A program made the translations under genes and the position numbers. The notes below the pieces were generated by a model. It had not been told where the DNA came from. It made no database searches and saw only the letters and a list, made by a program, of their open reading frames with translations. From a bacterium (GTDB lineage: Bacteria > Armatimonadota > Zipacnadia > Zipacnadales > UBA11051): a stretch of DNA of 64,000 bases. Of this stretch, positions 1-64,000 are shown in pieces (position 1 is the first letter of the stretch; the number at the start of each line of letters is the position of its first letter). The stretch spans positions 62,001-126,000 of the forward strand of contig JAJFUB010000085.1 in NCBI GenBank assembly GCA_021372615.1, in the 5' to 3' direction.

Positions 1-2
1 AA

Positions 3-227
3 GTTCTGGCGACGGTGCCCGACGACGTCGTCGGCCCGGCGCTGCACGATCTGCCCGACGAGTTCCGCGAGGCGGTCATCCTGTCCGACATCCATGAGCT
101 GTCGTACAAGGAGATCGCCCATGCGCTGAACATCCCGCTGGGCACGGTACGGTCACGCATCTTCCGGGGTCGGAAGCTGCTGCGCGAAAGCCTCGCAGAC
201 TATGCGAGAGCACGGAGAATGGTATGA
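3..227 (+). CDS. ECF-type RNA polymerase sigma factor, C-terminal part (partial)
   Basis: The reading frame is open from the window edge, so the start and region 2 lie upstream. The visible 75 residues hold a sigma-70 region 4 helix-turn-helix: a leader with LPDEFREAVIL, then the helix pair ELSYKEIAHALNIPLGTV, then RSRIFRGRKLLRE. This matches SigW/RpoE-like ECF factors, where region 4 binds the -35 element. Its stop overlaps the next start (ATGA), so it is translationally coupled to the zinc-finger anti-sigma gene. That pairing is the usual layout for an extracytoplasmic stress sigma factor. The subgroup cannot be assigned without region 2. Confidence 0.9.
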   Translation, partial: VLATVPDDVVGPALHDLPDEFREAVILSDIHELSYKEIAHALNIPLGTVRSRIFRGRKLLRESLADYARARRMV

Positions 228-1012
228 GGGACGAGGACGTGGGCTGCTCTGAGGAGAGCCTATCGGCGCTGCTGGATGATGAGCTGGAGCCGACGGAGAA
301 GCGGGCCCTGGCCATCCATGTGGCCGGCTGCGGGTCCTGCGCCCAGACGCTCGGCCAGCTCATGGCGGCACGAACGAGCGTCGCCGTCCCGGCGCCCGAG
401 GCCGCCACGCTCCCGCGCGCCTTCTGGCGCGGCGTGCGCCGACGGCTCGACGAGGTGGACAAGCTGGTCCGCGCGACGGACCTGGTGCCCCACCGTCGCC
501 AGCCTGTGCTCTCCTCGCGGCTGGCCTTGGCTGCCGCCGCGGTGGCCGTGGTCGCTATCGGCGTACGGGCGTACGTAGCAGCCAACAACCAGGTCCCGCG
601 CATGGCGCACCTGCACCTGGCGGCCAGCATCGGCCCCAATGACCCGGGCCTGACGCAGGCAGTGGGCTTCCGTCCCAATGACCAGTGGCAGCCGGTATCC
701 CATAGTGTCGTCAATCTCAACGGCGTGTGGGCGCTGCAGTCCATCTACATGGTCGGCGGGCTGGCGGTCTCGGTCTTCCGCCTGCCGGCGGGTACCCTCG
801 ACACCAGCCACCTCGCCCCGGTCGCCGTGGGCAACCAGGTGATCTACCTGGCGTCCGAACGCACCAGTAGTCTCGCCGCCCGGCGCAATGCCGTCGGGTG
901 GGACGTCGTCGTCAGCCGCAGCAGGCCCAGCCACACCATCAGTCTCTGTTTGACCTGTCCGCCTGACGAGCGCCTCATACGCGGTGAGCCGCTTGTTACG
1001 ACAGGTTACTGA
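224..1012 (+). CDS. Zinc-finger anti-sigma factor, membrane-anchored
   Basis: Protein of 262 residues. The N-terminus (residues 8-45) is a zf-HC2 fold: CSEESLSALLDDEL followed by an H-x3-C-x2-C motif in HVAGCGSC (His32, Cys36, Cys39). This is the anti-sigma domain that sequesters an ECF sigma factor. A single hydrophobic segment near residues 97-117 should cross the membrane. The remaining 140 or so residues would then be extracytoplasmic and resemble a MucB/RseB-type sensor only vaguely. It overlaps the sigma gene by 4 bases, so the two are very probably co-expressed partners. The stimulus cannot be read from the sequence. Confidence 0.85.
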   Translation: MRDEDVGCSEESLSALLDDELEPTEKRALAIHVAGCGSCAQTLGQLMAARTSVAVPAPEAATLPRAFWRGVRRRLDEVDKLVRATDLVPHRRQPVLSSRLALAAAAVAVVAIGVRAYVAANNQVPRMAHLHLAASIGPNDPGLTQAVGFRPNDQWQPVSHSVVNLNGVWALQSIYMVGGLAVSVFRLPAGTLDTSHLAPVAVGNQVIYLASERTSSLAARRNAVGWDVVVSRSRPSHTISLCLTCPPDERLIRGEPLVTTGY

Positions 1013-1037
1013 CAAGCCGGAACCCCCAAACTGGGCG

Positions 1038-1090
1038 AGCCCCTCTTCCCGGTGTCTGCCCTGAACGGCCGGTCGAAGAGGGGCTTCGCT
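1038..1090 (+). terminator. Probable intrinsic terminator after the sigma/anti-sigma pair
   Basis: An 11-base perfect inverted repeat (AGCCCCTCTTC at 1038-1048, GAAGAGGGGCT at 1075-1085) is followed by TCGCTTTTCC. The loop is long (26 bases) and GC-rich. It sits 25 bases after the anti-sigma stop and separates this unit from the DUF3179 gene. The rest of the gap to 1150 shows nothing else. Confidence 0.7.
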
Positions 1091-1149
1091 TTTCCGCCGC
1101 CCGCTCGTGGGCTGAAGGGAACCCTCTCCCCCACGCCGAATGACTCGTC

Positions 1150-2283
1150 ATGTCCTCCGGGAGTCCTCATCGCTGCACAAGACGTCGGCTGTTCTCACCG
1201 TTACTGACCGCCAGCCTCGTCGGTCTGGCCGCAGCCCTGGTGGCTGCCGGGTGGTTCGGCAGCGCCGTCAGCAGCGCCACTCCCGCGGTTGAGGCAGTCC
1301 GGTGGGTGACCCCGACCTTCGTGCAGGCCGTGGCAGGCTGGCTGCCGGTGTCGGCGGCGGACCCGCACCCGGCCTTCGATGTCCGTAACTGCCCCTTCCT
1401 CGCCGACATCTACGACCTGGCCCCTCGCCCGAATGCGATCCCGGCCCTGGAGAACCCGACGTTCATCCCGGCGCAAGAAGCAGTGTGGCTGGATGAGCGG
1501 GAACCCGTGCTGGGCTTGAAGGTCGGCGATGACACCCGCTGCTACCCGGTCCGCATCATGAACTACCACTCCCTGGTGCACGACCGGCTCAGCGGGCAAG
1601 CGGTGTACGTGTTCTGGGATCCCCCCAGCGGCCTGGCCCTGGCGCGGCGTCAGTGGGCGGCCTCGCGGCCGCTCGGCCTGGCGGGGCTGGGCTTCCGCGG
1701 CACGGGTCTGGCCTTCGACCCGGCGACGGGCGCCCTGTGGGACCTGTTTGGCGGGGGGCCGTTGTCAGCCCCGGGCAGGTCGGTCACGCCGAAGCTGCCG
1801 GACGACACCCAGTGGCTGCCCCTCGAGCGCATGACCTGGCGCGCGTGGCGCCGTCTGCATGGCAACACGCAGGTCCTGTCGCTGCAGACCGGCTATGCCT
1901 ACAACTACAGCCTCGACCCCTATGCCGCCGCCGTGTCGCCCCAAGGCGCGCCCGAGGACTACTGGCGCAGCGACACCATCCTGGCGCCCGCAGCCCTGCG
2001 CGTGGGCGATGAGCTACTGCCGGACAAGGCCATGGTGCTGGGCTTCCTCAGCGGCTCCGAGCAGTGGGCCGCGCCCGTGGACGAGTTGGCGACGGAGACC
2101 GGCGCGGTGACCATCGAGACCGCGGCGGGCCCGGTGAAGGTGACCGTGCGGCCCCAGGATGACAGCTACAGCGCGACGGACGCTCAGGGGCGGTGGCTGC
2201 CCCAGGTGCGCCTGTTCTGGTTCGCCTGGAAGGCGCACTTCCCCGAGACGAGGGCCTGGCATCCCGCACCCGAGGAGGACTAG
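1150..2283 (+). CDS. DUF3179 domain-containing exported protein
   Basis: Protein of 377 residues with a basic N-terminus and a hydrophobic stretch near residues 17-38 (signal peptide or anchor). The rest follows the DUF3179 pattern: IPALENPTFIPAQEA, then VLGLKVGDDTRCYPVRIMNYHSLVHDRLSG, then a GTGLAFDPATGALWDLFGG segment and a W-x2-W region. The family function is unknown. Most members carry a YCPLC-type cysteine pair at the position that reads VFWDPPSG here, so the presumed redox or metal-binding cysteines are missing. No Shine-Dalgarno sequence stands out before the ATG. The stop lies 2 bases before the TTG start of glmU, whose ribosome binding site is inside the end of this gene. Confidence 0.8.
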   Translation: MSSGSPHRCTRRRLFSPLLTASLVGLAAALVAAGWFGSAVSSATPAVEAVRWVTPTFVQAVAGWLPVSAADPHPAFDVRNCPFLADIYDLAPRPNAIPALENPTFIPAQEAVWLDEREPVLGLKVGDDTRCYPVRIMNYHSLVHDRLSGQAVYVFWDPPSGLALARRQWAASRPLGLAGLGFRGTGLAFDPATGALWDLFGGGPLSAPGRSVTPKLPDDTQWLPLERMTWRAWRRLHGNTQVLSLQTGYAYNYSLDPYAAAVSPQGAPEDYWRSDTILAPAALRVGDELLPDKAMVLGFLSGSEQWAAPVDELATETGAVTIETAAGPVKVTVRPQDDSYSATDAQGRWLPQVRLFWFAWKAHFPETRAWHPAPEED

Positions 2284-2285
2284 CG

Positions 2286-3680
2286 TTGGCTCTGGGCTGC
2301 TTGATACTGGCGGCCGGTGAGGGCAAGCGCATGAAGTCGGCGCTGCCCAAGCCGCTGCATCGCGTCTGCGGACGCACGATGATGGACCACGTTCTGGCCT
2401 ACGTGGCCCCGCTGCGGCCGGAGGTCACGGCCGTCGTGCTCGGCGTGGGCCGGGAACAGATGGAGCAAGCGCTGGCCGGTCGTGAGGTGAAGCTCGCGGT
2501 CCAGCATGAGCAGCTCGGCACGGGCCACGCCGTCATGGCCGCGGCCGAGGTGCTCGCGGGCTTCGCGGGCGACCTGCTCATCACCTGCGCCGATATCCCA
2601 CTGGTCCGCCCGGAGACGCTCCAGGCCCTCCTGGACGAGCACCATGCCTGTGGGGCCGTGGCCACGGTGATGACCGCGATCTACGACGACCCCACCGGCT
2701 ACGGTCGCCTCGTGCGAGACGACAGCGGCCTCGTGCAGGCCATCGTCGAGCACAAGGACGCCTCCCCCGAGGTCCGGGCGGTCAAGGAGATCAACGCCGG
2801 CATCTACTGCTTCCAGGCGTCGGCGCTGTTCGCGGCCCTGGCCCAGTTGCGCCCCGACAATGCCCAGGGCGAGTACTACCTGACGGATGTGATCGGCCGG
2901 CTGGTGGCAGCCGGGCAGCCGGTGGCAGCCGTGGTGGCCGAGGACGCCGAGGAGGTCATGGGCATCAACGACCGCGTGCAGCTCGCACAGGCTGAGGCCA
3001 AGGCCCGCCGGCGTGTGCGCGAGGAGCTGATGCGGGCCGGCGTGACGATGATTGACCCGGACGCCACGTATGTTGACGCCGGCGTAGAGATCGGCCCGGA
3101 CACGGTCCTGTGGCCCGGGGTCATCATCACCGGCGAGACGCGGATCGGGGCGAACTGCACCATCGGTGCGCACACCCAACTGGACGGCGTGACCGTCGGT
3201 GATGGTTGCCAGATCCGGCATGGCAGTTGGCTGTCGCGCTCCACCATCGGGAACGCCTGCACCATCGGCCCCTTCGCCTTCATCCGGCCGGACTGCCGGG
3301 TGGAGGACGAGGCGCGGGTGGGCGCTCACACCGAGACCGTGCGGGCGACCATCGGGCGGGGGGCCAAGGTGTCGCACTTCAGCTACACGGGAGATGCCTC
3401 GGTCGGCGCGGACAGCAACATCGGCGCCGGCGCCGTCACCTGCAACTATGACGGCAAGAGCAAGCACCGGACCACGATCGGCGACGGCGCCTTCATCGGC
3501 AGCGACGCCATTCTTGTCGCGCCGGTCACGATCGGCGAGGGCGCCTACGTGGCAGCGGGCGCCGTCATCACGCAGGACGTGCCACCCGACGCGCTGGGCA
3601 TTGAGCGGGCCGAGCAGCGCAATATCGAGGGCTGGGCGACGCGTCGGCGCGCCAGGCTGCAGGAAGATCGTGATGACTGA
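2286..3680 (+). CDS. glmU: Bifunctional UDP-GlcNAc pyrophosphorylase / glucosamine-1-phosphate acetyltransferase
   Basis: GlmU makes UDP-GlcNAc from glucosamine-1-phosphate in the cytoplasm, for peptidoglycan and glycan synthesis. I start it at TTG 2286 because AGGAGG (2273-2278) lies 7 bases upstream and the conserved N-terminus LILAAGEGKRM follows at once. This gives 464 residues, near the family's usual 455 or so. Residues 1-230 are the nucleotidyltransferase domain. From about 250 a left-handed beta-helix of hexapeptide repeats follows, with the acetyltransferase site (His364 in KVSHFSY, then CNYDG). The position matching E. coli Lys351 reads Val352 with Arg353 next to it. This is odd, because that lysine contacts substrate. 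The gene overlaps the next start by 8 bases. Confidence 0.93.
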   Translation: MALGCLILAAGEGKRMKSALPKPLHRVCGRTMMDHVLAYVAPLRPEVTAVVLGVGREQMEQALAGREVKLAVQHEQLGTGHAVMAAAEVLAGFAGDLLITCADIPLVRPETLQALLDEHHACGAVATVMTAIYDDPTGYGRLVRDDSGLVQAIVEHKDASPEVRAVKEINAGIYCFQASALFAALAQLRPDNAQGEYYLTDVIGRLVAAGQPVAAVVAEDAEEVMGINDRVQLAQAEAKARRRVREELMRAGVTMIDPDATYVDAGVEIGPDTVLWPGVIITGETRIGANCTIGAHTQLDGVTVGDGCQIRHGSWLSRSTIGNACTIGPFAFIRPDCRVEDEARVGAHTETVRATIGRGAKVSHFSYTGDASVGADSNIGAGAVTCNYDGKSKHRTTIGDGAFIGSDAILVAPVTIGEGAYVAAGAVITQDVPPDALGIERAEQRNIEGWATRRRARLQEDRDD

Positions 3681-4659
3681 ACCGCGCCAGATCGTGTTCA
3701 CCGGTGTCAACGAGGTGGCGCTGGAGCCGTTCACGCCCTCGAGCGATCCACTGCCCCCCGACCACGTCGAGGGGCGGACGCTGTACTCCACGGTCAGTTC
3801 CGGCACGGAGCTGGCCGTGCTGCAGGGCCACCTGGGGCGGCGCTATCCCGCCGTGCCGGGCTACGCGGCCGTGCTCGAACTGACGGCCGTCGGCGCCGAG
3901 GTGACCACCCACAAGCCCGGCGACATCGTCTTCGGCATGGCGGGGCATCGTAGCCTCAGCCGCCTTCCGGCGGCCGAAGCCGTGCCGGTTCCCGAGGGCC
4001 TCCCGCCCGAGCAGGCCGGCCTGGCGCGCCTGATGGGTGTGACCATGAGCACCCTCGTCACGACGACGGCGCGCCCGCCGGATCGCGTGCTGGTGACCGG
4101 ACTGGGCATCGTCGGGCTGCTGGGGGCGCAGGTCTTCCAGGCCGCCCAGTACGAGGTGTTCGCCTGCGACCCGGACGAGCAGCGGCAGGAGCTGGCCCGG
4201 CAGTGCGGGCTGCAGCACGTGTTCGCCGCTCCGCCGGCGGACGACCCGGCTGTCGCCGGGCACATCGCCCTGGCGCTGGAGTGCTCGGGCCACGAGGCCG
4301 CCACGCTGGCCGCCGTGCAGATGGTGCGCAAGCGTGGCGAGGTCGTGCTGGTCGGCGTGCCGTGGGTGCGCCGGTCGGACCTGACCGCCTTCGACCTGTG
4401 CCATGCTGTCTTCCACAAGTACGCGGTGCTGCGCAGCGGCTGGGAGTGGGAAGTGCCACGCCATGAGGAGGACTTCCGCACCGGCAGCCTCTATGGCAAC
4501 TACCGCCGGGCGCTGCAGTGGCTGGCCGAGGGCGCCGTCTTTGCCGAGGGGCTCTACCAACTCTTCTCCCCGGCCGACGCGGCCCGGGCGTACAAGGGGC
4601 TGCTGGAGCACAGCCTGGAGAAGCCGGCCGTTGTGTTTGACTGGACGGGGGAGGAGTGA
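3673..4659 (+). CDS. MDR-family (zinc-type alcohol dehydrogenase-like) oxidoreductase, zinc-less
   Basis: Protein of 328 residues. I choose ATG 3673, which overlaps the glmU stop, because the domain starts there (QIVFTGVNEVALEPF). The N-terminal GroES-like domain has the SSGTELAVLQG segment typical of the bi-domain/threonine-DH-like MDR group. The nucleotide-binding domain has VLVTGLGIVGLLGAQV (Rossmann glycine motif) followed by an acidic residue in FACDPDE, which suggests NAD(H). The catalytic and structural zinc cysteine clusters of classical alcohol dehydrogenases are not visible. The substrate is unknown. Its place between glmU and phosphofructokinase suggests a sugar or sugar-nucleotide substrate, which is inference only. 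Confidence 0.8.
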   Translation: MTEPRQIVFTGVNEVALEPFTPSSDPLPPDHVEGRTLYSTVSSGTELAVLQGHLGRRYPAVPGYAAVLELTAVGAEVTTHKPGDIVFGMAGHRSLSRLPAAEAVPVPEGLPPEQAGLARLMGVTMSTLVTTTARPPDRVLVTGLGIVGLLGAQVFQAAQYEVFACDPDEQRQELARQCGLQHVFAAPPADDPAVAGHIALALECSGHEAATLAAVQMVRKRGEVVLVGVPWVRRSDLTAFDLCHAVFHKYAVLRSGWEWEVPRHEEDFRTGSLYGNYRRALQWLAEGAVFAEGLYQLFSPADAARAYKGLLEHSLEKPAVVFDWTGEE

Positions 4660-4665
4660 GGCGCC

Positions 4666-5763
4666 ATGGCCAACAAGCGCAAGATCAGACGCATCGGCAT
4701 CCTGACGGCGGGCGGCGACTCGCCGGGCCTCAATGCCGCCATCCGCGCCGTGGGCAAGGCCTGCGTGGGCGAGTACGGCATCGAGGTCATGGGCATCTAC
4801 GATGGCTTCCGCGGGCTCATTGACAAGCACGCGCGCCCGATGGCTCTGGACGACTTCTCGGGCATCCTCACCGTGGGCGGCACGATCCTGGGCACGGGCC
4901 GCGACAAGCCCGAGAAGATGCGCATGCCCGATGGCACCGTCCGCGACATGACCGCCGATGCCCTCCGCTCGTACGAGGAGATGGGGTTGGACTGCCTGGT
5001 GTGCCTGGGCGGGGGCGGCACCCAGCGCAATGCCCTGCACCTGATGCAGGCCGGCATGGATGTGGTGACGCTCCCCAAGACGATTGACAATGACATCCAC
5101 GGCACCGATGTCTCCTTCGGGTTCGACACCGCAGTGAGCATCGCCACCGAGGCCATTGACCGCCTGCACAGCACGGCGGAGAGCCACCAGCGCATCATGG
5201 TGCTGGAGCTGATGGGGAACCAGACGGGCTGGATCACCCTGGCGGCCGGCGTCGCCGGCGGCGCCGATGTGATCCTCATCCCCGAATTGCAGTACGACCC
5301 CGCCATCGTGGCCGAGAGCATCCTGTGCCGCAGCCGACGCGGCAAGCGCTTCAGCATCGTCGCCGTGGCCGAGGGCGTGTTCCCCGCGGCCGAGGCGGCC
5401 GAGGCCAAGCGCGCCGGGACGCAGCTGCCCAAGCGCGACCGGCGCACCGAGGGGCCGGGCTCCATCGTGGCCCGCGAGTTGGCGCAGATGACGGGCATCG
5501 AGACGCGCGAGACCGTTCTGGGCTATGTGCAGCGCGGCGGCACCCCCACCGCGCGCGACCGCATCCTGGCTACCGCCGTCGGCACCCGCTGCGCCGAACT
5601 GCTCGCCCGGGGCAAGACCGGCTTCCTGGTCGCCTGCAAGGGCGACGAGTGCCGCCCGGTGCCGCTGGAGGAAGTGGCCGGCAAGCGCAACCTGGTGCCG
5701 GCAGACCACCCGCTGATCGAGAGCGCGCGCGCCGTCGGCATCTGCATGGGGGATGAACTCTAG
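4666..5763 (+). CDS. pfkA: 6-phosphofructokinase (group with PKTIDND signature)
   Basis: This enzyme phosphorylates fructose-6-phosphate in glycolysis. The 365 residues show ILTAGGDSPGLNAAIRA (nucleotide loop), GGTILGTGR, the catalytic PKTIDNDI loop, ESHQRIMVLELMG (substrate binding) and LGYVQRGG. The phosphoryl-donor loop reads GGGGT where E. coli has GGDGS. The Gly104 equivalent is kept (ATP type), but the Mg-binding Asp103 equivalent is Gly. The Lys of PKTIDND is the residue common in PPi-using enzymes. The donor therefore cannot be settled by inspection. The gene lies 6 bases after the oxidoreductase stop, so it belongs to the glmU run. GGGGAGGAG lies about 11 bases before the ATG. Confidence 0.92.
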   Translation: MANKRKIRRIGILTAGGDSPGLNAAIRAVGKACVGEYGIEVMGIYDGFRGLIDKHARPMALDDFSGILTVGGTILGTGRDKPEKMRMPDGTVRDMTADALRSYEEMGLDCLVCLGGGGTQRNALHLMQAGMDVVTLPKTIDNDIHGTDVSFGFDTAVSIATEAIDRLHSTAESHQRIMVLELMGNQTGWITLAAGVAGGADVILIPELQYDPAIVAESILCRSRRGKRFSIVAVAEGVFPAAEAAEAKRAGTQLPKRDRRTEGPGSIVARELAQMTGIETRETVLGYVQRGGTPTARDRILATAVGTRCAELLARGKTGFLVACKGDECRPVPLEEVAGKRNLVPADHPLIESARAVGICMGDEL

Positions 5764-5785
5764 ACTCTCGGGCCGGAGGGCCGCG

Positions 5786-6403
5786 ATGACGGCATGGCGT
5801 CGGCTAGTCTGCATGTGGCTGGGACTGTGTGCCCTGGTCCTGGTGGCGGGATGCGGTCCGACGACGCGGGCGGTGGTCGGCTGCCTCGTACCCCAGGACC
5901 CGAAGGGCCCGGCGGCAGTGGAGCGGACCGTCTTGCCGTCCGTTGAGCGCTTCCTGGCCGATGAGCTGTTGGTCAAGACCGGGTCGATGACCTGGACCAA
6001 ACCCGTCTGGCGCACCTGGGCCAGTAGCGGCGAGACGAACGTGTTCGCCCTAGGCAGCATGACCGACCCGCGGGTGACCGTTCATGCCGAACTCTATCCC
6101 CCGCCGGACGGCGCCGTGCCACGGCGGCTCGTACTGGGCAAGGGCCGCTTGCTGATCAACCTGCCGCTGCCCAGAGACGTCGCCGACCTGCAGAGGGCCG
6201 ACGAGATCAAGCGGGGGCTGACCAAGCTCGGGGTGCTCAAGCCGGAGTTCGTGGCCGCCTTGCGCGGGATGGACGAAACGACGGATAGCTTCAGGGTCGA
6301 CTACCGGTGGCGGCGGTACTCGGTGAATACTCACACCTTCACCGAGCAGTGGGTGGGCGGTCCGAGCGGGGATGTGGTCAGAATCTGGGTGCACGACCTG
6401 TGA
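5786..6403 (+). CDS. Putative lipoprotein of unknown function
   Basis: Protein of 205 residues. I prefer ATG 5786 because GGAGGG lies 5 bases upstream. An alternative ATG at 5753 would overlap the phosphofructokinase end. The N-terminus is a type II signal peptide: two arginines, a hydrophobic core and a VAGC lipobox with Cys23 as the lipidated residue. The mature part has no family that I recognise. It is mixed alpha/beta with VLGKGRLLINLPLP in the middle and ends with WVHDL. It follows the phosphofructokinase gene closely and may share its transcript. Confidence 0.65.
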   Translation: MTAWRRLVCMWLGLCALVLVAGCGPTTRAVVGCLVPQDPKGPAAVERTVLPSVERFLADELLVKTGSMTWTKPVWRTWASSGETNVFALGSMTDPRVTVHAELYPPPDGAVPRRLVLGKGRLLINLPLPRDVADLQRADEIKRGLTKLGVLKPEFVAALRGMDETTDSFRVDYRWRRYSVNTHTFTEQWVGGPSGDVVRIWVHDL

Positions 6404-6446
6404 CGGAACGGCGGTGCGGGAGCGGCGCGAGACAGGAGCTGATCCG

Positions 6447-8618
6447 GTGGCTGCACTGAGAGAGTACACCTGCGTGCCCTCGGCGCTCTCGGGTCGGGGG
6501 TGCACGGCCCGCACCCGCGCCCTCGCCGACGCGGCAGCGCATCAGGTCTATGCCCCCTATGCCGAGCAGGCGCGACTGGCCGCCGAGGTTGCGGTACCCG
6601 CAGGCACAGACCCCTTCAGCGCCAACGCCCTCGGCTTCGCCTACATCTACCCCCGCCTGACCCCGCTGGTGCGTGAGGGGGAGCTGATCGTCGGCGCGCG
6701 CCGCCGTGACCCGGACGGACACCACCTGGTTGGCTGGATCCCCGACGGGACGATCTCATACGTCGAGGGCTTCGCGCGCAACGCGCCCCCGGACCGACGG
6801 GACCTGCAGGCCATGGCGCAGCGCGGCCTCATCTCCCCCCAGGGCTCGTTCAACCACAAGGTTGTGGACTGGCCGGCGCTCCTGAACGTCGGCTGCCGTG
6901 CGCTGGCGGCCCGCGCCCGGGACATCGCCGCCCAACGCACCGGCGCCGAACGCGACTTCGCTCTCGCCTTCGCGCTGGGCCATGACACGCTGATCGCCCA
7001 CGCGCAGACCTACGCGAGCGCCTGCCGCGCTCTGGCAGAGGACGCCGCGCCCGAGCGCGCGGCCGAGTTGCGGGAGCTGGCCCGCATCTGCGCGAAGGTC
7101 CCGGCCGAACCCGCCGAGACGTTCCACGAGGCGGTCCAAGCCGTGTGGTTCGGCTACATGGCTGCTGGCGATGGCGTGGGGCGGCCCGATGTGTACCTGC
7201 GGGAGCTCTACGAGCGCGACCTGGCCGCCGGGCGGATCACCCCCGAGCGCGCGCAGGAGCTGATCGAGTGCCTGCTCATCAAGATCCACGCCGACCACAG
7301 CGAGTCGGACGGCAACGTCAGTTCGGTGCAGACGCTCACCCTCGGCGGGGTACTGCCGGACGGCTCGGAGGCGACCCATGACCTCACGCGCCTGTTCCTC
7401 CAGGCGATCCGCTCGGTCCGCCTGCTGCGCCCCACGATCTACGTCCGCGTCCACGAGCACACACCGCAGGATGTCCTCGAGCTGGCGGTGGCGATGCTGG
7501 GCGAGGGGCTGGCCGAGCCTAACTTCTTCGGTGATGCCCCGGTCCTGGAGGGCCTCCAGCGGCTAGGAGTGCCACTGGAAGTGGCGCGTGACTACGCCCT
7601 GAGCGGCTGCGCGGAGGTCGTGTCGCCGGGCCTGGGCAACTGGGGCGCCCCGAACGGCTGGCTCAACTTCGCCCTGCTGGCCGACGAGGCCCTCCGCGAG
7701 GCCGCGGCGCGGGGCGTGACCTCCGAGCAGGAACTGTGGGACCTCATCCGCGCACACATTGACGAACTGGCCGTGGCCTGCCGCGACTGCAACGCCCATT
7801 CCGACGCCGTGCGCGTGGAGCCCAACTACACGCAGTCGCTGCTGATGCCGGTGTGCCTGGAGCGCTGCCGCGACATCTGCCACGGCGGGCTGCGCACTCA
7901 CTACGGACATTGGGAAGGGCAAGGCCTGACCAACGCCGCCGACATGATCCACGCGGCGCTGGTGCTGTCGTTCGATGAGGGCGAGCCGTTGTGGGCGCTG
8001 CTAGGGCGGCTCGATGCGGATGATGCGGAGCTGCGCGCGCGCCTGCGGAGCCTGCCCCGGTTCGGCCAGGGCCATCCCTCAGTGGATGCCGTGGCCGCGC
8101 GCCTCGTCTCGATGATGTCCGAGGCGCTGGAGCGGCAGAGCACGCCGCTGCGGTCCGCGCTGGTGCTGGGCCACCTGGCCGGCGGTGAGAACATGCACAT
8201 CGCCTACGGCCTGGCGATGGGCCCGACGCTGGACGGCCGCCGCGCCGAGGAGACCCTCGGCGACTCGCTCGCCGGCTCGCAGGGCATTACCCGCTCGCCC
8301 ACCGAGGTGCTGCGATCGCTGTGCACGCTCGACCACTCGCGCCTGGTCGCCGGCAATGTCTCGACACTCCGACTGCTGCCGCAGGATCTCGCCACCGCCG
8401 AGGCCCGGTCCAAGGTCGCGGCGATGATCCGCACCTACATGGTCGAGGGCGGGAGCCAGTTGCAGATCAACACGGTGGATGCGGCGACGCTACGGAAGGC
8501 GCAGGCCGCGCCAGGCGACTACCGCGGCCTCATGGTCCGCGTCGCCGGCTACAGTGCGGATTTCACGCAGTGCGGGCGGGTGCTGCAGGATGAGATCATT
8601 GGTCGCACAGAGGCGTAG
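6447..8618 (+). CDS. Glycyl radical enzyme, dehydratase-type (PFL-like family)
   Basis: Protein of 723 residues from GTG 6447, with AGGAG about 9 bases upstream. Glycyl radical enzymes use a stored glycine radical to make a thiyl radical on a cysteine, and they work only without oxygen. The thiyl site is Cys388 in SGCAEVVSPG, with Glu390 two residues on. This GCxE pattern marks dehydratase or lyase members rather than pyruvate formate-lyase, which has adjacent cysteines. The radical loop near the C-terminus is RVAGYSADF, with Gly701, and the protein ends LQDEIIGRTEA as expected. No radical-SAM activase is near. An aldehyde dehydrogenase follows, which would suit a diol dehydratase, but the substrate is not determined. 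Confidence 0.88.
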   Translation: MAALREYTCVPSALSGRGCTARTRALADAAAHQVYAPYAEQARLAAEVAVPAGTDPFSANALGFAYIYPRLTPLVREGELIVGARRRDPDGHHLVGWIPDGTISYVEGFARNAPPDRRDLQAMAQRGLISPQGSFNHKVVDWPALLNVGCRALAARARDIAAQRTGAERDFALAFALGHDTLIAHAQTYASACRALAEDAAPERAAELRELARICAKVPAEPAETFHEAVQAVWFGYMAAGDGVGRPDVYLRELYERDLAAGRITPERAQELIECLLIKIHADHSESDGNVSSVQTLTLGGVLPDGSEATHDLTRLFLQAIRSVRLLRPTIYVRVHEHTPQDVLELAVAMLGEGLAEPNFFGDAPVLEGLQRLGVPLEVARDYALSGCAEVVSPGLGNWGAPNGWLNFALLADEALREAAARGVTSEQELWDLIRAHIDELAVACRDCNAHSDAVRVEPNYTQSLLMPVCLERCRDICHGGLRTHYGHWEGQGLTNAADMIHAALVLSFDEGEPLWALLGRLDADDAELRARLRSLPRFGQGHPSVDAVAARLVSMMSEALERQSTPLRSALVLGHLAGGENMHIAYGLAMGPTLDGRRAEETLGDSLAGSQGITRSPTEVLRSLCTLDHSRLVAGNVSTLRLLPQDLATAEARSKVAAMIRTYMVEGGSQLQINTVDAATLRKAQAAPGDYRGLMVRVAGYSADFTQCGRVLQDEIIGRTEA

Positions 8619-8671
8619 TGCGGGCTTCCAGCCCGCCGCGCATAGGGCCCTGGGCGGGCTGGAAGCCCGCA
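8619..8671 (+). repeat. Palindromic intergenic repeat
   Basis: A perfect 19-base inverted repeat: TGCGGGCTTCCAGCCCGCC at 8619-8637 and its complement at 8653-8671, with a 15-base loop. Each arm itself contains GCGGGCT...AGCCCGC. It starts right after the GRE stop and has no T-tract on either side, so it looks more like a dispersed palindromic element than an intrinsic terminator. It could still work as an mRNA end or stabiliser. Confidence 0.8.
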
Positions 8672-8691
8672 CCACGCCCGGATAGGAGACG

Positions 8692-10170
8692 ATGGCCATG
8701 CGCGAGCTTAAGCTCTTCATCAACGGCGAGTACGTGGACGCGGCCGGCGGCCGCACCTACGAGAGCCTCAACCCCGCCACCGGCGAGGCGATCGCTATCA
8801 TCGCCAAAGGCGGCGCGGAGGATGTCGCCACCGCTTGCGAGGCAGCCCAGGCGGCCTTTGACGGCGAATGGGGCGCGATGGATGGCGCCAGTCGCGGCAA
8901 GATCATCACCAGGGCCGCCGACCTCATCATGGAGCGCCTCGACGAGCTGGCGGAACTGGAGACGCTCGATGTGGGCAAGCCCATCACCGAGACCAGGAAC
9001 ATTGACATCCCCGTGTCGGCCAGCTACCTGCACTGGTATGGCGAGGTGTGCCTGGACAACACCGGCGAGCAAATCCCGCTGCCCACGAGCGGACAGGTAG
9101 ACTTCTCCCTGCGCCAGCCCTATGGCGTCGTGGCGGGGATCGCCCCGTGGAACTTCCCGCTGTTCCTGGGCATCCTCAAGATCGGCCCGGCCCTGGCGAT
9201 GGGCAACAGCGTGGTCATCAAGCCGGCCAGCATCACCTCCATGGCGACGCTGGCGATCGGCGAGATCTTCAACGAGGCCGGGCTACCGCCGGGAGCGCTC
9301 AACGTCATCTCCGGCCCCGGCAGCGAAGTCGGCGAGGCGCTGTGCACCAACCCCCATGTGCAGAAGGTGTTCTTCACCGGCAGCACCGAGGTCGGGCGCA
9401 TCATCATGCATCTGTGCGCCGAGAACATCACCGACATGTCGCTCGAACTGGGCGGCAAGAGCCCCAACATCATCTTCGAGGACGCGGACTGGGACCAGGC
9501 GCTGTCCGGTGCGCAGTTCGGCATTCTGCTCAACAACGGCCAGAACTGCATCGCCGGCAGCCGCCTGCTGGTGCAGCGGAGCATCTACGACCGCTTCGTG
9601 GCAGCGCTCGGCAAGCGCTTTGCGGCCTTGCGCGTGGGCAACCCGATGGACCCGAGCACGCAGCTTGGCTCCATCGTGAGCAAGGAGCAGTACCAGCGGG
9701 TGATGGACTACATCTCCCTGGGGCAGTGCGAGGGGGCGCGCCTGGTGACCGGTGGCAAAGTCCCCGAGAACCCGCCGCACCCGGACGGCTTCTACATCGA
9801 GCCCACGCTCTTTGCCGATGTCACCAACGACATGCGCATCGCGCGGGAGGAGATCTTCGGGCCGGTGCTGGTCGCGATCCCCTTCGAGGACGAGGCCGAC
9901 GCCATCCGCCTGGCCAACGACACACCGTACGGGCTGGGCTCAGGCGTGTTCACCGCCAACGCCTCGCGGGTCCAGCGCATGATCCGCGCGCTGCAGTCGG
10001 GCACGGTCTACGTGAACTGCTACAACGCCGTCTACCCCACCTCACCGTTCCCGGCCTGGAAGCAGAGCGGCATCGGGGTGGAGCGGGGCCGGCACGGGCT
10101 GCTGGAGAACTGCCGGTTCAAGAACGTCATCCAGGACATCTCCGACGAGCCGATCGGGTGGTTTGGATAG
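8692..10170 (+). CDS. NAD(P)-dependent aldehyde dehydrogenase (betaine aldehyde dehydrogenase-like)
   Basis: This enzyme oxidises an aldehyde to its acid in the cytoplasm. The 492 residues show the non-acylating ALDH signatures: FINGEYVDA at the start, PWNFPLFLGILKIGPALAMGN, GSTEVGR, the ELGGKSPN box with catalytic Glu252, the NNGQNCIAGSR box with nucleophile Cys286, and the C-terminal EEIFGPV. A second ATG at 8698 is 9 bases from AGGAG (8684-8688) and may be the true start. The gene follows the glycyl radical enzyme across a palindrome of about 50 bases, so the two may form a two-step route from a diol-like substrate through an aldehyde to an acid. Confidence 0.92.
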   Translation: MAMRELKLFINGEYVDAAGGRTYESLNPATGEAIAIIAKGGAEDVATACEAAQAAFDGEWGAMDGASRGKIITRAADLIMERLDELAELETLDVGKPITETRNIDIPVSASYLHWYGEVCLDNTGEQIPLPTSGQVDFSLRQPYGVVAGIAPWNFPLFLGILKIGPALAMGNSVVIKPASITSMATLAIGEIFNEAGLPPGALNVISGPGSEVGEALCTNPHVQKVFFTGSTEVGRIIMHLCAENITDMSLELGGKSPNIIFEDADWDQALSGAQFGILLNNGQNCIAGSRLLVQRSIYDRFVAALGKRFAALRVGNPMDPSTQLGSIVSKEQYQRVMDYISLGQCEGARLVTGGKVPENPPHPDGFYIEPTLFADVTNDMRIAREEIFGPVLVAIPFEDEADAIRLANDTPYGLGSGVFTANASRVQRMIRALQSGTVYVNCYNAVYPTSPFPAWKQSGIGVERGRHGLLENCRFKNVIQDISDEPIGWFG

Positions 10171-10267
10171 GGTCGGGGCAAGTCGGGAAGAAAGACGGAA
10201 GTTCAGCAGGAAGAGGGTGCATGAACGGCCAATATGTGCGGTAGACTAGCACAAAGGAGGCACGCTC

Positions 10268-10873
<606 letters not shown>

Positions 10874-10900
10874 GCGCCAACCGACTCGGACACACACGGG

Positions 10901-10927
10901 AGGGGCAGCGCAAGCTGCCCCTCTTCT
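10901..10927. terminator. Intrinsic terminator between convergent genes
   Basis: A 9-base perfect stem (AGGGGCAGC at 10901-10909, GCTGCCCCT at 10914-10922) with a GCAA loop is followed by CTTCTCTTGG. It lies 28 bases after the prepilin stop. The convergent TPR gene ends at 10973, so it may serve both strands. Confidence 0.75.
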
Positions 10928-10947
10928 CTTGGCCCCTGCCTGCGGAG

Positions 10948-10974
10948 ACAGACCCCTCCGGGGTCAGCCCCCTC
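10948..10974. repeat. Short dispersed repeat shared with 53304-53354
   Basis: This stretch is the 13-mer ACAGACCCCTCCG followed directly by GGGTCAGCCCCCTC. Both pieces recur as reverse complements at 53304-53316 and 53340-53354, but in the opposite order and with a spacer. The end touches the stop of the TPR gene. The match lengths (13 and 15 bases with the overlapping G) are too long for chance in a window this size. Confidence 0.6.
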
Positions 10975-13414
10975 AGATCGCCAGCCGCCGCAGCTTCCGC
11001 CGCACTCGCTCCGCCTTTCGCCGGCAGGCCAGCGCCCGCCGCACCAACCGGTGCCGCGCCTGAAGCTGCCACTCCGGCTCATCCAGCAACTCGCGCACGA
11101 CGTACCGGAAGCCCGACAGCTTCGGCGGCGGGAAGACCACCCAGTCCCCGACATTGACCCGGTGGAAGGCCAACTCCACATCCTGGAAGCGCAGCTTGCG
11201 CGCTGCGTCGGGCGACATGACCTGCATGAACTCCTCGTACGTGCGGCGGTAGCGCGGGTCGCCGTGCTGGTGCATGAGCTGCCAGTGCTCCAGCGCCGCC
11301 TCGACGTCTCCCCGCTGATTCCGTAGCATGAGCGCCAGCCCCATGTTGGCGTGGGTCAGCGGCGCCAGGGGTTCAATGGCCAGCGCCTGGTGGAAGTAGT
11401 GGACCGCCGCGCCCAGAAGCTGCCGGGACTGCGTACGGATGTCCTTCTTGCGGGCCTCGGGCATCAGGGTGGCCGTCTGCGCGGTGAGTTGCAGTTCCTG
11501 GGCCAGCCGCGCCTGCGCCAGCGCCAGGGTGTTGACCACGTATGAGGGCGAGTCCGGCCGCACAATCCGGCGAAGCACGTCAATGGCCCGTTGGAAGTCC
11601 CCCACCATGTAGTTGAGCAGGCCCAGGTCGTAAGCCGACACTTCGGCCACGCTCTGCACCTCCACGGCCTTCTCCAGGAAAGGACGGCCCTTGAGGAACA
11701 GCTCTCGCACCGCCGGCGGCGGCGTGTCATCCCTGGCCTCGTGCTGGTCGCGCTCACGCAGTCCGGCCATGATGTAGCACATGCCTGTCAGGTAGGTCAT
11801 CTCGGGGTGCGAGCTGCCCTTGCGCAGCGCCTGGGCGAAGGTCTCGGCGGCCGACACATACTCCCCGCGCAGATATTGCGTTAGGCCGTAGTTGAACTGC
11901 GCCTCGGCCGCATGACCCGCTACCATCGCCTTGGTGAAGGCCGCGGCGGCGGTCGTCAGGTTGAACTCAATCATCTGCCGGTGCGTCGTGCTCTCGGGCT
12001 TGATCGCCAGCGCCCGCAACAGGTGCATCAGGCCCTGCTCGAGGTCGAGCCCGTCACCGTCGCCGACGCCCTCCAGCAGGGCCGCGGCCTCGCTGTGGCG
12101 CCCGGCCGCCAGCTCGGCGCGGACGATATTGCGCCGATAGGCGGCATCACCCCCGGCTTCGGCCACGCGCGCGAAGTAGGTGTGCGCGTCGGCATACTGG
12201 CCCTGCTTGAACAGCACGCAGCCGATGTTGTTCAGCGTCTCGGGGTCCTCGGGGGCCTGCTCGAGGGCCGCCTGCAGGTGCTCCAGGGCCTCGTTCATGT
12301 GGCCGGTGTGGTAGTAGTGCAGGCCGAGGTCATACGCAGCCGCTGTATCGTCCGGGTGCTGGGCCAGGACGCCGTGCAGGGCCGTGACCGCCGCCTCGGC
12401 CTCGCCGTCCAGACTGTGGACGCTGCCGAGGTTGGTGAGCACGGCGGGGTCGCGGGGCTGCAGCTTGTGGGCCCGCAGCAGCCACGTCCGGGCCTCCCGG
12501 GGGTCGCCCGCCAGCGCCAACAGCGCGCCCAGATTGCCGAAGATCACCTCATCCTCGGCGACCAGTCCAGCCGCCGAGGCCATCTCGGCCACCGCCTGCG
12601 CCAGCCGTCCCTCGCGGTAGGCCAAGACGCCCTTGTTGGCGTGGGCATAGGCATACCCCGGGCGAATCGTTGTCGCCAGGTCCAGCGCCCGCGCGGCCTG
12701 GGGGTACTGTCGGCTCAGCATCGCGCGCACGCCCAGATTGTTGAGTAGCAGGGCATAGCGCCGCTCGCGCGCCAGCTTCGACAGACGCTCCAGGAGCTCT
12801 TCGTCCGTGGCACGGGCACCCAGACGGGCCAGGTTCGCCTCCGTCGTCAGGGCCTCGAGGCGCAAGTCGCTCTGTACGTGCCGCGCCAGGCGTTCCCACT
12901 GGCCACTGTCGGCCAGCGCTGCCAGCAGATTGGCCGAGGCCTCGGCGATGCCCTGGCGGTCGGCGACCTCAAAGCCGGCGGCGGCTTGTACCGGATCGCC
13001 CTGCAGGAACTCCACCACTGCGAGGTCATTGGCGGCCTGGGGGTCCTCCGCTGGGTCAACGTCGCGCAGTTCGTGCCGGGCGATGCTGGCCAGTACGTGA
13101 CTTCTGTCGGTCCACGTGCGCAGCAGGATGTGGTACCACTGCTTGCGCACGAAGTCCCACATCAGCAGGGGGATCTGCACCAGCGCCAGGCCGCAGGCCG
13201 CCCCGACCATACCAAACAGGACGTACACGAGGGGGTTGGTGCTGTGGATCATCAGGTACAGATACGTGATCCACAGGGCCGTGCCGACCACCATGCCCGC
13301 CAGGGCCACAAGCGCGCGGCGGCGCAGGCGCGGCAGGGCCCCCCTCGGCACTCGTCGTGGGGCTGGTTGCTCCTGTTCGTGTGCTGCCACTGCGTGCACG
13401 AGCACTCTCACCAC
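10973..13414 (-). CDS. Membrane-anchored tetratricopeptide-repeat protein
   Basis: Protein of 813 residues starting at one of two tandem GTG codons behind GGGAGGG. A basic N-terminus is followed by two hydrophobic segments near residues 36-56 and 62-84, which form a hairpin anchor. The rest, from about residue 120, is at least nine TPR-like helix pairs, such as NNLGVRAMLSRQYPQAARALDLATTI and LNNIGCVLFKQGQYADAHTYF. A basic tail ends in RRKAERVRRKLRRLAI. TPR arrays bind partner proteins, and the partner is unknown. The gene is convergent with the prepilin and divergent from the large glycosidase-like gene. Confidence 0.8.
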   Translation of the reverse strand: MVRVLVHAVAAHEQEQPAPRRVPRGALPRLRRRALVALAGMVVGTALWITYLYLMIHSTNPLVYVLFGMVGAACGLALVQIPLLMWDFVRKQWYHILLRTWTDRSHVLASIARHELRDVDPAEDPQAANDLAVVEFLQGDPVQAAAGFEVADRQGIAEASANLLAALADSGQWERLARHVQSDLRLEALTTEANLARLGARATDEELLERLSKLARERRYALLLNNLGVRAMLSRQYPQAARALDLATTIRPGYAYAHANKGVLAYREGRLAQAVAEMASAAGLVAEDEVIFGNLGALLALAGDPREARTWLLRAHKLQPRDPAVLTNLGSVHSLDGEAEAAVTALHGVLAQHPDDTAAAYDLGLHYYHTGHMNEALEHLQAALEQAPEDPETLNNIGCVLFKQGQYADAHTYFARVAEAGGDAAYRRNIVRAELAAGRHSEAAALLEGVGDGDGLDLEQGLMHLLRALAIKPESTTHRQMIEFNLTTAAAAFTKAMVAGHAAEAQFNYGLTQYLRGEYVSAAETFAQALRKGSSHPEMTYLTGMCYIMAGLRERDQHEARDDTPPPAVRELFLKGRPFLEKAVEVQSVAEVSAYDLGLLNYMVGDFQRAIDVLRRIVRPDSPSYVVNTLALAQARLAQELQLTAQTATLMPEARKKDIRTQSRQLLGAAVHYFHQALAIEPLAPLTHANMGLALMLRNQRGDVEAALEHWQLMHQHGDPRYRRTYEEFMQVMSPDAARKLRFQDVELAFHRVNVGDWVVFPPPKLSGFRYVVRELLDEPEWQLQARHRLVRRALACRRKAERVRRKLRRLAI

Positions 13415-13728
13415 AGGCCCTCCCTGGCGGACGTTAGGTGTGTGCTACGTGGGGGCGCCACGGCGGGACGAAGCGGCCAGTACCTGGTGTGAAGCGGCCG
13501 CCATCCCCTCCGGCGGCAACCCTCCATTATGGGTATTCCCCCGACGAATCACAGCTCTACCACGATTGACGCAAGGATGTCTCAAGAGGGATGGCATGGC
13601 CAAGGCGCAGGGCGGGTGTGTCCGCCGATCGCATGCGGACGCCCAGGCAGGAATGGGGGCTCCCGCGCCCGAACTATGCCCCGTTCGCCTCACACGGAAG
13701 TGCCGCTAGCCTGCCTGGAGGTCACCCC
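13415..13728. other. Divergent intergenic region, 314 bases
   Basis: This gap should hold the promoters of the TPR gene (minus) and the large secreted protein (plus). I see a small inverted repeat (GCCGCC at 13497-13502, GGCGGC at 13512-13517) and an AT-richer patch around 13527-13540, but no promoter that matches both -35 and -10 boxes. Open frames that run through it have no Shine-Dalgarno sequence or family resemblance. Confidence 0.5.
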
Positions 13729-16700
13729 ATGACACGCTTCGCCGCCGTGCTGTCGGTACTCGCCCTGGCCCTGCCGCTCGCCGCGGCGCCACGCACCACG
13801 CATGAGGGAACGCGCTGGGTGCTGGAGAACCAGGCGCTGAGAGTGGAGGTGGACGCGCAGGGAGGGACCTTCCAGGTCCTCGATAGGCGCGCCGGGTATC
13901 TGTGGCGCGGTCCCGACGCGGGGCCCACTTCCGGCGTCATGCTCCTGGTGCCCCAAGCTGCCCAGCCGGTCGAGGTAGACGGCGTGCTGAGCGAATGGGC
14001 CGATCGCGGGGCGCTACTCGAGATCATGCCGCACATGGTAGCCGATGCGCGCAAGGTGGATGGCCCCGCCGACTGCAGCGCCCGGGTGCGCCTGCTGTGG
14101 GATGCGGGCAGCCTCGTCCTGGCGGCCGACGTGAAAGACGAGAAGGTGGTCTTCCCCACTGCCGACGAGGCCCAATGGTGGGAGAAGGACAGCGTCGAGT
14201 TCTGGCTGGGCGACACCCAGTACGCCCTGCGCTTGACCGAGGGGGGTGGTAACCTGTGGTCCTCGACGGGTACGGTGTCAGGCGCGCGCATCGCCCATCG
14301 GCGCACGCCCGGCGGCTACCAGGTCGAGGCGCGGCTACCCCTGCAACTGCTGAAGGCCTCCGCCACCGCCGTGGGCGGCCAGTTCCGCTTTGCCGTCGGG
14401 ATCAACGACTGCGACGGCGCCGGCCGCGAGGCTCAGCTCTACTACCCCCTGGGCTGGGCCCACTCCAACCCCAACACCTTCGCCCAGGCGACGCTGGCCG
14501 ACGCGCAGGGCGCCGTGCCGACGCCAGGCGCAGCGGCCCCGGCCGGCCCCGCGTTCCAGCCCGCCGGTGACAGACCCGGCGAGGCCTCCTTCAAGCTGCA
14601 GATCAAGAGTGGGGGCAAGACTTTCCCGGGCACGCTCACCTTCCGCCTGCTCGGCGACACACCGGAGCTGCAACTGGTGCTGGATGCGGATGACCGCACG
14701 GCCCAGACCGGGCGCTTCGGCGTGCTGCACCCGCTGGTGCTTGACCGCCCGGGACGCATCCTCGGAGCGCAGTACTGCAACGGCATCGGCGTGCCGACGG
14801 ATGACATGACGTGGCGGGGCCGCCTCTGGGGAACCGGTGGCGTGCTGGATATGCCCTGGGTGGGGCTAACCGACGGCAAGCTGGGCTACATGCTGCTGTG
14901 GGAGCTACCCGCATCGTGCGACAACGGGGAGGCGGTCTTCGAGACAGTCAAGGCGGGCCAGAGCACACTGCTGGCCCCCGGCGTGCAGCACGACCCCATC
15001 CGCGGGCGCTTCGCCGAGCCCCGGGTGGTCCGCTACTCTTTCTGCGCCGACGGCGGCCATGTCGCCATCTGCAAGCGCTTCCGCGACTACATCAAGGGCC
15101 AGGGGATGCTGGTGACGCAGAAGGAGAAGCTGCGGAAGAAGCCGCAACTGGCGAACCTGCTGGGCGCCCCGGACATCTGGGGGCGCAGCGATCTGCGCTT
15201 CTGCCAGGAGGCGCGCGCCGCGGGCATTGACCGCATGCTGCTCAATAGCCCGCAGTCGGCGGCCGACATGGAGAAGATCAAGGCCATGGGCTTCCTCATG
15301 GGCCGCTACGACAACTACGAGGATGCCTACGAGGGTGACGGCAGCCAGTATGGCGACTTTGTCGAGGCTGATGATGTCGTCATCCAGTCCAACGGCGACC
15401 GTATGAAGGCGTGGCTCACCAAGGGCGACAAGCCCAAGCAGTTCATGAAGCGTTGTAGCGCGCTCTATGAGGCCGTGGCCCGCAAGTGGGTTCCCAAGGA
15501 CCTGGCCATCTACCCGTACAACACGCGGTTCATTGATGTCACGACCGCCACCGGCCTGCGCGAGTGCTACCACGAGAAGCACCCGCTGGATCGCACCCAG
15601 GACCGCGAGGTGAACCGCAAGCTGGCGCGCTACATGGGCGACGAACTGGGCCTCGTGCTCGGCGGCGAGCACGGACGCTGGTGGGGCGCGGACATCTACA
15701 ACTACTGGGAGGGCATGCAGAGCGGCGGGTTCTACTCCTGGCCCGCCGGGCACGTCGGCCTGGAGCTACCGCAGACTCGTGAGGCCATCGGCGACCGCTA
15801 CTTGCAGTGGGGCCTGGGCGAGAAGCACCGCTACCCCCTGTGGGAACTAGTCTACCACGACTGTGTCGTCTCGACCTGGTACTGGGGCGACAGCACCGGC
15901 CATCTGCAGGCGGTCGCGCCGGACCTGGGCGTCAAGCAGGATGCTTTCAACGTGCTCTACGGCACGGTGCCCCTGTACTGGGTCGCCCAGCCGTACAGCT
16001 ACAACTGGAGCAAGCCGGAGTTGCGCGCCCGGCTGCTGGAGAGCTACCGCAACACCTGCAAGCTGCACGAGAAGATCGGCTTCGAGGAGATGGTCAGCCA
16101 CGAGTTCGTGACCGCCGACCGGGCGGTGCAACACACCGTCTTCGGCGACGGGACCAACGTCTGGGTGAACTTCGGCGAGAAGCCGTGGACGCTCCAGCAA
16201 GGCGCGAAGTCATGGCAACTGCCGCAGTACGGCTTCTATGCGAAGGGGCCCAGGATCGAGCAGTACCGCGCTCTGCAGGGCGACCGCACGGTCACCTGCA
16301 TCCACGGCGACAACTACCTGTACGCCTCCGAGAGCATCCCGCGTCTGATCGAGTTCAGCGGCGGGGGCGTAACGTGCAAGGTCGAGGCCCCGGGGCGCCT
16401 GCGAGTCAGCCTTGCCCCCGACACCAAGGGGCTGCGCCTCAACGTTCGCGCCCTGTGTCCCGGCAAGAGCGCCGGACCGTGGCACATACTCACGATGTCT
16501 CCTGAGGCCGAGCCGGAGCAGCTTGTCACCGTGCCGGCCGGCAAGGGCACTCTGATGCCCATCGAGACGCAGGGCCGCGAGGCGCTCACGCTGGTCGCGC
16601 CTGAGGCCCTCGCCGACCATGCCGAGCTGCAGTGGCAGGGCTTGCAGCCCTGGGGCCCGGGCCCCACCAAGCAGGGCCTGCGCGTGGCCATCACCGGCAA

Positions 16701-17937
16701 CCTCCGCAACGTCGGCGGCAAGGCGGCCAGGCAGGCCACGGTACGCCTCGTGACCCGCACGGCGACGCCGCAGGAACTAGGGACGCAACGAGTGGACCTG
16801 CCGCCCGGGGCGACCAAGGCGGTCTCCTTCCAGTTCGACTCCACGCAGTATGACGGCGATGTGCCCCTGGCGCTGGAGGTGGCTACGGCAGGCAAGGAGC
16901 TGTGTCTGCGCGACAACCGCCTGGCCTTCAGCGTCCCGATCGCGCCAAACTGGACCCTGTGGGATGGGCACCTGGATCTCACCGTGAAGGCCGAAGCCGC
17001 CCTGCACCGCCCCCTCGCCCGCGTCCCCTTCGACATGGCGGCGGAGCGGATGAAGTTGGGCCTCAAGGGCGACGGCGACCCGGACTCGCTGCGCGTGGTG
17101 CTGACCGATAGCGGCGCCCAGTGCCTCGCCCAACTCGTGCCTTCGCTGTCATCGGGCACCGAGCTGGTCTTCCAACTCCCGCGCGACATGCAGCCGGGCA
17201 ACAGCCTCGCCTGCCGCGTCTACTTCGACCGCGCCGTGCCGAAGCGCCACCGCCAGACCGCCCCTTCCTGCTGGCAGGCCGACCGCACGACGTATGACAA
17301 CGGCACGTATAGCGTGCAGTTCGCCGAGGGTTACATCCGCGCGGTGCGGGTCGGTCCGCTCCAGGTCATGACGAACCTGGGCACCTCGTCCAAGGACACG
17401 GGCTGGGTGGACGAACAGGGCGAGGTCCAATCGTTCGATGTCCTGAGCGACGGGCCGATCTGCACGATCATCCGCGTGCAGAAGAAGATGGCCAACAACC
17501 ACGCCCACGAGAAGCTATACACCTTCACCCCCGACTACTTCACCGTGCAGGTGCTGTCGTCGGAGATCTATGGCACCATGAGCCGGGCCTACTACATGGC
17601 CGACGCCGACTACGAGGACGACAAGGGGAACAAGGCGCGCATAGACGGCAAAGGGGATGCGGAGAACGTGTCAGGCAAGAACCCCGGGCCACAGTGGTAC
17701 GCCACCTGGGGCCCCACGTGGGCGATCAACGGCATTCCGGTGACGCCGTTCGCCAACGTCGGCTACTGGGATGGCGGGAGCAAGGCGGGTCTGGGCTTCA
17801 GCGGCGGCCAGACCAAGCCGGGGCAGACCGTGGCGTACTTCATCCACGTCCTCAAGGAGGGCACGCCGCCAGCGACGGAACTGGCAAGGAGCGACCGCCA
17901 GCAGATGCTGAAGCCGCTGGTCGTGACGAGACAGTGA
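13729..17937 (+). CDS. Very large secreted glycoside hydrolase-like protein with CBM9-type domain
   Basis: Protein of 1402 residues from ATG 13729 (GGAGGT 6 bases upstream). It has a signal peptide (VLSVLALALPLAAA). Around residues 80-200 lies a CBM9-like sugar-binding fold (VEVDGVLSEWAD, then LVLAADVKDEKV, WWEKDSVEFWLGD, GGYQVEARLPL). A large central region with FCQEARAAGIDRMLLN, MGRYDNYEDAY, VLGGEHGRWWGADIYNYWEG and ELVYHDCVVSTWYWGD resembles the TIM-barrel of DUF5696/GH101-like glycosidases. Acidic residues in GGEHGRWWGAD are catalytic candidates. A CARDB-like beta-sandwich (about 960-1060) and a C-terminal domain follow. It probably degrades a complex polysaccharide outside the cell. The exact GH family is uncertain. 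Confidence 0.7.
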   Translation: MTRFAAVLSVLALALPLAAAPRTTHEGTRWVLENQALRVEVDAQGGTFQVLDRRAGYLWRGPDAGPTSGVMLLVPQAAQPVEVDGVLSEWADRGALLEIMPHMVADARKVDGPADCSARVRLLWDAGSLVLAADVKDEKVVFPTADEAQWWEKDSVEFWLGDTQYALRLTEGGGNLWSSTGTVSGARIAHRRTPGGYQVEARLPLQLLKASATAVGGQFRFAVGINDCDGAGREAQLYYPLGWAHSNPNTFAQATLADAQGAVPTPGAAAPAGPAFQPAGDRPGEASFKLQIKSGGKTFPGTLTFRLLGDTPELQLVLDADDRTAQTGRFGVLHPLVLDRPGRILGAQYCNGIGVPTDDMTWRGRLWGTGGVLDMPWVGLTDGKLGYMLLWELPASCDNGEAVFETVKAGQSTLLAPGVQHDPIRGRFAEPRVVRYSFCADGGHVAICKRFRDYIKGQGMLVTQKEKLRKKPQLANLLGAPDIWGRSDLRFCQEARAAGIDRMLLNSPQSAADMEKIKAMGFLMGRYDNYEDAYEGDGSQYGDFVEADDVVIQSNGDRMKAWLTKGDKPKQFMKRCSALYEAVARKWVPKDLAIYPYNTRFIDVTTATGLRECYHEKHPLDRTQDREVNRKLARYMGDELGLVLGGEHGRWWGADIYNYWEGMQSGGFYSWPAGHVGLELPQTREAIGDRYLQWGLGEKHRYPLWELVYHDCVVSTWYWGDSTGHLQAVAPDLGVKQDAFNVLYGTVPLYWVAQPYSYNWSKPELRARLLESYRNTCKLHEKIGFEEMVSHEFVTADRAVQHTVFGDGTNVWVNFGEKPWTLQQGAKSWQLPQYGFYAKGPRIEQYRALQGDRTVTCIHGDNYLYASESIPRLIEFSGGGVTCKVEAPGRLRVSLAPDTKGLRLNVRALCPGKSAGPWHILTMSPEAEPEQLVTVPAGKGTLMPIETQGREALTLVAPEALADHAELQWQGLQPWGPGPTKQGLRVAITGNLRNVGGKAARQATVRLVTRTATPQELGTQRVDLPPGATKAVSFQFDSTQYDGDVPLALEVATAGKELCLRDNRLAFSVPIAPNWTLWDGHLDLTVKAEAALHRPLARVPFDMAAERMKLGLKGDGDPDSLRVVLTDSGAQCLAQLVPSLSSGTELVFQLPRDMQPGNSLACRVYFDRAVPKRHRQTAPSCWQADRTTYDNGTYSVQFAEGYIRAVRVGPLQVMTNLGTSSKDTGWVDEQGEVQSFDVLSDGPICTIIRVQKKMANNHAHEKLYTFTPDYFTVQVLSSEIYGTMSRAYYMADADYEDDKGNKARIDGKGDAENVSGKNPGPQWYATWGPTWAINGIPVTPFANVGYWDGGSKAGLGFSGGQTKPGQTVAYFIHVLKEGTPPATELARSDRQQMLKPLVVTRQ

Positions 17938-17991
17938 GGGTGGAGGGGCAAGGGTCGAGGGTCAAGGGTAACGGCAACGGCCGATGCCGTC

Positions 17992-18039
17992 ACCCCTCCC
18001 TTCAGGGAGGGGTCGCGCCGCAGGCGCGGGGGTAGGACG
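17992..18039. repeat. Double-hairpin dispersed element
   Basis: The first hairpin has perfect 9-base arms (ACCCCTCCC 17992-18000, GGGAGGGGT 18005-18013, loop TTCA). The second is CGCGCC/GGCGCG (18014-18019, 18023-18028). The unit then ends in GGGGGTAGGACG (18028-18039). Both ends, CCCCTCCCTTC and GGGGGTAGGACG, recur inside the ketosynthase gene at 63066-63118 around a different middle. It lies between convergent genes, so it may also terminate transcription. Confidence 0.7.
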
Positions 18040-18050
18040 ACGGAGGGGCA

Positions 18051-19205
18051 CTACAGGTACCGTCCGTACTCCCGGCACGTCTCGTACATCGCCTTGAGGT
18101 GCTCGGGCGGGGTGTGCGGGGCGAGGTTATTGCCCTCGCGCAGGACGAACTTGCCGCCCTCCATCACGCCCGACTGTAGGATGCGCTTCGTCTCCGCCAC
18201 TAGCGCCGGGATTGGGCCGCTGCGCACCAACTCCACGTGCGGGCCGCCGTAGATCGTCACCTCCGGCCCCAGCTCCTCCCGCAGCCACCCATGATCCACC
18301 GGGAAGCCCGTGTCGAAGCTCATCACCTTCAGCTCATCACGGATGAAGCGGAAGTGGTGAGTGGCGTCGCCGCACAGGTGGATCGAGTTCGGCCCCACTG
18401 AGCCGAACTCAGCGACCATGCGCCTGTGATAGGGCAGCACGAAGTCGCGGTAGCAGTCGTGCGACAGCATCTGGATGGCGTCATCGGCCAGGCCGACGGC
18501 CGTACTCGTCTCCGGCTGTCCGAGGCGTGTCCGGAAGGCCTTGATGCGGCGGATGCTGGCCTCGGTGATGAAGCCCAGCAACTCGTGCACGAAGTCGGGA
18601 TCGGTGTACATCTCCATCATCAGGGCGGTGGGGTCCATGAGCGCAACGGCTACCGTGAAGACGCCGTCGCAGCTTGCCCCCGGCACGCCGCCGACGGCGA
18701 TCGGCCGGCCCATGAACTCCTCCGCCTGCGCCCACTCCTGGAACTGCTCGTAGTACTCCCACGCCCGCGCCAGCCAGCCGCTGAACGGCTCGGGCATCCC
18801 GCGGTCAAACAGCATCCGCTTGTTGTCGGCGCGCAGCAGCGGGGTCGTGTCCGGCACCTGCCCCTCGCGGAAGTGCAGCGGGCAGCCCCACCACATTGCC
18901 TCCCACGAGTTCTGCAGGTCCACGCCCACGGTCCAGCGCGCGGGCAGGCCCATCTCCTGGTCGAAGTACAGGACGTGGCGGATGTAGTGCTGCCGCCGCA
19001 GGCCGTGGGTGAACATCGCGCGCGGGTCGCCAAAGAACCGCTCGAAGTCGTAGCCCTCGGGGTTGGCGACCTCGTTGAAGATCGTGTTGCGGGCCGAGCA
19101 GTTGCAGGTCATCGGCACGCGGGTCGGCCGGCCCTCGTAGAAGGCCTTCCAGACGGCGGCCTGTTCCTCGTTGTGGGCAGTGAAGTCCGTCATGCTCTCG
19201 CTCAT
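18051..19205 (-). CDS. Uroporphyrinogen decarboxylase (URO-D) family protein
   Basis: Protein of 384 residues with the URO-D TIM-barrel pattern: RVPMTCNCSARN near the start, a GGVPGASCDGVFTVAVALMDPTALMMEMY segment, SHDCYRDFVLPYHRRMV, HLCGDATHHFRFI and the late FDTGFPVDHGWLREELGPEVTIYGG. Members outside heme synthesis are often cobamide-dependent methyltransferases, and the H-x-C-G segment could bind zinc as in those enzymes. It overlaps the M23 peptidase stop/start junction by 4 bases. It is probably not the heme enzyme HemE, because the N-terminal substrate arginines are not evident. The substrate is unknown. Confidence 0.8.
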   Translation of the reverse strand: MSESMTDFTAHNEEQAAVWKAFYEGRPTRVPMTCNCSARNTIFNEVANPEGYDFERFFGDPRAMFTHGLRRQHYIRHVLYFDQEMGLPARWTVGVDLQNSWEAMWWGCPLHFREGQVPDTTPLLRADNKRMLFDRGMPEPFSGWLARAWEYYEQFQEWAQAEEFMGRPIAVGGVPGASCDGVFTVAVALMDPTALMMEMYTDPDFVHELLGFITEASIRRIKAFRTRLGQPETSTAVGLADDAIQMLSHDCYRDFVLPYHRRMVAEFGSVGPNSIHLCGDATHHFRFIRDELKVMSFDTGFPVDHGWLREELGPEVTIYGGPHVELVRSGPIPALVAETKRILQSGVMEGGKFVLREGNNLAPHTPPEHLKAMYETCREYGRYL

Positions 19206-20263
19206 TCGCTGGCCCTCTCATCGTCTCCGTAGATCATCTGTCGCTGGACCGGGATACAGTGACCGAGGCGCCTCACCACGCCGTCGCGCTCAACGCGGAC
19301 GCTCCTGAAGCCGAAGGGCAGGCCGGATTGCGCGATGCGGGGGACGCTTGGCAGATCGGGGGCGCCGTCGAGCACCTCGATGTGCAAGTGTGGAGCGTTG
19401 GTGTTGCCGGAGTTGCCCACGCGGGCCAGTGGCTGACCCGCGCACACCTCATCGCCGACCTGCACCTGCAGGCTGCCCTGCTTGAAGTGGGCGAGGAACA
19501 TGAAGCGCCCGTGGCCGGCGTCCATCACAAGGTAGTTGCCCACCAGCTCCGTCCTGTCCGCAGGGATCTTGCCCGCAAACGATGGCTGCTTCAGAGACGG
19601 GGCGACATCTGGACGATCGCCGCGAGCCGCGACGACGCGACCCGCTACGGGCGACAGCACCGGCTGGCCGTAGCCCTCGAAATCCGTCAGTGGAGGGTCG
19701 TGGTCGGAAGGACCAAACACCACGTCGTAGTCCTGCGGCTTCATGAGATCAAAGGCGAAGGCAATGCCACCACCATGCTGGGCCTCGCGACCATTGGCCA
19801 CGATCCACCTGCCGCGTAGCGGGAAGCGGTAGTAGGTCGTCGTCCGAGGCTTGAGGTCGAGACTCCACGTCTTGCTGACGGCCGAATCGCCGACCTTGAG
19901 GGACAGAGCAACTTCGGCGTGCTCCGGAGGCCCCGGCGCCTTGCCATCGTCGGCAAGGTACATGATGATCGGTCTGCCCGGCGCCGCCTCGCGATGTCCG
20001 GGCACGACTTCCTTCAGCCGATCGCCGCGGTACGTCGCAGTGGTTGCCGCGGCGGCTGTGACGAGTGAGACCTGCACTTGCTCCAGCGTCACGGCCGCGG
20101 AGGTCTTGTTCACCGCCACGAGCATGACCCGCCACCGCGGCACCACGCCGTCCGAGGCGACGTAGACCCGGCGCGGCACCACCTGCAGAACGATGTCCTC
20201 GCCCTGGGCCGCGCACCACGACATGAGCGCACCAAGCAACCCGCACACCAGCCACTTCCGCAT
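19202..20263 (-). CDS. Secreted M23-family (LytM-like) metallopeptidase domain protein
   Basis: Protein of 353 residues with a signal peptide (KWLVCGLLGALMSWCAAQG). Residues 25-160 form a beta-rich region of unknown type. From about 165 a duplicated hybrid/LytM fold follows: DHDPPLTDF supplies a His and Asp for zinc, VLSPVAGRVVAARGD is the usual strand, then NYLVMDAGHGRFMFLAHFKQGSLQVQVGDEV, then HLHIE near 300. M23 enzymes cut peptidoglycan cross-bridges. The first zinc pair is spaced H-x5-D rather than H-x3-D, so activity should be checked. The next gene (URO-D) overlaps its stop. Confidence 0.8.
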   Translation of the reverse strand: MRKWLVCGLLGALMSWCAAQGEDIVLQVVPRRVYVASDGVVPRWRVMLVAVNKTSAAVTLEQVQVSLVTAAAATTATYRGDRLKEVVPGHREAAPGRPIIMYLADDGKAPGPPEHAEVALSLKVGDSAVSKTWSLDLKPRTTTYYRFPLRGRWIVANGREAQHGGGIAFAFDLMKPQDYDVVFGPSDHDPPLTDFEGYGQPVLSPVAGRVVAARGDRPDVAPSLKQPSFAGKIPADRTELVGNYLVMDAGHGRFMFLAHFKQGSLQVQVGDEVCAGQPLARVGNSGNTNAPHLHIEVLDGAPDLPSVPRIAQSGLPFGFRSVRVERDGVVRRLGHCIPVQRQMIYGDDERASE

Positions 20264-20288
20264 CCGTCTGCCCTCCGGAAGATCCGCG

Positions 20289-22730
20289 CTACCGCAGGTC
20301 CAACTCCTCCATCGCGATCTTCTCGTCGTACACCTTGAAGCCGATCACGAACTCGATGGGCTCATCGCCGAAGGCGAACTGCCGCGAGATGACGAGCGTC
20401 TGGTCGTGCGCGTCGCGGGCGACGTGCCAACCGCGCGGGTCGGTCGCGGCCAGGCCGCGCGGGACGGCCAGGAACAGCGTGCCCGTGCACCCCGGTGGCC
20501 GCGTGGCCGTGCCCGACAGCGTCAAGCTCTCGCGGTCCCACTGCACCTCGCTCAGCTCCACCTGGCCCTGCATCAGGTGCATGTCCGTCCCCAACACCCA
20601 CGGGTGCTTCGTGTGGCGCGACAGGCGATACACGCGGACCGAGCGCGGCGGGACAACGGCGGTGAACTCCCCGCTGACGAGGCCCAGGTACTGCTCGTTC
20701 CAGAACTCGAAGAGGCGGTACGTGGCGGGGTCGCCGTCCCGCTGCGGGGGACACCCCGCCCTGATCCCGTCGAGGCCCAGACCCGCCAGCGAGATCGGCA
20801 GCGTCAGCGCTTCGTCGTCGTAGTTGAGCACCGTCACGATGTCCCACTCGCCCCAGTCGGCCTGCACGTGGTTGTGGAACACGCGCGGGTAGGCCGGCAG
20901 CGGCCGGTCGAACAGGTCCACCGGTGTCGCGATCTCCGGCGTGCGCGGGAAGACCTTGCGAATCAGGTTCAGCCGCTCCTCGGAAATCGTCGCGATGTCA
21001 TCGCCGAGCATCACCGGCCCGCCGCAAATGCCGAAGAGGCTGGCGACGATCTGCGCCTCGCACAGCGGCACAGGCTGATCGAGCGTGAGCACATTCGCCG
21101 AGTCATTCACGAACAGCTTGCGGTGGGTGAAGTAGTAGCCCGCCAGGTTGCCCGAGGCGTAGCTGTGCGAGGTCCAGAAGTTGGCCCCGTTGATGACGAA
21201 GCTGGCCGGGTAGAAGTAGCTCTCGGGGTTGATGGCCCGCCCCTCGCCGTAGTCGTTGCCCATGCGGCAGGCGTCCATGAGGCCCACATCCCACAGGTTC
21301 GGCCCGGAGCTGGATAGCAGGTATGTGTCCGGCCCGGCGGCCTCGCGCACGGTCTCCAGGCCCTGCCGCAGCAGATCGGGCCCGCGCAGCACCGAGGGGT
21401 CGTGGTGCTCGTCATACACCGCGCCCTCCACCGGATGCGCGATAGCGTTGAGGAAGTCCACCATGTAGTAGCGGATGCCCCACTCGCGGTACGTCGCGAA
21501 GACCCTGGCGATGAAGTCGCGCGCAGTGGGATGCGTGGGGTCGAGCGAGTAGATGGGCGGGCGCTGGTCGAGGGGCAGGCGCGCTGCGGCCCCGTAGTTC
21601 CAGTGGGGCACGGCCATCGCCGGCGCGCCGTCTCGCTTCAGGCAGGCGTCCTGGAGCTGGGCCATCTTCTCCTCTGCCCCTGCGCAGACCCAGAACGCCC
21701 CACACCAGAAGCCCAGCTTGAAGCCCAGCTTGCCCAACTCCGCAGTGAGGTGCTCCGGCCCGCTCGGGAAGTTCGTCGTGTCCCATTCCAGCCAGTTGCC
21801 CGGGTAGCCGTCCTTGATGTTGCCGATGCTGACCCACACATACTCGATGTCGCAGCCCGGCAGCCGCTCGCGCAGGGCCCGGCAGTTGCGTAGCACCACG
21901 TCCTCATAGGTGTCGGTGTTGAAGGCATCCACCCACGACCAGCCCAGCCAGCCGCCGGGTGTCTTCGGCCAGATCGGCGGCCGGTAGACCTCCGCCGCCC
22001 GGTCGGCCCAGTGGTGCAGCGACTCGTGGAAGTCCTCGCTCGCCTCGATCACCAGCGTCTCGGTCGCGATGGTCTCGCCCGGCGGCAACAGGTAGTCCTG
22101 GAAGTCGCACACGCACTCCAGCGAGGCCAAGCCGTCCTGGCCGTAGTCGAAGCGATGAATGGTGTGCTGGTGGGTGAAGGGCACGAACCCCAGGTGCAGC
22201 GCGCGCCCGGCCGCGTGGCTGACGAACTGTAGCAGGACGCGCGAGAAGCTGTCCTCGGCCTCGTCGGCGCGATGCACACGCGTGGGGCCGGTGGTCCCGG
22301 AGACATGCAGGTACACGGCGTTGCCATCGTCCCCGGCTAACACCGCCTCTCCCCTGTCCCCCGCGATGCTCACCAGCCGACACTCGCCTAGCCGGATGGG
22401 TGCGTCGGTGGGATTATGTATCTCCGACGAGATGAGCAGGCTTCGCCCGTCAGCGCCCCGGTCCAGGCGGATGGTCCAGTCCAGGTCAGGCGCCCAGAAC
22501 CTGACGGGCAGGCGGAGCGACGTGGGAGCGCGGCTCTCCAGAGCCGCAGTTGTGGGAGTGGTCACCGACCGCGACGGCCCCGCCTCAATCGCGGCCTTGA
22601 CGAGGCTGTGCTCGACGCCGTCGGCCTGCAGCGTCATGTCGAACCGCAGTCGCACCGAGCCGTCTTCGGTCTCGACCTGCAGCAGGCGGTTCACGTAGTC
22701 CAGTTCATACGGCTTCCAGGGAAGGGCCAT
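20289..22730 (-). CDS. GH36-like alpha-galactosidase
   Basis: Protein of 813 residues from ATG 22730 (GAGGAG 8 bases upstream; an upstream extension lacks family sequence). The order of an N-terminal beta-sandwich, a TIM barrel and a C-terminal sandwich fits GH36/clan D. Barrel landmarks are GGWLGWSWVDAF, FWCGAFWVC, IRYYMVDFL with probable nucleophile Asp425, RMGNDYGEG with probable acid/base Asp493, and CGGPVMLGDDIATISEERL, which resembles the GH27/36 segment after the active site. No signal peptide is seen, so it may act in the cytoplasm. Near residues 60-70 the sequence TTPTTAALESRAPTS is encoded by an inserted palindrome. Substrate specificity is not certain. Confidence 0.78.
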   Translation of the reverse strand: MALPWKPYELDYVNRLLQVETEDGSVRLRFDMTLQADGVEHSLVKAAIEAGPSRSVTTPTTAALESRAPTSLRLPVRFWAPDLDWTIRLDRGADGRSLLISSEIHNPTDAPIRLGECRLVSIAGDRGEAVLAGDDGNAVYLHVSGTTGPTRVHRADEAEDSFSRVLLQFVSHAAGRALHLGFVPFTHQHTIHRFDYGQDGLASLECVCDFQDYLLPPGETIATETLVIEASEDFHESLHHWADRAAEVYRPPIWPKTPGGWLGWSWVDAFNTDTYEDVVLRNCRALRERLPGCDIEYVWVSIGNIKDGYPGNWLEWDTTNFPSGPEHLTAELGKLGFKLGFWCGAFWVCAGAEEKMAQLQDACLKRDGAPAMAVPHWNYGAAARLPLDQRPPIYSLDPTHPTARDFIARVFATYREWGIRYYMVDFLNAIAHPVEGAVYDEHHDPSVLRGPDLLRQGLETVREAAGPDTYLLSSSGPNLWDVGLMDACRMGNDYGEGRAINPESYFYPASFVINGANFWTSHSYASGNLAGYYFTHRKLFVNDSANVLTLDQPVPLCEAQIVASLFGICGGPVMLGDDIATISEERLNLIRKVFPRTPEIATPVDLFDRPLPAYPRVFHNHVQADWGEWDIVTVLNYDDEALTLPISLAGLGLDGIRAGCPPQRDGDPATYRLFEFWNEQYLGLVSGEFTAVVPPRSVRVYRLSRHTKHPWVLGTDMHLMQGQVELSEVQWDRESLTLSGTATRPPGCTGTLFLAVPRGLAATDPRGWHVARDAHDQTLVISRQFAFGDEPIEFVIGFKVYDEKIAMEELDLR
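22522..22558. repeat. Palindrome flanked by direct repeats, inside the GH36-like gene
   Basis: A perfect hairpin (GCGGCTCT 22530-22537, AGAGCCGC 22540-22547) is bordered by two copies of GTGGGAG (22522-22528 and 22552-22558). On the minus strand it is read in frame as a Pro/Thr/Ala-rich surface-loop-like peptide. The direct repeats could be part of the element or a target duplication. Confidence 0.75.
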
Positions 22731-22866
22731 GGGGAGTCTCCTCGGTGACGGGCGGCGTAGGCTCGGGCCGGGGGCATGCGGCCACCGTAACCACGCACTA
22801 TTCTCCTCGCGCCCGGCCCGACCTGCGCCGGGAGGGATACGCTCGCGACGAGACGAAGGTACAGGC

Positions 22867-23649
22867 ATGATCGTGGACTGCCATACTCACATCTTCGCCG
22901 ACGACATCGCGGCCAAGGCCGTGGCGGCGCTCCGGGAGGCCTACCGAGCCGAGCCCGTCGTCATACCCACCGTCGCCAACGTACTCGCGCACATGGCGCA
23001 GTCCGGCGTGGACCGCATCGTGGTCTGCCCCGTCGCCACCAAGCCCTCGCAGGTCCGGCCCATCAACGACTGGCTGCTCTCGCTGCGAGACGAGCGCCTG
23101 ATCCCCTTCGCCGCCATTCACCCGCACTGCGCCGATGCGGCCGAGGAACTCAAGCGGGTCGAGCGCGCCGGGGTCAAGGGCCTCAAGCTGCAACCCTTCT
23201 TCCAGCAGTTCACCTTCGACGACCCGCAGTTCGCCCGCCTGCTCGACCTCATCGCGGACCGCTTCCTGGTGATGATGCATGCCGGGGACGAGATCTTCCC
23301 CCTGCCGGAGATCCAGCCCACGCCCGAGCGTCTCGCTCGCCTGCTGGATCGCTTCCCGAAGCTGCGCATGATCGCCGCCCACGCGGGGGGCTACAAGCTG
23401 TGGGACGGGGTCGAGCGCGAGTTGGTCGGGCGGCGGCTGTGGTTCGACCTGTCGTACACGACCGACCGGGCGCCCGTGGAGCAACTGCGCCGCATCGCGC
23501 TCAACCACGGCACGGACAAGGTGCTCTTCGGCAGCGACTTCCCGTGGCAATCGCAGACGATGGCGCTCGAGGGGCTGCGGGCGCTGGAGCTCGGCGCCGA
23601 TGCCGAGCGCGCCATCCTGGGGGACAACCTCCTGCGCGCCCTCGCGTAG
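22867..23649 (+). CDS. Amidohydrolase family protein (Amidohydrolase_2 type)
   Basis: Protein of 260 residues. I start it at ATG 22867 because the metal-binding motif follows at once (DCHTHIF, with His6 and His8). The other landmarks are GVKGLKLQPFFQQF, FLVMMHAGDE (His), MIAAHAGG (His) and LFGSDFPW (Asp), all on a TIM barrel. Family members hydrolyse or decarboxylate small cyclic or carboxylic substrates with a divalent metal. The sugar isomerase/epimerase-like gene starts 18 bases after the stop, so the two form an operon-like pair. The substrate is unknown. Confidence 0.85.
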   Translation: MIVDCHTHIFADDIAAKAVAALREAYRAEPVVIPTVANVLAHMAQSGVDRIVVCPVATKPSQVRPINDWLLSLRDERLIPFAAIHPHCADAAEELKRVERAGVKGLKLQPFFQQFTFDDPQFARLLDLIADRFLVMMHAGDEIFPLPEIQPTPERLARLLDRFPKLRMIAAHAGGYKLWDGVERELVGRRLWFDLSYTTDRAPVEQLRRIALNHGTDKVLFGSDFPWQSQTMALEGLRALELGADAERAILGDNLLRALA

Positions 23650-23667
23650 GCTTCATCGGAGGCACAG

Positions 23668-24504
23668 ATGCGTCTGGGAGCACACGTGTTCAAGCCGTTC
23701 ACGAATGCCGAGGAGTGGGCCGCCGTGGTCAAAGGCTACGGCTATGGTTGCGCCTACTGCCCCATAGGCCCCGACGCCGACGACGCCACGGTGGCGTCGT
23801 ACGCCGAGGCCGCGCGGCGGCATGATATCATCATCGCCGAGGTCGGCACCTGGAGCAACCCCATCTCGCCCGACCCCGCCGAAGCTGCCGCCGCGCTGGA
23901 CAAGTGCAAGCGCGGCCTGGCCCTGGCCGACCGCATCGGGGCGCGCTGTTGCGTCAACATCGCCGGAGCCCGGGGCAGCAAGTGGGACGGCCCGCACCCG
24001 GATAACCTGAGCGCCGCTACCTTCGACCTGATCGTGCAGACGGTGCGCGACATCATTGACACGGTCCAGCCGCAACGCACCTTCTACACGCTGGAGACGA
24101 TGCCATGGGTGCCGCCCCACACGCCGCAGTCCTACGCCGACCTCGTGGCGGCCGTTGACCGCCCGCAGTGCGCCGCGCACTTCGACCCCGTCAACATGGT
24201 GAACGGCGTCCTGCCCTACTTCGGGAATGCGGCGATGATCCGTGAGAGCTTCGCGCTGCTGGGGCCGATGTTCCGCAGTTGCCACGCCAAGGATATCCGT
24301 CTGGAGGAGCAGCTCACGACCCATCTGAACGAGGTGCGTCCGGGACTGGGCGGGCTGGACTATCACGCCTATCTCGAGGAGCTGTCGCAACTGGATCCGG
24401 ACGTGTGCCTGATGATCGAGCACCTGCCCAACGAGGAGGAGTACCTCCTGGCGGCCGATCACATCCGCTCGGTCGCTGCCGAGATCGGCGTGTCGTTCCT
24501 CTAG
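23668..24504 (+). CDS. Sugar phosphate isomerase/epimerase-like TIM-barrel protein
   Basis: Protein of 278 residues of the AP endonuclease 2/xylose isomerase-like superfamily. The metal ligands typical of the fold are in place in order: Glu in FYTLETMPW, Asp/His in AAHFDPVNM, His in SCHAKDIRL and Glu in LMIEHLPNEEEY. These enzymes isomerise or epimerise keto-sugars, inositol intermediates or related acids. The gene follows the amidohydrolase by 18 bases and is closed by a strong terminator, so the two probably work in one catabolic route. The substrate cannot be read from the sequence. Confidence 0.82.
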   Translation: MRLGAHVFKPFTNAEEWAAVVKGYGYGCAYCPIGPDADDATVASYAEAARRHDIIIAEVGTWSNPISPDPAEAAAALDKCKRGLALADRIGARCCVNIAGARGSKWDGPHPDNLSAATFDLIVQTVRDIIDTVQPQRTFYTLETMPWVPPHTPQSYADLVAAVDRPQCAAHFDPVNMVNGVLPYFGNAAMIRESFALLGPMFRSCHAKDIRLEEQLTTHLNEVRPGLGGLDYHAYLEELSQLDPDVCLMIEHLPNEEEYLLAADHIRSVAAEIGVSFL

Positions 24505-24515
24505 CCCCAAACGAA

Positions 24516-24545
24516 CAGGCCCCCTCCGCCACCGGAGGGGGCCTG
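24516..24545. terminator. Strong hairpin between convergent genes
   Basis: Perfect 13-base arms (CAGGCCCCCTCCG 24516-24528 and its complement 24533-24545) with a CCAC loop. It lies 12 bases after the isomerase-like stop and 22 bases from the end of the convergent PQQ-repeat gene. There is no clear T-tract, but the position fits a two-way terminator. Confidence 0.7.
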
Positions 24546-24567
24546 CCCAATCCCCAATCCCCTGTCC

Positions 24568-27408
24568 CTACTCCTGCACCTCTATCTTCTGCCGGATCCA
24601 CGCGATGGGCCCGTTCTCGGCGGCGAGGATGTAGATGATCTCATAGTTGCCCGGGGCCAGCGCCGTGCCGTTGGCGTTGGCGCCGTTCCAACTGATCTCG
24701 CCCGTCTCATCACCCGCCGCCGTCCAATTGTGGACGAGTTGGCCCTGGTCGTTGCGGACCTCCACCGTCTTGCGGTACTTGGCCGCCTGCAACACCCGCA
24801 GCCCCGCACTCATCGCGAGCACCGCGCTGCCGCCGCGCTGGCGCACGCTCAGTGTGTCCGGCGCGGTCGCGTCCATCCCCTCGAGCACCTTGATGGTGCG
24901 CCGGTAGCCGGTGACGCCGCCATCGCGATCCACGGCCTCCACGAGCAGCAGGTACTCACCCTTCCCCGGGAAGTTGACCTGCGTCTGGTATTCGCCATTC
25001 TTGATGGTCGCATCCAGGCCGTTGACGCGCACCCCGACGATACCCGAGCCCGGCGCGACCTTCCCGCCCACAAAGAGGTACGACTGGTTGGTGAGCAGCA
25101 CGGGCGTGCGCCCGTCCGCCGGGGTCAGCATCAGAGTCAGCAGCGGCACGCGCGTGGCCGTCGGCGTCACGGATGGCAGAGTCGGTGTGGGGGTGGGAGT
25201 CGGCGGCTTGACCGGCGGCACCGGCACGCTCGGCGGCGCCACCGACGGCGTGGTCGGCTTCACCACGTTGGGCGTCGGCGTCTCAATGTTCGTCGCCGGG
25301 GGCGTCACGGGCGAGGGGAAGTTGGTGGGCAGCTTGATGGCGACCGTGGCGTTGGTGGGCGGCGCCGTGGCTGGCGGCGTCTTCGGCGCTTCCAGCGTGG
25401 CGGGGGCCGAGGTGGTCGGGCTCGGCCCGGTGGTCGGCGGCGGCGTGGCCGTCACGTCCGTCTGCCGGGGCACCGTGGCGGTGGGCGCTGAGGTCGTCGG
25501 CACCGTGGATGGGGTGGGGGCCGGCACGTTCGTGGACGGAGGCACCGGCGCCGACGCCGTGGGGGTCGGCACCGTCGGGCCTGGCGTCACAGGCGTGGTC
25601 GGCTGCACCACCGGCGTGGGCAACGGCCCGACGGGCTCCACGGGCACCACGGGTTGCGGTAGCGCGGACACCTCGGACGGCGGCAGCGGCAGCCCCCCGC
25701 TGCCCGGCACGTAGGCGAACACCGTGCCATTGTCGCCCCCCACCAGCAGGTGCCCGTCGGCGATGGCCGCGCACGTCATCAGCGGCTCACTCTCGCGCTG
25801 CACACCGACGACCTTGCCGGTGGGCCGCTCCAGCGTCCACAGGTGCCCGTCGCGTGAGGCGACGTACATGAGTTGTCCATTCACGAGCGTCGGCGCCGCG
25901 GCCACAGCGGACTTGAGGTCCGTCTGCCACTGCAGGTGGCCCGTCTTGGCGTCGAAGGCGCTCACCACACCCTCGATCGTCGTGACATACGCGCACTTGC
26001 CGTCCAAGGCCGGGGCGTAGGCGACGCTGCCGGTTACCTTGGTCGTCCACACCTGCTTGCCGTTCACGCCGTCGAGTTCGTAGACGCTGCCACTGCGGTT
26101 GGCGACGAACAAGCGGTTGTCGAGCGCCGCGGTGGCGGCCGTGATGGGGCCGTCGGTGGTGAAGGTCCAGATGACCTGTCCCTTGACCTCCTCGATGGCG
26201 TAGAGCTTGCCGTCGGAGCTACCCACAAGCACCCCCGGCGAGCGCATGGTGGGCGTCCCCGCCGCATCCACCCCGGCGGGAATGGGGCGGCTCATCTTCG
26301 AGGCCGAGGCCAACACGGGGCCGCCGGTGGAGATCTTCCAGACTAGACGTCCACCCGCGCGGTCCAGGCCGTAGATGTACCCGTCGCACGAGCCGACGAT
26401 CACGAGCCCTGAGTCCGTCACAAGCGGCGAGGCGGTGACAGCGGCAGAGGTGCGGTAGCGCCAGATCAGTTGCCCGGTGGGCGGCCCGTCCTTCCGGGGC
26501 TGGGCGACGCAGAACACGTCGCCAGCCTCGGTGCCCAGGTACAGGCGGCCGTCGGCCCACGCCGGGGCGCCGGTGATCGGGGCCTCGGCGGGGAAACGCC
26601 ACAGCCGCCGCCCAAGCACCACGTCGAGCGCGTAGAGCCACCCGTCATAGCTGCCGATGTAGGCGATGCCGTCCACGATGGCGGCCGAGGCGCGCACCGG
26701 CCCCTCCGTCTGGTAGCGCCAGGCCGGCTTGGCGGGCGGGGCGAACTCCGTGCTGGCGTACGACACGCCCTGGACGCTCTGTCCCTCGCGCGGCCAGGAG
26801 TGCCGGTAGGTCGGGAAGTAGGCGGTGGTGGTTCCGAGTTCGTGGATGTCGCCGGCGGTCCAGGCCAGCGCCGCCCGTGCCCCCAGCTCTCCCACATCGC
26901 CGGCGCCACTGGGCCACTTCGCGCTCTCCTCACGCTTCAGCGACTGCGGCCGGGCCAGCTTGATCCCCCACGGCACCTGCCGCGTGAGCATCACCCCGCC
27001 CTCGAACTCGCCGTCCACACTCTGTCCGAACACGCCGACACCGAAGTCCTTGTAGCTGCGATGCAGCGTCACTCCCATGCCGAAGCGGTCACGAATGACG
27101 CCGACCAGCCCGCGCAGGACCGTATCCCGCTTCATGGGTGTGTCGTAGTTGAAGGTGGCAGTGGCGGTGTCGTCGTCGTCCAGGTCCAGGGACCATGTGG
27201 CGGTGACATGGGTGCGAGGGCTCAGCGGCAGCGCCAGGGTGGTGTCCACCCCGCGCAGGAACTGCGTGTCGTCATCACTGGTGATCTGCAGGTGCGGGAC
27301 GGCCCAGATCATCGGCGGCGCGCCGACACGCTCCGTCTCCTGGGCCTGTGTGGTCGCAAGGGGAAGGATGAGTAGTGCGATGAGGCCGACAACTGCGGAG
27401 AGGCGCAT
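24568..27408 (-). CDS. Secreted PQQ-type beta-propeller protein with P/T/V-rich linker and FlgD-like Ig domain
   Basis: Protein of 946 residues from ATG 27408, preceded by GGGAG at 7 bases (an ATG 27 bases upstream has no such site). After a signal peptide (VVGLIALLILPLATTQA) comes a segment with VTATWSLDLDDDDTATATFNY that resembles an outer-membrane beta-strand region (about 25-190). Residues 215-590 hold about eight PQQ-like blades (for example DGIAYIGSYDGWLYALDV and GLVIVGSCDGYIYGLD). A Pro/Thr/Val-rich linker (600-750) follows, then a FlgD-type Ig-like fold ending WNGANANGTALAPGNYEI. Without catalytic residues it is more likely a scaffold than a dehydrogenase. It has its own promoter at 27470-27499. 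Confidence 0.8.
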   Translation of the reverse strand: MRLSAVVGLIALLILPLATTQAQETERVGAPPMIWAVPHLQITSDDDTQFLRGVDTTLALPLSPRTHVTATWSLDLDDDDTATATFNYDTPMKRDTVLRGLVGVIRDRFGMGVTLHRSYKDFGVGVFGQSVDGEFEGGVMLTRQVPWGIKLARPQSLKREESAKWPSGAGDVGELGARAALAWTAGDIHELGTTTAYFPTYRHSWPREGQSVQGVSYASTEFAPPAKPAWRYQTEGPVRASAAIVDGIAYIGSYDGWLYALDVVLGRRLWRFPAEAPITGAPAWADGRLYLGTEAGDVFCVAQPRKDGPPTGQLIWRYRTSAAVTASPLVTDSGLVIVGSCDGYIYGLDRAGGRLVWKISTGGPVLASASKMSRPIPAGVDAAGTPTMRSPGVLVGSSDGKLYAIEEVKGQVIWTFTTDGPITAATAALDNRLFVANRSGSVYELDGVNGKQVWTTKVTGSVAYAPALDGKCAYVTTIEGVVSAFDAKTGHLQWQTDLKSAVAAAPTLVNGQLMYVASRDGHLWTLERPTGKVVGVQRESEPLMTCAAIADGHLLVGGDNGTVFAYVPGSGGLPLPPSEVSALPQPVVPVEPVGPLPTPVVQPTTPVTPGPTVPTPTASAPVPPSTNVPAPTPSTVPTTSAPTATVPRQTDVTATPPPTTGPSPTTSAPATLEAPKTPPATAPPTNATVAIKLPTNFPSPVTPPATNIETPTPNVVKPTTPSVAPPSVPVPPVKPPTPTPTPTLPSVTPTATRVPLLTLMLTPADGRTPVLLTNQSYLFVGGKVAPGSGIVGVRVNGLDATIKNGEYQTQVNFPGKGEYLLLVEAVDRDGGVTGYRRTIKVLEGMDATAPDTLSVRQRGGSAVLAMSAGLRVLQAAKYRKTVEVRNDQGQLVHNWTAAGDETGEISWNGANANGTALAPGNYEIIYILAAENGPIAWIRQKIEVQE

Positions 27409-27469
27409 GGGAAGGCTCCCGACAGCGGAGTGCAAATCTGGCTGCGATGCGTAGGTTTATCCAGGGTAG

Positions 27470-27499
27470 ATTGTACAGCCTTTGACGAGGACAAGTCAA
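27470..27499 (-). promoter_or_regulatory. Sigma-70-like promoter for the PQQ-repeat gene
   Basis: On the minus strand TTGACT (27494-27499) and TACAAT (27470-27475) are separated by 18 bases. This is close to consensus and stands out in this GC-rich sequence. Transcription would begin near 27463, about 55 bases before the chosen ATG. Confidence 0.7.
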
Positions 27500-27532
27500 T
27501 GGCAACAGGCCTGTCGCCAGCGCGGGGCCCGG

Positions 27533-28219
27533 CTAGCTCACCTCCTCGCCGTCGCGGGCCATCTTGCTCTCCCACGCCAGCATTCCCAGGGTCTCCTCCA
27601 CCGCCTGGGTGAGGGCCTGCTGCACGAACTCCACACTCAGCAGTTGCGGCGTGTCCACGGTGTAGTTGCTCGGCGGCAACATCTCATCGGCCACCTGTTG
27701 CCGCCAGCGGTAGATGTCACTGCACTGCAGCGGGGGAATGGTGAAGCGCACCTCGGCCTCGGACAGCAGCCAGCGGATCTCCTCCATGCGGGCGCCGTCA
27801 AGGCGGTGGAGCTGAATGTCCACCCAGTCGCACTCGTCGTAGAACTGGTGCTTGAGCGCCACGGCTTCGAGGCGCGGGGCCGTCACCACCATCTCCCACA
27901 GCTCCGGCAGGCCGGCCCGGAGTTGCTGCCGCCACACGTAGTCGGTGCAGATGTGGCTCAGCCAGCCGGCGAAGAAGGCCTCGGCTTCCGCATCGCCCCC
28001 GGCGAGGGCTGGTCGCAGGTGCGTGCGCAGGAAGTCGGTCAGCCGCTGGCCCGGGTGCCGCGCGCTGCGGAAGTGCACCGTGCGGTAGTCCACGCCGATG
28101 GTCACCCGGTAAGCGTCCGGGGCGATGCACCCCAGATATAGCGACGCACGGCGACGCTCCGACCACTCCAGGTGCTGGAGCAGTGCGTCAGCCACAAGCA
28201 GGTGCCCGAGTTCGGTCAT
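27533..28219 (-). CDS. Zinc-dependent phospholipase C-like protein
   Basis: Protein of 228 residues. It matches the Zn_dep_PLPC pattern: an early His (ELGHLLVADALL), GCIAPDAYR, VHFRSARH, then AFFAGWLSHICTDYVWRQQL, where His and Asp would complete the metal site. No signal peptide is present, so it is probably cytoplasmic. Many family members are of unknown role rather than true phospholipases. It lies 16 bases after the GH42-like gene and may be on the same transcript. Confidence 0.7.
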   Translation of the reverse strand: MTELGHLLVADALLQHLEWSERRRASLYLGCIAPDAYRVTIGVDYRTVHFRSARHPGQRLTDFLRTHLRPALAGGDAEAEAFFAGWLSHICTDYVWRQQLRAGLPELWEMVVTAPRLEAVALKHQFYDECDWVDIQLHRLDGARMEEIRWLLSEAEVRFTIPPLQCSDIYRWRQQVADEMLPPSNYTVDTPQLLSVEFVQQALTQAVEETLGMLAWESKMARDGEEVS

Positions 28220-28235
28220 GGTGCAACGCTCCCCG

Positions 28236-31217
28236 TTACGGCGCTGCCAGCGGCGCAGCCCCCCAGTAGTAGAATCTGATCTCTCCGGCCTTCATGCGCA
28301 CCGCAAAGTCGGTTGAGGCGGTAGCGCCTACGGGCCGGCCGGTCGCCAGGTCGAACACGTCAGCCGGCCGCGGCAGGCGCACATGCTGCTCGCCGTCGGC
28401 GGCCGCCCGGATGGCGAGCAAGTTGCGGTTGGCGTACACGCCGGTGGCGCCCTCGCTGAACAGGTGCACGTCCGCGTCGAGCGCGATGCTGCGCAGCAGC
28501 GACGCCGGCAGATGCGGCGCCGCCGACCACACCGACTTCACCCCGCTGCGCTCCAGCACCGCCAGGCCGCCATAGTCCGTGCCCACCAGCGTGCCCCGTA
28601 TGTCCGCCTGGTCATCCACGCAGGCGAAGCGAGGGCTCACCGGCAGCGTGCTGCCGTAGATGACGCGGTCCGGACCGGCCAGCTTCACCTGTAGCGGGCC
28701 GCGGTCGGTCCGAGGCGCCGGCCCGTCGGCCTCGTCAGCCTTGACGGCCCCCTCGATCGGGCGCAGGGGGCGCGCCAGCGTCAAGCCGGTCAACTCCTTG
28801 ATCGTGCGGGAGTTCATCCCCGTGTCCAGGGCGCCCGGCGCATACACCCAGACGGCCGTGCACTTCTGCGCCGACAGCGCGCTCAGGAGTTGCTTGCGCG
28901 CCTCGCCGTCCAGATAGAAGGCGTCGAGGAAGACATACATGCGATAGCCGACGGCCAGCCCGTTCAGCACATCATCGAGGGTCCAGACATCGTAGGGCGC
29001 GCCCATCAGGGCCAGACCGAGGCGTTGGTCGGACAGCAGCGGCTTCGTCAACTCCGAGCCGCAGGCCGTGTAGGCGGCGCTGATATCGTCCACGACCACC
29101 GCGATCTCAGCGGGGCCCGAACGCGGCATGGTCGGCGGCAGTGCGGCCAGACGCTGCACCCACGCGGCCTGTGGCGGGGCCTCCACCGCGGCGACTCCTC
29201 CCCACATGGCGGCGTTGGTCACGGCTGCCTCGCTCCGTCCCGCATCGCCCTGTGCCACCCACAGCTTGCCGTGCTGGGCGATGGAGGCGGCCACTGTCGT
29301 GGCCAAGGGGGGATTGGCGCTCTCGCCGAAGGTGCCGGGGGAGGCGATGAAGTCCAGCTCCTCAGCCGAACAGACCGGCGACAGCGCCAGGTGGCCGCCA
29401 TTCTGCAGGCCACACCGCGTGGCCGCCAGATCAAAGGGGTGTCCGTAGGCCACGCCGACGAGCTTCTTGCGCCCGGTCGCCTCCCGCGCCACCGTCGCCA
29501 GGGCGCGGATGGTGTCCACCACCTGGTCGGAGCAGAAGATCTGGTAGTCCACGACGTCCTGGACCCCGCTGGGGTCGAGCAGCACGCCGCTGGGGGAGCG
29601 CGACCGTCGCGCCTGTGACGGCACGCGCACCTGGCTCCACCCCATGATCGGCTGGAGCTCCTTGAGCGCCTCGGCCGAACCCAGCGGCGACCGCGGCTGG
29701 CCCCAGGCCATGCGCAGAACGGCCACGTCCCCGTACTTGGCCTTCAGCCACGCCCGGAAGGCCTCCTGCTGGGGGGCGCTGTAGTCCGCGAACGCGCCGT
29801 CGGAGGCGCCAGGATAGGCCCAGCGCCCATCCTCGCCCGAGGCGAGCTGGTAACCGATGATGGCGGGTCCCCACGGGCTGTTCTCCAGGTGCTGGATCAG
29901 CCGCGTGAGCGCCGCCCCGGCGTCCCGTCGCCACGCTGCCGAGGCCCACGAAGCGAAGGTGTGCTTGGCCGCCTGCACGGACGCCGGCAGGCGCGGCTTA
30001 CCGTCGCCGAACACCATCAGCTCGCCGGGGTGTTGGGCATCCCACCATGGCGGCGAGGAGATCGCGATGATCGGGATAAGGTAGGCGTCGGGGTTGGCGC
30101 CCAGGGCCGCGGCCAGCCGGGCATGCACCTGAGAGTAGTCGAACTTGTCCGGCCCCAACCAGACGGGGGCGGAGTGCCCGGTGTAGTCGAAGTCACTCGT
30201 TACGTTGAGCATTAGCCACGCCGTCTGCTGGGGTAGCGTCTCGGCGCGCCACCACCCGCCCAGGACGGGGAGCCCCACGCCATCCACCACAAAGCAGCCC
30301 CCCTGCGCGGCGGGGCGCACCTCGATCGCCGTGGGCGCAGGACCGGCCTGGACTGTGAGGGTGCGCGCCACCTCGCCCGACAGGTCGTGCCCCGGCGCCG
30401 CGAGCTTCAGTTGATACGGCCCCCCCGCGATATGGCGCGGCACCGCCAAAGCCATCTCCAGCCGCGACTGGCGGGGCGCAAGCGTGAGCTGCCTGGTGGC
30501 CACCGGCATGCCGCTGCGGGACAGCGACACCGAGAGGCTGACAGGCCGCAGCAGCGGCGGCGTTGCCTCGACCCCGGCCCTGATCGTGGCGATGTGTCCC
30601 GCGGTCACCTCTGCGGGGGCGCTCAGGTCCGTCACCGTCAGGTGGGGCGGCGGCGCCTGCAGGGCGCACAGTTCGTCGAGATAGAGGGTGGTCTCAGCGG
30701 CCGGGGGCAGAGCGGACAGCACCAGCTCCACGGTGCGGTACGGCAACTGTGGGGGCGGGTCGGCCGCGAGGAACTCGTCGAGGCCGAAGACATAGCGGAA
30801 CCAGTTCTTCTGCAAGCCCAGGCCTCGCGGCTGGGTCGTGAAGGTGCGGCCCGCGTCGTCGGTGAGCCGCAGCGACAACTGCACCGCGTGCTCGAGCGGA
30901 TTCTTGATCCACACTGCGAAGCCGTCGGCCGGCGCCGTGGTGTTCACCCGTAGAGCCGCCTCGGTCACACCCTCGTGGGGCTGCAGTTGCCAGCGCGCCG
31001 AAGTCCCGGATACACGGGCATCGGCGCAGCGGGCGAGACGGAAGCGGGTGAAGTCGCGGCGCACGGCAGCGTCGGGGGGCCCGGTCACGGTGAATGGCTC
31101 GCGGTCGAAGGACTCGACCGCCGTGGCCGTCCAGTCGGCCAGCACGTCATCGGCCACCGCCGCGCCGCCCCAGACGGTGAGCACCAGCAACGCGAGCAGG
31201 CAGCGCGAGGCCCTCAT
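28236..31217 (-). CDS. Secreted GH42-like glycosidase-type protein
   Basis: Protein of 993 residues from ATG 31217 (signal peptide CLLALLVLTVWGGAAVA). Residues 25-200 look like a beta-sandwich that binds sugar, and about 205-300 like an Ig-like domain. The centre resembles a beta-galactosidase TIM barrel: YLIPIIAISSPPWWDAQHP, AIIGYQLASGEDGRW (Glu as candidate acid/base, where GH42 has WQxDNE), WLKAKYGDVAVLRMAWG, then ELDFIASPGTFGE. A trimerisation-like domain follows (about 690-830). The catalytic motif is degenerate compared with true GH42. The start overlaps the GspG-like stop (ATGA), so the two are coupled. Confidence 0.65.
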   Translation of the reverse strand: MRASRCLLALLVLTVWGGAAVADDVLADWTATAVESFDREPFTVTGPPDAAVRRDFTRFRLARCADARVSGTSARWQLQPHEGVTEAALRVNTTAPADGFAVWIKNPLEHAVQLSLRLTDDAGRTFTTQPRGLGLQKNWFRYVFGLDEFLAADPPPQLPYRTVELVLSALPPAAETTLYLDELCALQAPPPHLTVTDLSAPAEVTAGHIATIRAGVEATPPLLRPVSLSVSLSRSGMPVATRQLTLAPRQSRLEMALAVPRHIAGGPYQLKLAAPGHDLSGEVARTLTVQAGPAPTAIEVRPAAQGGCFVVDGVGLPVLGGWWRAETLPQQTAWLMLNVTSDFDYTGHSAPVWLGPDKFDYSQVHARLAAALGANPDAYLIPIIAISSPPWWDAQHPGELMVFGDGKPRLPASVQAAKHTFASWASAAWRRDAGAALTRLIQHLENSPWGPAIIGYQLASGEDGRWAYPGASDGAFADYSAPQQEAFRAWLKAKYGDVAVLRMAWGQPRSPLGSAEALKELQPIMGWSQVRVPSQARRSRSPSGVLLDPSGVQDVVDYQIFCSDQVVDTIRALATVAREATGRKKLVGVAYGHPFDLAATRCGLQNGGHLALSPVCSAEELDFIASPGTFGESANPPLATTVAASIAQHGKLWVAQGDAGRSEAAVTNAAMWGGVAAVEAPPQAAWVQRLAALPPTMPRSGPAEIAVVVDDISAAYTACGSELTKPLLSDQRLGLALMGAPYDVWTLDDVLNGLAVGYRMYVFLDAFYLDGEARKQLLSALSAQKCTAVWVYAPGALDTGMNSRTIKELTGLTLARPLRPIEGAVKADEADGPAPRTDRGPLQVKLAGPDRVIYGSTLPVSPRFACVDDQADIRGTLVGTDYGGLAVLERSGVKSVWSAAPHLPASLLRSIALDADVHLFSEGATGVYANRNLLAIRAAADGEQHVRLPRPADVFDLATGRPVGATASTDFAVRMKAGEIRFYYWGAAPLAAP

Positions 31218-31684
31218 GGTGTCATCGTCTTCCGATCCCAGTTGTTGATGTCGCGGTCGAGGCCCTTGCCCCCCTCGCACCCATCACGGCCGTAGCTGGC
31301 CAGGTCATAGGGCCGCGCCACGTCGCTGCCCGGATAGGGTTGCCCGGGACAGACATACTTCAGCCGTCGTCCCCACGCGTCGTCCACCACCCGCGCGTCC
31401 GATACGTAGGGGCCTGCCCAGCCCTTGGGTATGGGGGGCTGAGTCGGCTTCTGGTACAGGGCGATCAGGCCCTGTCGCTCGGTCGGGAAGGCACCCGCGC
31501 AGTCCGCGCAGTACTTCTGCATGGCCGTCTCGACCAGCAGCATCCGCTTGATGGTCAGCTTGCGCTTGTCACCCTCCGCCTTGACGTTGACCCACTGTAC
31601 GAACCCGAAGGCTAGGGCGACTACAACCACCAGGGCGATGAGCAGTTCCGTCGGGGACATGCCGCGTCGCGTGCTGTGTCTCAT
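31214..31684 (-). CDS. GspG-like pseudopilin
   Basis: Protein of 156 residues from ATG 31684 with AGGAG 9 bases upstream. The N-terminus is RRG followed by MSPTELLIALVVVVALAFGF, a prepilin-like helix with Glu5 kept but with Met-Ser-Pro where FTL is usual. The rest matches the type II secretion major pseudopilin: FPTERQGLIALYQKPT, PKGWAGPYV, DAWGRRLKYVCPG, DLASYGRDGCEGG and the Ca-site-like DRDINNW. It could be a minor assembly protein for the glycosidase-like gene it overlaps. No other secretion genes are in this window. Confidence 0.8.
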   Translation of the reverse strand: MRHSTRRGMSPTELLIALVVVVALAFGFVQWVNVKAEGDKRKLTIKRMLLVETAMQKYCADCAGAFPTERQGLIALYQKPTQPPIPKGWAGPYVSDARVVDDAWGRRLKYVCPGQPYPGSDVARPYDLASYGRDGCEGGKGLDRDINNWDRKTMTP

Positions 31685-31754
31685 GCTGTGTCTCCTGGTA
31701 TTGTCAAACCCTCCGGAAAAGAAGAGGTTCCAGCCGGGGCGCGCCGCCACGCCG

Positions 31755-32966
31755 TCAGAGCGGCCATTCCCCCGACATCATGCGCACGAAGTTGTCGAAC
31801 AGGTAGCTGGCGTCGTGCGGGCCAGGGCCCGCTTCGGGATGGTACTGCACACAGAACAGCGGCAGCTCCTTGTGACGCAGGCCCTCGCAGGTCATGTCGT
31901 TGAGGTTGACATGGGTCATCTCCATGCCCGAGCCCTGGAGCGTATCGAAGTCCACGCAGAAGCCGTGGTTCTGGGTGGTGATCTCGACTTCGCCGGTCAG
32001 CAGGTTCTTGACCGGGTGGTTGACGCCGCGGTGACCGAACTTGAGCTTATAGGTCCGCCCCCCCATTGCCCAGCCGATGATCTGCTGCCCCAGACACACC
32101 CCGAATACCGGCACCTGGCCGATCAGGCCCTGGGCCGTCTTGATGGCATAGTCCAGCAACTCCGGGTCGCCGGGCCCGTTGGACAGCAGCACGCCGTCGG
32201 GGCGGTATTCCAGCACCTGCTCCGCCGTCGTCTGGGCCGGCACGACGATGAGGTCACAGCCGCGGTTGTACAGGTGGCGCAGGATGTTCTGCTTGATACC
32301 CCAGTCCATGCACACCACGCGGAAGATGCGCGGGGCATACAGCGGCATGCCGTCGCGGACCACTGTTCGCGGCTTGGGCCGGGGCTCACGATCGGGGGGC
32401 AGCTTGTCGGGTGTGAAGTCCTCGTCTATGTAGCCGTCCTCGGCCCAGCGCCGGGGCCGCTTGCACGACACGTCCACCACGAAGTCTACTTCCTCCAGCC
32501 GCGGCGCCGTGCGTGCCTTCTCCACGACGCTGTCGGGGTCGAGGTCCACGGTGGAGATCACGGCCATCTTCGCGCCGTGGGTGCGCAGGTGCTTGGTCAG
32601 CCGCCGCGTGTCCACCCCGGCGATGCCGGGGATGCCGTGCCGGGCCAGATAGTCGGGCAGGCTGATCTTCGCGCGGAAGTTGCTGGGGAAGCGACAGGCC
32701 TCGCGTACCACGAAGCCCTCGACCCACGGCCGCCAGCTCTCGTCATCCTCGGTGTTGAGGCCGTAGTTGCCCTGCTGGGTGTAGGTCATGGTCACGATCT
32801 GGCCGCGATAGGAGGGGTCGGTCAGCACCTCCTGGTAGCCGGTCATGCCCGTGTTGAACACGAGTTCACCATGCCGCTCGCCCTCGGCGCCAAAGGACTC
32901 GCCCACGAAAACAGTTCCATCCTCGAGACCCAGGATGGCAGGCTTGTGTTGCTTGAACACGCTCAT
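31755..32966 (-). CDS. carA: Carbamoyl-phosphate synthase small (glutaminase) subunit
   Basis: CarA hydrolyses glutamine and passes ammonia to CarB for arginine and pyrimidine synthesis. The 403 residues carry the N-terminal CPSase_sm_chain domain (LEDGTVFVGESFG, NTGMTGYQEVLTDPSY, GIPGIAGVDTRRLTKHLR) and a class I glutaminase with nucleophile Cys291 in FGVCLGQQ and QYHPEAGPGPHD. Between the domains (about 168-212) is a stretch with KRPRRWAEDGYIDEDF and many prolines that is longer than in most CarA proteins. carB is not adjacent. A good promoter lies at 33025-33054, so it is probably transcribed alone. Confidence 0.95.
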   Translation of the reverse strand: MSVFKQHKPAILGLEDGTVFVGESFGAEGERHGELVFNTGMTGYQEVLTDPSYRGQIVTMTYTQQGNYGLNTEDDESWRPWVEGFVVREACRFPSNFRAKISLPDYLARHGIPGIAGVDTRRLTKHLRTHGAKMAVISTVDLDPDSVVEKARTAPRLEEVDFVVDVSCKRPRRWAEDGYIDEDFTPDKLPPDREPRPKPRTVVRDGMPLYAPRIFRVVCMDWGIKQNILRHLYNRGCDLIVVPAQTTAEQVLEYRPDGVLLSNGPGDPELLDYAIKTAQGLIGQVPVFGVCLGQQIIGWAMGGRTYKLKFGHRGVNHPVKNLLTGEVEITTQNHGFCVDFDTLQGSGMEMTHVNLNDMTCEGLRHKELPLFCVQYHPEAGPGPHDASYLFDNFVRMMSGEWPL

Positions 32967-33024
32967 GTTGGTGGCACCGGTTGGGAGTGACGGGTTGAGG
33001 AAGGGTCGTCGGGGGACCCAGGCA

Positions 33025-33054
33025 ATTATACCACTTGTCCCCTCCGGGCCTCAA
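33025..33054 (-). promoter_or_regulatory. Sigma-70-like promoter for carA
   Basis: On the minus strand TTGAGG (33049-33054) and a perfect TATAAT (33025-33030) are 18 bases apart. The -35 box overlaps the last codons of the GT39 gene. Transcription would begin near 33018 and leave a leader of about 50 bases, in which I see no attenuator. Confidence 0.75.
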
Positions 33055-34796
33055 GGATGTGCTGTTGCCGGCGGCACGGACGGCTTGGCCGGGGCGAGAG
33101 GGGCGGCCGGCAGAGCCCTGAGGATGTGGACCGTCACCTCCGGGAAGGGGTACAGCCAGTCCTGGGGCGGGTACCAGCCCAGCACTCCTGACAGGGGCGC
33201 CTCGCGCGCCGTGACCGCCGCCGGCAGGTACAGCCGGCTCAGCGTCTCGCGGAACTGCCGGGCTTCCGGCTGCTCCAGGCGCAGCGCGTCACGCACCTCG
33301 AAGTTGCTCAGCGTATACGCGAAGGGCTGCGTGCGTTCCAGAGCCGCCGCGTCCACGCCCGTGATGGCCAGCGGGCGCAGGGGCCGGCTGAACTGCCGCC
33401 AGAAGCCGTTCTCGCGCAGCACCTGTCCCCCATTCAGCGGGTCCACGGGCGGAACATTGAACCACGGGTCCCACGCCATGCCCACCGTCCGTCCCGGCGG
33501 CACATTGTGCATGATGGCCTGCAGCCCGACATCGCGCGGGTCGAACTCGCGCGCCAGCCGCAGGGACAGCGTCGCCGACACCCCCAGCGACAGCCCGACG
33601 GCCAGGGCCGGCAGCAGCACCGCCACCAGGCGCAACTCGGCCCGCCGCCGCTGCATGGCGGCCGGGCCCGCTGCCACCAGCAGCGCCAGCACCGGCGTCA
33701 GGCCCACCTCGTAGCGGCCGTAGCGCACGTTCGCCAGCGCGATCATCACGAACCAGAGCACCCCGAACACGATGACACCCAGCGCCGGCCGCCGGAAGCG
33801 ACTGAAGCACACCGCGAGCAGACCGATCACCGCCGCCACCGTGGCCCCGCCTGTGGTCAGGGTCAGGCCGAGACCATGGAACAGCCACCCGTTGGGGTCA
33901 GCCGACCGTGCCGGCTCCTCTCCCAGACGCATGTGGTTCAGCTCGAACAGGATCTGCTCGCGGGCGTGCGACCAGTCCAGGAACGTGTACGGCGAGGTGA
34001 GGGCGAAGGCCGCCGCCGCGATCACCAGCATCGCCAGCGGCTGCCAGGCCACCAGCCGCGTCTTCCGCTCGCCCGGGATGGCAACGAGGTGCGCGATGAG
34101 CGGGGCGATCACCACTAGCGCGCCGTTGTATTTCACCGAGGCCGCCAGCCCGGCGCATAGCCCGGCGTACAGATAGTCGCGTGTGGTGGCCCGCCGCCCG
34201 ATCCGCACCGTGAACAGCAGCGTCAGCGCAATGAAGAACGCCTGCGGCACGTCCACCGTCGCGTAGTGCGAGTGCAGCACGTGCAGGGGGAAGACGGCCA
34301 CCGCGAGGGCTGCCAGCAGTCCGCCCCGCCGCCCGAACAGATCGCGACCCGCCAGATACGCCACGAGCACCGTCAGCAGCGCCAGCAGCAGGTCTACGCA
34401 GCGGGCCGCCAGCGTCCAGTCGTGCATCATCTTCGCCATGGCCTCGGGGTTCATCACCCCGGGCACTGGGCTGTCAGCCAGTACAACCGCCACCGTCACC
34501 AGGTACAGGTACAGGCTGCCGTAGTTGAAGAAGTGCGGGTTGAGGTCGCCGGCCAGGACGGTCGAGAGGGCGCCGCGCAGCGAGTGGTACTCATCGGGGT
34601 GGTACGAGAAGACGTGGGTCGCGTTGGGTAAGCCCCAGCCCAGTCCCGCTATCCTCAGCAGCGCCGCCAGCGCCAGGATGACCAGGAGCGGGAACCAGAC
34701 CCGGCGGGCCCGCCGCACATGCTCCGGAGGGCGGGGCGGCTGGTCCGCGTCTGCTGCGGGCGCAGGGGCGGACGACTCCAGCCTGATCGGGTCCAT
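33051..34796 (-). CDS. GT39/ArnT-like membrane glycosyltransferase (PMT_2 type)
   Basis: Protein of 581 residues. After a Pro-rich cytoplasmic start there are about ten to eleven hydrophobic segments, beginning WFPLLVILALAALLRIAGL. The first large loop has YHPDEYHSLRGAL, where the Asp/Glu pair is the metal or catalytic site of GT-C enzymes that use lipid-linked sugars. The family moves sugars from polyprenyl phosphate to lipids or proteins on the outer side of the membrane. The C-terminal domain (about 420-560) is soluble. The gene has its own promoter and lies just downstream of the large cluster, but a repeat-bearing gap separates it. Confidence 0.82.
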   Translation of the reverse strand: MDPIRLESSAPAPAADADQPPRPPEHVRRARRVWFPLLVILALAALLRIAGLGWGLPNATHVFSYHPDEYHSLRGALSTVLAGDLNPHFFNYGSLYLYLVTVAVVLADSPVPGVMNPEAMAKMMHDWTLAARCVDLLLALLTVLVAYLAGRDLFGRRGGLLAALAVAVFPLHVLHSHYATVDVPQAFFIALTLLFTVRIGRRATTRDYLYAGLCAGLAASVKYNGALVVIAPLIAHLVAIPGERKTRLVAWQPLAMLVIAAAAFALTSPYTFLDWSHAREQILFELNHMRLGEEPARSADPNGWLFHGLGLTLTTGGATVAAVIGLLAVCFSRFRRPALGVIVFGVLWFVMIALANVRYGRYEVGLTPVLALLVAAGPAAMQRRRAELRLVAVLLPALAVGLSLGVSATLSLRLAREFDPRDVGLQAIMHNVPPGRTVGMAWDPWFNVPPVDPLNGGQVLRENGFWRQFSRPLRPLAITGVDAAALERTQPFAYTLSNFEVRDALRLEQPEARQFRETLSRLYLPAAVTAREAPLSGVLGWYPPQDWLYPFPEVTVHILRALPAAPLAPAKPSVPPATAHP

Positions 34797-34843
34797 GCTC
34801 CGGCTCCTGGGGCGATGCGTGCTGTGGTTGAGGTCCGAGCAAG

Positions 34844-34872
34844 AGTATAGCGGCCCCGCTCGCCAGGCGCAA
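34844..34872 (-). promoter_or_regulatory. Sigma-70-like promoter for the GT39 gene
   Basis: On the minus strand TTGCGC (34867-34872) and TATACT (34844-34849) are 17 bases apart. The -10 matches five of six bases and the -35 is weaker. Transcription would begin near 34837, about 40 bases before the ATG. Confidence 0.55.
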
Positions 34873-34920
34873 GGCCAGGGGGTGCAGCCAGGGGGGATCG
34901 ACCGGTTGCCGGGCAGGTGG

Positions 34921-34990
34921 AGGGCGGGGGCTTGTACCCCGCCCAGGAGGGCGCCGAGCAGACAGATGGGCGGGGCACGAGGCCCCGCCC
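34921..34990. repeat. Two adjacent GC-rich palindromes
   Basis: The first has GGGCGGGG (34922-34929) and CCCCGCCC (34937-34944). Its 24-base unit 34921-34944 recurs at 63241-63264 with one change (T to C in the loop). The second has perfect 9-base arms, GGGCGGGGC 34968-34976 and GCCCCGCCC 34982-34990. They lie in the gap between the end of the large cluster and the GT39 promoter. The first element is intergenic here but coding at its other site. Confidence 0.75.
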
Positions 34991-35012
34991 CACAGTCGGC
35001 CAGAGCCCCCGG

Positions 35013-38000
35013 TTAGTCGGCCTTCAGATGCAGCAGCGCGTAGGTCGTGGTCGGCCCCCAGTTGCCGGCGCCGTCACGCCCGCGGATGTGGAAGTACCAG
35101 ATGCCACCGGGCATGGCCTCGAAGCTCTTGGCCACCTCCGGCCCCTCGATCGCCTCGTCGGGAACGGTGGCAGCATTCTGGTCCAGCACGTAGCTATAGC
35201 CCTTCAGGCCCGTGGTGTCCGTGGCGCGCCAGCGCAGCACCGGCGGGTACTTGCCGATCTGCCCGATGACCAGGTTGTCGAAGTGGGCCACCGCGCCCGC
35301 GGCGTTGTCCATTGTGTTGCGGTCGCCAATCATGATCTGGTCCGCGACCAGCGGGCCGTCCGCGTACTGTCGGCGCATCATCGGCATGATCTCGACCTGC
35401 GCATGCCGCCACCTGTCGTCGGCGATCACGCCCGGCACCCGCCCGATCACATCGGTCGCCGCGTCATTGAGGGTGATGGCATGCCACTTGCCGCGCATGG
35501 AGATGCTCAATGCCAGCTTGGTGCTGGCGGGGATCCTGTAGTCGAACGCGATCACCGGGTACTTCTCGCAGTCGTACGCCTCGTTGGTAATGATCGCTGA
35601 CATGTGCCCGCCGGCACGCTGGGTGGTGAGCTTCAGGGAGTTCTTGCCGGTGCTGGCCTCGGTGCCGTCCAGCTCCACGCGGGCTCCGTTCTCGCCGTCG
35701 TAGGTGCGCCAGGAGGCGAGGCCGTCCTCGAAGGTCTGCGTCAGGTGCGTCGGGTGCGTGGTGGAGTGGATCTCGCGGACCACCGGCGGCTGCTTGTCCA
35801 GCGAGTAGTCCATGGTCCAGTCCCAGGGGGCCAGCGGCTGCACCGGGTTGCCGGCGTAGTCGGCTGCGGCCAAAAGTTGCACCGACACCTTCTCCTGGTC
35901 GGCAAAGACCACCGGGTTGGGGCGCACTTCCTCGCAGTTCCACACCAGGCGGCCGCCGGTGGGGATGAAGCGCAGGCCGAAGCCGTCCATGGCGTACTCG
36001 GCCGCGCCGACCTTCAGGCGGATGGTCGCCGGGTCAATGCCGGCCAGCCCCTTGTCGGCCAGCCCGATACTGACCACCGACGTAGCAGCCTTCTGACCGG
36101 CCGCCGGCCCCTGCGCCACAGCCGTCGGGGCCTCGGAGTCGACCAGCACCCGCCGGCTGGTCACGGCGCTCCAGTTGCCGGCCTTGTCCTCGGCCCGCAC
36201 GTGGAGCCAGGCGTCCGTCTGCCCCGACAGGTCCACCTGGGCTTCAGCTCCGGGTGCGTTGAGCTTCTCGGGCGCGGCGCCGGCGGCCAGCGCATCCAGT
36301 GCGTAGGCGGCGCCTGCCAGGCCTGACACGTCCGGCGACGCCCAGGCCACACGCAGGGGCTTGGCGCCGCTGACGACCGGGATGATCTGGAAGTCGTCGA
36401 GGTGGTAGACCGCGCCGGGCCGGTTCCCGGCCCAGCCCCAATCGGCGATCACGAACTGGCGCACGATGAAGGTGGGCGCCTGTGCGTCGTCGGCCCGCAG
36501 CATGTCGTACAGGTTGAAGCTGGCCGTGTGCCATTCGTTGTCGGGCTTGACGTCCGGCACGTTGCCGATGCTGCCCAGCTCCGCGTCGTTGTCCATGAAG
36601 TGGATCTGCTTCCAGTCACCGTTGACATACACCGCCAGGTCGGCGCGCAGTCGGTCGTCGCACTTGTAGGCGAAGCTGACGATGCGGTTCTTGCCGGCGT
36701 CGAAGGGCTGCTGAAGCACGTAGGCCCCAAAGCGCCGCGCGGCTTGCGGGTTGTACAGCTTCAGGCTGTACTTCCCGCTGTTGGCGGTGCTGGCATCGCG
36801 TGTCAGCACGGCGCCCCCATCGCCGTACGTGGCCCACTGGCCCAGGTCCCGCTCGAAGTCGTCGTCGCAGACATAGCCGTCGCCGATCTGCACACGCGGC
36901 GCCGCCGGCGGGGTCTTGTCGTTGCTGACCTGCAGCCCCAGGTCCCACTTCTGCGGCGCGGCCAGCGCATTGCCCGCGCGGTCGGAGAGGCCGGTCAGAG
37001 CGACCGCCACGCGCTGCCCATCCTGCAGCGCCAGCCCCAGGGCGCGCGGGTCCAGGTCCACCTCCGACTTCAGCGGGTCGTAGGTGACGCCCGGCGAGGC
37101 TGCGTTCAGCTCTGCCTGCCCCACCGTCAGCTTGAGGGTCGTCAGGTCGGGACCGCTGCCACCCGGGTCCTGTATGGCCAGGCGCACCGGCTGGTCGGTC
37201 AGGCTGGTTCCCTCGGCAGGTTCGGCCAGCTTCACCGACGGCGCGCTCCGGTCCACCCCCAACGCATAGTTGATGGCGTTGCCCGGCTTACCGTCCTTGA
37301 GGAGCGGCCGGATGTGGGCGTAGAGCGTGCCTTCGCCGGCGAGGTCCTGGGTGAAGTGCCCGTCCTTGCAGTTGGCCTCGGTGGGTGCGGCGCCGTGCGG
37401 CTTGTCATCCACCGCCACGGCGTAGCCCGCCACCTCGACCCCGGTCTTCGGGGTCAGGGCCAAATCGAGCTTCGTCCCTCGCGCCTGTCCGGCGTAGAAG
37501 TTGTCCATGTACCAGGTAGCCCCGGCGTGGTTGCCGCCGAAGCCTGCCATCAGGTAGCCCTCGTTGCTCAGGTTGCCGGCCCACAGGTCGCTGCAGATCA
37601 TCGAGGCGCCGAGCCCCACCCGTTCCTGCAGCGCCCCGAGCAGGTCGAACTCCGCGTGGCGCCACTTGCCGTCGGCCACGACACCGCCGATGGCGCCGAG
37701 AATCTCACAGCCGTTCGCCGGCCCCTTCAGCCCGCCGAACACGATCTCATACTGCTTGCTGCCCTGGGTGAAGTACAGGTTGACCTTCGCGTCCGGGGTC
37801 AGCCGGTAGTCGAAGGACAGCCGCGAGAGCTGGCGGGCATCGAACTGCGGAGTGATGAGGTTGACGCCGAAGTTGCCGCCGGCGGCGCGGTTGGAGAGTT
37901 GCAGGGAGTGTCCCTGCCCCGCCGGATCGTCCGGCACGATCGAGCAGACCGCGCCCTGGTCCTCGTCGCGCGCGGTGATCGTGCCCAGCGCGTTCTCGAA

Positions 38001-38894
38001 GTCGTTCTGGAGTGACGGATGGGTGGTGCAGGTCAGGACGGCCTGGGGCTCGGCCACGGTCGTCGTGGCCACCAGCGGCGAGGGCGTCGCCGGCATCGCG
38101 TCGCGCGGGAGCTTCTCGCTCTCATAGTAGACCTTCACGCGCGGGGTGATCATGTCGTTCTTGAGGACCCACAGCCCCACGCGGCCGCCGGGGAGCGGGT
38201 TGGGGTCGGTGCCCTCGAGGGCCAGGTTCTCGTCCAGGTAGACCTGCAGCTTCTGTCCGGTCTTGCGCACCCGCAGTTGCCACCACTTGCGGTGCCATTC
38301 ATATGTGCTGGGCTGGCCGTTCTCATAGATCGGCCACAGCCCCTTCGGGTCGCGCGTCTCGGCGATCACACGGTCGCCGCGCATGATGCGGGTCCAGCGG
38401 TTGCCGTCACCGCCGACGATGAACGAGTAGCCGCTGTCGGGATTGACCCCGTCGCCGCAGATGCTGATGTTCAGGTCATTGGGATGCAGGTATGTGGGGT
38501 CGCGGTTCACGCGCATCTTGAAGGCGCAGTGCAACTCGACGGTGACATCACCCATGAACTCCCGCTTGTTCCACATCGCGGCGATGCCGTCGGGCGAGTA
38601 GCCTCCGTACCAGGACCACTGCGGGCTGCAAGTCCAGCGGTTGGTGGCGTTCCACTGGCCGCTGCGCACGACCCAGTCAGTCGGCGCCGAGCTGAAGGTG
38701 TAGTCATACACCCGGTCCGAACGCAGGTCCACGTCGCCGACCGACAGCCCCAGGGCCGCGCCCGAGACGAACACACGGCCCTGCTCCATCTCCAGGGCCG
38801 CCTGTGCCAGCGCCGCCTCCGGCGCCGCCTCAGCGGCCGCAGCCGTACCCACCCCAACCAACAGCATGAGGGCAACGACGAGTCTGGCATTCAT
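35013..38894 (-). CDS. Large secreted multi-domain protein with LamG-like, CBM-like and Ig-like repeats
   Basis: Protein of 1293 residues with signal peptide LVVALMLLVGVGTAAAA. Residues 45-250 look like a concanavalin/LamG fold (DYTFSSAPTDW, GLWVLKNDMITPRVKVYYES). Three homologous jelly-roll modules follow near 285-440, 665-840 and 1060-1230. Each starts DFE or TFE-x-G-L and contains a DxVIGRVPGVIADDRWRHA-like segment. Ig-like stretches with APSVKLAEPAEGTSL, KTPPAAPRV and KYPPVLRWRATDT lie between them, typical of bacterial surface or matrix proteins. No enzyme motif is seen. It is the last gene of the minus-strand cluster and probably binds the exported glycan, which is inference. Confidence 0.7.
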   Translation of the reverse strand: MNARLVVALMLLVGVGTAAAAEAAPEAALAQAALEMEQGRVFVSGAALGLSVGDVDLRSDRVYDYTFSSAPTDWVVRSGQWNATNRWTCSPQWSWYGGYSPDGIAAMWNKREFMGDVTVELHCAFKMRVNRDPTYLHPNDLNISICGDGVNPDSGYSFIVGGDGNRWTRIMRGDRVIAETRDPKGLWPIYENGQPSTYEWHRKWWQLRVRKTGQKLQVYLDENLALEGTDPNPLPGGRVGLWVLKNDMITPRVKVYYESEKLPRDAMPATPSPLVATTTVAEPQAVLTCTTHPSLQNDFENALGTITARDEDQGAVCSIVPDDPAGQGHSLQLSNRAAGGNFGVNLITPQFDARQLSRLSFDYRLTPDAKVNLYFTQGSKQYEIVFGGLKGPANGCEILGAIGGVVADGKWRHAEFDLLGALQERVGLGASMICSDLWAGNLSNEGYLMAGFGGNHAGATWYMDNFYAGQARGTKLDLALTPKTGVEVAGYAVAVDDKPHGAAPTEANCKDGHFTQDLAGEGTLYAHIRPLLKDGKPGNAINYALGVDRSAPSVKLAEPAEGTSLTDQPVRLAIQDPGGSGPDLTTLKLTVGQAELNAASPGVTYDPLKSEVDLDPRALGLALQDGQRVAVALTGLSDRAGNALAAPQKWDLGLQVSNDKTPPAAPRVQIGDGYVCDDDFERDLGQWATYGDGGAVLTRDASTANSGKYSLKLYNPQAARRFGAYVLQQPFDAGKNRIVSFAYKCDDRLRADLAVYVNGDWKQIHFMDNDAELGSIGNVPDVKPDNEWHTASFNLYDMLRADDAQAPTFIVRQFVIADWGWAGNRPGAVYHLDDFQIIPVVSGAKPLRVAWASPDVSGLAGAAYALDALAAGAAPEKLNAPGAEAQVDLSGQTDAWLHVRAEDKAGNWSAVTSRRVLVDSEAPTAVAQGPAAGQKAATSVVSIGLADKGLAGIDPATIRLKVGAAEYAMDGFGLRFIPTGGRLVWNCEEVRPNPVVFADQEKVSVQLLAAADYAGNPVQPLAPWDWTMDYSLDKQPPVVREIHSTTHPTHLTQTFEDGLASWRTYDGENGARVELDGTEASTGKNSLKLTTQRAGGHMSAIITNEAYDCEKYPVIAFDYRIPASTKLALSISMRGKWHAITLNDAATDVIGRVPGVIADDRWRHAQVEIMPMMRRQYADGPLVADQIMIGDRNTMDNAAGAVAHFDNLVIGQIGKYPPVLRWRATDTTGLKGYSYVLDQNAATVPDEAIEGPEVAKSFEAMPGGIWYFHIRGRDGAGNWGPTTTYALLHLKAD

Positions 38895-38998
38895 CTAGGC
38901 TTGGCTCCGAAGGGCATGTGGTGGTACGCGCGCCCCACCGGGCTCGCGGGTCGAACCACCCGCGCCCGGTCATGGCTAGTCAACAGCGGAACCCAACG

Positions 38999-40960
38999 TC
39001 AGCGATTCACAGTCAGCACCGGCTGGTCGTTGACGCTCACGACGAACAGCTTGCTCTCGCGGCTGAAGACGATGTTGGCATCGCCCTCGACGTCCACCTC
39101 GGTCTTCTTCAGCTCCTGGTCGGCGGCCGACAAGGCGAAGGCCAGCTTCTTGGACTTCTCAGTGGCCGTGATGACCAGAGACACGCCCGTCTTCTGGCCC
39201 GGCTCGCCCCCGAGCATCGCCCGGGCTGTGCCCGTCTTGGAGCCGACGGCCGGGATCGTCAGGGCGACGGAGGTCTCGCCGAAGTAGTCGCCCTTGCTCC
39301 ACCAGTCGTCCTGGCCCTCCGGTGGCTTCACCCACGGGGCCTTGGTGCTGGCCCATTCCGCCATCTCCGGGTGCTTGTCCGACTCGGTGAATTCCTTGGT
39401 GACGTGCGAGCCCTTGCGCGGCGGCAGCAGCGACAGCCGGACATTGTCGAAGGAGGCGCGCCCGTCGGCATAGAGGCCGATGGCCCCGCCGACCACGCCA
39501 GAGGCCAGAGCCTGCAGGCGCACGCTGCTGTCCACCACCCCGGTCAGCAGCCCGTCCTCGATGCTGACGCGCATGGTGTGCTTGACCGCCCTGTCGGTGA
39601 GCGCCTGCTCGGCCAGCACGGACCCGCCCTTGGGTGTGAAGCGCACCAGTTGCGCCTTCCCCGCATAGGACACCTTGGCCCCCGGCGGGGCCACGCGCAA
39701 CACGCAGTAGCCCTCTTCGGTCTTGGCGATGGCGACACCGGCGCCCGCGGCGGGGTTGGTCGTCACCTCCGCTGCGACGGTGTAGCGTTCCCAGTTGGCG
39801 CCGGTCGCGCATGTCCCGCGCCCCGCGCTGCTGTGGGTCATCAGCCCGTTCTGCTGCACCCAGCCCTGGCCCCGCCACTTGCCCGCCGTCGGCTTGCCGA
39901 AGGTCTCGCGGAAGAGGTCCCACTGGTCGCAGGACACGTCGTCGAAGAACGCGCCGGCCTTGCCCTCGACGTACAGGCCCATCTGCCCCTGACCGAACAG
40001 CCCCGTCTCGGTCTCCAGCATGAGCTGGTCATCCACCACGCACTGCACGATGCCGTCGCAGGCCTGGGCGCGCAGCTTGGTCCATTGCCCGGGGTCATAG
40101 CCGCCGGAGCGCTCCGCGAGCACCGTCTCCTGGCCGCTGCGCATGGCCACGAGTTGCAGCTTGTCGCCATTGGCGCCGGTGTCGGCCAGGCTCGTCCAGC
40201 GGGCTACCAGGTAGTTCTTGTCGTCCTGGTAGTACAGCACGACGCCGACGGCCCCCAGGCCCATGGGCTTGACGGAGGTCTCGACACCGTAGCGGTCCCA
40301 GAACCAGTTGCCGGCGATGGTAATGGCCCGGGGACTGCCCGAGCCGAAGTAGGAGAAGGCGTTCGCTGACTTGTCGCTTTCCTCGCGGCCGGCCTGCGGG
40401 TCATCGCGCAGCGTACGTGCTTCCCAGTTGCCCAGGATCGGCTGCCAGATGCTCTGCGCGCCCTCCTCGCGCACGAAGTCATCTTGGGCGATCATCTCCC
40501 CCACCGGCTGCACGCGCAGGTCGCCGAAGGCGCCGCCTTTGGCCAGCGTCCCGACCTTCCCGTCGTGCAGCGTCGCGTCGTAGGCCCGCAGCACCACCAC
40601 GCCGTCCCACACCAGGGCCATGCGCCAGTCGCGCCGCTGCAGCGTGAAGGGCACCTTCGTCCCGTTCTTGAGCGGCAGGGGCACCCGTGGACCGACAGCA
40701 ACCGCCTGGCGGCCGCTGACGCGCGTGATGGCCGCTGCGCCCTGCTGGAGGGTCAGCAGGTACTGCTGCTTCCCACCCTCCTGGACGTTGAAGGCGATCT
40801 GAGCGGACAGCTTGGCGGCATCCGTGACCGCCAGGACGCCCCGGAGGTCGAAGTCACCTTCGCCTTCGTCCTCCAGGAACTGCAGGGGGGCGGGGTAGGC
40901 GGTGGCCGGAATGACGACTCCGGCAACCAGCAGGCATAGACACACAGATAGCTTAGTCAA
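38999..40960 (-). CDS. Secreted protein with repeated LamG/DUF1080-like domains
   Basis: Protein of 653 residues with a signal peptide (LCLLVAGVVIPATA). It appears to hold three related concanavalin-like domains: residues 25-150; about 155-350, starting AQDDFVREEGAQSIW with NWFWDRYGVETSVKPMGLG; and about 355-515, starting RETFGKPTAGKW and ending FDNVRLSLLPP. A C-terminal segment from about 540 has AVGSKTGTARAMLGGEPGQK. This is the 3-keto-disaccharide hydrolase/LamG fold, which often only binds sugars. A gap of 104 bases, with a 7-base hairpin at 38945-38964, separates it from the next gene of the cluster. Confidence 0.65.
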   Translation of the reverse strand: MTKLSVCLCLLVAGVVIPATAYPAPLQFLEDEGEGDFDLRGVLAVTDAAKLSAQIAFNVQEGGKQQYLLTLQQGAAAITRVSGRQAVAVGPRVPLPLKNGTKVPFTLQRRDWRMALVWDGVVVLRAYDATLHDGKVGTLAKGGAFGDLRVQPVGEMIAQDDFVREEGAQSIWQPILGNWEARTLRDDPQAGREESDKSANAFSYFGSGSPRAITIAGNWFWDRYGVETSVKPMGLGAVGVVLYYQDDKNYLVARWTSLADTGANGDKLQLVAMRSGQETVLAERSGGYDPGQWTKLRAQACDGIVQCVVDDQLMLETETGLFGQGQMGLYVEGKAGAFFDDVSCDQWDLFRETFGKPTAGKWRGQGWVQQNGLMTHSSAGRGTCATGANWERYTVAAEVTTNPAAGAGVAIAKTEEGYCVLRVAPPGAKVSYAGKAQLVRFTPKGGSVLAEQALTDRAVKHTMRVSIEDGLLTGVVDSSVRLQALASGVVGGAIGLYADGRASFDNVRLSLLPPRKGSHVTKEFTESDKHPEMAEWASTKAPWVKPPEGQDDWWSKGDYFGETSVALTIPAVGSKTGTARAMLGGEPGQKTGVSLVITATEKSKKLAFALSAADQELKKTEVDVEGDANIVFSRESKLFVVSVNDQPVLTVNR

Positions 40961-40975
40961 CGGGTCACTCCGCCT

Positions 40976-41497
40976 CTACCGGGTGGCTCGCTCGGCGCGG
41001 ACCGGCACGTAGCTGAGGTCGCTGGTGAGCAGGAACTGGTCTATCTTGGCGCCGTCCTCACGGTTCTGGATCACTATCTGGACTGGCCCCGGCCCCATCT
41101 CGACAGTCGGGCCCTTGACCCAGTGCCACCGCAGGTAGCTGCCATCCTGGCCCAGCACCACGGCCGGCTTGCTCCCGATCTTCACGAAGAACGAGTTGCC
41201 GCACCCGTCCTGCCAGTGGCAGCGGCCCCAAAAGCGGTAGGAGGCGTGGATCGGCAGGTTGACGGTGTAGGTGGCATTGCCTGTGTCGGCGGGTCCGGTC
41301 TCAGTCGTCGCATGGGGGCGGCGCAGCGGAATCTGGATGAAATACCCGCCGGAAGCCAACCGGCTCGCCGTCTTCTGCATCGAGGGGGTGATGCTCGTGC
41401 ACTTCTCGGCCTCGACGACGACCTTCTTACCGGCGGCCCAGCACAGCGTGACGACCAGGCAGGCCGCGACGACAGCAACGCACAGCAACTTCCTCAT
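40976..41497 (-). CDS. Small secreted CBM-like protein
   Basis: Protein of 173 residues. ATG 41497 has GAGG at 8 bases and is preferred to GTG 41506 or ATG 41503. A signal peptide (LLCVAVVAACLVVTLCWA) is followed by VVVEAEKCTSITPSMQ, which resembles the start of CBM6/DUF5077 beta-sandwiches that begin with EAE. ASYRFWGRCHWQDGCGNSFFVKIG and HWVKGPTVEMGPGPVQIVIQNREDGAKIDQFLLT match the typical later strands. It is probably a single carbohydrate-binding domain. It lies 10 bases after the O-antigen ligase-like gene, which suggests a shared transcript and a role near the exported polysaccharide. Confidence 0.7.
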   Translation of the reverse strand: MRKLLCVAVVAACLVVTLCWAAGKKVVVEAEKCTSITPSMQKTASRLASGGYFIQIPLRRPHATTETGPADTGNATYTVNLPIHASYRFWGRCHWQDGCGNSFFVKIGSKPAVVLGQDGSYLRWHWVKGPTVEMGPGPVQIVIQNREDGAKIDQFLLTSDLSYVPVRAERATR

Positions 41498-41507
41498 GTC
41501 CATCACC

Positions 41508-42878
41508 TCAGAAACCCTTGCTTCTTGCCGACGGCGCCGGAGCCGACGCCGCCCGTGTTCGCATGACCCCTTCGCGGGCCATGCCTGCGATGAGAGCGAA
41601 GATCAGCGCCCAGGCGAGGGCTGTGCCCCGCACGAAGACGCTGGTGAACAGGCTGCCGATCAGTAGCGCCACGCAGGCGCCGTACAAGCCGCACGCCAGG
41701 GCCCGACCGAAGGGCGTGTGGGCGTGCATCCACAGGCTCCCGGCCAGGTGCCAGTAGTGCCCGATGAAGGCCAGCAGGCACACCAGACCGGCCAGGCCCA
41801 TGCTACCGGCCGTGACCAGGTAGAGGCTGTTCGTGTCCGGCTCGGACTTCCTGACATTGGGCAGGAAGCCGTAGTACTGCGGCTGGCCGATGTTGAGCTG
41901 GTAGTTGCCGGCGCCCACGCCCAGCACGAAGTTCTCGGCCAGCATGTTCAGCGACGGCATCCACTCGATCCAGCGCTTCTTGACGATGGGGCCCTGCGTC
42001 TGGTCCGCAGCCCCCTCCTCCCCCGCCACCTGCATGACTTTGTAGACCGGCCCCTCCTCGTACGGGTCGAGGGTGTCCTGGAACACCTGCCGGTTGAGCG
42101 GCACCAGGGCGACTGTCACTGCCATGAACACCAGTGTCGCCGCGGCCGCCTTCACGAGCAGGTGACTGCGGCCCCAGGTCGCGGCCATCGTCACACAGAC
42201 GATCGCCACCACCCACACCATGGGCGGGGCCAGGATCGTCAGACCACCGACAACCGCCAGCAGGCCGCACCAGTAACGCTCCCACGCCAGTTCGGACCAC
42301 AGCGTCAGCCCCAGGAACAACGGCAGTACCAGCGCCAGGAAGCCACTGTAGGCCGTCCGGCTCTGGAACAGTGACTTCACCGCCAGCGGGTCGTTGGTCG
42401 TGAAGTACTGGAACAGGGCATAGCCGACAGCCAGCGTCGTCGCGACGAGCAGGACTCGCACCGCCTGCCGCCGCTGCTGCTCGCCGAGCAGCACATTGGC
42501 AAACAGCATGTAGACGACGCCGAAGTACAGGACAAGCTGGATGATCTCCAGCGCCGCGGCCTTGGGGCTTTCGGCCCCCAGACCCGACAGCACGGCCACC
42601 GCCACCCAGGCCCACAGCGGCAGGGGCGGCCACGAGACGCGGCTGAGCCGCCCGCGCAGCCCCGTCGGCCAACCCTCGGGCAAGCCGGCGAACAGCACCC
42701 ACAGGAAGAACAGCCCACCCACCATCACTGCCAGGACATCGGCCAGAGCGATGAACGGGCCATGCTTGGGGTCCACCGCGTACGCCAGTTGCCCCGGTGT
42801 GACGAAGATCAGCGCCAGTGCCAGCCAGGTCAAGAAGCGAGGCGGCGTGGGCCGCTCGATGGGTGCAGTCGCGTTCAC
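41508..42878 (-). CDS. O-antigen ligase/polymerase-like membrane protein (Wzy_C family)
   Basis: Protein of 456 residues from GTG 42878, which overlaps the upstream stop (GTGA). The open frame extends far upstream, but that part is the shadow of the neighbour. It has about ten membrane segments and one large periplasmic loop near 270-345 (NRQVFQDTLDPYEEGPVY, WIEWMPSLNMLAENFVLGVGAGNYQ), followed by SEPDTNSLYLVTAGSMGLAGL. The G-x-G-x-G-N-Y motif and the loop fit Wzy/WaaL enzymes, which polymerise or ligate polyprenyl-linked glycans outside the membrane. Its place after a flippase and several glycosyltransferases supports a role in finishing an exported polysaccharide. Confidence 0.82.
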   Translation of the reverse strand: MNATAPIERPTPPRFLTWLALALIFVTPGQLAYAVDPKHGPFIALADVLAVMVGGLFFLWVLFAGLPEGWPTGLRGRLSRVSWPPLPLWAWVAVAVLSGLGAESPKAAALEIIQLVLYFGVVYMLFANVLLGEQQRRQAVRVLLVATTLAVGYALFQYFTTNDPLAVKSLFQSRTAYSGFLALVLPLFLGLTLWSELAWERYWCGLLAVVGGLTILAPPMVWVVAIVCVTMAATWGRSHLLVKAAAATLVFMAVTVALVPLNRQVFQDTLDPYEEGPVYKVMQVAGEEGAADQTQGPIVKKRWIEWMPSLNMLAENFVLGVGAGNYQLNIGQPQYYGFLPNVRKSEPDTNSLYLVTAGSMGLAGLVCLLAFIGHYWHLAGSLWMHAHTPFGRALACGLYGACVALLIGSLFTSVFVRGTALAWALIFALIAGMAREGVMRTRAASAPAPSARSKGF

Positions 42879-43609
42879 GGGCCCTCCCCTCCGATCACCA
42901 GTCCGGCCAGCAGATTGCGGCCGAAGGCGAGCAGGATCGTCACCGCCAGGTAGATCTGCGGCCCGGCCCCGACCGTTGTTCGTCCGGAGGCGCTGAGCAG
43001 CAGCCGCGTCATCAGGTAGTACTGCACCGTCCCGGCGAGTAGCACGATCAGGGCGGCGTTCTCGATCTCGTAGAAGCGGCGCATGGTGAAGAAGGCGATC
43101 ACGGATAGCGCCACGACCAGCGCCGCGCTCCAGTTGATCGCCCACACGAACGGCGACTCGTGGCCGTGTCCCAGATAGGCATTCAAGGTGCGCACGAACA
43201 GGAGGCCGCAGATGGCGGCCAACAGCAGACCCAGCATGGCCAGCCCTGGGGCGACGGCCGCCAGCCAAGAAGGCAGGCTGTCGCCCAGGGATGGGATGGC
43301 GGCCAGTTGCGGGTCGCGCGCCAGCCGCAACACCAGCGCTCCGCCCAGGGCCGTCAGGAGCTTGCCCCCGTCCTGGAACCCGCACCGACCACGCGTGACC
43401 GCAGCCCAGACCAGCATGGCGACTGCGACCAGCAGGTAAGCCCCCCACTGGCGCGGCGTCATGCCTGGTTGCAGAGTCCACACGGCCGAGACGGCCACAA
43501 GACCCAGACCCGCGTGCATCAGTCCGGACAGTAGGCTGATCTGGCGCCGATGGGCTGGATGCAGCGGCGGTGGTTCGAGTTCCAGGTCGTCGTCCATGCT
43601 ATCTACCAT
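42875..43609 (-). CDS. Polytopic membrane protein of unknown function
   Basis: Protein of 244 residues starting at ATG 43609 or ATG 43597. Six to seven hydrophobic segments are visible (for example LMHAGLGLVAVSAVWTL, WGAYLLVAVAMLVWAAV, APGLAMLGLLLAAICGLL, WAINWSAALVVALSVIAF). No family motif is recognised. It overlaps lipB upstream and the O-antigen ligase-like gene downstream (GTGA), so it is translated with them. It may be an accessory of the polymerase or an exporter part. This is a context argument only. Confidence 0.65.
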   Translation of the reverse strand: MVDSMDDDLELEPPPLHPAHRRQISLLSGLMHAGLGLVAVSAVWTLQPGMTPRQWGAYLLVAVAMLVWAAVTRGRCGFQDGGKLLTALGGALVLRLARDPQLAAIPSLGDSLPSWLAAVAPGLAMLGLLLAAICGLLFVRTLNAYLGHGHESPFVWAINWSAALVVALSVIAFFTMRRFYEIENAALIVLLAGTVQYYLMTRLLLSASGRTTVGAGPQIYLAVTILLAFGRNLLAGLVIGGEGP

Positions 43610-44348
43610 CTATTGTAGTAGCAACAACTCTTAGACGCAACACATCCTCCGGCGTTTCCGGAAGAAAGTGAAGTCTATCATAACCAAGGACGCCTTGGAA
43701 GGCCTGCGCGAACGCGGTCGCCACCTCGGCGACCCCCACCACCAACCCCAGCTCGCGCAACGACACCATGGTGTCCGACGGCAGGCCACACGGGTTGAAG
43801 CCGGCGAACCCGGACATGTCGCAATCCACGTTCAGCGCCAGCCCGTGATACGTCACCCAGCCGCGCACCGCGATCCCGAGGGACGCGATCTTCCGTTCCT
43901 GTACCCAGACGCCTGTATGCCCCGGCCTATTCCCTGCCTCGACCCCAAGCTGCCGGAGCGTCTCGATCCCCGCCGCCTCAAGCTGCCGCAGATACCAGTG
44001 CAGATCCCGCCGCCACTGCCGCAGGTCAACAATGGGGTACGCGACCAGTTGCCCCGGTCCATGGTATGTTGCTTCCCCCCCCCGTGAGGTTTCCACCACA
44101 GGAATACCGTCGCCGTTCGTTGCCGTTCCCCCCTCTCCCGAACGCAGCGAAGCGGAGCGAGGGAGAGGGGCCGGGGGTGAGGCAGACGGGCCGTGCCCTC
44201 TCCCGACCGTGACCACCGCTTCATGCTCCAGCAGCAGCAGCGCATCCGGGATCTCCCCCGCCCGTCGCTGACGCACCAACTCCTCCTGCAGCGCCACCGT
44301 CTCGCCGTACTCCCGCCGCCCTAGCCGCCACACCTGAAGCTCCCTCAC
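43599..44348 (-). CDS. lipB: Octanoyl-ACP:protein octanoyltransferase LipB
   Basis: LipB moves octanoyl from ACP to lipoyl domains of 2-oxoacid dehydrogenases. The 249 residues start at GTG 44348, which overlaps the GT4 stop (GTGA). Landmarks are LLLLEHEAVVTVGRG, RGGEATYHGPGQLVAYP, ERKIASLGIAVRGWVTYHGLALN (catalytic Lys) and FNPCGLPSD (catalytic Cys). Between TVGR and GIPVV lies a stretch of about 30 residues (SPPAPLPRSASLRSGEGG and flanks) encoded by a repeat element; other LipB proteins have a shorter linker there. It is unusual to find lipB inside a glycan cluster. The cluster has E1 genes and an ACP but no visible lipoyl protein. Confidence 0.9.
   Translation of the reverse strand: MRELQVWRLGRREYGETVALQEELVRQRRAGEIPDALLLLEHEAVVTVGRGHGPSASPPAPLPRSASLRSGEGGTATNGDGIPVVETSRGGEATYHGPGQLVAYPIVDLRQWRRDLHWYLRQLEAAGIETLRQLGVEAGNRPGHTGVWVQERKIASLGIAVRGWVTYHGLALNVDCDMSGFAGFNPCGLPSDTMVSLRELGLVVGVAEVATAFAQAFQGVLGYDRLHFLPETPEDVLRLRVVATTIDGR
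44130..44170. repeat. Palindromic element inside lipB
   Basis: Perfect 10-base arms, CCCCTCTCCC (44130-44139) and GGGAGAGGGG (44161-44170), enclose a core GAACGCAGCGAAGCGGAGCG with its own weak symmetry. A third copy of the arm, CCCTCTCCCG, follows at 44196-44205. The stretch is read in frame on the minus strand as a Pro/Ser/Arg-rich loop between two conserved LipB blocks. Confidence 0.75.
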
Positions 44349-45496
44349 GCCTGCACCAGCCCCTCGTACATGCGCACATGCCCCGCGATCATGCGCTCCA
44401 GGCTGTAGTCGCGCTCGACCCGCTCCCGCAAGGCCTCCGCCAGGCGCGGCATCTGCGGGTCGTCCAGCGCCCGGAACAGCGCCAGTGTCAGCTCCAGGTG
44501 GTCGCCCGGCGCTACCAGCAGCCCGGTGCGCTCGTGCTCGATCACGTCCACATTGCCGGGGATGGCCGTCGCGATGACCGGCACGCCGGCCGCTCCGGCC
44601 TCCAGCAGCGCATACGGCAGCCCCTCCCACAGCGAGGGCAGGACGAACACATCCAGCGCGGCCAGGAACTGCGGGACATCATCGCGCTGGCCCAGGAAGT
44701 GGATCGCCTCCGACGCCTGCAGCGACTCGGCCAGCCGCCGCAGTTGCGGCAGCAGCGGGCCATGCCCGGCCACCGCCAGATGCACCCGCGGTCGCTCCCG
44801 ATGCACCGCCGCGGCCGCCCGCACAAGCTGTGCAACGCCCTTCTGCGGCGTCAGCGCGGCGACGGTTCCGACGAGGGTAGCCTCTGTCGGCAGCCCCAGC
44901 GCTCGCCGACACGCTTCCCGATCTGCCGCCACCCGGAACTCGTCCACTCGGATGCCATTGGGAATGATCGCGATGCGCTCGTCAGGCACAACATGGTGCT
45001 GCAGGGCCAGTTGCTTCTGCCCGTCACATCCGGCCACGAGGACATCCGTCCACCGCCCGGCGAGCCGCTCCAGCGCCACATACAGCCCGCGCTTGAGGGC
45101 GGAGGTGCGCATCTGGAAGGCGAAGCCGTGGGGGTTATAGACGGTCCTGGGGCGGGGGCGCAGGCTCCGCACCGCCAGGCGGGCCAGGAAGCCACCCTTG
45201 GAGCTGTGCCCGTGCACGATCTGCGGCTGCCAGGCGGCCATCGCGATCCGCAGTTGCCGCAGGCACCGCCCGTCCGACAGCGGACTGATCTCCCGCCGCA
45301 TGGGCAGATCCATGACCTGGATCCCGGCCGCGTCCAGTGCCTGGACGTCATCCAGAAAGCGCTCATCGCGCAACGTCGAGCACACAACATACTGCTGGAA
45401 GCGGTCGCGGGGGAGGTTCAGGCACAAGTCGAGCAAGTGCCGGCGCGTACCGCCGACCGTGGCTTCAAGCACATGGAGGAGGCGAATGGGGGACAT
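44345..45496 (-). CDS. Glycosyltransferase family 4 (GT-B)
   Basis: Protein of 383 residues. The N-terminal acceptor domain begins RLLHVLEATVGGTRRHLLDL and has QPQIVHGHSSKGGFLARLA. The donor domain has IAIIPNGIRVDEF, VGTVAALTPQKGVAQLVRA, VHLAVAGHGPLLPQL and VLPSLWEGLPYALLEAGAAG, with the paired Glu residues (E-x7-E) that bind the nucleotide sugar. GT4 enzymes are retaining cytoplasmic transferases, here likely adding one sugar to a polyprenyl-linked unit. The gene lies 86 bases after the flippase, across a purine/pyrimidine-biased stretch, and its stop overlaps the lipB start. Confidence 0.88.
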   Translation of the reverse strand: MSPIRLLHVLEATVGGTRRHLLDLCLNLPRDRFQQYVVCSTLRDERFLDDVQALDAAGIQVMDLPMRREISPLSDGRCLRQLRIAMAAWQPQIVHGHSSKGGFLARLAVRSLRPRPRTVYNPHGFAFQMRTSALKRGLYVALERLAGRWTDVLVAGCDGQKQLALQHHVVPDERIAIIPNGIRVDEFRVAADREACRRALGLPTEATLVGTVAALTPQKGVAQLVRAAAAVHRERPRVHLAVAGHGPLLPQLRRLAESLQASEAIHFLGQRDDVPQFLAALDVFVLPSLWEGLPYALLEAGAAGVPVIATAIPGNVDVIEHERTGLLVAPGDHLELTLALFRALDDPQMPRLAEALRERVERDYSLERMIAGHVRMYEGLVQA

Positions 45497-45582
45497 GGCT
45501 CAATCAAAGAGGGAAGAGAGAAGACGGAAGAGCGACGAGCGAGAGCGCGCTTCGTGCCTCTGCCCTCTTCATTCTTCCTTCT

Positions 45583-47316
45583 TCACTCTTCGTTATTGCC
45601 TTTCCTCAGCCGCTTGCGCACCTTTTCGCGGACGAACCCCGCGACCATGGTCAGTTCCTCGATCTTCAGCAGCGCCGCCGTGACCAGGAAGACGCCGCCA
45701 CCGCCACACCCCACGGCCGCCGCGAGCGCCAGCATGCGCAGCTTCTTGGCGGCAAAGGGCGGCTGCCAGGCGTTCAGCGTCGGGGCCAGGCCGGCGCCGA
45801 TGAAGTAGATGACGCCGCCCATGAGGGCGGCCGCCAGTGCGAGCCTGGCGGCGAAGGACAGGACGGCGCGGCGGTCAATGTGACCGATCTTCCGGCGCAA
45901 CGACCCGTACAGGATGATGACCTTGGCGCTCTTGCTCAGCGTCAGGGCCAGAGCCACGAAGGCGAGCGCCCCGGTGGCGCTAATGGAGCCCTGCGGCCAC
46001 AGCCACATCACGCCCAGGCCGGCGATGATGATGTTCAGCACCGCCATCCCCGCGCCCCAGTAGTTCGGCGTCTTGGTGTCCTGCAGGGCGAAGAACCACT
46101 TCATGATGCTGGTTTCCAGGGCGAAGAACAGCAGCCCCGGAGCATAGCAGAACAGCGCCAGCGCCGACCGCGCCGCATCCTCGGAGGTCATCGCCCCGTG
46201 CTCGTAGACCACGGTGATGATCGGCCGAGCCAGGAACATCATCGCCACGGAGATGGGCACGAAGATGAAGGCCATGATGCGCGTCATGCTGACCAGCGCC
46301 TCGGCCAGCTTGTCCTTCTCGCCGCGCGCGGCCCAGCCCGACAGGAAGGGGTAGACGACGAAGCTGACCGCCAGCGGCAGGATCTGCAGCGCCGAGTCGC
46401 CCATCGTGCGGGCGAACTTGAGGTTGGTGTACATGCTGGGGCCCAGGCGGTCGGTGTACACGCTGTCGGCGTAGTTGCGCGCATAGGCCGCCGCCATCCC
46501 CAGCAGCAACGGCGGCATCAGGCTGAAGACCGTCCGCGTGCTGGCATCCCGCACCGGGCTGGCAATGGCCCGGTAGTTGCGCAGCTTCCCCACCAGGCCG
46601 GGGAGCATCACGAAGAACCGCAGGCAGCCGCCGATGATGGCCCCCAGCGCCGCTGCCAGGATGCCGTGCGAGCCGTGCGGGTCCCAGAGCAGGTACACGC
46701 CCAGCACGATCCCGGCGGCGCTCCCCACGCGCAGCGAGAACTCCGCGAACGCCGGCAGCGTGAAGCGCTTGTAGGCGTGCAGCGTCAACTCCGGCATCAG
46801 CGACAGGGACAGGAAGATGATCGTCGGGGCCATGACCCGGATCATCAGGACGCCCGTGGGGAAGCCGATCGAGTCGGCGGCCATCGTCGGCCAGAGCGTG
46901 CGCAGGATCTGGGGGGCGAAGACCTCCAGCACCACCGTCAGCGCCAGCAGGAGCAGCAACTCCAAGTTGCCCACCGTGCTGGTGAGTTGCCAGGCCTTCG
47001 GCTCCCCCTCCTCCTTCATGTCGCGCACGAACTGCGGCAGGTAGGCCGGACGGATGATCTTCTCCAGGTTCGTGTACGTCCCGTAGATCAGGACATCATA
47101 GACCCGGTAGAAGGCATCGGTGCGCACATCGCTGCCGAAGTACCCGGAGATGAGGATGCTCTTGGCGTAGCCGGCGACCTTTCCCAGGAAGAGGAAGGCC
47201 GAGATGATGATGCCGCCCAGGGCCATGCGCCGCCCCGCCGTGGCATCGTCGGCGGCCTCGCTCTTCGCTTGTTCTTCAGCCGGATCAACCGGCGCCAGAT
47301 CCATTTCGTCATCCAT
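45583..47316 (-). CDS. MurJ/MviN-type lipid-linked glycan flippase
   Basis: Protein of 577 residues of the MOP superfamily with about fourteen membrane segments. Landmarks are ALGGIIISAFLFLGKVAGYAKSILISGYFG near the start, YGTYTNLEKIIRPAYLPQFV, VYPFLSGWAARGEKDKLAEAL (the MurJ-type loop), IITVVYEHGAMTSEDA and FFALQDTKTPNYW. Such proteins move lipid-linked sugars across the inner membrane. Inside this glycosyltransferase cluster it probably exports the polysaccharide unit, in place of a Wzx protein. It could still be the cell's only MurJ, so I give no gene symbol. Confidence 0.85.
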   Translation of the reverse strand: MDDEMDLAPVDPAEEQAKSEAADDATAGRRMALGGIIISAFLFLGKVAGYAKSILISGYFGSDVRTDAFYRVYDVLIYGTYTNLEKIIRPAYLPQFVRDMKEEGEPKAWQLTSTVGNLELLLLLALTVVLEVFAPQILRTLWPTMAADSIGFPTGVLMIRVMAPTIIFLSLSLMPELTLHAYKRFTLPAFAEFSLRVGSAAGIVLGVYLLWDPHGSHGILAAALGAIIGGCLRFFVMLPGLVGKLRNYRAIASPVRDASTRTVFSLMPPLLLGMAAAYARNYADSVYTDRLGPSMYTNLKFARTMGDSALQILPLAVSFVVYPFLSGWAARGEKDKLAEALVSMTRIMAFIFVPISVAMMFLARPIITVVYEHGAMTSEDAARSALALFCYAPGLLFFALETSIMKWFFALQDTKTPNYWGAGMAVLNIIIAGLGVMWLWPQGSISATGALAFVALALTLSKSAKVIILYGSLRRKIGHIDRRAVLSFAARLALAAALMGGVIYFIGAGLAPTLNAWQPPFAAKKLRMLALAAAVGCGGGGVFLVTAALLKIEELTMVAGFVREKVRKRLRKGNNEE

Positions 47317-47368
47317 GAAAGCTGTCCCGATTCCCTGCGGCAGGTTGGCGCGTGTCTGCGGCGGGCGG

Positions 47369-48775
47369 CTACTGCGGCCCCCATTGGCACGTCAGGCTGG
47401 TCTGGGTCACACCCCCGGCTTCAGCCCGCGCCGGCTCGTTGTAGTAGCCCAGCAGCCATTCACTGACGACATAGCCGTCGTCAGTCGCGAAGATCTCCCA
47501 GATGGCCGGGGCGGCGCCCCGGAGTTCCAGTGCGCGCCGGCCGCCTGACTGCAGCCGCACCCCGGTGGCGAGGGCGCAGCCGACACGGCGCGAACCGGGC
47601 TGGAGCATGACCGTCGGCGGGTGGGCCTGGGGCCCGCCCACAAACGCAGCCTCATAGCCCTCCGCGAACGTGCGCGGCAGCCACGTGTCCACCGCCAGCC
47701 CGCCGCAGGCGAACTTGGTGCGTGCCGTGAGCTTGGCCTGAAGGGCCAGCTCCCCCGGCTTCGCCACGGTCTGCTGCCAGGCGTCGAAGCCGGCGCCCGC
47801 GCCCTCATCGGCCCATAGCTTCCCCGTCACGGTCACTCCGGGCGGGTCGGCCGACGGCGTGGTCGCCTCGACGGTGGGCATCGCGTTTCCGCCCCGGCCG
47901 CCGCGCAGTGTCAGGTGAGCGGCCAGCACGCGCTGTCCGGTTGCCCCGCGCCAACACACCAGCCAGGGGTTGCTCAGGTCGGCTTGCAGGTCGGCCATCG
48001 CCGCCGGTGCCGGCGGCGGGGCGGGCGCTGGCGGCTGCTCGATCCTGAGGGGCGCGTTGAACCGGATCGTGCCCTGGACTTCGGCCGACTGTCCCGGCTC
48101 CAGCGTCGCCCCCTCCGGCCTCACGATGGCGCACGACTGGATGGTGTAGAACTCGTTGCGCTTGTTCCAGACCCGCTCGTCATTGACACACATCCAGTGC
48201 GGCGTCTCGGTCTGCAGGCGGAAGCCGTGGGGCGCTGCGCCGGCGGCGCTCACTCCGCTGCCAGTGCCGTTTGCCAGGTGCGCTCCCGGCGCGGGCGGGT
48301 CCACCGAGAAGGCGGGCTCGCATTTCAGGCGGCCGAGGGTCGCCAACTCCTCGCCGGCGTAGGGCTTCAGCGGCAGCCGCATCTCCAGGTAGGCCGAGTT
48401 GAGCGGCACCGGCGCTTCCGCGGAGAAGCGGTACAGGAAGTGCAGCAGTTGCGGGTCCTCTTGGTCGGGCTGCAAGTGACCGGAGACGGTCACGCACCGG
48501 CCGCCCTCGCCACACACCGGCAGCCAGGTGGTCTGCCCCGCCTGCGTCAGGTCACGGCCGTTCCCCTCAACCATCAGCGCCGCCCAGGCGCCGGTGTAGG
48601 CCCAGGCGCGGCTTAGCACCGCCGGCCCCATCTCGATGGCGGTCTGGTCCGAGAACACGACGGACACATGCCCCTGGTTCGAGACCCTCAGCACGACCTC
48701 GTCTGCGGCGCGGCCCGGGGCGGACAGGCCGCCGAGCAGGACACACAACGACAGCAGTAGCGCGTGGCGTGGCAT
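47369..48775 (-). CDS. Secreted protein of unknown function
   Basis: Protein of 468 residues. ATG 48775 lies 9 bases after AGGAGG, whereas the upstream ATG 48784 abuts it, so I prefer the former. A signal peptide (LLLSLCVLLGGLSAPGRA) is followed by beta-rich sequence without a family I know. Notable are DEVVLRVSNQGHVSVVFSD at the start, LPLKPYAGEELATLGRLKCE, a Pro/Ala linker near 250-265 and a late WEIFATDDGYVVSEW. The six or so scattered cysteines could form disulfides. It sits between two glycosyltransferase blocks of the cluster, so it may bind or process the exported glycan. Confidence 0.55.
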   Translation of the reverse strand: MPRHALLLSLCVLLGGLSAPGRAADEVVLRVSNQGHVSVVFSDQTAIEMGPAVLSRAWAYTGAWAALMVEGNGRDLTQAGQTTWLPVCGEGGRCVTVSGHLQPDQEDPQLLHFLYRFSAEAPVPLNSAYLEMRLPLKPYAGEELATLGRLKCEPAFSVDPPAPGAHLANGTGSGVSAAGAAPHGFRLQTETPHWMCVNDERVWNKRNEFYTIQSCAIVRPEGATLEPGQSAEVQGTIRFNAPLRIEQPPAPAPPPAPAAMADLQADLSNPWLVCWRGATGQRVLAAHLTLRGGRGGNAMPTVEATTPSADPPGVTVTGKLWADEGAGAGFDAWQQTVAKPGELALQAKLTARTKFACGGLAVDTWLPRTFAEGYEAAFVGGPQAHPPTVMLQPGSRRVGCALATGVRLQSGGRRALELRGAAPAIWEIFATDDGYVVSEWLLGYYNEPARAEAGGVTQTSLTCQWGPQ

Positions 48776-48841
48776 GGGCCTCATCCTCCTGCCACTGGCC
48801 GGAGTGTGCATGACTCCCATCAGCCAACAGCCCGCAGGGGT

Positions 48842-50137
48842 CTACAACTCGATGGAGGCGGGCTCCGCCGGGCTGTCCTGCAAGGGCCAGTCGCGCAGCC
48901 CGAGGTTCTGGGCGAACAGCCGCCCCAACTGCACCGTGTTCTTGTGCAGGTCAAACTCATCCTGCACGAGTCGTCGTGCGTTGGCGATCAGCCTGGCCCG
49001 CAGCTCCCGGTCATCCAGCGCCCGCTCCAGTTGCGCCGCCAGGTCTTGCGGCGACCCCGGCGCCGCCAGCAGCCCCGTCTCCTCGTCGATGATCGCTTCC
49101 GGGATGGCGCTCAGGTTGCTCGCCACGACTGGCACGCCGAAGGCCATGGCCTCCAGGATGACATTGGGCAGGCCGTCGCGGTCGCCATCCTTGGCCACGG
49201 TGCTGGCCAGGCAGAAGGCGTCCGCGCGCCGGTACACGTGAGTCAGTTGCTCCTGGGTCAGATGCCCGGCAAAGACCACCCGGTCGCGCAGGCCCAGGCC
49301 GCCCGCCAGGCGCTCCAACTCATCCCGCATGGGCCCGTCGCCGGCGATGACCAGCTCGAACTGCAGCCCCCGCCCGTTCAGCAGCGCCGCGGCCTGCAGC
49401 AGAAGCGGGAAGCCCTTCTTCTCCACCAGCCGCCCTGCCGACAGGATCATCGGCAGGGGGTAGTCTATGTGCGACTCCTGCACCATCCGCGCCACATCCA
49501 CCCCGTGCCGGACGAGGTGCAGCTTGTCCCCCAGGATTAGTGAGTGGTTGCGCTGCAACCGTTCCATGCCATGGCGCGTGCACACGGTGACGAAGTCGGC
49601 CTCGCGGCACTTGCGCGACAGCAGCACCGTACCGGGGCCGAAGATGTCCTGGGCGTGGCACGAGATGCTATAGCCGCATCCGCATATCTCCATCAGCATC
49701 AGTCCGACGGTGGCCGGGTAGCTGGCGAAGTGCGCGTGGACATGGCGCGCCTCGCGCGGGGAGAGCTGGGAGGCGAAGTGGACGGCCGCTGCGAAGGCCG
49801 AGAGTAGCTCGCGGGCGCACCCCGGGTGGAGGACCACCATGCGCAGCAGGAAGCAAAGCGTCGAGGCCAGGCCGAGCGGCCGCTGGAAGCACGTTCTGAG
49901 CAGTGCGGTCAGCGTGGCGGAAGAGAGCGGGCGAGGGCGGTAGAGGGTGCGGCGCAGGAAGGGCTCGGCCTGGGCGTGGGGCGGGCCCGGAGGGGCGGCC
50001 TGCATGGACAGGGGGATGACCGCAAACCCCATCTCCTCCAGCGCCACCATCTCGCGGAGGATGAAGGTCTCTGACAGCGAGGGGAACTGGCCCAGGACGT
50101 AGACCAGGCGCGCTCGTCCCGAGTCAACTCTGCGCAT
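48842..50137 (-). CDS. GT4 glycosyltransferase, WcaL/AmsK-like
   Basis: Protein of 431 residues starting at ATG 50137, overlapping the previous gene by 14 bases. The N-terminal motif YVLGQFPSLSETFILREMVALE is the hallmark of the WcaL/AmsK branch of colanic-acid and exopolysaccharide transferases. ARHVHAHFASYPATVGLM, ISCHAQDIF, KLHLVRHGVDVARM, ILSAGRLVEKKGFPLLLQA and DGLPNVILEAMAFGVPVVAS complete the GT-B fold. Relatives also occur in exosortase-A exopolysaccharide loci. It probably extends the lipid-linked oligosaccharide in the cytoplasm. Confidence 0.88.
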   Translation of the reverse strand: MRRVDSGRARLVYVLGQFPSLSETFILREMVALEEMGFAVIPLSMQAAPPGPPHAQAEPFLRRTLYRPRPLSSATLTALLRTCFQRPLGLASTLCFLLRMVVLHPGCARELLSAFAAAVHFASQLSPREARHVHAHFASYPATVGLMLMEICGCGYSISCHAQDIFGPGTVLLSRKCREADFVTVCTRHGMERLQRNHSLILGDKLHLVRHGVDVARMVQESHIDYPLPMILSAGRLVEKKGFPLLLQAAALLNGRGLQFELVIAGDGPMRDELERLAGGLGLRDRVVFAGHLTQEQLTHVYRRADAFCLASTVAKDGDRDGLPNVILEAMAFGVPVVASNLSAIPEAIIDEETGLLAAPGSPQDLAAQLERALDDRELRARLIANARRLVQDEFDLHKNTVQLGRLFAQNLGLRDWPLQDSPAEPASIEL

Positions 50138-51233
50138 GGAGAACTTCCTCGTAGAGCGCCACCACGGCCCGGGCATGGCGCTGCCAGGTGAACTGCGCCG
50201 CATGACGCAGGCCGGCCGCACGGAGTTCGGCCAGCCGAGTCCCATTCGACAGCAGGCGCTGCAGGCCCTCCGTCAGCCGCTCCGGCGGCCCCAAGGGCAC
50301 GACCTCCGCCGCCGGCCCCGCGACCTCCGGCAGCGCCCCGCCGTCGGAGACCAGCACCGGCGTGCCGCAGGCCATCGCCTCCAGCGGCGGCAGCCCCATG
50401 CCTTCGTACAGCGACCATTGTACCAGAAGGTCGGCGGCGGTGTATAGCGCAGGCAGGTCCGCGGGCGCCACGTAGCCCAGGGCGGCCACCTTGTCGGTCC
50501 CGGCGCCCTGCCGTTGTGCCGCGGCGACCGCGTCGGCACCCCACGCCGGCCTGCCGGCCACCAGCAGGTGGTGCGGCGCCCGATCCGCCACGCCGGCGAA
50601 GGCCCGGATGACCGCCGGCAGGTTCTTCTTGGGTTCGACATTGCCCACGCACAGGATGAACCGCTCCGGCAGCCCCAGGCGCTCGCGGACTTCAGCCACC
50701 TCGGCGGCGCCGACCGGACGGTACTGCTCGCCGATGCCCAGGGGAATGACCCGCAGCTTCTTTCCCACCTCGGGCGCCAGCTGCCGCACATCCCGTGCCA
50801 CGGTCTCGGTCGGCACGACCACGGCCGTCGCCCGGCGCAGGCTGCGCGGCAGCATCGCCCGGTAGTGCCACACATTGCTGGGCTTGCACAGGTGCGGGAA
50901 CTGCAGGGCGATGACATCATAGACCGTGAGCACCGAGGGCCCGTGCCAGTTCAGCGGCATGATGTAGCCGGGGGCGTGCAGCAGGTCGCAGCGGCTGCGC
51001 AGGTCGTGCGCCAGCCGCGTCTGCTCGTAGGCAATCCGCAGCAACCGCCCGCGCGCCCATCCCGGCGCGGGCAGCGCCGCTACCGGGCTGTGCTCGGCAT
51101 ACTCCCGTCGGCACGCCAGCAGGTATCCATGCTCCGGGGCCACCTGCGGCAGCGCCCCGATCAGCCCCTCGATGGATTGCTCCACCCCGGAGTGGTGCCC
51201 GCCCAGCAGCATGCCGTCGAGACCCACTCTCAT
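50124..51233 (-). CDS. GT4 glycosyltransferase (mannosyltransferase-like)
   Basis: Protein of 369 residues. It begins [19 protein letters not shown], where the conserved glycine loop of this GT4 branch (D-x-R/M-x5-G-I/V) sits. [58 protein letters not shown] and [22 protein letters not shown] follow the MtfA/WbdB-like pattern. The Glu pair in [12 protein letters not shown] binds the donor. The start overlaps the previous GT4 stop by 4 bases and the end overlaps the next start, so the three GT4 genes are translationally chained. Confidence 0.88.
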
Positions 51234-52384
51234 GGCGCGAGCACCTCGCGGTACAGCTCCAGCACGCGCGCGGCCGTGTGGCTGACCGAAAAGTGCCCGG
51301 CGCGGATGCGCGCGCCGTCACTGAGGCCCTCGCGCAGCTCACCGTCCTGCAGCAGGTGCACAATCCCCTCCGCCAGCGCGGCCGGGTCGTCGGGCGGCAC
51401 CAGCAGCCCACTGCGCCCGTCCTCGATGATCTCGGCCGGGCCGGCCTGGTTGACCGCCACCACGGGCACGCCCAGAGCGAGGGCTTCGAGCACCACCCGC
51501 CCGAACGGCTCCCGGTCGGCAGGGTGGGCCAGCACATCCAGGGCCGCCAGTGCGTCGGCCGGGTGGTCCACGAAGCCCGCCCAGACGACATGGCCCTGGA
51601 GCGAGGGCGCGTTCGCCAACTCGTGCAGTGACGCCACGTACTCGGGGTGCTCGTCGAAGGTGTCGCTGCCCATGAAGACGACCCGCGCCTGCGGCACGTG
51701 CTCCAACACCAGCGGCATGGCTCGCAGCAGTACATCCTGCCGCTTCCACGGCACCAACTGGCCCATGCAGCCGATCAGCGGCGTCTCCGCGCCCATCTCC
51801 CAGTCGCCGCGCACCTGGCTGCGCCGCCGTGTGACATGCACATCCTGCGGGCTGAAGCCGTTGGTGATGACCGTCACGGGGGCGCCCTGCGGCGCCGTTG
51901 CTTCGATGTAGGAGGCCACCGCCTGTGAGATGGCAATGACGCGCGTCGCCCGCCGCCGAACCGCCCGCACGAGGTGCGCGGGGGCCCGCAGATCGCGGCA
52001 GTGCCACACGACCGGAGCTCGGGTGACGCGCGTGGACGCCCAGGCGCTGATGAGGCTGTTGGCGTGGATGAGGTCAGGCTCCACCGCGCGGCACGCTCGG
52101 CGCAACGCGCGGCGGAAGCGCCCGAAGGTGCGGAAGGCGGCGACGAAGTCCCAGGGAGTCTGCGGACGGTGCAGGCGGCAGGGCGGGAGGGGATGCACGG
52201 GAATGCCGGCTTGGCGGGCGGCGTCTGCCAGCGGACCGTCATCGGGGGCAGCCAGGTGCGGCTCGATCTGCCGCCGATCCACCGCCTGCAGCAGTCCCAG
52301 TAGACTCCGCTCCGCCCCGCCGAGGACGCCGACGTGGTTGACATACAGGACGCGCAGTGAAGATGCGGCGGGCGCGGGAACCAT
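51230..52384 (-). CDS. GT4 glycosyltransferase
   Basis: Protein of 384 residues. I use ATG 52384, which is just before the domain start LRVLYVNHVGVLGGAERSLLGLL; the open frame continues upstream into the end of the hydrolase gene. EPDLIHANSLISAW, IAISQAVASYIE, VITNGFSPQDVH, LIGCMGQLVPWKRQDVLLRAM and REPFGRVVLEALALGVPVVA mark a GT-B enzyme with the usual E-x7-E donor site. It is the first of three chained GT4 genes and follows the hydrolase pair, as in exosortase-A-type loci. Confidence 0.87.
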   Translation of the reverse strand: MVPAPAASSLRVLYVNHVGVLGGAERSLLGLLQAVDRRQIEPHLAAPDDGPLADAARQAGIPVHPLPPCRLHRPQTPWDFVAAFRTFGRFRRALRRACRAVEPDLIHANSLISAWASTRVTRAPVVWHCRDLRAPAHLVRAVRRRATRVIAISQAVASYIEATAPQGAPVTVITNGFSPQDVHVTRRRSQVRGDWEMGAETPLIGCMGQLVPWKRQDVLLRAMPLVLEHVPQARVVFMGSDTFDEHPEYVASLHELANAPSLQGHVVWAGFVDHPADALAALDVLAHPADREPFGRVVLEALALGVPVVAVNQAGPAEIIEDGRSGLLVPPDDPAALAEGIVHLLQDGELREGLSDGARIRAGHFSVSHTAARVLELYREVLAP

Positions 52385-52410
52385 GGTCACCTGCCACTCG
52401 TGGTTGCTCG

Positions 52411-53253
52411 CTACACCCCCGCCTGCCCCCGCAGCCATGCCAGAGTCCGATCAATGACCTGGTTCTCCCAGGCCAGCGAATAGAAGGCATGGTTGGCGCC
52501 CGGCACGATGAACGAGTCGAACGGCTTGTTGGCGCGGCGACACAGCATCTCGTAGTGCTCGACCGAGGCCACCGTCGTCGGGTCGTTGCCGCCGTAGATG
52601 AACAGACGCTCGCCGCCAAAGCCCATGAAGCGCTCGTACCAGTCAATCTCGGCGTCTACTTCGGCGCCCTCTTCGCCGGCGCCCTTGCCGCCCGACGCCA
52701 GCGCGCGCCGAATCTGCCCGAGTTGCAGCTTCGCCCCCACGAGCTTCTGCCAGGTCTCCTTGCGGAACGCCTTGCGCAGGTACGTCAGCCAGATCTGCCG
52801 CTTCTTGGCGCTGTCGCTCAGCCGGCGGTCACCGGCCACGATGGGCGCCGACCACAGCACCATCGCGCGGATCGCCTCATGCAGCGGCCCGGTTCCCAGC
52901 GCCACCTCACTGCCCGAGCAATCCCCGATCAGCGCCACGCGCTCCAGGCCTGTCTCGGCGAGCAGGAACCGCGTGGCGGCCACCGTATCGGCGATCATCG
53001 TCGTCAGCGTTGTCGCCTGCGTGTCGCCCTCGGAGTCGCCGCGCCCCCGGAAGTCGAAGCGCAGGCTGCAGAACCCCATCCCCTCGGCGCGGCGCGCCGC
53101 CTTGGTGAACATCTGGTGCGGGCCGATGCGGTAGCCCGCCCAACCGTGCAGATAGACTAACCCCAGCGGCAGCTTCGGGAAGCCTTCATCCGGAATGTGC
53201 AGGGCCGCCAGCAGTCGGGCGCCCTCACTCTCGAAGTAGCAGTGTCGTTCCAT
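52411..53253 (-). CDS. Alpha/beta hydrolase resembling exosortase-A-associated hydrolase 1
   Basis: Protein of 280 residues. The fold is clear: GLVYLHGWAGYRIGPHQMF (oxyanion loop), SLRFDFRGRGDSEGDT, the nucleophile elbow IGDCSGSEVAL, then LFIYGGNDP (acid) and VPGANHAFYSLAWE (His). The elbow has Cys112 where most hydrolases have Ser. A G-x-C-x-G elbow is a trait of the hydrolase 1 family of exosortase-A (XrtA) exopolysaccharide loci. Its partner, hydrolase 2, and an ACP lie directly upstream in the same order as in those loci. A thioesterase or acyltransferase role on the ACP-bound group is my inference. Confidence 0.72.
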   Translation of the reverse strand: MERHCYFESEGARLLAALHIPDEGFPKLPLGLVYLHGWAGYRIGPHQMFTKAARRAEGMGFCSLRFDFRGRGDSEGDTQATTLTTMIADTVAATRFLLAETGLERVALIGDCSGSEVALGTGPLHEAIRAMVLWSAPIVAGDRRLSDSAKKRQIWLTYLRKAFRKETWQKLVGAKLQLGQIRRALASGGKGAGEEGAEVDAEIDWYERFMGFGGERLFIYGGNDPTTVASVEHYEMLCRRANKPFDSFIVPGANHAFYSLAWENQVIDRTLAWLRGQAGV

Positions 53254-53303
53254 GGTGTGTGAAGCGGTCTATCCTCGTCGCCCGCAGGGCCTGTGCCCGT
53301 TGT

Positions 53304-53354
53304 CGGAGGGGTCTGTCCCCGGACGGACCGCAGGTCCGGGAGGGGGCTGACCCC
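53304..53354. repeat. Dispersed repeat pieces shared with 10948-10974
   Basis: CGGAGGGGTCTGT (53304-53316) and GAGGGGGCTGACCCC (53340-53354) are the reverse complements of the two parts of the repeat at 10948-10974, in swapped order. Between them is a small hairpin, GGACCGCAGGTCC (53325-53337). The element fills the 121-base gap between the two hydrolase genes. Confidence 0.6.
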
Positions 53355-53374
53355 GCCCGCAGCCCCTACGTCAC

Positions 53375-54202
53375 TCATCCATCCTTTGTCCATCGGGCCT
53401 GTTGCTCGGCGAGCCAGATCTCGGTGGCCTCGACGGTGGGCCCCGCCTCGATCAGGCCGATGCGTGCCCAGAAGGGCTCCTGCCGCACGGCCACGGCGCG
53501 CCCGCCGAGGGCCTCGGCCAGCTCGCGGTAGGCCTCGCCCGGCTGTTCCTTCACGGTGATGTTCACAACCAACGACGGGCCGCTGAAGTCCGGCTCGGCA
53601 CCCAGCAGGTCGAGACTCTCGATCTGCCGCCGCATCTCGGTGGAGATGGGGTAGCCATCGAAGTCGAAGACATCCTGCTCCTGGGCCCGGCGGACGCTGC
53701 CCGCGTCGAACCTCTCTTCATCGGTCAGCATCGCCTTGATCAGCGAGCGGCGCAGGTTCTGGGTGAGGTACTGCTTGCCGCTGATGACCGGCTCCCAGAG
53801 CACCAGGAAGTCCACATTGCCGCCGGCCGCCGCAGCCTGCAGGGCCAGCGCCGCCCCCAGCCGCAGCCCCAGCAGCCCCAGCGCTGACAGGTGCAACTCG
53901 CGCCGCATGTAGTCAGCCGCCGCCAGGATGTCCTCCACCCACTGCTCCGGCGTTGCCTCGCCAAAGTCGCCGGGGCTGTCGCCGGTGCCGCGGTAATCGA
54001 AGCGCCCGCAGGCGATGTCGGCCGCGCAGAACGTCCGTGCGGCCTCGACCAGCACACGATGGGCGCACTTCTTCTCTTCGGCGAAGGGGTCGCAGAACAG
54101 CAGCCCCCAGCGGGGGTGCTGAGCCTCGGTGCACGCGTGCATGACCGCGTGCAGCGACACCGCCCCCGGAATGACCGCGACGGCCTCAGGCGCCTGGACC
54201 AT
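53375..54202 (-). CDS. Alpha/beta hydrolase-fold protein resembling exosortase-A-associated hydrolase 2
   Basis: Protein of 275 residues. LLFCDPFAEEKKCAHRVLVEAARTF and CGRFDYRGTGDSPGDFGEATPEQWVEDILAAADYM match the hydrolase 2 family of exosortase-A loci, including the PFAEE box. The elbow reads GLLGLRLGAALAL, so Arg114 occupies the nucleophile position; the same G-x-R-x-G is a trait of that family. It therefore probably lacks classical esterase activity and may bind the ACP-linked substrate or partner hydrolase 1. It starts only 5 bases after the ACP gene. Confidence 0.72.
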   Translation of the reverse strand: MVQAPEAVAVIPGAVSLHAVMHACTEAQHPRWGLLFCDPFAEEKKCAHRVLVEAARTFCAADIACGRFDYRGTGDSPGDFGEATPEQWVEDILAAADYMRRELHLSALGLLGLRLGAALALQAAAAGGNVDFLVLWEPVISGKQYLTQNLRRSLIKAMLTDEERFDAGSVRRAQEQDVFDFDGYPISTEMRRQIESLDLLGAEPDFSGPSLVVNITVKEQPGEAYRELAEALGGRAVAVRQEPFWARIGLIEAGPTVEATEIWLAEQQARWTKDG

Positions 54203-54207
54203 GCGTG

Positions 54208-54465
54208 TCAGCTCCGCTTCTGGTCAACGAAGGCGGCGATGTTGTCTACCGTCGAGAACGTCTCGGTGCTGAAGTCCGTGTCCTCCAGCGTGATGCCGAA
54301 CTCCTCTTCCAACCCCACGACGATCTCGAACAGATTGACTGAATCGATCTTGTACTCGTCCATGAGATTGGCTGCGTCGGGGATGTCCGCCGGGGCGACG
54401 TTGAGGAACAGTCGCTCGACGATCATGTCCTTGATTTGCTGCTTGAGTTGCTCATCAACCGCCAT
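54208..54465 (-). CDS. Acyl carrier protein
   Basis: Protein of 85 residues, acidic, with a four-helix ACP pattern. The phosphopantetheine site is Ser42 in KIDSVNLFEIVVGLEEEFG, where DSV replaces the more usual DSL, as in specialised ACPs. The N-terminus QQIKDMIVERLFL and the C-terminus FSTVDNIAAFV are normal. It is a dedicated ACP: the glycyl radical enzyme lies upstream and hydrolase 2 follows by 5 bases. Substrates could come from the ketosynthase, FabG and E1 genes upstream in the cluster. It is probably not the housekeeping fatty-acid ACP, which normally lies beside fabF alone. Confidence 0.92.
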   Translation of the reverse strand: MAVDEQLKQQIKDMIVERLFLNVAPADIPDAANLMDEYKIDSVNLFEIVVGLEEEFGITLEDTDFSTETFSTVDNIAAFVDQKRS

Positions 54466-54515
54466 CGAGACCCTCCGTTGTCATGCGCTTGGCGCTGGTG
54501 GCCCCGCCGAGCGGA

Positions 54516-56732
54516 TCAGTTCCCGCTCCTGGCCACGATGTGATCCTGTATCTCCCGGCTCAGCGTCGTGAAGTACGCGCTGTAGCCCGACACGCGCACC
54601 GCCAGGTGACTCCATTTCTCCGGCTCCCGCTGCGCCGCCTGCAACTGCTCCGCCCCCACGATGTTGAACTCCAGATGCATCCCGCCGCCCTGGAAGTAGG
54701 TGGTCACCAGATCGGCGAGCAGTTCCGCCTCGCCCCCACGGGGCAGCGCCGTCGGGTGCAGTTCGCAGATCAGCGACGTGCCGGCCGCGGCGCGGGTCTG
54801 GTCAATGTGCGCCGCCGACAGTAGCGCCGCCGCCGGTCCGCTGCGGCCCCGGCCCGGGTGGGGCATGAGGCTATTGGCCAGGTTCTCGCGCGCGTGCCGG
54901 CCATCGGCCGAGGCCGCGCACACCGCCCCGCCGCCGATAGCCTGCGTGAAGGTGAACAGGTGCGCGTGGTAACGCCCGCCACGCGGGTGAGGGAACTGGT
55001 CGAGCAAGTCGCAGAACTCCTCGGCCAGGCCATCGGCGACCCCGTCTACGTCACCCTCGTTGTTGCCGTACTTCGGCGCGCCGTGCAGCAACTGCTGCCG
55101 CAGGTCCTCGTGACCAGCGAAGTCCTCCCGCAGCGCCGTGAGCAGCTCCCCCATCGTCACTGCTTGCTCTTCGAACACCAGCCGCCGGATCGCCACCAGC
55201 GCGTCTGCCACATTCGGGATGCCCATGGCGCAGACGCTCGTCGCGTTGTACCGCGCCCCCCCGGCGGTCATGTCCAGGCCCCGGGCCAGGCACTCGTCGG
55301 TGAACAGCGACAGCATCGGCATCGGGAAGGTGCGCGCGCCGCCGGCCTCGGCCTCCCTCAGCCGCTGCACCGCCCGCGCCAGGTCTGCCTCAAGCTGCGT
55401 GTGGTACGCCCGCTGCAGGTCCGCGAAGGCGAAGCTCTCGGCCGGCCCGGTCTGCGGCCCCACTTGGGCGCCGGTGAGCATGTCCACCCCATCGTTGAGC
55501 GCCAGCTCCAGGCACTTGAGCAGGTTGCAGTAGTACGCCACCGCGCGCGGGTCCATCATCCCGGCGATGGTGACCTCGATGCACCCGATGATCGCGTACT
55601 GCCGCGCGTGCTCCAGGGGAATGCCCTTCTTGACCAGCGCGGGGACGATGGCCTCGTCGTTGAAGAGCTGGGGCTGGTCGAGCCCGTGCGAGATGACCTC
55701 GCAGGCTTGCTCGAGGAAGTCCCGCGGTGTGCCGCGGTGCCACCGGACCGAGGTCTGGCGCGCCAGGTGCAGCTCATCCATCACTTCCAGCACCAGCCGG
55801 CTGACCTCGTTGGCGACATCACGCCCGTCGGCGTCCATCCCGCCGATCATGCCGTTCTGCACATCGTACGACTTGTAGACCTTCAGCCAAAACGCCGTCA
55901 GCAGGTCCTTGGCTTGCTCGCGGTCGAGCCGCCCGGCCGCGACGTCCGCCTCATAGAACGGCCCCAGCAGCACATCCAGTCTCCCCAGCGAGTGCGCGTT
56001 CGGCGGGTCCTCCAGCTCCACAAACAGCAGGCAGAACCACAGGGCTTGCAGGGCCTCGTGGAAGGTCCGCGCCCCCTGGGCCGGGACCCGCGCGCACGCC
56101 TCGGCGATGCGCTCCAGTTCGGCCCGGCGCTCGGGATCGGCCTCTGCCTCCGCCAGCCGCGCGGCCTCCGCGGCGTAGTTGAGACCGTACTGCGCGCAGC
56201 CCTCGGCCAGCGTCGCCATCGCCCGGCGGAAGTCGTCGGCGCTGTAGTCCAGGTTGAAGTACGCGGGCCGCTCCGTGGCCGCCCCCTGCAGGGCCCGGGC
56301 CTCCTCGGCCAGGGCCAGGAAGCCTCGCTGCAGCACGCGCCCATAGCCCGGCACGCAGTGCCCGAACAGCGTCCCTCGCGCCCTGAACTCCGGGTGGGCC
56401 GCCCAGAAGCCGTGCAGCTCGCGCACCACCGCATCGCGCTCGGCGTCGCCGGTCTGAGGTGGTTGCTCGCCCCAGAACTCCGGGTACGACAGCAGGTTCC
56501 AGTTCGAGGTCGCGGCCTGATAGCCGACGATGAGTTCGCCGGGCAGGATGCGTGGCGTGCTCTCGCGCAGCACATGGGCCAGCGCCGCGGCCCGCCGCAC
56601 GACGGTGGGCTCGTCCAGGTGCGCCTGGTAGCCCTCGGTCAGCAGCGTGGCGCGCTCCATGTCGGGCTCGCGCTTGACGGCAGTGGCCTGTTCCCTGAGC
56701 AAGGCCAGACGGGGGGCGGTCAGTACGGTCAT
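54516..56732 (-). CDS. Second glycyl radical enzyme, dehydratase/lyase type
   Basis: Protein of 738 residues from ATG 56732 (AGGG 5 bases upstream), somewhat shorter than the 780-850 usual for the family. The thiyl Cys384 is in IIGCIEVTIAG with Glu386, again the GCxE pattern of dehydratases, decarboxylases and C-C/C-N lyases rather than formate-lyase. The glycyl loop is RVSGYSAYFTTLS with Gly716 near the end. Substrate-pocket residues cannot be assigned by eye. It lies 50 bases upstream of the ACP gene, within the acyl/glycan cluster, where such enzymes are not expected. No activating radical-SAM enzyme is in the window, so one must be supplied in trans. Confidence 0.88.
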   Translation of the reverse strand: MTVLTAPRLALLREQATAVKREPDMERATLLTEGYQAHLDEPTVVRRAAALAHVLRESTPRILPGELIVGYQAATSNWNLLSYPEFWGEQPPQTGDAERDAVVRELHGFWAAHPEFRARGTLFGHCVPGYGRVLQRGFLALAEEARALQGAATERPAYFNLDYSADDFRRAMATLAEGCAQYGLNYAAEAARLAEAEADPERRAELERIAEACARVPAQGARTFHEALQALWFCLLFVELEDPPNAHSLGRLDVLLGPFYEADVAAGRLDREQAKDLLTAFWLKVYKSYDVQNGMIGGMDADGRDVANEVSRLVLEVMDELHLARQTSVRWHRGTPRDFLEQACEVISHGLDQPQLFNDEAIVPALVKKGIPLEHARQYAIIGCIEVTIAGMMDPRAVAYYCNLLKCLELALNDGVDMLTGAQVGPQTGPAESFAFADLQRAYHTQLEADLARAVQRLREAEAGGARTFPMPMLSLFTDECLARGLDMTAGGARYNATSVCAMGIPNVADALVAIRRLVFEEQAVTMGELLTALREDFAGHEDLRQQLLHGAPKYGNNEGDVDGVADGLAEEFCDLLDQFPHPRGGRYHAHLFTFTQAIGGGAVCAASADGRHARENLANSLMPHPGRGRSGPAAALLSAAHIDQTRAAAGTSLICELHPTALPRGGEAELLADLVTTYFQGGGMHLEFNIVGAEQLQAAQREPEKWSHLAVRVSGYSAYFTTLSREIQDHIVARSGN

Positions 56733-56804
56733 GCTATCCCTGCCGTGTTCCCAGGAGGCATCCGTCACGCCCGACTTGCCGTCCCCTTGCCTGTCGGGCC
56801 GGGG

Positions 56805-57518
56805 CTACATCCCCGGTCCCATGTTCGGGCGCCAGACATCCTGGTGTATGAAGCCGGTCTCCGGGTAGTCTTCCCAGAGGGCCTTGACCTGCTTCTCCTT
56901 GCGCTGGTAGTACTCGTCCGGCGTCTCCCCCACCGCCACCTCGATCAGCTTCTTCTCTTTGTTGTAGGCGAGCAGCAGCGTCCCCTTGCGGTAGTACTCA
57001 ACGTACCACGCCTCCATGGCGCGATCGAGCTTGCTCTCGCGGGGGCCACGCAGGCCATCGTGGGATGACTGTGGCTTCCCCAGGGCCGTCTGCACCTGCT
57101 CCGGCGTCATGCCGCTCTGGAGCTGGCTGATCTCCGCCTTCCCCAGCTTCGGTGTGGCCGCAGCCTTGTTCCCGATGAACTTCATCACGCCGAACACCCC
57201 GCCCCCCACCAGGACCACGACGCAGCAGAGCGCGATCACCTTCGCGACCGGGAACGTCTCCAGTTGAGCATCGTTCCGGACGATGGGTTCCGGCCGCGGC
57301 GGCGCCGAGATGGGCGCGGGCGGCCCGATGGGTACGGATGCCGGAGCCGAGCCGGGAGCGGCGTGCGGTGCCGGCGACGCGGGTGGTGCCACGGCGGGAG
57401 CGGAGGGCGGGGCGGCCGGTTTTGCCCCCGGTGGCTGAGACTCGGCCTGCTGTCTGCTGATCCACTCCTGTACGGCGGCTGACGTGGGCTCCTTCGACGG
57501 CTTCACCTTGCGAGCCAT
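56805..57518 (-). CDS. Single-pass membrane protein with BamE/SmpA-like domain
   Basis: Protein of 237 residues. The first 90 are basic, then Pro/Ala-rich and probably unstructured. A hydrophobic segment (VIALCCVVVLVGGGVFGVM) near 93-112 crosses the membrane. The outer part, ISQLQSGMTPEQVQTALGKPQSS...WYVEYYRKGTLLLAYNKEKKLIEVAV, has the SmpA/OmlA/BamE pattern of helix, GMT-x2-QV and beta-sheet. In Proteobacteria this fold helps assemble outer-membrane proteins. Here it has a transmembrane anchor instead of a lipobox, so its role is uncertain. It lies between the GT2 and the second glycyl radical enzyme. Confidence 0.7.
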   Translation of the reverse strand: MARKVKPSKEPTSAAVQEWISRQQAESQPPGAKPAAPPSAPAVAPPASPAPHAAPGSAPASVPIGPPAPISAPPRPEPIVRNDAQLETFPVAKVIALCCVVVLVGGGVFGVMKFIGNKAAATPKLGKAEISQLQSGMTPEQVQTALGKPQSSHDGLRGPRESKLDRAMEAWYVEYYRKGTLLLAYNKEKKLIEVAVGETPDEYYQRKEKQVKALWEDYPETGFIHQDVWRPNMGPGM

Positions 57519-57545
57519 GGATTCGAGACCTCCCCTGTGGATCTG

Positions 57546-57563
57546 CTCCGCCGCGCGGCGGAG
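57546..57563 (-). terminator. Perfect 18-base palindrome after the GT2 gene
   Basis: CTCCGCCGCGCGGCGGAG is completely self-complementary and lies 60 bases past the GT2 stop in the direction of transcription. There is no T-tract, so it may be an RNA processing or Rho-related site or simply a palindromic element. Confidence 0.35.
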
Positions 57564-57623
57564 ACAGAACGTATGGCAGTGTCTCGGGGTTGACCGGCTA
57601 CATCCAGGCAGATGCCATCGGCG

Positions 57624-58481
57624 TCAAACCATCGGCGGCACGCCTGTCTTCTCCAGAGGCCGCGTCTCCAGCGCCGCCCACCCGCAGTCGCTCTCGTCCG
57701 GGCCGTCTTCCTGCTCGTACACCTCCCGCCAGCGTCGCTTGAATTCCACCCAGTTCCTCATCGTGACATAGCGGAACTTCACATCCGGCGAACCGTCGGT
57801 CGTGACGTTCTCGAAATGATACATTTCTACCGAGGGCTCGACCAGTACCTTCCACCCCGCCTGGCGCGCCCGGTAGCAGAAGTCGAAGTCCTCGAACTGC
57901 GCCGGGTTGAACGCCTCGTCGAGGCCCCCGACCTGCGCGACCACTTCCCGCTTCATCAGCCAGCAGGCACTGATCAGGCACTGGACCTCGGTAGGTTCGT
58001 TCCAGCGCGGAGCGTCAAGCGCGCTGCCGCGCCCTCGGTACTGCACGCGCCCGCCCCGCGAGATGGCCGCCCCGGCGCACTCGACGTCGTATGGCGCGAA
58101 GGGGTACACCAGCTTCGGCCCCACGATCCCGTTCGCCTCCGAGCCCTGCAACACCGCCGCCAGCCCGGCCAGCCAGCTCCGGTGTCGCACGGCGACATCG
58201 TTGTCCATGAAGCCGATCAGGTCGCCGGTCGCGATCTCCAGGCCCTGGTTGCGGGCCGTGCATGCCCCGACATTACCCGTGTTGAGAATGACCTCGAAGC
58301 CCAGCCCCTGCCGGCGCGCCTCGGCCTGCACCTGCGCCAGCATCTCGACACTGCCGTCGTTCGAGCCGTTGTCCACGACGACGATCTGGTCGGGCGGTGG
58401 CGTGCAGTCAAGCTGCCCGCGCAGGCATAGCTCCGTGTACGGACGCTTGTTGTAGCTGACGACGATGAGGGTGGTGCTAAT
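57624..58481 (-). CDS. Glycosyltransferase family 2, apparently with an ATT start codon
   Basis: Protein of 285 residues. The domain begins TLIVVSYNKRPYTELCL, with IVVVDNGSNDGSVEML, GACTARNQGLEIATGDLIGFMDNDV (a DxD variant, DND) and FEDFDFCYRARQAGW (ED box), so it is an inverting GT-A enzyme of the rhamnosyltransferase-like branch. No ATG, GTG or TTG lies in frame at the domain edge. ATT 58481 sits 8 bases after a strong GGAGGT and overlaps the E1-beta stop by one base. The only alternative is GTG 58586, which would overlap E1-beta by about 110 bases and add an Arg-rich tail. Confidence 0.82.
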   Translation of the reverse strand: MSTTLIVVSYNKRPYTELCLRGQLDCTPPPDQIVVVDNGSNDGSVEMLAQVQAEARRQGLGFEVILNTGNVGACTARNQGLEIATGDLIGFMDNDVAVRHRSWLAGLAAVLQGSEANGIVGPKLVYPFAPYDVECAGAAISRGGRVQYRGRGSALDAPRWNEPTEVQCLISACWLMKREVVAQVGGLDEAFNPAQFEDFDFCYRARQAGWKVLVEPSVEMYHFENVTTDGSPDVKFRYVTMRNWVEFKRRWREVYEQEDGPDESDCGWAALETRPLEKTGVPPMV

Positions 58482-59454
58482 ACGCCACCACCTCCGCCGC
58501 CGCCTCGGCGATGGTGCGGTAGTCGGGGATGACGGCCTGCTCGAGCACGCGGGCGGACGGAACCGGCGCGTCGGCCGCCGCCACACGCCGCGGCGGCGCC
58601 TGCAGGAAGTCGAAGCTCGTCTCCATGATGCGCGCCACGACCTCCGCCCCCACCCCGCCGGTCAGTGTCCCCTCCTCGACGACCACTGCCCGCCCCGTCT
58701 TCTCCGCCGTTGCCTGTATGGCGGCCGTGTCCAGCGGCGCCAGGCTGCGCAGGTCGAGGACCTCCGCCTCGACACCAAGCTCGGCCAGTGCCTCCGCCGC
58801 CTTCAGGGCCTCCTCGACCATCCGCGAATAAGCAATCAGGCTGACATCCGTGCCCTCACGCGCCACGCGCGCCTGATCCAGCGGTGTCACATAGTCGCCC
58901 TCGGGGACTTCCCCCTGCCGCCCGTACAGGATCTTGCTCTCGATGAAGATGACGGGATCATCGCAGCGGATGGCGCTCTTGAGCATCCCCTTGGCATCGG
59001 CCGCCGTGGCCGGGGCGACGACCCGCAGGCCCGGCGTAGCGACGAAGAACCGCTCCAGACTCTGCGAGTGGGTCGGCCCATAGCCCCGCCCCGCGCCGGC
59101 CGGGCAGCGCACCACGATCGGCACGCGGCACTGCTCGCCGAACTGGTAGCGGAACTTGGCGGCATGGTTGACGAGCTGGTCCACCGCCAGGGTGATGAAG
59201 TCCATGAACATGATCTCGGCCACGGGCCGCAGGCCGGCCATGGCCGCGCCGATGGCCACGCCCACGAAGCCCCCCTCGGCGATGGGCGTGTTGAGCACGC
59301 GCTCGCGTCCGAACCGTTCGGCAATCCCGGCGGTCAGCTTGAACGCGCCGCCGTACGCGGCGATGTCCTCGCCGATCAGGATGACGCTCTCATCGCGCTC
59401 CATCTCCTCTTCGAGCGCGGCGCGTATGGCGTGGGAGTAGTACATGGGGTTCAC
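58477..59454 (-). CDS. 2-oxoacid dehydrogenase E1 component, beta subunit
   Basis: Protein of 325 residues like PdhB/AcoB. Landmarks are the Glu that activates thiamine diphosphate in LIGEDIAAYGGAFKLTAG, NTPIAEGGFVGVAIGAAMAGLRPVAEIMFMDF, AGAGRGYGPTHSQSLERFF, and the C-terminal transketolase domain (DVSLIAYSRMVEEALKAAEAL, VLDLRSLAPLDTAAI, VVVEEGTLTGGVGAE). With E1-alpha it would decarboxylate a 2-oxoacid and pass the acyl group on. No E2 or E3 gene is here. Its start overlaps the HEAT/proline-rich gene (ATGA), so the two are translated together. Confidence 0.92.
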   Translation of the reverse strand: MNPMYYSHAIRAALEEEMERDESVILIGEDIAAYGGAFKLTAGIAERFGRERVLNTPIAEGGFVGVAIGAAMAGLRPVAEIMFMDFITLAVDQLVNHAAKFRYQFGEQCRVPIVVRCPAGAGRGYGPTHSQSLERFFVATPGLRVVAPATAADAKGMLKSAIRCDDPVIFIESKILYGRQGEVPEGDYVTPLDQARVAREGTDVSLIAYSRMVEEALKAAEALAELGVEAEVLDLRSLAPLDTAAIQATAEKTGRAVVVEEGTLTGGVGAEVVARIMETSFDFLQAPPRRVAAADAPVPSARVLEQAVIPDYRTIAEAAAEVVAY

Positions 59455-60275
59455 GGCTCAGGGCTCAGGGTCTCGGACCAGGATCCTCCGGCCGGTGGGA
59501 TGGGCGCCAGGTCCGGCAGCGGCGGCCGCCCCTCGGCAATGGGCCCCAGCGCCGGCAGATCGGGCACGGTCGCGGCCATGCTCGCCGGCAGTGGCAGCAT
59601 CCCGCCCATGACCTGCCGTTCGGTCAGCTCAGGCGCGTGTGCGGTGGCTGCGCGCTGCTCCTGCACCGGCGCCGTGCTCGTGACGTTCCCGCTCATCTCG
59701 GTCGGGGCGGGCGCCGGCGCGGGCCTGGGCGCCGGCCTGGGGGCGGGCGGCGGCGGTGCAGCTCGGCCCCGCTGCGGCGTCGGCGCTCGAACAGGCGCTG
59801 CCGTCGGCACGGGCGGCGGGGGCGGAGGAGGGGGCGGCGGCGCCGGTGGCCATGCGGTCGGCCCAATGGGAGGCGGGACATACGGCGGGCGCGGGCGCAA
59901 CGGCACGGCGGCAACAGGCGGGGGCGGTGGGGGCGGCGCCGGTGGCTGGTGGCTGCTCGCGCGCACACTTCCCCCGGCTGCCGTTCGGCCTCCCGGCCCT
60001 GTGCGTTGCTCAATGCGGCGCAGCGCCTCCTCGGCCGCGCGCCGGATCGTCACATCGCCGTGTGACAGCAGGGGCTCGATCGCCTCGATGGCGTCGGCTT
60101 GACCGACGCGCGCCAGTTCCTGCAGCGCCCCCCACACGATCGTCGGGTTGTCGTGACCCAGCATCTGCACCAGCAGGCCGGCCCGGGCCTCGTCGGGCGC
60201 GGCGCTGGCGACCACCGCCACGACGTCACCCAGCAAGCTGGCCAGACCCCGCCTCGGTTGGGACTGACTGTCCAT
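59451..60275 (-). CDS. HEAT-repeat protein with long Pro/Ala-rich tail, between E1-alpha and E1-beta
   Basis: Protein of 274 residues from ATG 60275 (TTG 60293 is an alternative). Residues 10-95 form two to three HEAT/PBS-like helix pairs (ARAGLLVQMLGHDNPTIVWGALQELARVG and AIEPLLSHGDVTIRRAAEEALRRI). Residues 100-195 are Pro/Ala/Arg-rich with runs of up to eleven prolines. The tail (195-274) has ELTERQVMGGMLPLPASM and ends LSPEP. It lies exactly between the two E1 subunit genes and overlaps E1-beta. Pro/Ala linkers join the domains of E2 proteins, but no lipoyl motif (DKA) or E2 catalytic domain is present. A scaffold for the E1 complex is a guess. Confidence 0.75.
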   Translation of the reverse strand: MDSQSQPRRGLASLLGDVVAVVASAAPDEARAGLLVQMLGHDNPTIVWGALQELARVGQADAIEAIEPLLSHGDVTIRRAAEEALRRIEQRTGPGGRTAAGGSVRASSHQPPAPPPPPPPVAAVPLRPRPPYVPPPIGPTAWPPAPPPPPPPPPPVPTAAPVRAPTPQRGRAAPPPPAPRPAPRPAPAPAPTEMSGNVTSTAPVQEQRAATAHAPELTERQVMGGMLPLPASMAATVPDLPALGPIAEGRPPLPDLAPIPPAGGSWSETLSPEP

Positions 60276-60289
60276 GGGGCTCACCCCGC

Positions 60290-61264
60290 TCAACTGCCTG
60301 TCAGGCCGGCGAACACGCCCTGCGCGGCGGTCGTCGGATCGGGATCGGGACTCGAGCGGGCGAACTCGGCCGCCGCCTCCAGGCCGCTCTCGACCTCGGC
60401 CGCAATCTCCTGGACCCGCGCCTCATCCAGCAACCCCTGCTGCTCCAGCGCCTGCCGCATCAGTCGCAGTGGGTCGCGCTCCTGCCAGTGGGCCAGTTCG
60501 TCCACCGGGCAGTACTCGCGCCTGTCACTCTTGGAGTGTCCGCAGCACCGGTAAGTCTTGGCCTCGATGAGCGTCGGCCCGGCCCCGGCACGCGCCCGGG
60601 CCACAGCGGCGGCCGCCGCCTCCCGCACGGCGAAGTAGTCGTTGCCGTCTACGCTCACGCCCGGGATGCCATAGGCCACCGCACGCTCTGCGAGATCGCC
60701 GACCCGGAACGCCTCGGCTGTGGGCGTACTCATCGCGTAGGCGTTGTTCTCCAGGAGGTACACGATGGGCAGGTCCCAGATGGCGCCCATGTTGACCGCT
60801 TCGTGGAAGGCCCCGGTCCCGGAGGCGCCGTCGCTGAAAAAGCACAGTACGACCCGGCCGGTCCCCAGGCGCTTCTGAGCCAGCGCCGCGCCGGTGGCGA
60901 TGGGGATCATGCCCCCGGTGATGCCGTTGGAGCCCAGGAAGCCAAGGCTGAAGTCGGCCATGTGCTGCGACCCGCCGCGTCCGCCCGAGTAGCCCGTGGC
61001 CTTGCCGGACAGCTCGGCCAGCAGCCGCCCCGGGTCTGCCCCCTTGGCCAGGAAGTGGCCATGGCCGCGGTGATTGGAGGTCACGAGGTCATCGGGCTGC
61101 AGGGCCGCGACCGCCCCGACGGCACAGGCTTCCTGCCCCACGCAGAAGTGCGAGGTGCCGGTGATGACGCCCTCGCTGAACAGGTCCGCCAGCCGCTCCT
61201 CGAAGCGGCGGATGAGCAGCATCAGCCGGTAGTGGGCCACGGCTTCCTGGGGGGGAATGCTCAC
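60290..61264 (-). CDS. 2-oxoacid dehydrogenase E1 component, alpha subunit
   Basis: Protein of 324 residues like PdhA/AcoA. GTG 61264 overlaps the ketosynthase stop (GTGA) and is followed by the usual YRLMLLIRRFEERL; the longer open frame is non-coding. TSHFCVGQEACAVG, SNHRGHGHFLAKG, GRGGSQHM, the thiamine diphosphate motif SDGASGTGAFHEAVNMGAIW...ENN and YRCCGHSKSD are all present. The phosphorylation-loop region is of the short acetoin-dehydrogenase type. It should form an alpha2beta2 enzyme with the E1-beta gene two positions downstream. Confidence 0.92.
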   Translation of the reverse strand: MSIPPQEAVAHYRLMLLIRRFEERLADLFSEGVITGTSHFCVGQEACAVGAVAALQPDDLVTSNHRGHGHFLAKGADPGRLLAELSGKATGYSGGRGGSQHMADFSLGFLGSNGITGGMIPIATGAALAQKRLGTGRVVLCFFSDGASGTGAFHEAVNMGAIWDLPIVYLLENNAYAMSTPTAEAFRVGDLAERAVAYGIPGVSVDGNDYFAVREAAAAAVARARAGAGPTLIEAKTYRCCGHSKSDRREYCPVDELAHWQERDPLRLMRQALEQQGLLDEARVQEIAAEVESGLEAAAEFARSSPDPDPTTAAQGVFAGLTGS

Positions 61265-63531
61265 GACAGTCTCCGTACGGTGATGGCGGCGCTGCAGCCG
61301 GCCGGATCGCGCCGCTGCACCACGAACTCCGCCGGCGCGTCCGCCAGCAACCCCGCGGCCAGGTCCAGCGCCAGCGCGGCCCCGAACGTGTGCCCGAGCT
61401 GCTCCGGCGCGCGCCAGGGCTCCTTCGCCGCCGCCCCCTCCCCCGCCTCCTGCAGCGAGCATGCCACGATCTCAGCCAGCACCGCCGCGCCCCGTGCCTG
61501 CGCATGTTCGGCACTCTCTAACACCAGCATACACGCCCCCTCCCCGGGCGTAGTGGCGCGATTCATCGCGCCGGAGCTTGGCGCGATGGATCGCGCCACT
61601 ACCAGCGGCAGGCTCAGCGCCTCTACCCCACCGGCCAGCATCACCTCGGCCCGCCCATCGGCCACCAACCGCCACGCATAGTCGAGGGCGCTGCCTGCCG
61701 ACACGTCCCCCACGCAGAAGGTCGAGGTCGGGCCCTGCATCTCATACTCGATGGCCGCCAGGCTGGTGGGGCTGTTGGCGAACGAGTGGGTGAAGATGAC
61801 AGGGGAGCCGAAGCGCACACCCTTGCTCTGCACCCGGTCGGTCATGTTCTGCATCGAGTCCAGGCAGCCGTACGCCGTGCCCAGGCACAGCCCCACCAGC
61901 GGGCGCGACAGGGAGCGCCAGTCCAGCCCCGCGTCCTGCCAGGCCAGCGCGCAGGCCGCCAGTGCCAGCTCCGAGCAGCGGTCCAGATAGGTCTTCTCGC
62001 TCTCCAGGTAGTCCTCGACCACGAAGTCGAGGCATTCGGCCAGCAGCGGCAGGTCATGGCCCTCGACCAGCCGTTCCGGCGGTCGGCGTCCCTCGCGGCC
62101 TTCGCGCAAGCCGGCGGCGAAGTCCTCACGCCCGATGCCGATGGCGCTGATCGGCGCCACCCCGGTGATGACGACGCGACGCCATGTAGGGCGGGGGCTA
62201 GCGGCAGGAACCTGTGCCCTCGTGCCCGGTTCGCTCGCCGGCGGCGGCCCGAAAACCACGCAGGCGTTGCTGCCGCCTACGCCTGCCGAGATCGTCGCTG
62301 CATACTGCACCGACGCCTCCTGCGCTACGTTGGGTACGATATTCAGGTCGCACTCGGGGTCGGGCTCGCGGTAGTTGACGGTCGGGGGCACGACATCGGT
62401 CGCGATGGTCTGGACCGTGGCGATGGCCTCGATGGCCCCCGCCGCCCCCATGAGATGCGCGATCGCGCCCTTGATGGAGCTGACAGGGATCTCGTAGGCG
62501 TGGGTGCCCAGCACGGTCTTGATGGCCTCGGTCTCGGCCGCGTCATGGGGCTTGGTGCCGGTGCCGTGGGCGTTGATGTACTCAAGCTGCTCGGGCGGCA
62601 GGCCGGCGTCGGCCAGGGCCGACTCCAGCACCCGCGCCATGCCCGCCCCGCCGGGATCGGGGGCGGTCAGATGGTAGGCGTTGTTGTTCTGCCACGAGCC
62701 GAGGACTTCGGCATATACATGCGCGCCGCGCGCCCGGGCATGTTCCAGCTCTTCGAGCATCAGCACTGCGGCGCCCTCGCCAAACAGGGTGCCGCTGCGG
62801 TCGGCGGAGAAGGGCCGGATGTCCTCAGCCGTGATCGTGTGGAGGGTCGAGAGGCCGGACAGGGGCGTGGGCGCCAGCGCATCATGCCCCCCCGCCAGCA
62901 TGGCCGTTGCTTCCCCGGCGCGGATCAGATCCAGGGCATAGCCGATGGCCGCGGCCCCCGAGGCACAGGCGATGGACAGCAGGCTCAGCGGCCCCTCCAG
63001 CCCGAACACCTCGCGCAAGTGCCCGAGCGCCGTATGGAAGGCGAACTCAGTGAAGGGGCCGTTCCCCCCTCCCTTCCGCGCTCGCGAGCGAGCGCACGAG
63101 GGGGCAGGGGGTAGGACGGCGTCCCCCCCCTGCCCCCCCCTAAGGGGGGGGGTGAAGGGAGCGCCATCCCGCAGAACCCGACACCATTCCTCCCACGACT
63201 CCCCACCGCCAAAGTTCGTGGACAGCACCGCCCCGACTGTAGGGCGGGGGCTCGTACCCCGCCCCTCGAGGCCGGCATCGCCCACTGCTTCCCGCGCTGC
63301 CTGCAGCAGGAACTGTGTCGCCAGGTCAGGCGCCTGCATCAGCCCGAAGCTCTCGGTGTCGAAGCGCCAGTCGCAGACCTCCCCGCCCAGCTCATTGCGC
63401 AGGCCGGTAGGGTCGAAGCGGCTGATGCGCCGCAACCCGCGTTCGCCCGCGCACAGCCGCTGCCAGAAGACAGGCACGCTCTGTCCCAGCGGAGTCACGG
63501 CGCCCAGACCTGTCACCACTACACGTTTCAT
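61261..63531 (-). CDS. Fused ketosynthase-chain length factor (KS-alpha/KS-beta in one protein)
   Basis: Protein of 756 residues (ATG 63531, AAGG 8 bases upstream; ATG 63537 is possible). Domain 1 (1-415) is an active FabF-like KS: VVVTGLGAVTPLG, nucleophile Cys189 in SIACASG, His322 in NAHGTGTKPHD, Lys354 and His359 in SIKGAIAHLMGAAG. Domain 2 (from about 430, VVITGVAPISAIGIG) is a second thiolase fold. Counting back from MLAGG, Asp609 stands at the nucleophile position, and the HGTGT block is absent, so it is a CLF-like inactive partner. Together they would elongate an acyl chain on the cluster's ACP. Palindromes are inserted in frame in both domains. Confidence 0.88.
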   Translation of the reverse strand: MKRVVVTGLGAVTPLGQSVPVFWQRLCAGERGLRRISRFDPTGLRNELGGEVCDWRFDTESFGLMQAPDLATQFLLQAAREAVGDAGLEGRGTSPRPTVGAVLSTNFGGGESWEEWCRVLRDGAPFTPPLRGGQGGDAVLPPAPSCARSRARKGGGNGPFTEFAFHTALGHLREVFGLEGPLSLLSIACASGAAAIGYALDLIRAGEATAMLAGGHDALAPTPLSGLSTLHTITAEDIRPFSADRSGTLFGEGAAVLMLEELEHARARGAHVYAEVLGSWQNNNAYHLTAPDPGGAGMARVLESALADAGLPPEQLEYINAHGTGTKPHDAAETEAIKTVLGTHAYEIPVSSIKGAIAHLMGAAGAIEAIATVQTIATDVVPPTVNYREPDPECDLNIVPNVAQEASVQYAATISAGVGGSNACVVFGPPPASEPGTRAQVPAASPRPTWRRVVITGVAPISAIGIGREDFAAGLREGREGRRPPERLVEGHDLPLLAECLDFVVEDYLESEKTYLDRCSELALAACALAWQDAGLDWRSLSRPLVGLCLGTAYGCLDSMQNMTDRVQSKGVRFGSPVIFTHSFANSPTSLAAIEYEMQGPTSTFCVGDVSAGSALDYAWRLVADGRAEVMLAGGVEALSLPLVVARSIAPSSGAMNRATTPGEGACMLVLESAEHAQARGAAVLAEIVACSLQEAGEGAAAKEPWRAPEQLGHTFGAALALDLAAGLLADAPAEFVVQRRDPAGCSAAITVRRLS
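61550..61602. repeat. 53-base near-perfect palindrome inside the CLF-like domain
   Basis: Arms of 23 bases (61550-61572 and 61580-61602) match at 22 positions and enclose a 7-base loop. Both arms contain GGCGCGAT and ATCGCGCC. It is read in frame on the minus strand as part of VVARSIAPSSGAMNRATTPGEG, between the conserved MLAGGVEAL and GEGACMLVLE blocks. Confidence 0.85.
63066..63151. repeat. Compound palindromic element inside the KS domain
   Basis: It starts with CCCCTCCCTTC, has the hairpin GCGCTCGC/GCGAGCGC (63079-63096), then GGGGGTAGGACG (63107-63118), then eight C, TAA and nine G (63133-63152). The first and third parts recur at 17993-18039. It encodes a Gly/Pro/Arg-rich insertion (PLRGGQGGDAVLPPAPS and on) between RVLRDG and FTEFAFHTALGHL in the ketosynthase. 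Homologous KS proteins have a short loop there. Confidence 0.75.
63241..63264. repeat. 24-base palindromic element inside the KS domain, copy of 34921-34944
   Basis: GGGCGGGG and CCCCGCCC arms surround GCTCGTA. It differs from the intergenic copy at 34921-34944 by one base of 24. It encodes EGRGTSPRP in the ketosynthase, just before TVGAVLSTNFGGG. Confidence 0.8.
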
Positions 63532-63553
63532 GTCCATGCCTTACAAGAACAGA

Positions 63554-63580
63554 GGAGCCGGCAGATTGTTCGCCGGCTCC
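63554..63580 (-). terminator. Hairpin between fabG and the ketosynthase gene
   Basis: Perfect 9-base arms (GGAGCCGGC 63554-63562, GCCGGCTCC 63572-63580) lie 20 bases after the fabG stop. On the minus strand the stem is followed by TCTGTTCTTG, which is moderately T-rich. It could be a partial terminator that lowers expression of the following genes. Confidence 0.5.
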
Positions 63581-63599
63581 CGCGTGAACAGGCGAAAGA

Positions 63600-64000
63600 T
63601 CACATGCGCAGCCCGCCGTCTACCCCCAGCACCTGCCCGGTCACATACGACGCCTGCTCCGAACACAGGAAGGCGACGAGAGCCGCCACTTCCTCCGGGC
63701 GGCCGAAGCGCTTCAGGGGGATGATCTCCAGCAGTCCCTCGCGCCTGGGGCCCGGCATGTCGGCTGTCAGGTCCGTCTCAATGATCCCCGGCGCCACCGC
63801 GTTGGCAGTGATGCCCTGTGCGGCCATCTCGCGCGCCAGTGACTTGGTCAGGCCGATCATCCCCGCCTTGGCCGCGGCATAGTTGGCCCGCTGGATGTCA
63901 CCCATCAGCCCGGCATCAGACGAGATGTTGACGACCCGCCCCCACTTGCCCTTCATCATGTGTCGCACGGCGGCCTTGCTGCAAAAGAACGCCCCGGTCA
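63600..64000 (-). CDS. fabG: 3-oxoacyl-ACP reductase-like SDR (partial, start beyond window)
   Basis: The frame stays open to the window edge ([11 protein letters not shown] before the first internal start), so the Rossmann N-terminus is outside. The visible 133 residues have the SDR active site: [12 protein letters not shown] (Ser), [10 protein letters not shown] (Tyr-x3-Lys), then [10 protein letters not shown] and [31 protein letters not shown]. This C-terminus is that of FabG and close relatives. It lies upstream of the KS-CLF fusion, so it probably reduces the 3-keto group made on the cluster ACP. Another SDR function cannot be excluded without the first half. Confidence 0.85.

Follow-up and report, generated by a model that had tools for sequence, protein, structure and literature searches.

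A conserved acyl carrier protein and Cys/Arg hydrolase pair in a putative surface-glycan operon of Armatimonadota

Two alpha/beta hydrolases related to those of XrtA exosortase loci lie next to an acyl carrier protein (ACP) in an Armatimonadota-type bacterium; the names attached to its closest relatives are Zipacnadia, WS1 and Armatimonadetes. Do these three genes serve protein sorting, or do they belong to an acyl and glycan chemistry that works without it? A sequence-only reading had proposed the latter. We analyzed the 64-kb stretch of DNA that holds the trio (the window, part of contig C85 of a 6.4-Mb draft genome of 171 contigs) together with related loci. The picture that emerges is of a conserved gene set in little-known bacterial groups, which probably assembles a small acyl group on the ACP for transfer to a sugar polymer of the cell surface.

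The hydrolase pair and its carrier protein

Three minus-strand open reading frames were found at 52411-54465 as the sequence-only reading had described them, with the transcription order ACP, hydrolase 2, hydrolase 1. The ACP (54208-54465, 85 aa, PF00550) carries Ser42 in a D-S-V motif, and this serine is conserved among the homologues. Hydrolase 1 (52411-53253, 280 aa) is an alpha/beta hydrolase with a Cys112-Asp224-His255 triad, while hydrolase 2 (53375-54202, 275 aa) is a pseudo-hydrolase whose nucleophile elbow holds Arg114. Both elbows are indeed aberrant, as had been noticed: G110-D-C112-S-G114 (GDCSG) in hydrolase 1 fits G-x-C-x-G, and G112-L-R114-L-G116 (GLRLG) in hydrolase 2 fits G-x-R-x-G.

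Conservation was evaluated on 86 distinct hydrolase 1 and 82 distinct hydrolase 2 homologues, most of them encoded by neighbouring genes or fused. Cys112 was invariant (86/86), and so was Arg114 (82/82), none of the hydrolase 2 homologues having Ser, Cys or Asp at the elbow; Glu43 of hydrolase 2 was kept in 80 of the 82. The two hydrolases were fused in 11 proteins, in the order hydrolase 2 then hydrolase 1 (one natural fusion measures 588 aa), and these fusions show, at the level of sequence, that the pair forms one unit. With most homologues adjacent or fused, and with an ACP gene in 41 of the 72 related loci, the arrangement of the trio is not due to chance.

TIGR03100 and TIGR03101 were the best NCBIfam models for hydrolases 1 and 2, respectively, which bears out the proposed kinship to the XrtA hydrolases. 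The scores fell below the curated cutoffs in both cases: 105.4 bits over the length of hydrolase 1 (104.9 bits in the genome-wide search) against 168.45 for TIGR03100, and 115.7 bits against 202.75 for TIGR03101. Thus, full membership, for which the sequence-only reading had suggested these models as a check, is ruled out, and the two proteins are best classified as sister families of the XrtA-model hydrolases. TIGR03101 reached its cutoff in none of 201 Armatimonadota genomes.

The AlphaFold model of hydrolase 1 alone had a pLDDT of 92.9. Its nearest folds were feruloyl esterases and the TTL lipase (Z about 27-28), the fold searches showing, among the families listed, only the general esterase fold. 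For one fused hydrolase protein, the predicted model gave a pTM of 0.89 across both domains, and their mutual placement is therefore confidently predicted.

The pair also occurs with no ACP nearby, in Planctomycetota (L121), in Armatimonadota (L119) and in many Lentisphaerota; it is therefore not tied to the ACP, and its chemistry may be broader. In the Lentisphaerota loci (L122-L139), a third alpha/beta hydrolase, of DLH/S9-like type, lies between the homologues of hydrolases 2 and 1; an example of this three-hydrolase set is found in the cultured Oligosphaera ethanolica (L134:7799-10954), which carries the pair and not the full operon. A plasmid search returned only distant matches, most of them partial.

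The operon around the trio

Several of the minus-strand genes that precede the trio would supply an acyl group. The first gene of the operon encodes a mini-E2 of 164 aa (L012:539-1033, beyond the window) with a lipoyl and an E3-binding domain (PF00364, PF02817) and a DKA lipoylation motif, and with no E2 core. It is followed by a FabG-type ketoreductase (63600-64000, TIGR01830), which runs on past the window end and was joined with L012:1-346. Then comes a ketosynthase (KS) fused to a degenerate KS partner (61261-63537, 758 aa; Cys191, His324 and His361; fabF, 473 bits). The partner, of about 320 aa, lacks the HGTGT part, and relatives have two separate KS genes. Next are E1alpha (60290-61264, PF00676; TIGR03182 340 bits, below the cutoff of 394) and E1beta (58477-59454, PF02779/PF02780; PRK09212 373 bits, above the cutoff of 321), both of the 2-oxo acid dehydrogenase type. 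Between the two E1 genes lies that of a HEAT-repeat protein with a Pro-rich stretch (59451-60293, PF13646). A GT2 glycosyltransferase (57624-58478, start approximate, PF00535), conserved beside the ACP, a membrane protein with a weak BamE-like match (56805-57518; PF04355 20.8 bits, below cutoff) and a PFL-like glycyl radical enzyme (54516-56732; PF02901/PF01228, GCIE and RVSGY motifs) lead to the ACP gene.

Downstream of the trio, most annotated genes belong to glycan assembly. Hydrolase 1 is followed by three GT4 glycosyltransferases (PF00534; a, 51230-52438, in conserved order; b, 50124-51233; c, 48842-50137), an unknown protein, a MurJ-family flippase (45583-47316, PF03023 204 bits, conserved downstream) and a fourth GT4 (d, 44345-45496, PF00534). 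These precede the octanoyltransferase LipB of lipoate synthesis (43599-44390; TIGR00214 156 bits, above cutoff; with an in-frame insert), a second unknown protein and a Wzy/O-antigen-ligase-like membrane protein (41508-42833; PF04932 34.9 bits, above cutoff). Overlaps of four bases were seen between E1alpha and KS (61261-61264), HEAT and E1alpha (60290-60293), E1beta and HEAT (59451-59454) and GT4b and GT4a (51230-51233), as in a co-translated operon.

Two of these genes carry in-frame inserts. The ketosynthase is split by a strongly palindromic repeat some 30 codons long (63025-63183, minus strand), which is absent from 11 related KS; parts of it match 58 places in the genome, as if a palindromic repeat were spreading into coding regions. 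The insert of LipB (44076-44210, minus strand) contains inverted-repeat sequence and exceeds the length seen in most relatives, one of which (L101) carries a different insert of its own at this site.

The gene order lip-FabG-KS-KS'-E1a-E1b-GT2-ACP-hydr2-hydr1-GT4 is kept in other Armatimonadota (L055/L093 and L056/L096). Furthermore, all genes from lip through hydr1 were found in two Verrucomicrobiota loci (L102, L114) and in Lentisphaerota (L112/L113). Gene content thus shows the trio as part of a larger conserved operon common to the three phyla. The sequence-only reading had recognized the acyl and glycan setting, which stands, and had missed this larger operon with its E1, lipoyl, KS and FabG genes. 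Among the 72 related loci, many on contigs that end early, GT2 was present in 34 and E1beta in 29. The glycyl radical enzyme was absent from all 72, and its gene, like the HEAT and BamE-like genes, looks like an insertion peculiar to this genome. The window encodes a second PFL-like glycyl radical enzyme at 6447-8618.

GT4a-c and MurJ follow the hydrolase pair in most ACP-bearing loci, across phyla. This bears on the possibility that the pair is a thioesterase or esterase which releases or edits the ACP-bound acyl group, the product being a free acid, a small lipid or a secondary metabolite, and the glycan genes either mere neighbours or makers of a glycolipid headgroup. The feruloyl esterase and lipase folds, the pairs with no ACP and the matches of ACP and KS to the type II PKS-like AmcB and AmcF of cispentacin (PMC10698177) all agree with such a role. 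The linkage to GT4a-c and MurJ is, however, tighter than expected of chance neighbours, and no counterparts of AmcH, AmcC and AmcE were noticed; we thus consider this explanation rather unlikely, though it is the strongest of the alternatives.

The genome encodes three other E1beta homologues (48-51% identity), which makes a housekeeping pyruvate dehydrogenase an unlikely role for the operon pair. Since the only PF00198 acyltransferase core found in the genome lies on a different contig, PF00198 being lacking in the mini-E2, and since other E1beta copies exist, the operon E1 looks dedicated. To what it is dedicated could be read in another way. Pyruvate dehydrogenase-like E1 pairs have been described for the sugar branches of avilamycin and proposed for those of paulomycin (PMC4425429), and in a glycan operon E1alpha/E1beta might likewise attach a two-carbon branch to one of the keto-sugars of the glycan, as has been proposed for AviB1/AviB2 and Pau11/Pau12, leaving the ACP part as a separate acylation module. 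The dedicated lipoyl/E3-binding protein that heads the operon and LipB downstream fit lipoate-borne acyl transfer instead, and sugar branching is accordingly improbable.

Relation to the exosortase

As had been stated, no exosortase is encoded in the window. The genome-wide search that the sequence-only reading had recommended did reveal an XrtA exosortase on contig C132 (TIGR03109 212.6 bits, cutoff 208) as well as PEP-CTERM proteins, eight in all, encoded on other contigs, so that an organism devoid of exosortase is ruled out. On C132 (L003), XrtA adjoins a polyprenyl glycosylphosphotransferase and an EpsI-like protein, which together form a separate exosortase locus.

We then considered whether exosortase and module are linked elsewhere. 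None of the 72 related loci had an exosortase within 10 kb of the module. Hydrolase 1 homologues were found in 45 of 61 genomes; scored by strong hydrolase 1 matches, 34 of the 61 had both this match and an exosortase, 8 hydrolase 1 only, 18 an exosortase only and one neither, and hence no positive co-occurrence (Fisher p=0.25). Genomes with the module only include drafts of 98, 96, 96, 93 and 93% completeness. Taken together, the lack of linkage, the lack of positive co-occurrence and the near-complete module-only genomes make independence from the exosortase the preferable interpretation, as far as the completeness of the draft genomes allows, and here the sequence-only proposal held up.

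The same-class genome G041 provided a direct comparison, because it carries the E1-type operon on one contig and an XrtA-type locus on another. The latter encodes a tyrosine kinase, hydrolase 2, hydrolase 1, ACP, a ligase resembling TIGR03098 (473 bits against a cutoff of 592), a decarboxylase resembling TIGR03099 (390 bits against 478) and an amidotransferase of the XrtA type; past more glycan genes, at a distance of about 50 kb on this contig, lie a glycosylphosphotransferase and the exosortase. Its hydrolases have the same Cys and Arg, and in the compared set these elbows are common to the window pair, its homologues and the XrtA-type locus L180. The hydrolase pair and the ACP are thus the constant part, and the loading enzymes vary between ligase/decarboxylase and E1/lipoyl/KS/FabG.

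The XrtA exopolysaccharide loci (TIGR03100, TIGR03101, TIGR03098, TIGR03099) resemble the present one in placing an ACP and Cys-type and Arg-type alpha/beta hydrolases inside a glycan locus. They differ in that E1, lipoyl protein, KS and FabG here appear to replace the AMP ligase and the PLP decarboxylase: no TIGR03098 ligase adjoins the trio (the best match in the genome, 264 bits for a cutoff of 592, is on contig C102), and TIGR03099 had no match among the operon proteins scanned. Further differences are the sub-cutoff scores, the unlinked exosortase and the gene order; the sequence-only reading was right on the order ACP, hydrolase 2, hydrolase 1 in the window, but this order sets the locus apart from XrtA loci rather than matching them. 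The gene set is a cousin of the exosortase-adjacent set. Could it still be a diverged XrtA exopolysaccharide module in the service of the exosortase on C132? The XrtA and eight PEP-CTERM proteins of the genome, the best matches to TIGR03100 and TIGR03101 and the Cys/Arg pair of the relative's XrtA-type locus point that way; the 0/72 linkage, the distribution in the 61 genomes, the module-only genomes at 93-98% completeness and the presence of both versions in G041 argue against it, and we regard it as the least probable of the explanations considered.

The same Cys/Arg pair behind a different acyl-loading set and unlinked to an exosortase suggests a role in acyl-ACP or glycan chemistry, and not in protein sorting. 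A literature search yielded no paper in which the "exosortase-associated hydrolases" are given a role, and Haft 2006 does not use the term "hydrolase".

A possible acyl line and its known counterparts

Gene content and order, conservation, the catalytic residues, which hydrolase 2 lacks, and the missing link to an exosortase are visible in the sequences compared; the chemical steps, substrate and acceptor that follow are inferred. E1alpha/E1beta would acylate the lipoyl group of the mini-E2, either by decarboxylating a 2-oxo acid or with a C2 unit drawn from a ketose phosphate. From there the acyl group would move onto the ACP or the KS cysteine; since the lipoyl protein has no acyltransferase core, this transfer would be made by another protein, perhaps KS. 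KS and its degenerate partner would add one or more malonyl units and FabG would reduce the product, which, the operon containing KS and FabG and no dehydratase, is expected to be a short 3-hydroxyacyl-ACP. Cys112 of hydrolase 1 would take over the acyl group, and hydrolase 1, together with hydrolase 2 as the non-catalytic Arg114 subunit, would hand it on to a glycan precursor, at either a hydroxyl or an amino group. Finally, the GT4s, the flippase and the Wzy-like protein would build and export the glycan.

A Cys nucleophile in an alpha/beta hydrolase fold can form an acyl thioester, as in dienelactone hydrolases and PHA synthases, and the downstream glycan genes favour a sugar over water as the putative acceptor. 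The recurrence of the ACP and hydrolase core behind a different loading set in G041 is what one would expect of a pair that works downstream of loading. Against the proposed line, the nearest solved folds are Ser esterases, and a Cys in this fold may simply hydrolyse. The pairs with no ACP and the variable neighbourhood of the trio also speak against it: one locus (L103) has ACP and hydrolases with KS/FabG and no E1 in the DNA read, four (L063, L106, L107, L175) have neither KS nor E1 in the DNA read, and several close relatives lack E1a, KS, FabG and lip beside the trio within the DNA read. We put at roughly 45% the probability that the trio offloads the product of a conserved acyl-ACP line within a MurJ flippase/Wzy-type surface-glycan operon. 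More tentatively, the E1 pair and the core-less lipoyl carrier may prime a type II KS line, with the Cys hydrolase and the Arg pseudo-hydrolase as a two-subunit acyltransferase from ACP to surface glycan, a previously undescribed pathway of Armatimonadota, Verrucomicrobiota and Lentisphaerota. The role of the pair becomes testable with few soluble proteins, and the core-less lipoyl protein raises the question of what carries the acyl group from lipoate to ACP.

The loading part of the proposed line has known counterparts. QncN/QncL/QncM, and SclQ1-4 by homology, load a free ACP with a C2 unit by means of E1 enzymes and a lipoyl domain (PMC6335953), and share with the present operon E1alpha, E1beta, the lipoyl domain and a free-standing ACP. 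QncL and SclQ4 carry an acyltransferase core, in contrast to the mini-E2, which has no PF00198, and the operon adds the KS pair, FabG and two hydrolases; it may work like these systems and does not belong to them. The cispentacin set AmcB/AmcF/AmcG (PMC10698177) provides the best ACP model (AmcB, 62 bits for a cutoff of 80) and likewise combines a KS (AmcF, 264 bits for a cutoff of 325) with a degenerate partner. There the AMP ligase AmcH loads, where E1 and the lipoyl protein would do so here. With both cutoffs unmet and no match to AmcG or AmcH among the window proteins scanned (one relative had a marginal AmcG match of 18.6 bits), the cispentacin pathway itself is ruled out. For the hydrolases, GrgF, which couples two polyketide chains (PMC8902786), and DcsB are alpha/beta hydrolases of polyketide pathways with the same fold (Z about 25-26); they differ in sequence (15-16% identity) and are single enzymes, whereas hydrolase 1 is accompanied by a pseudo-hydrolase partner.
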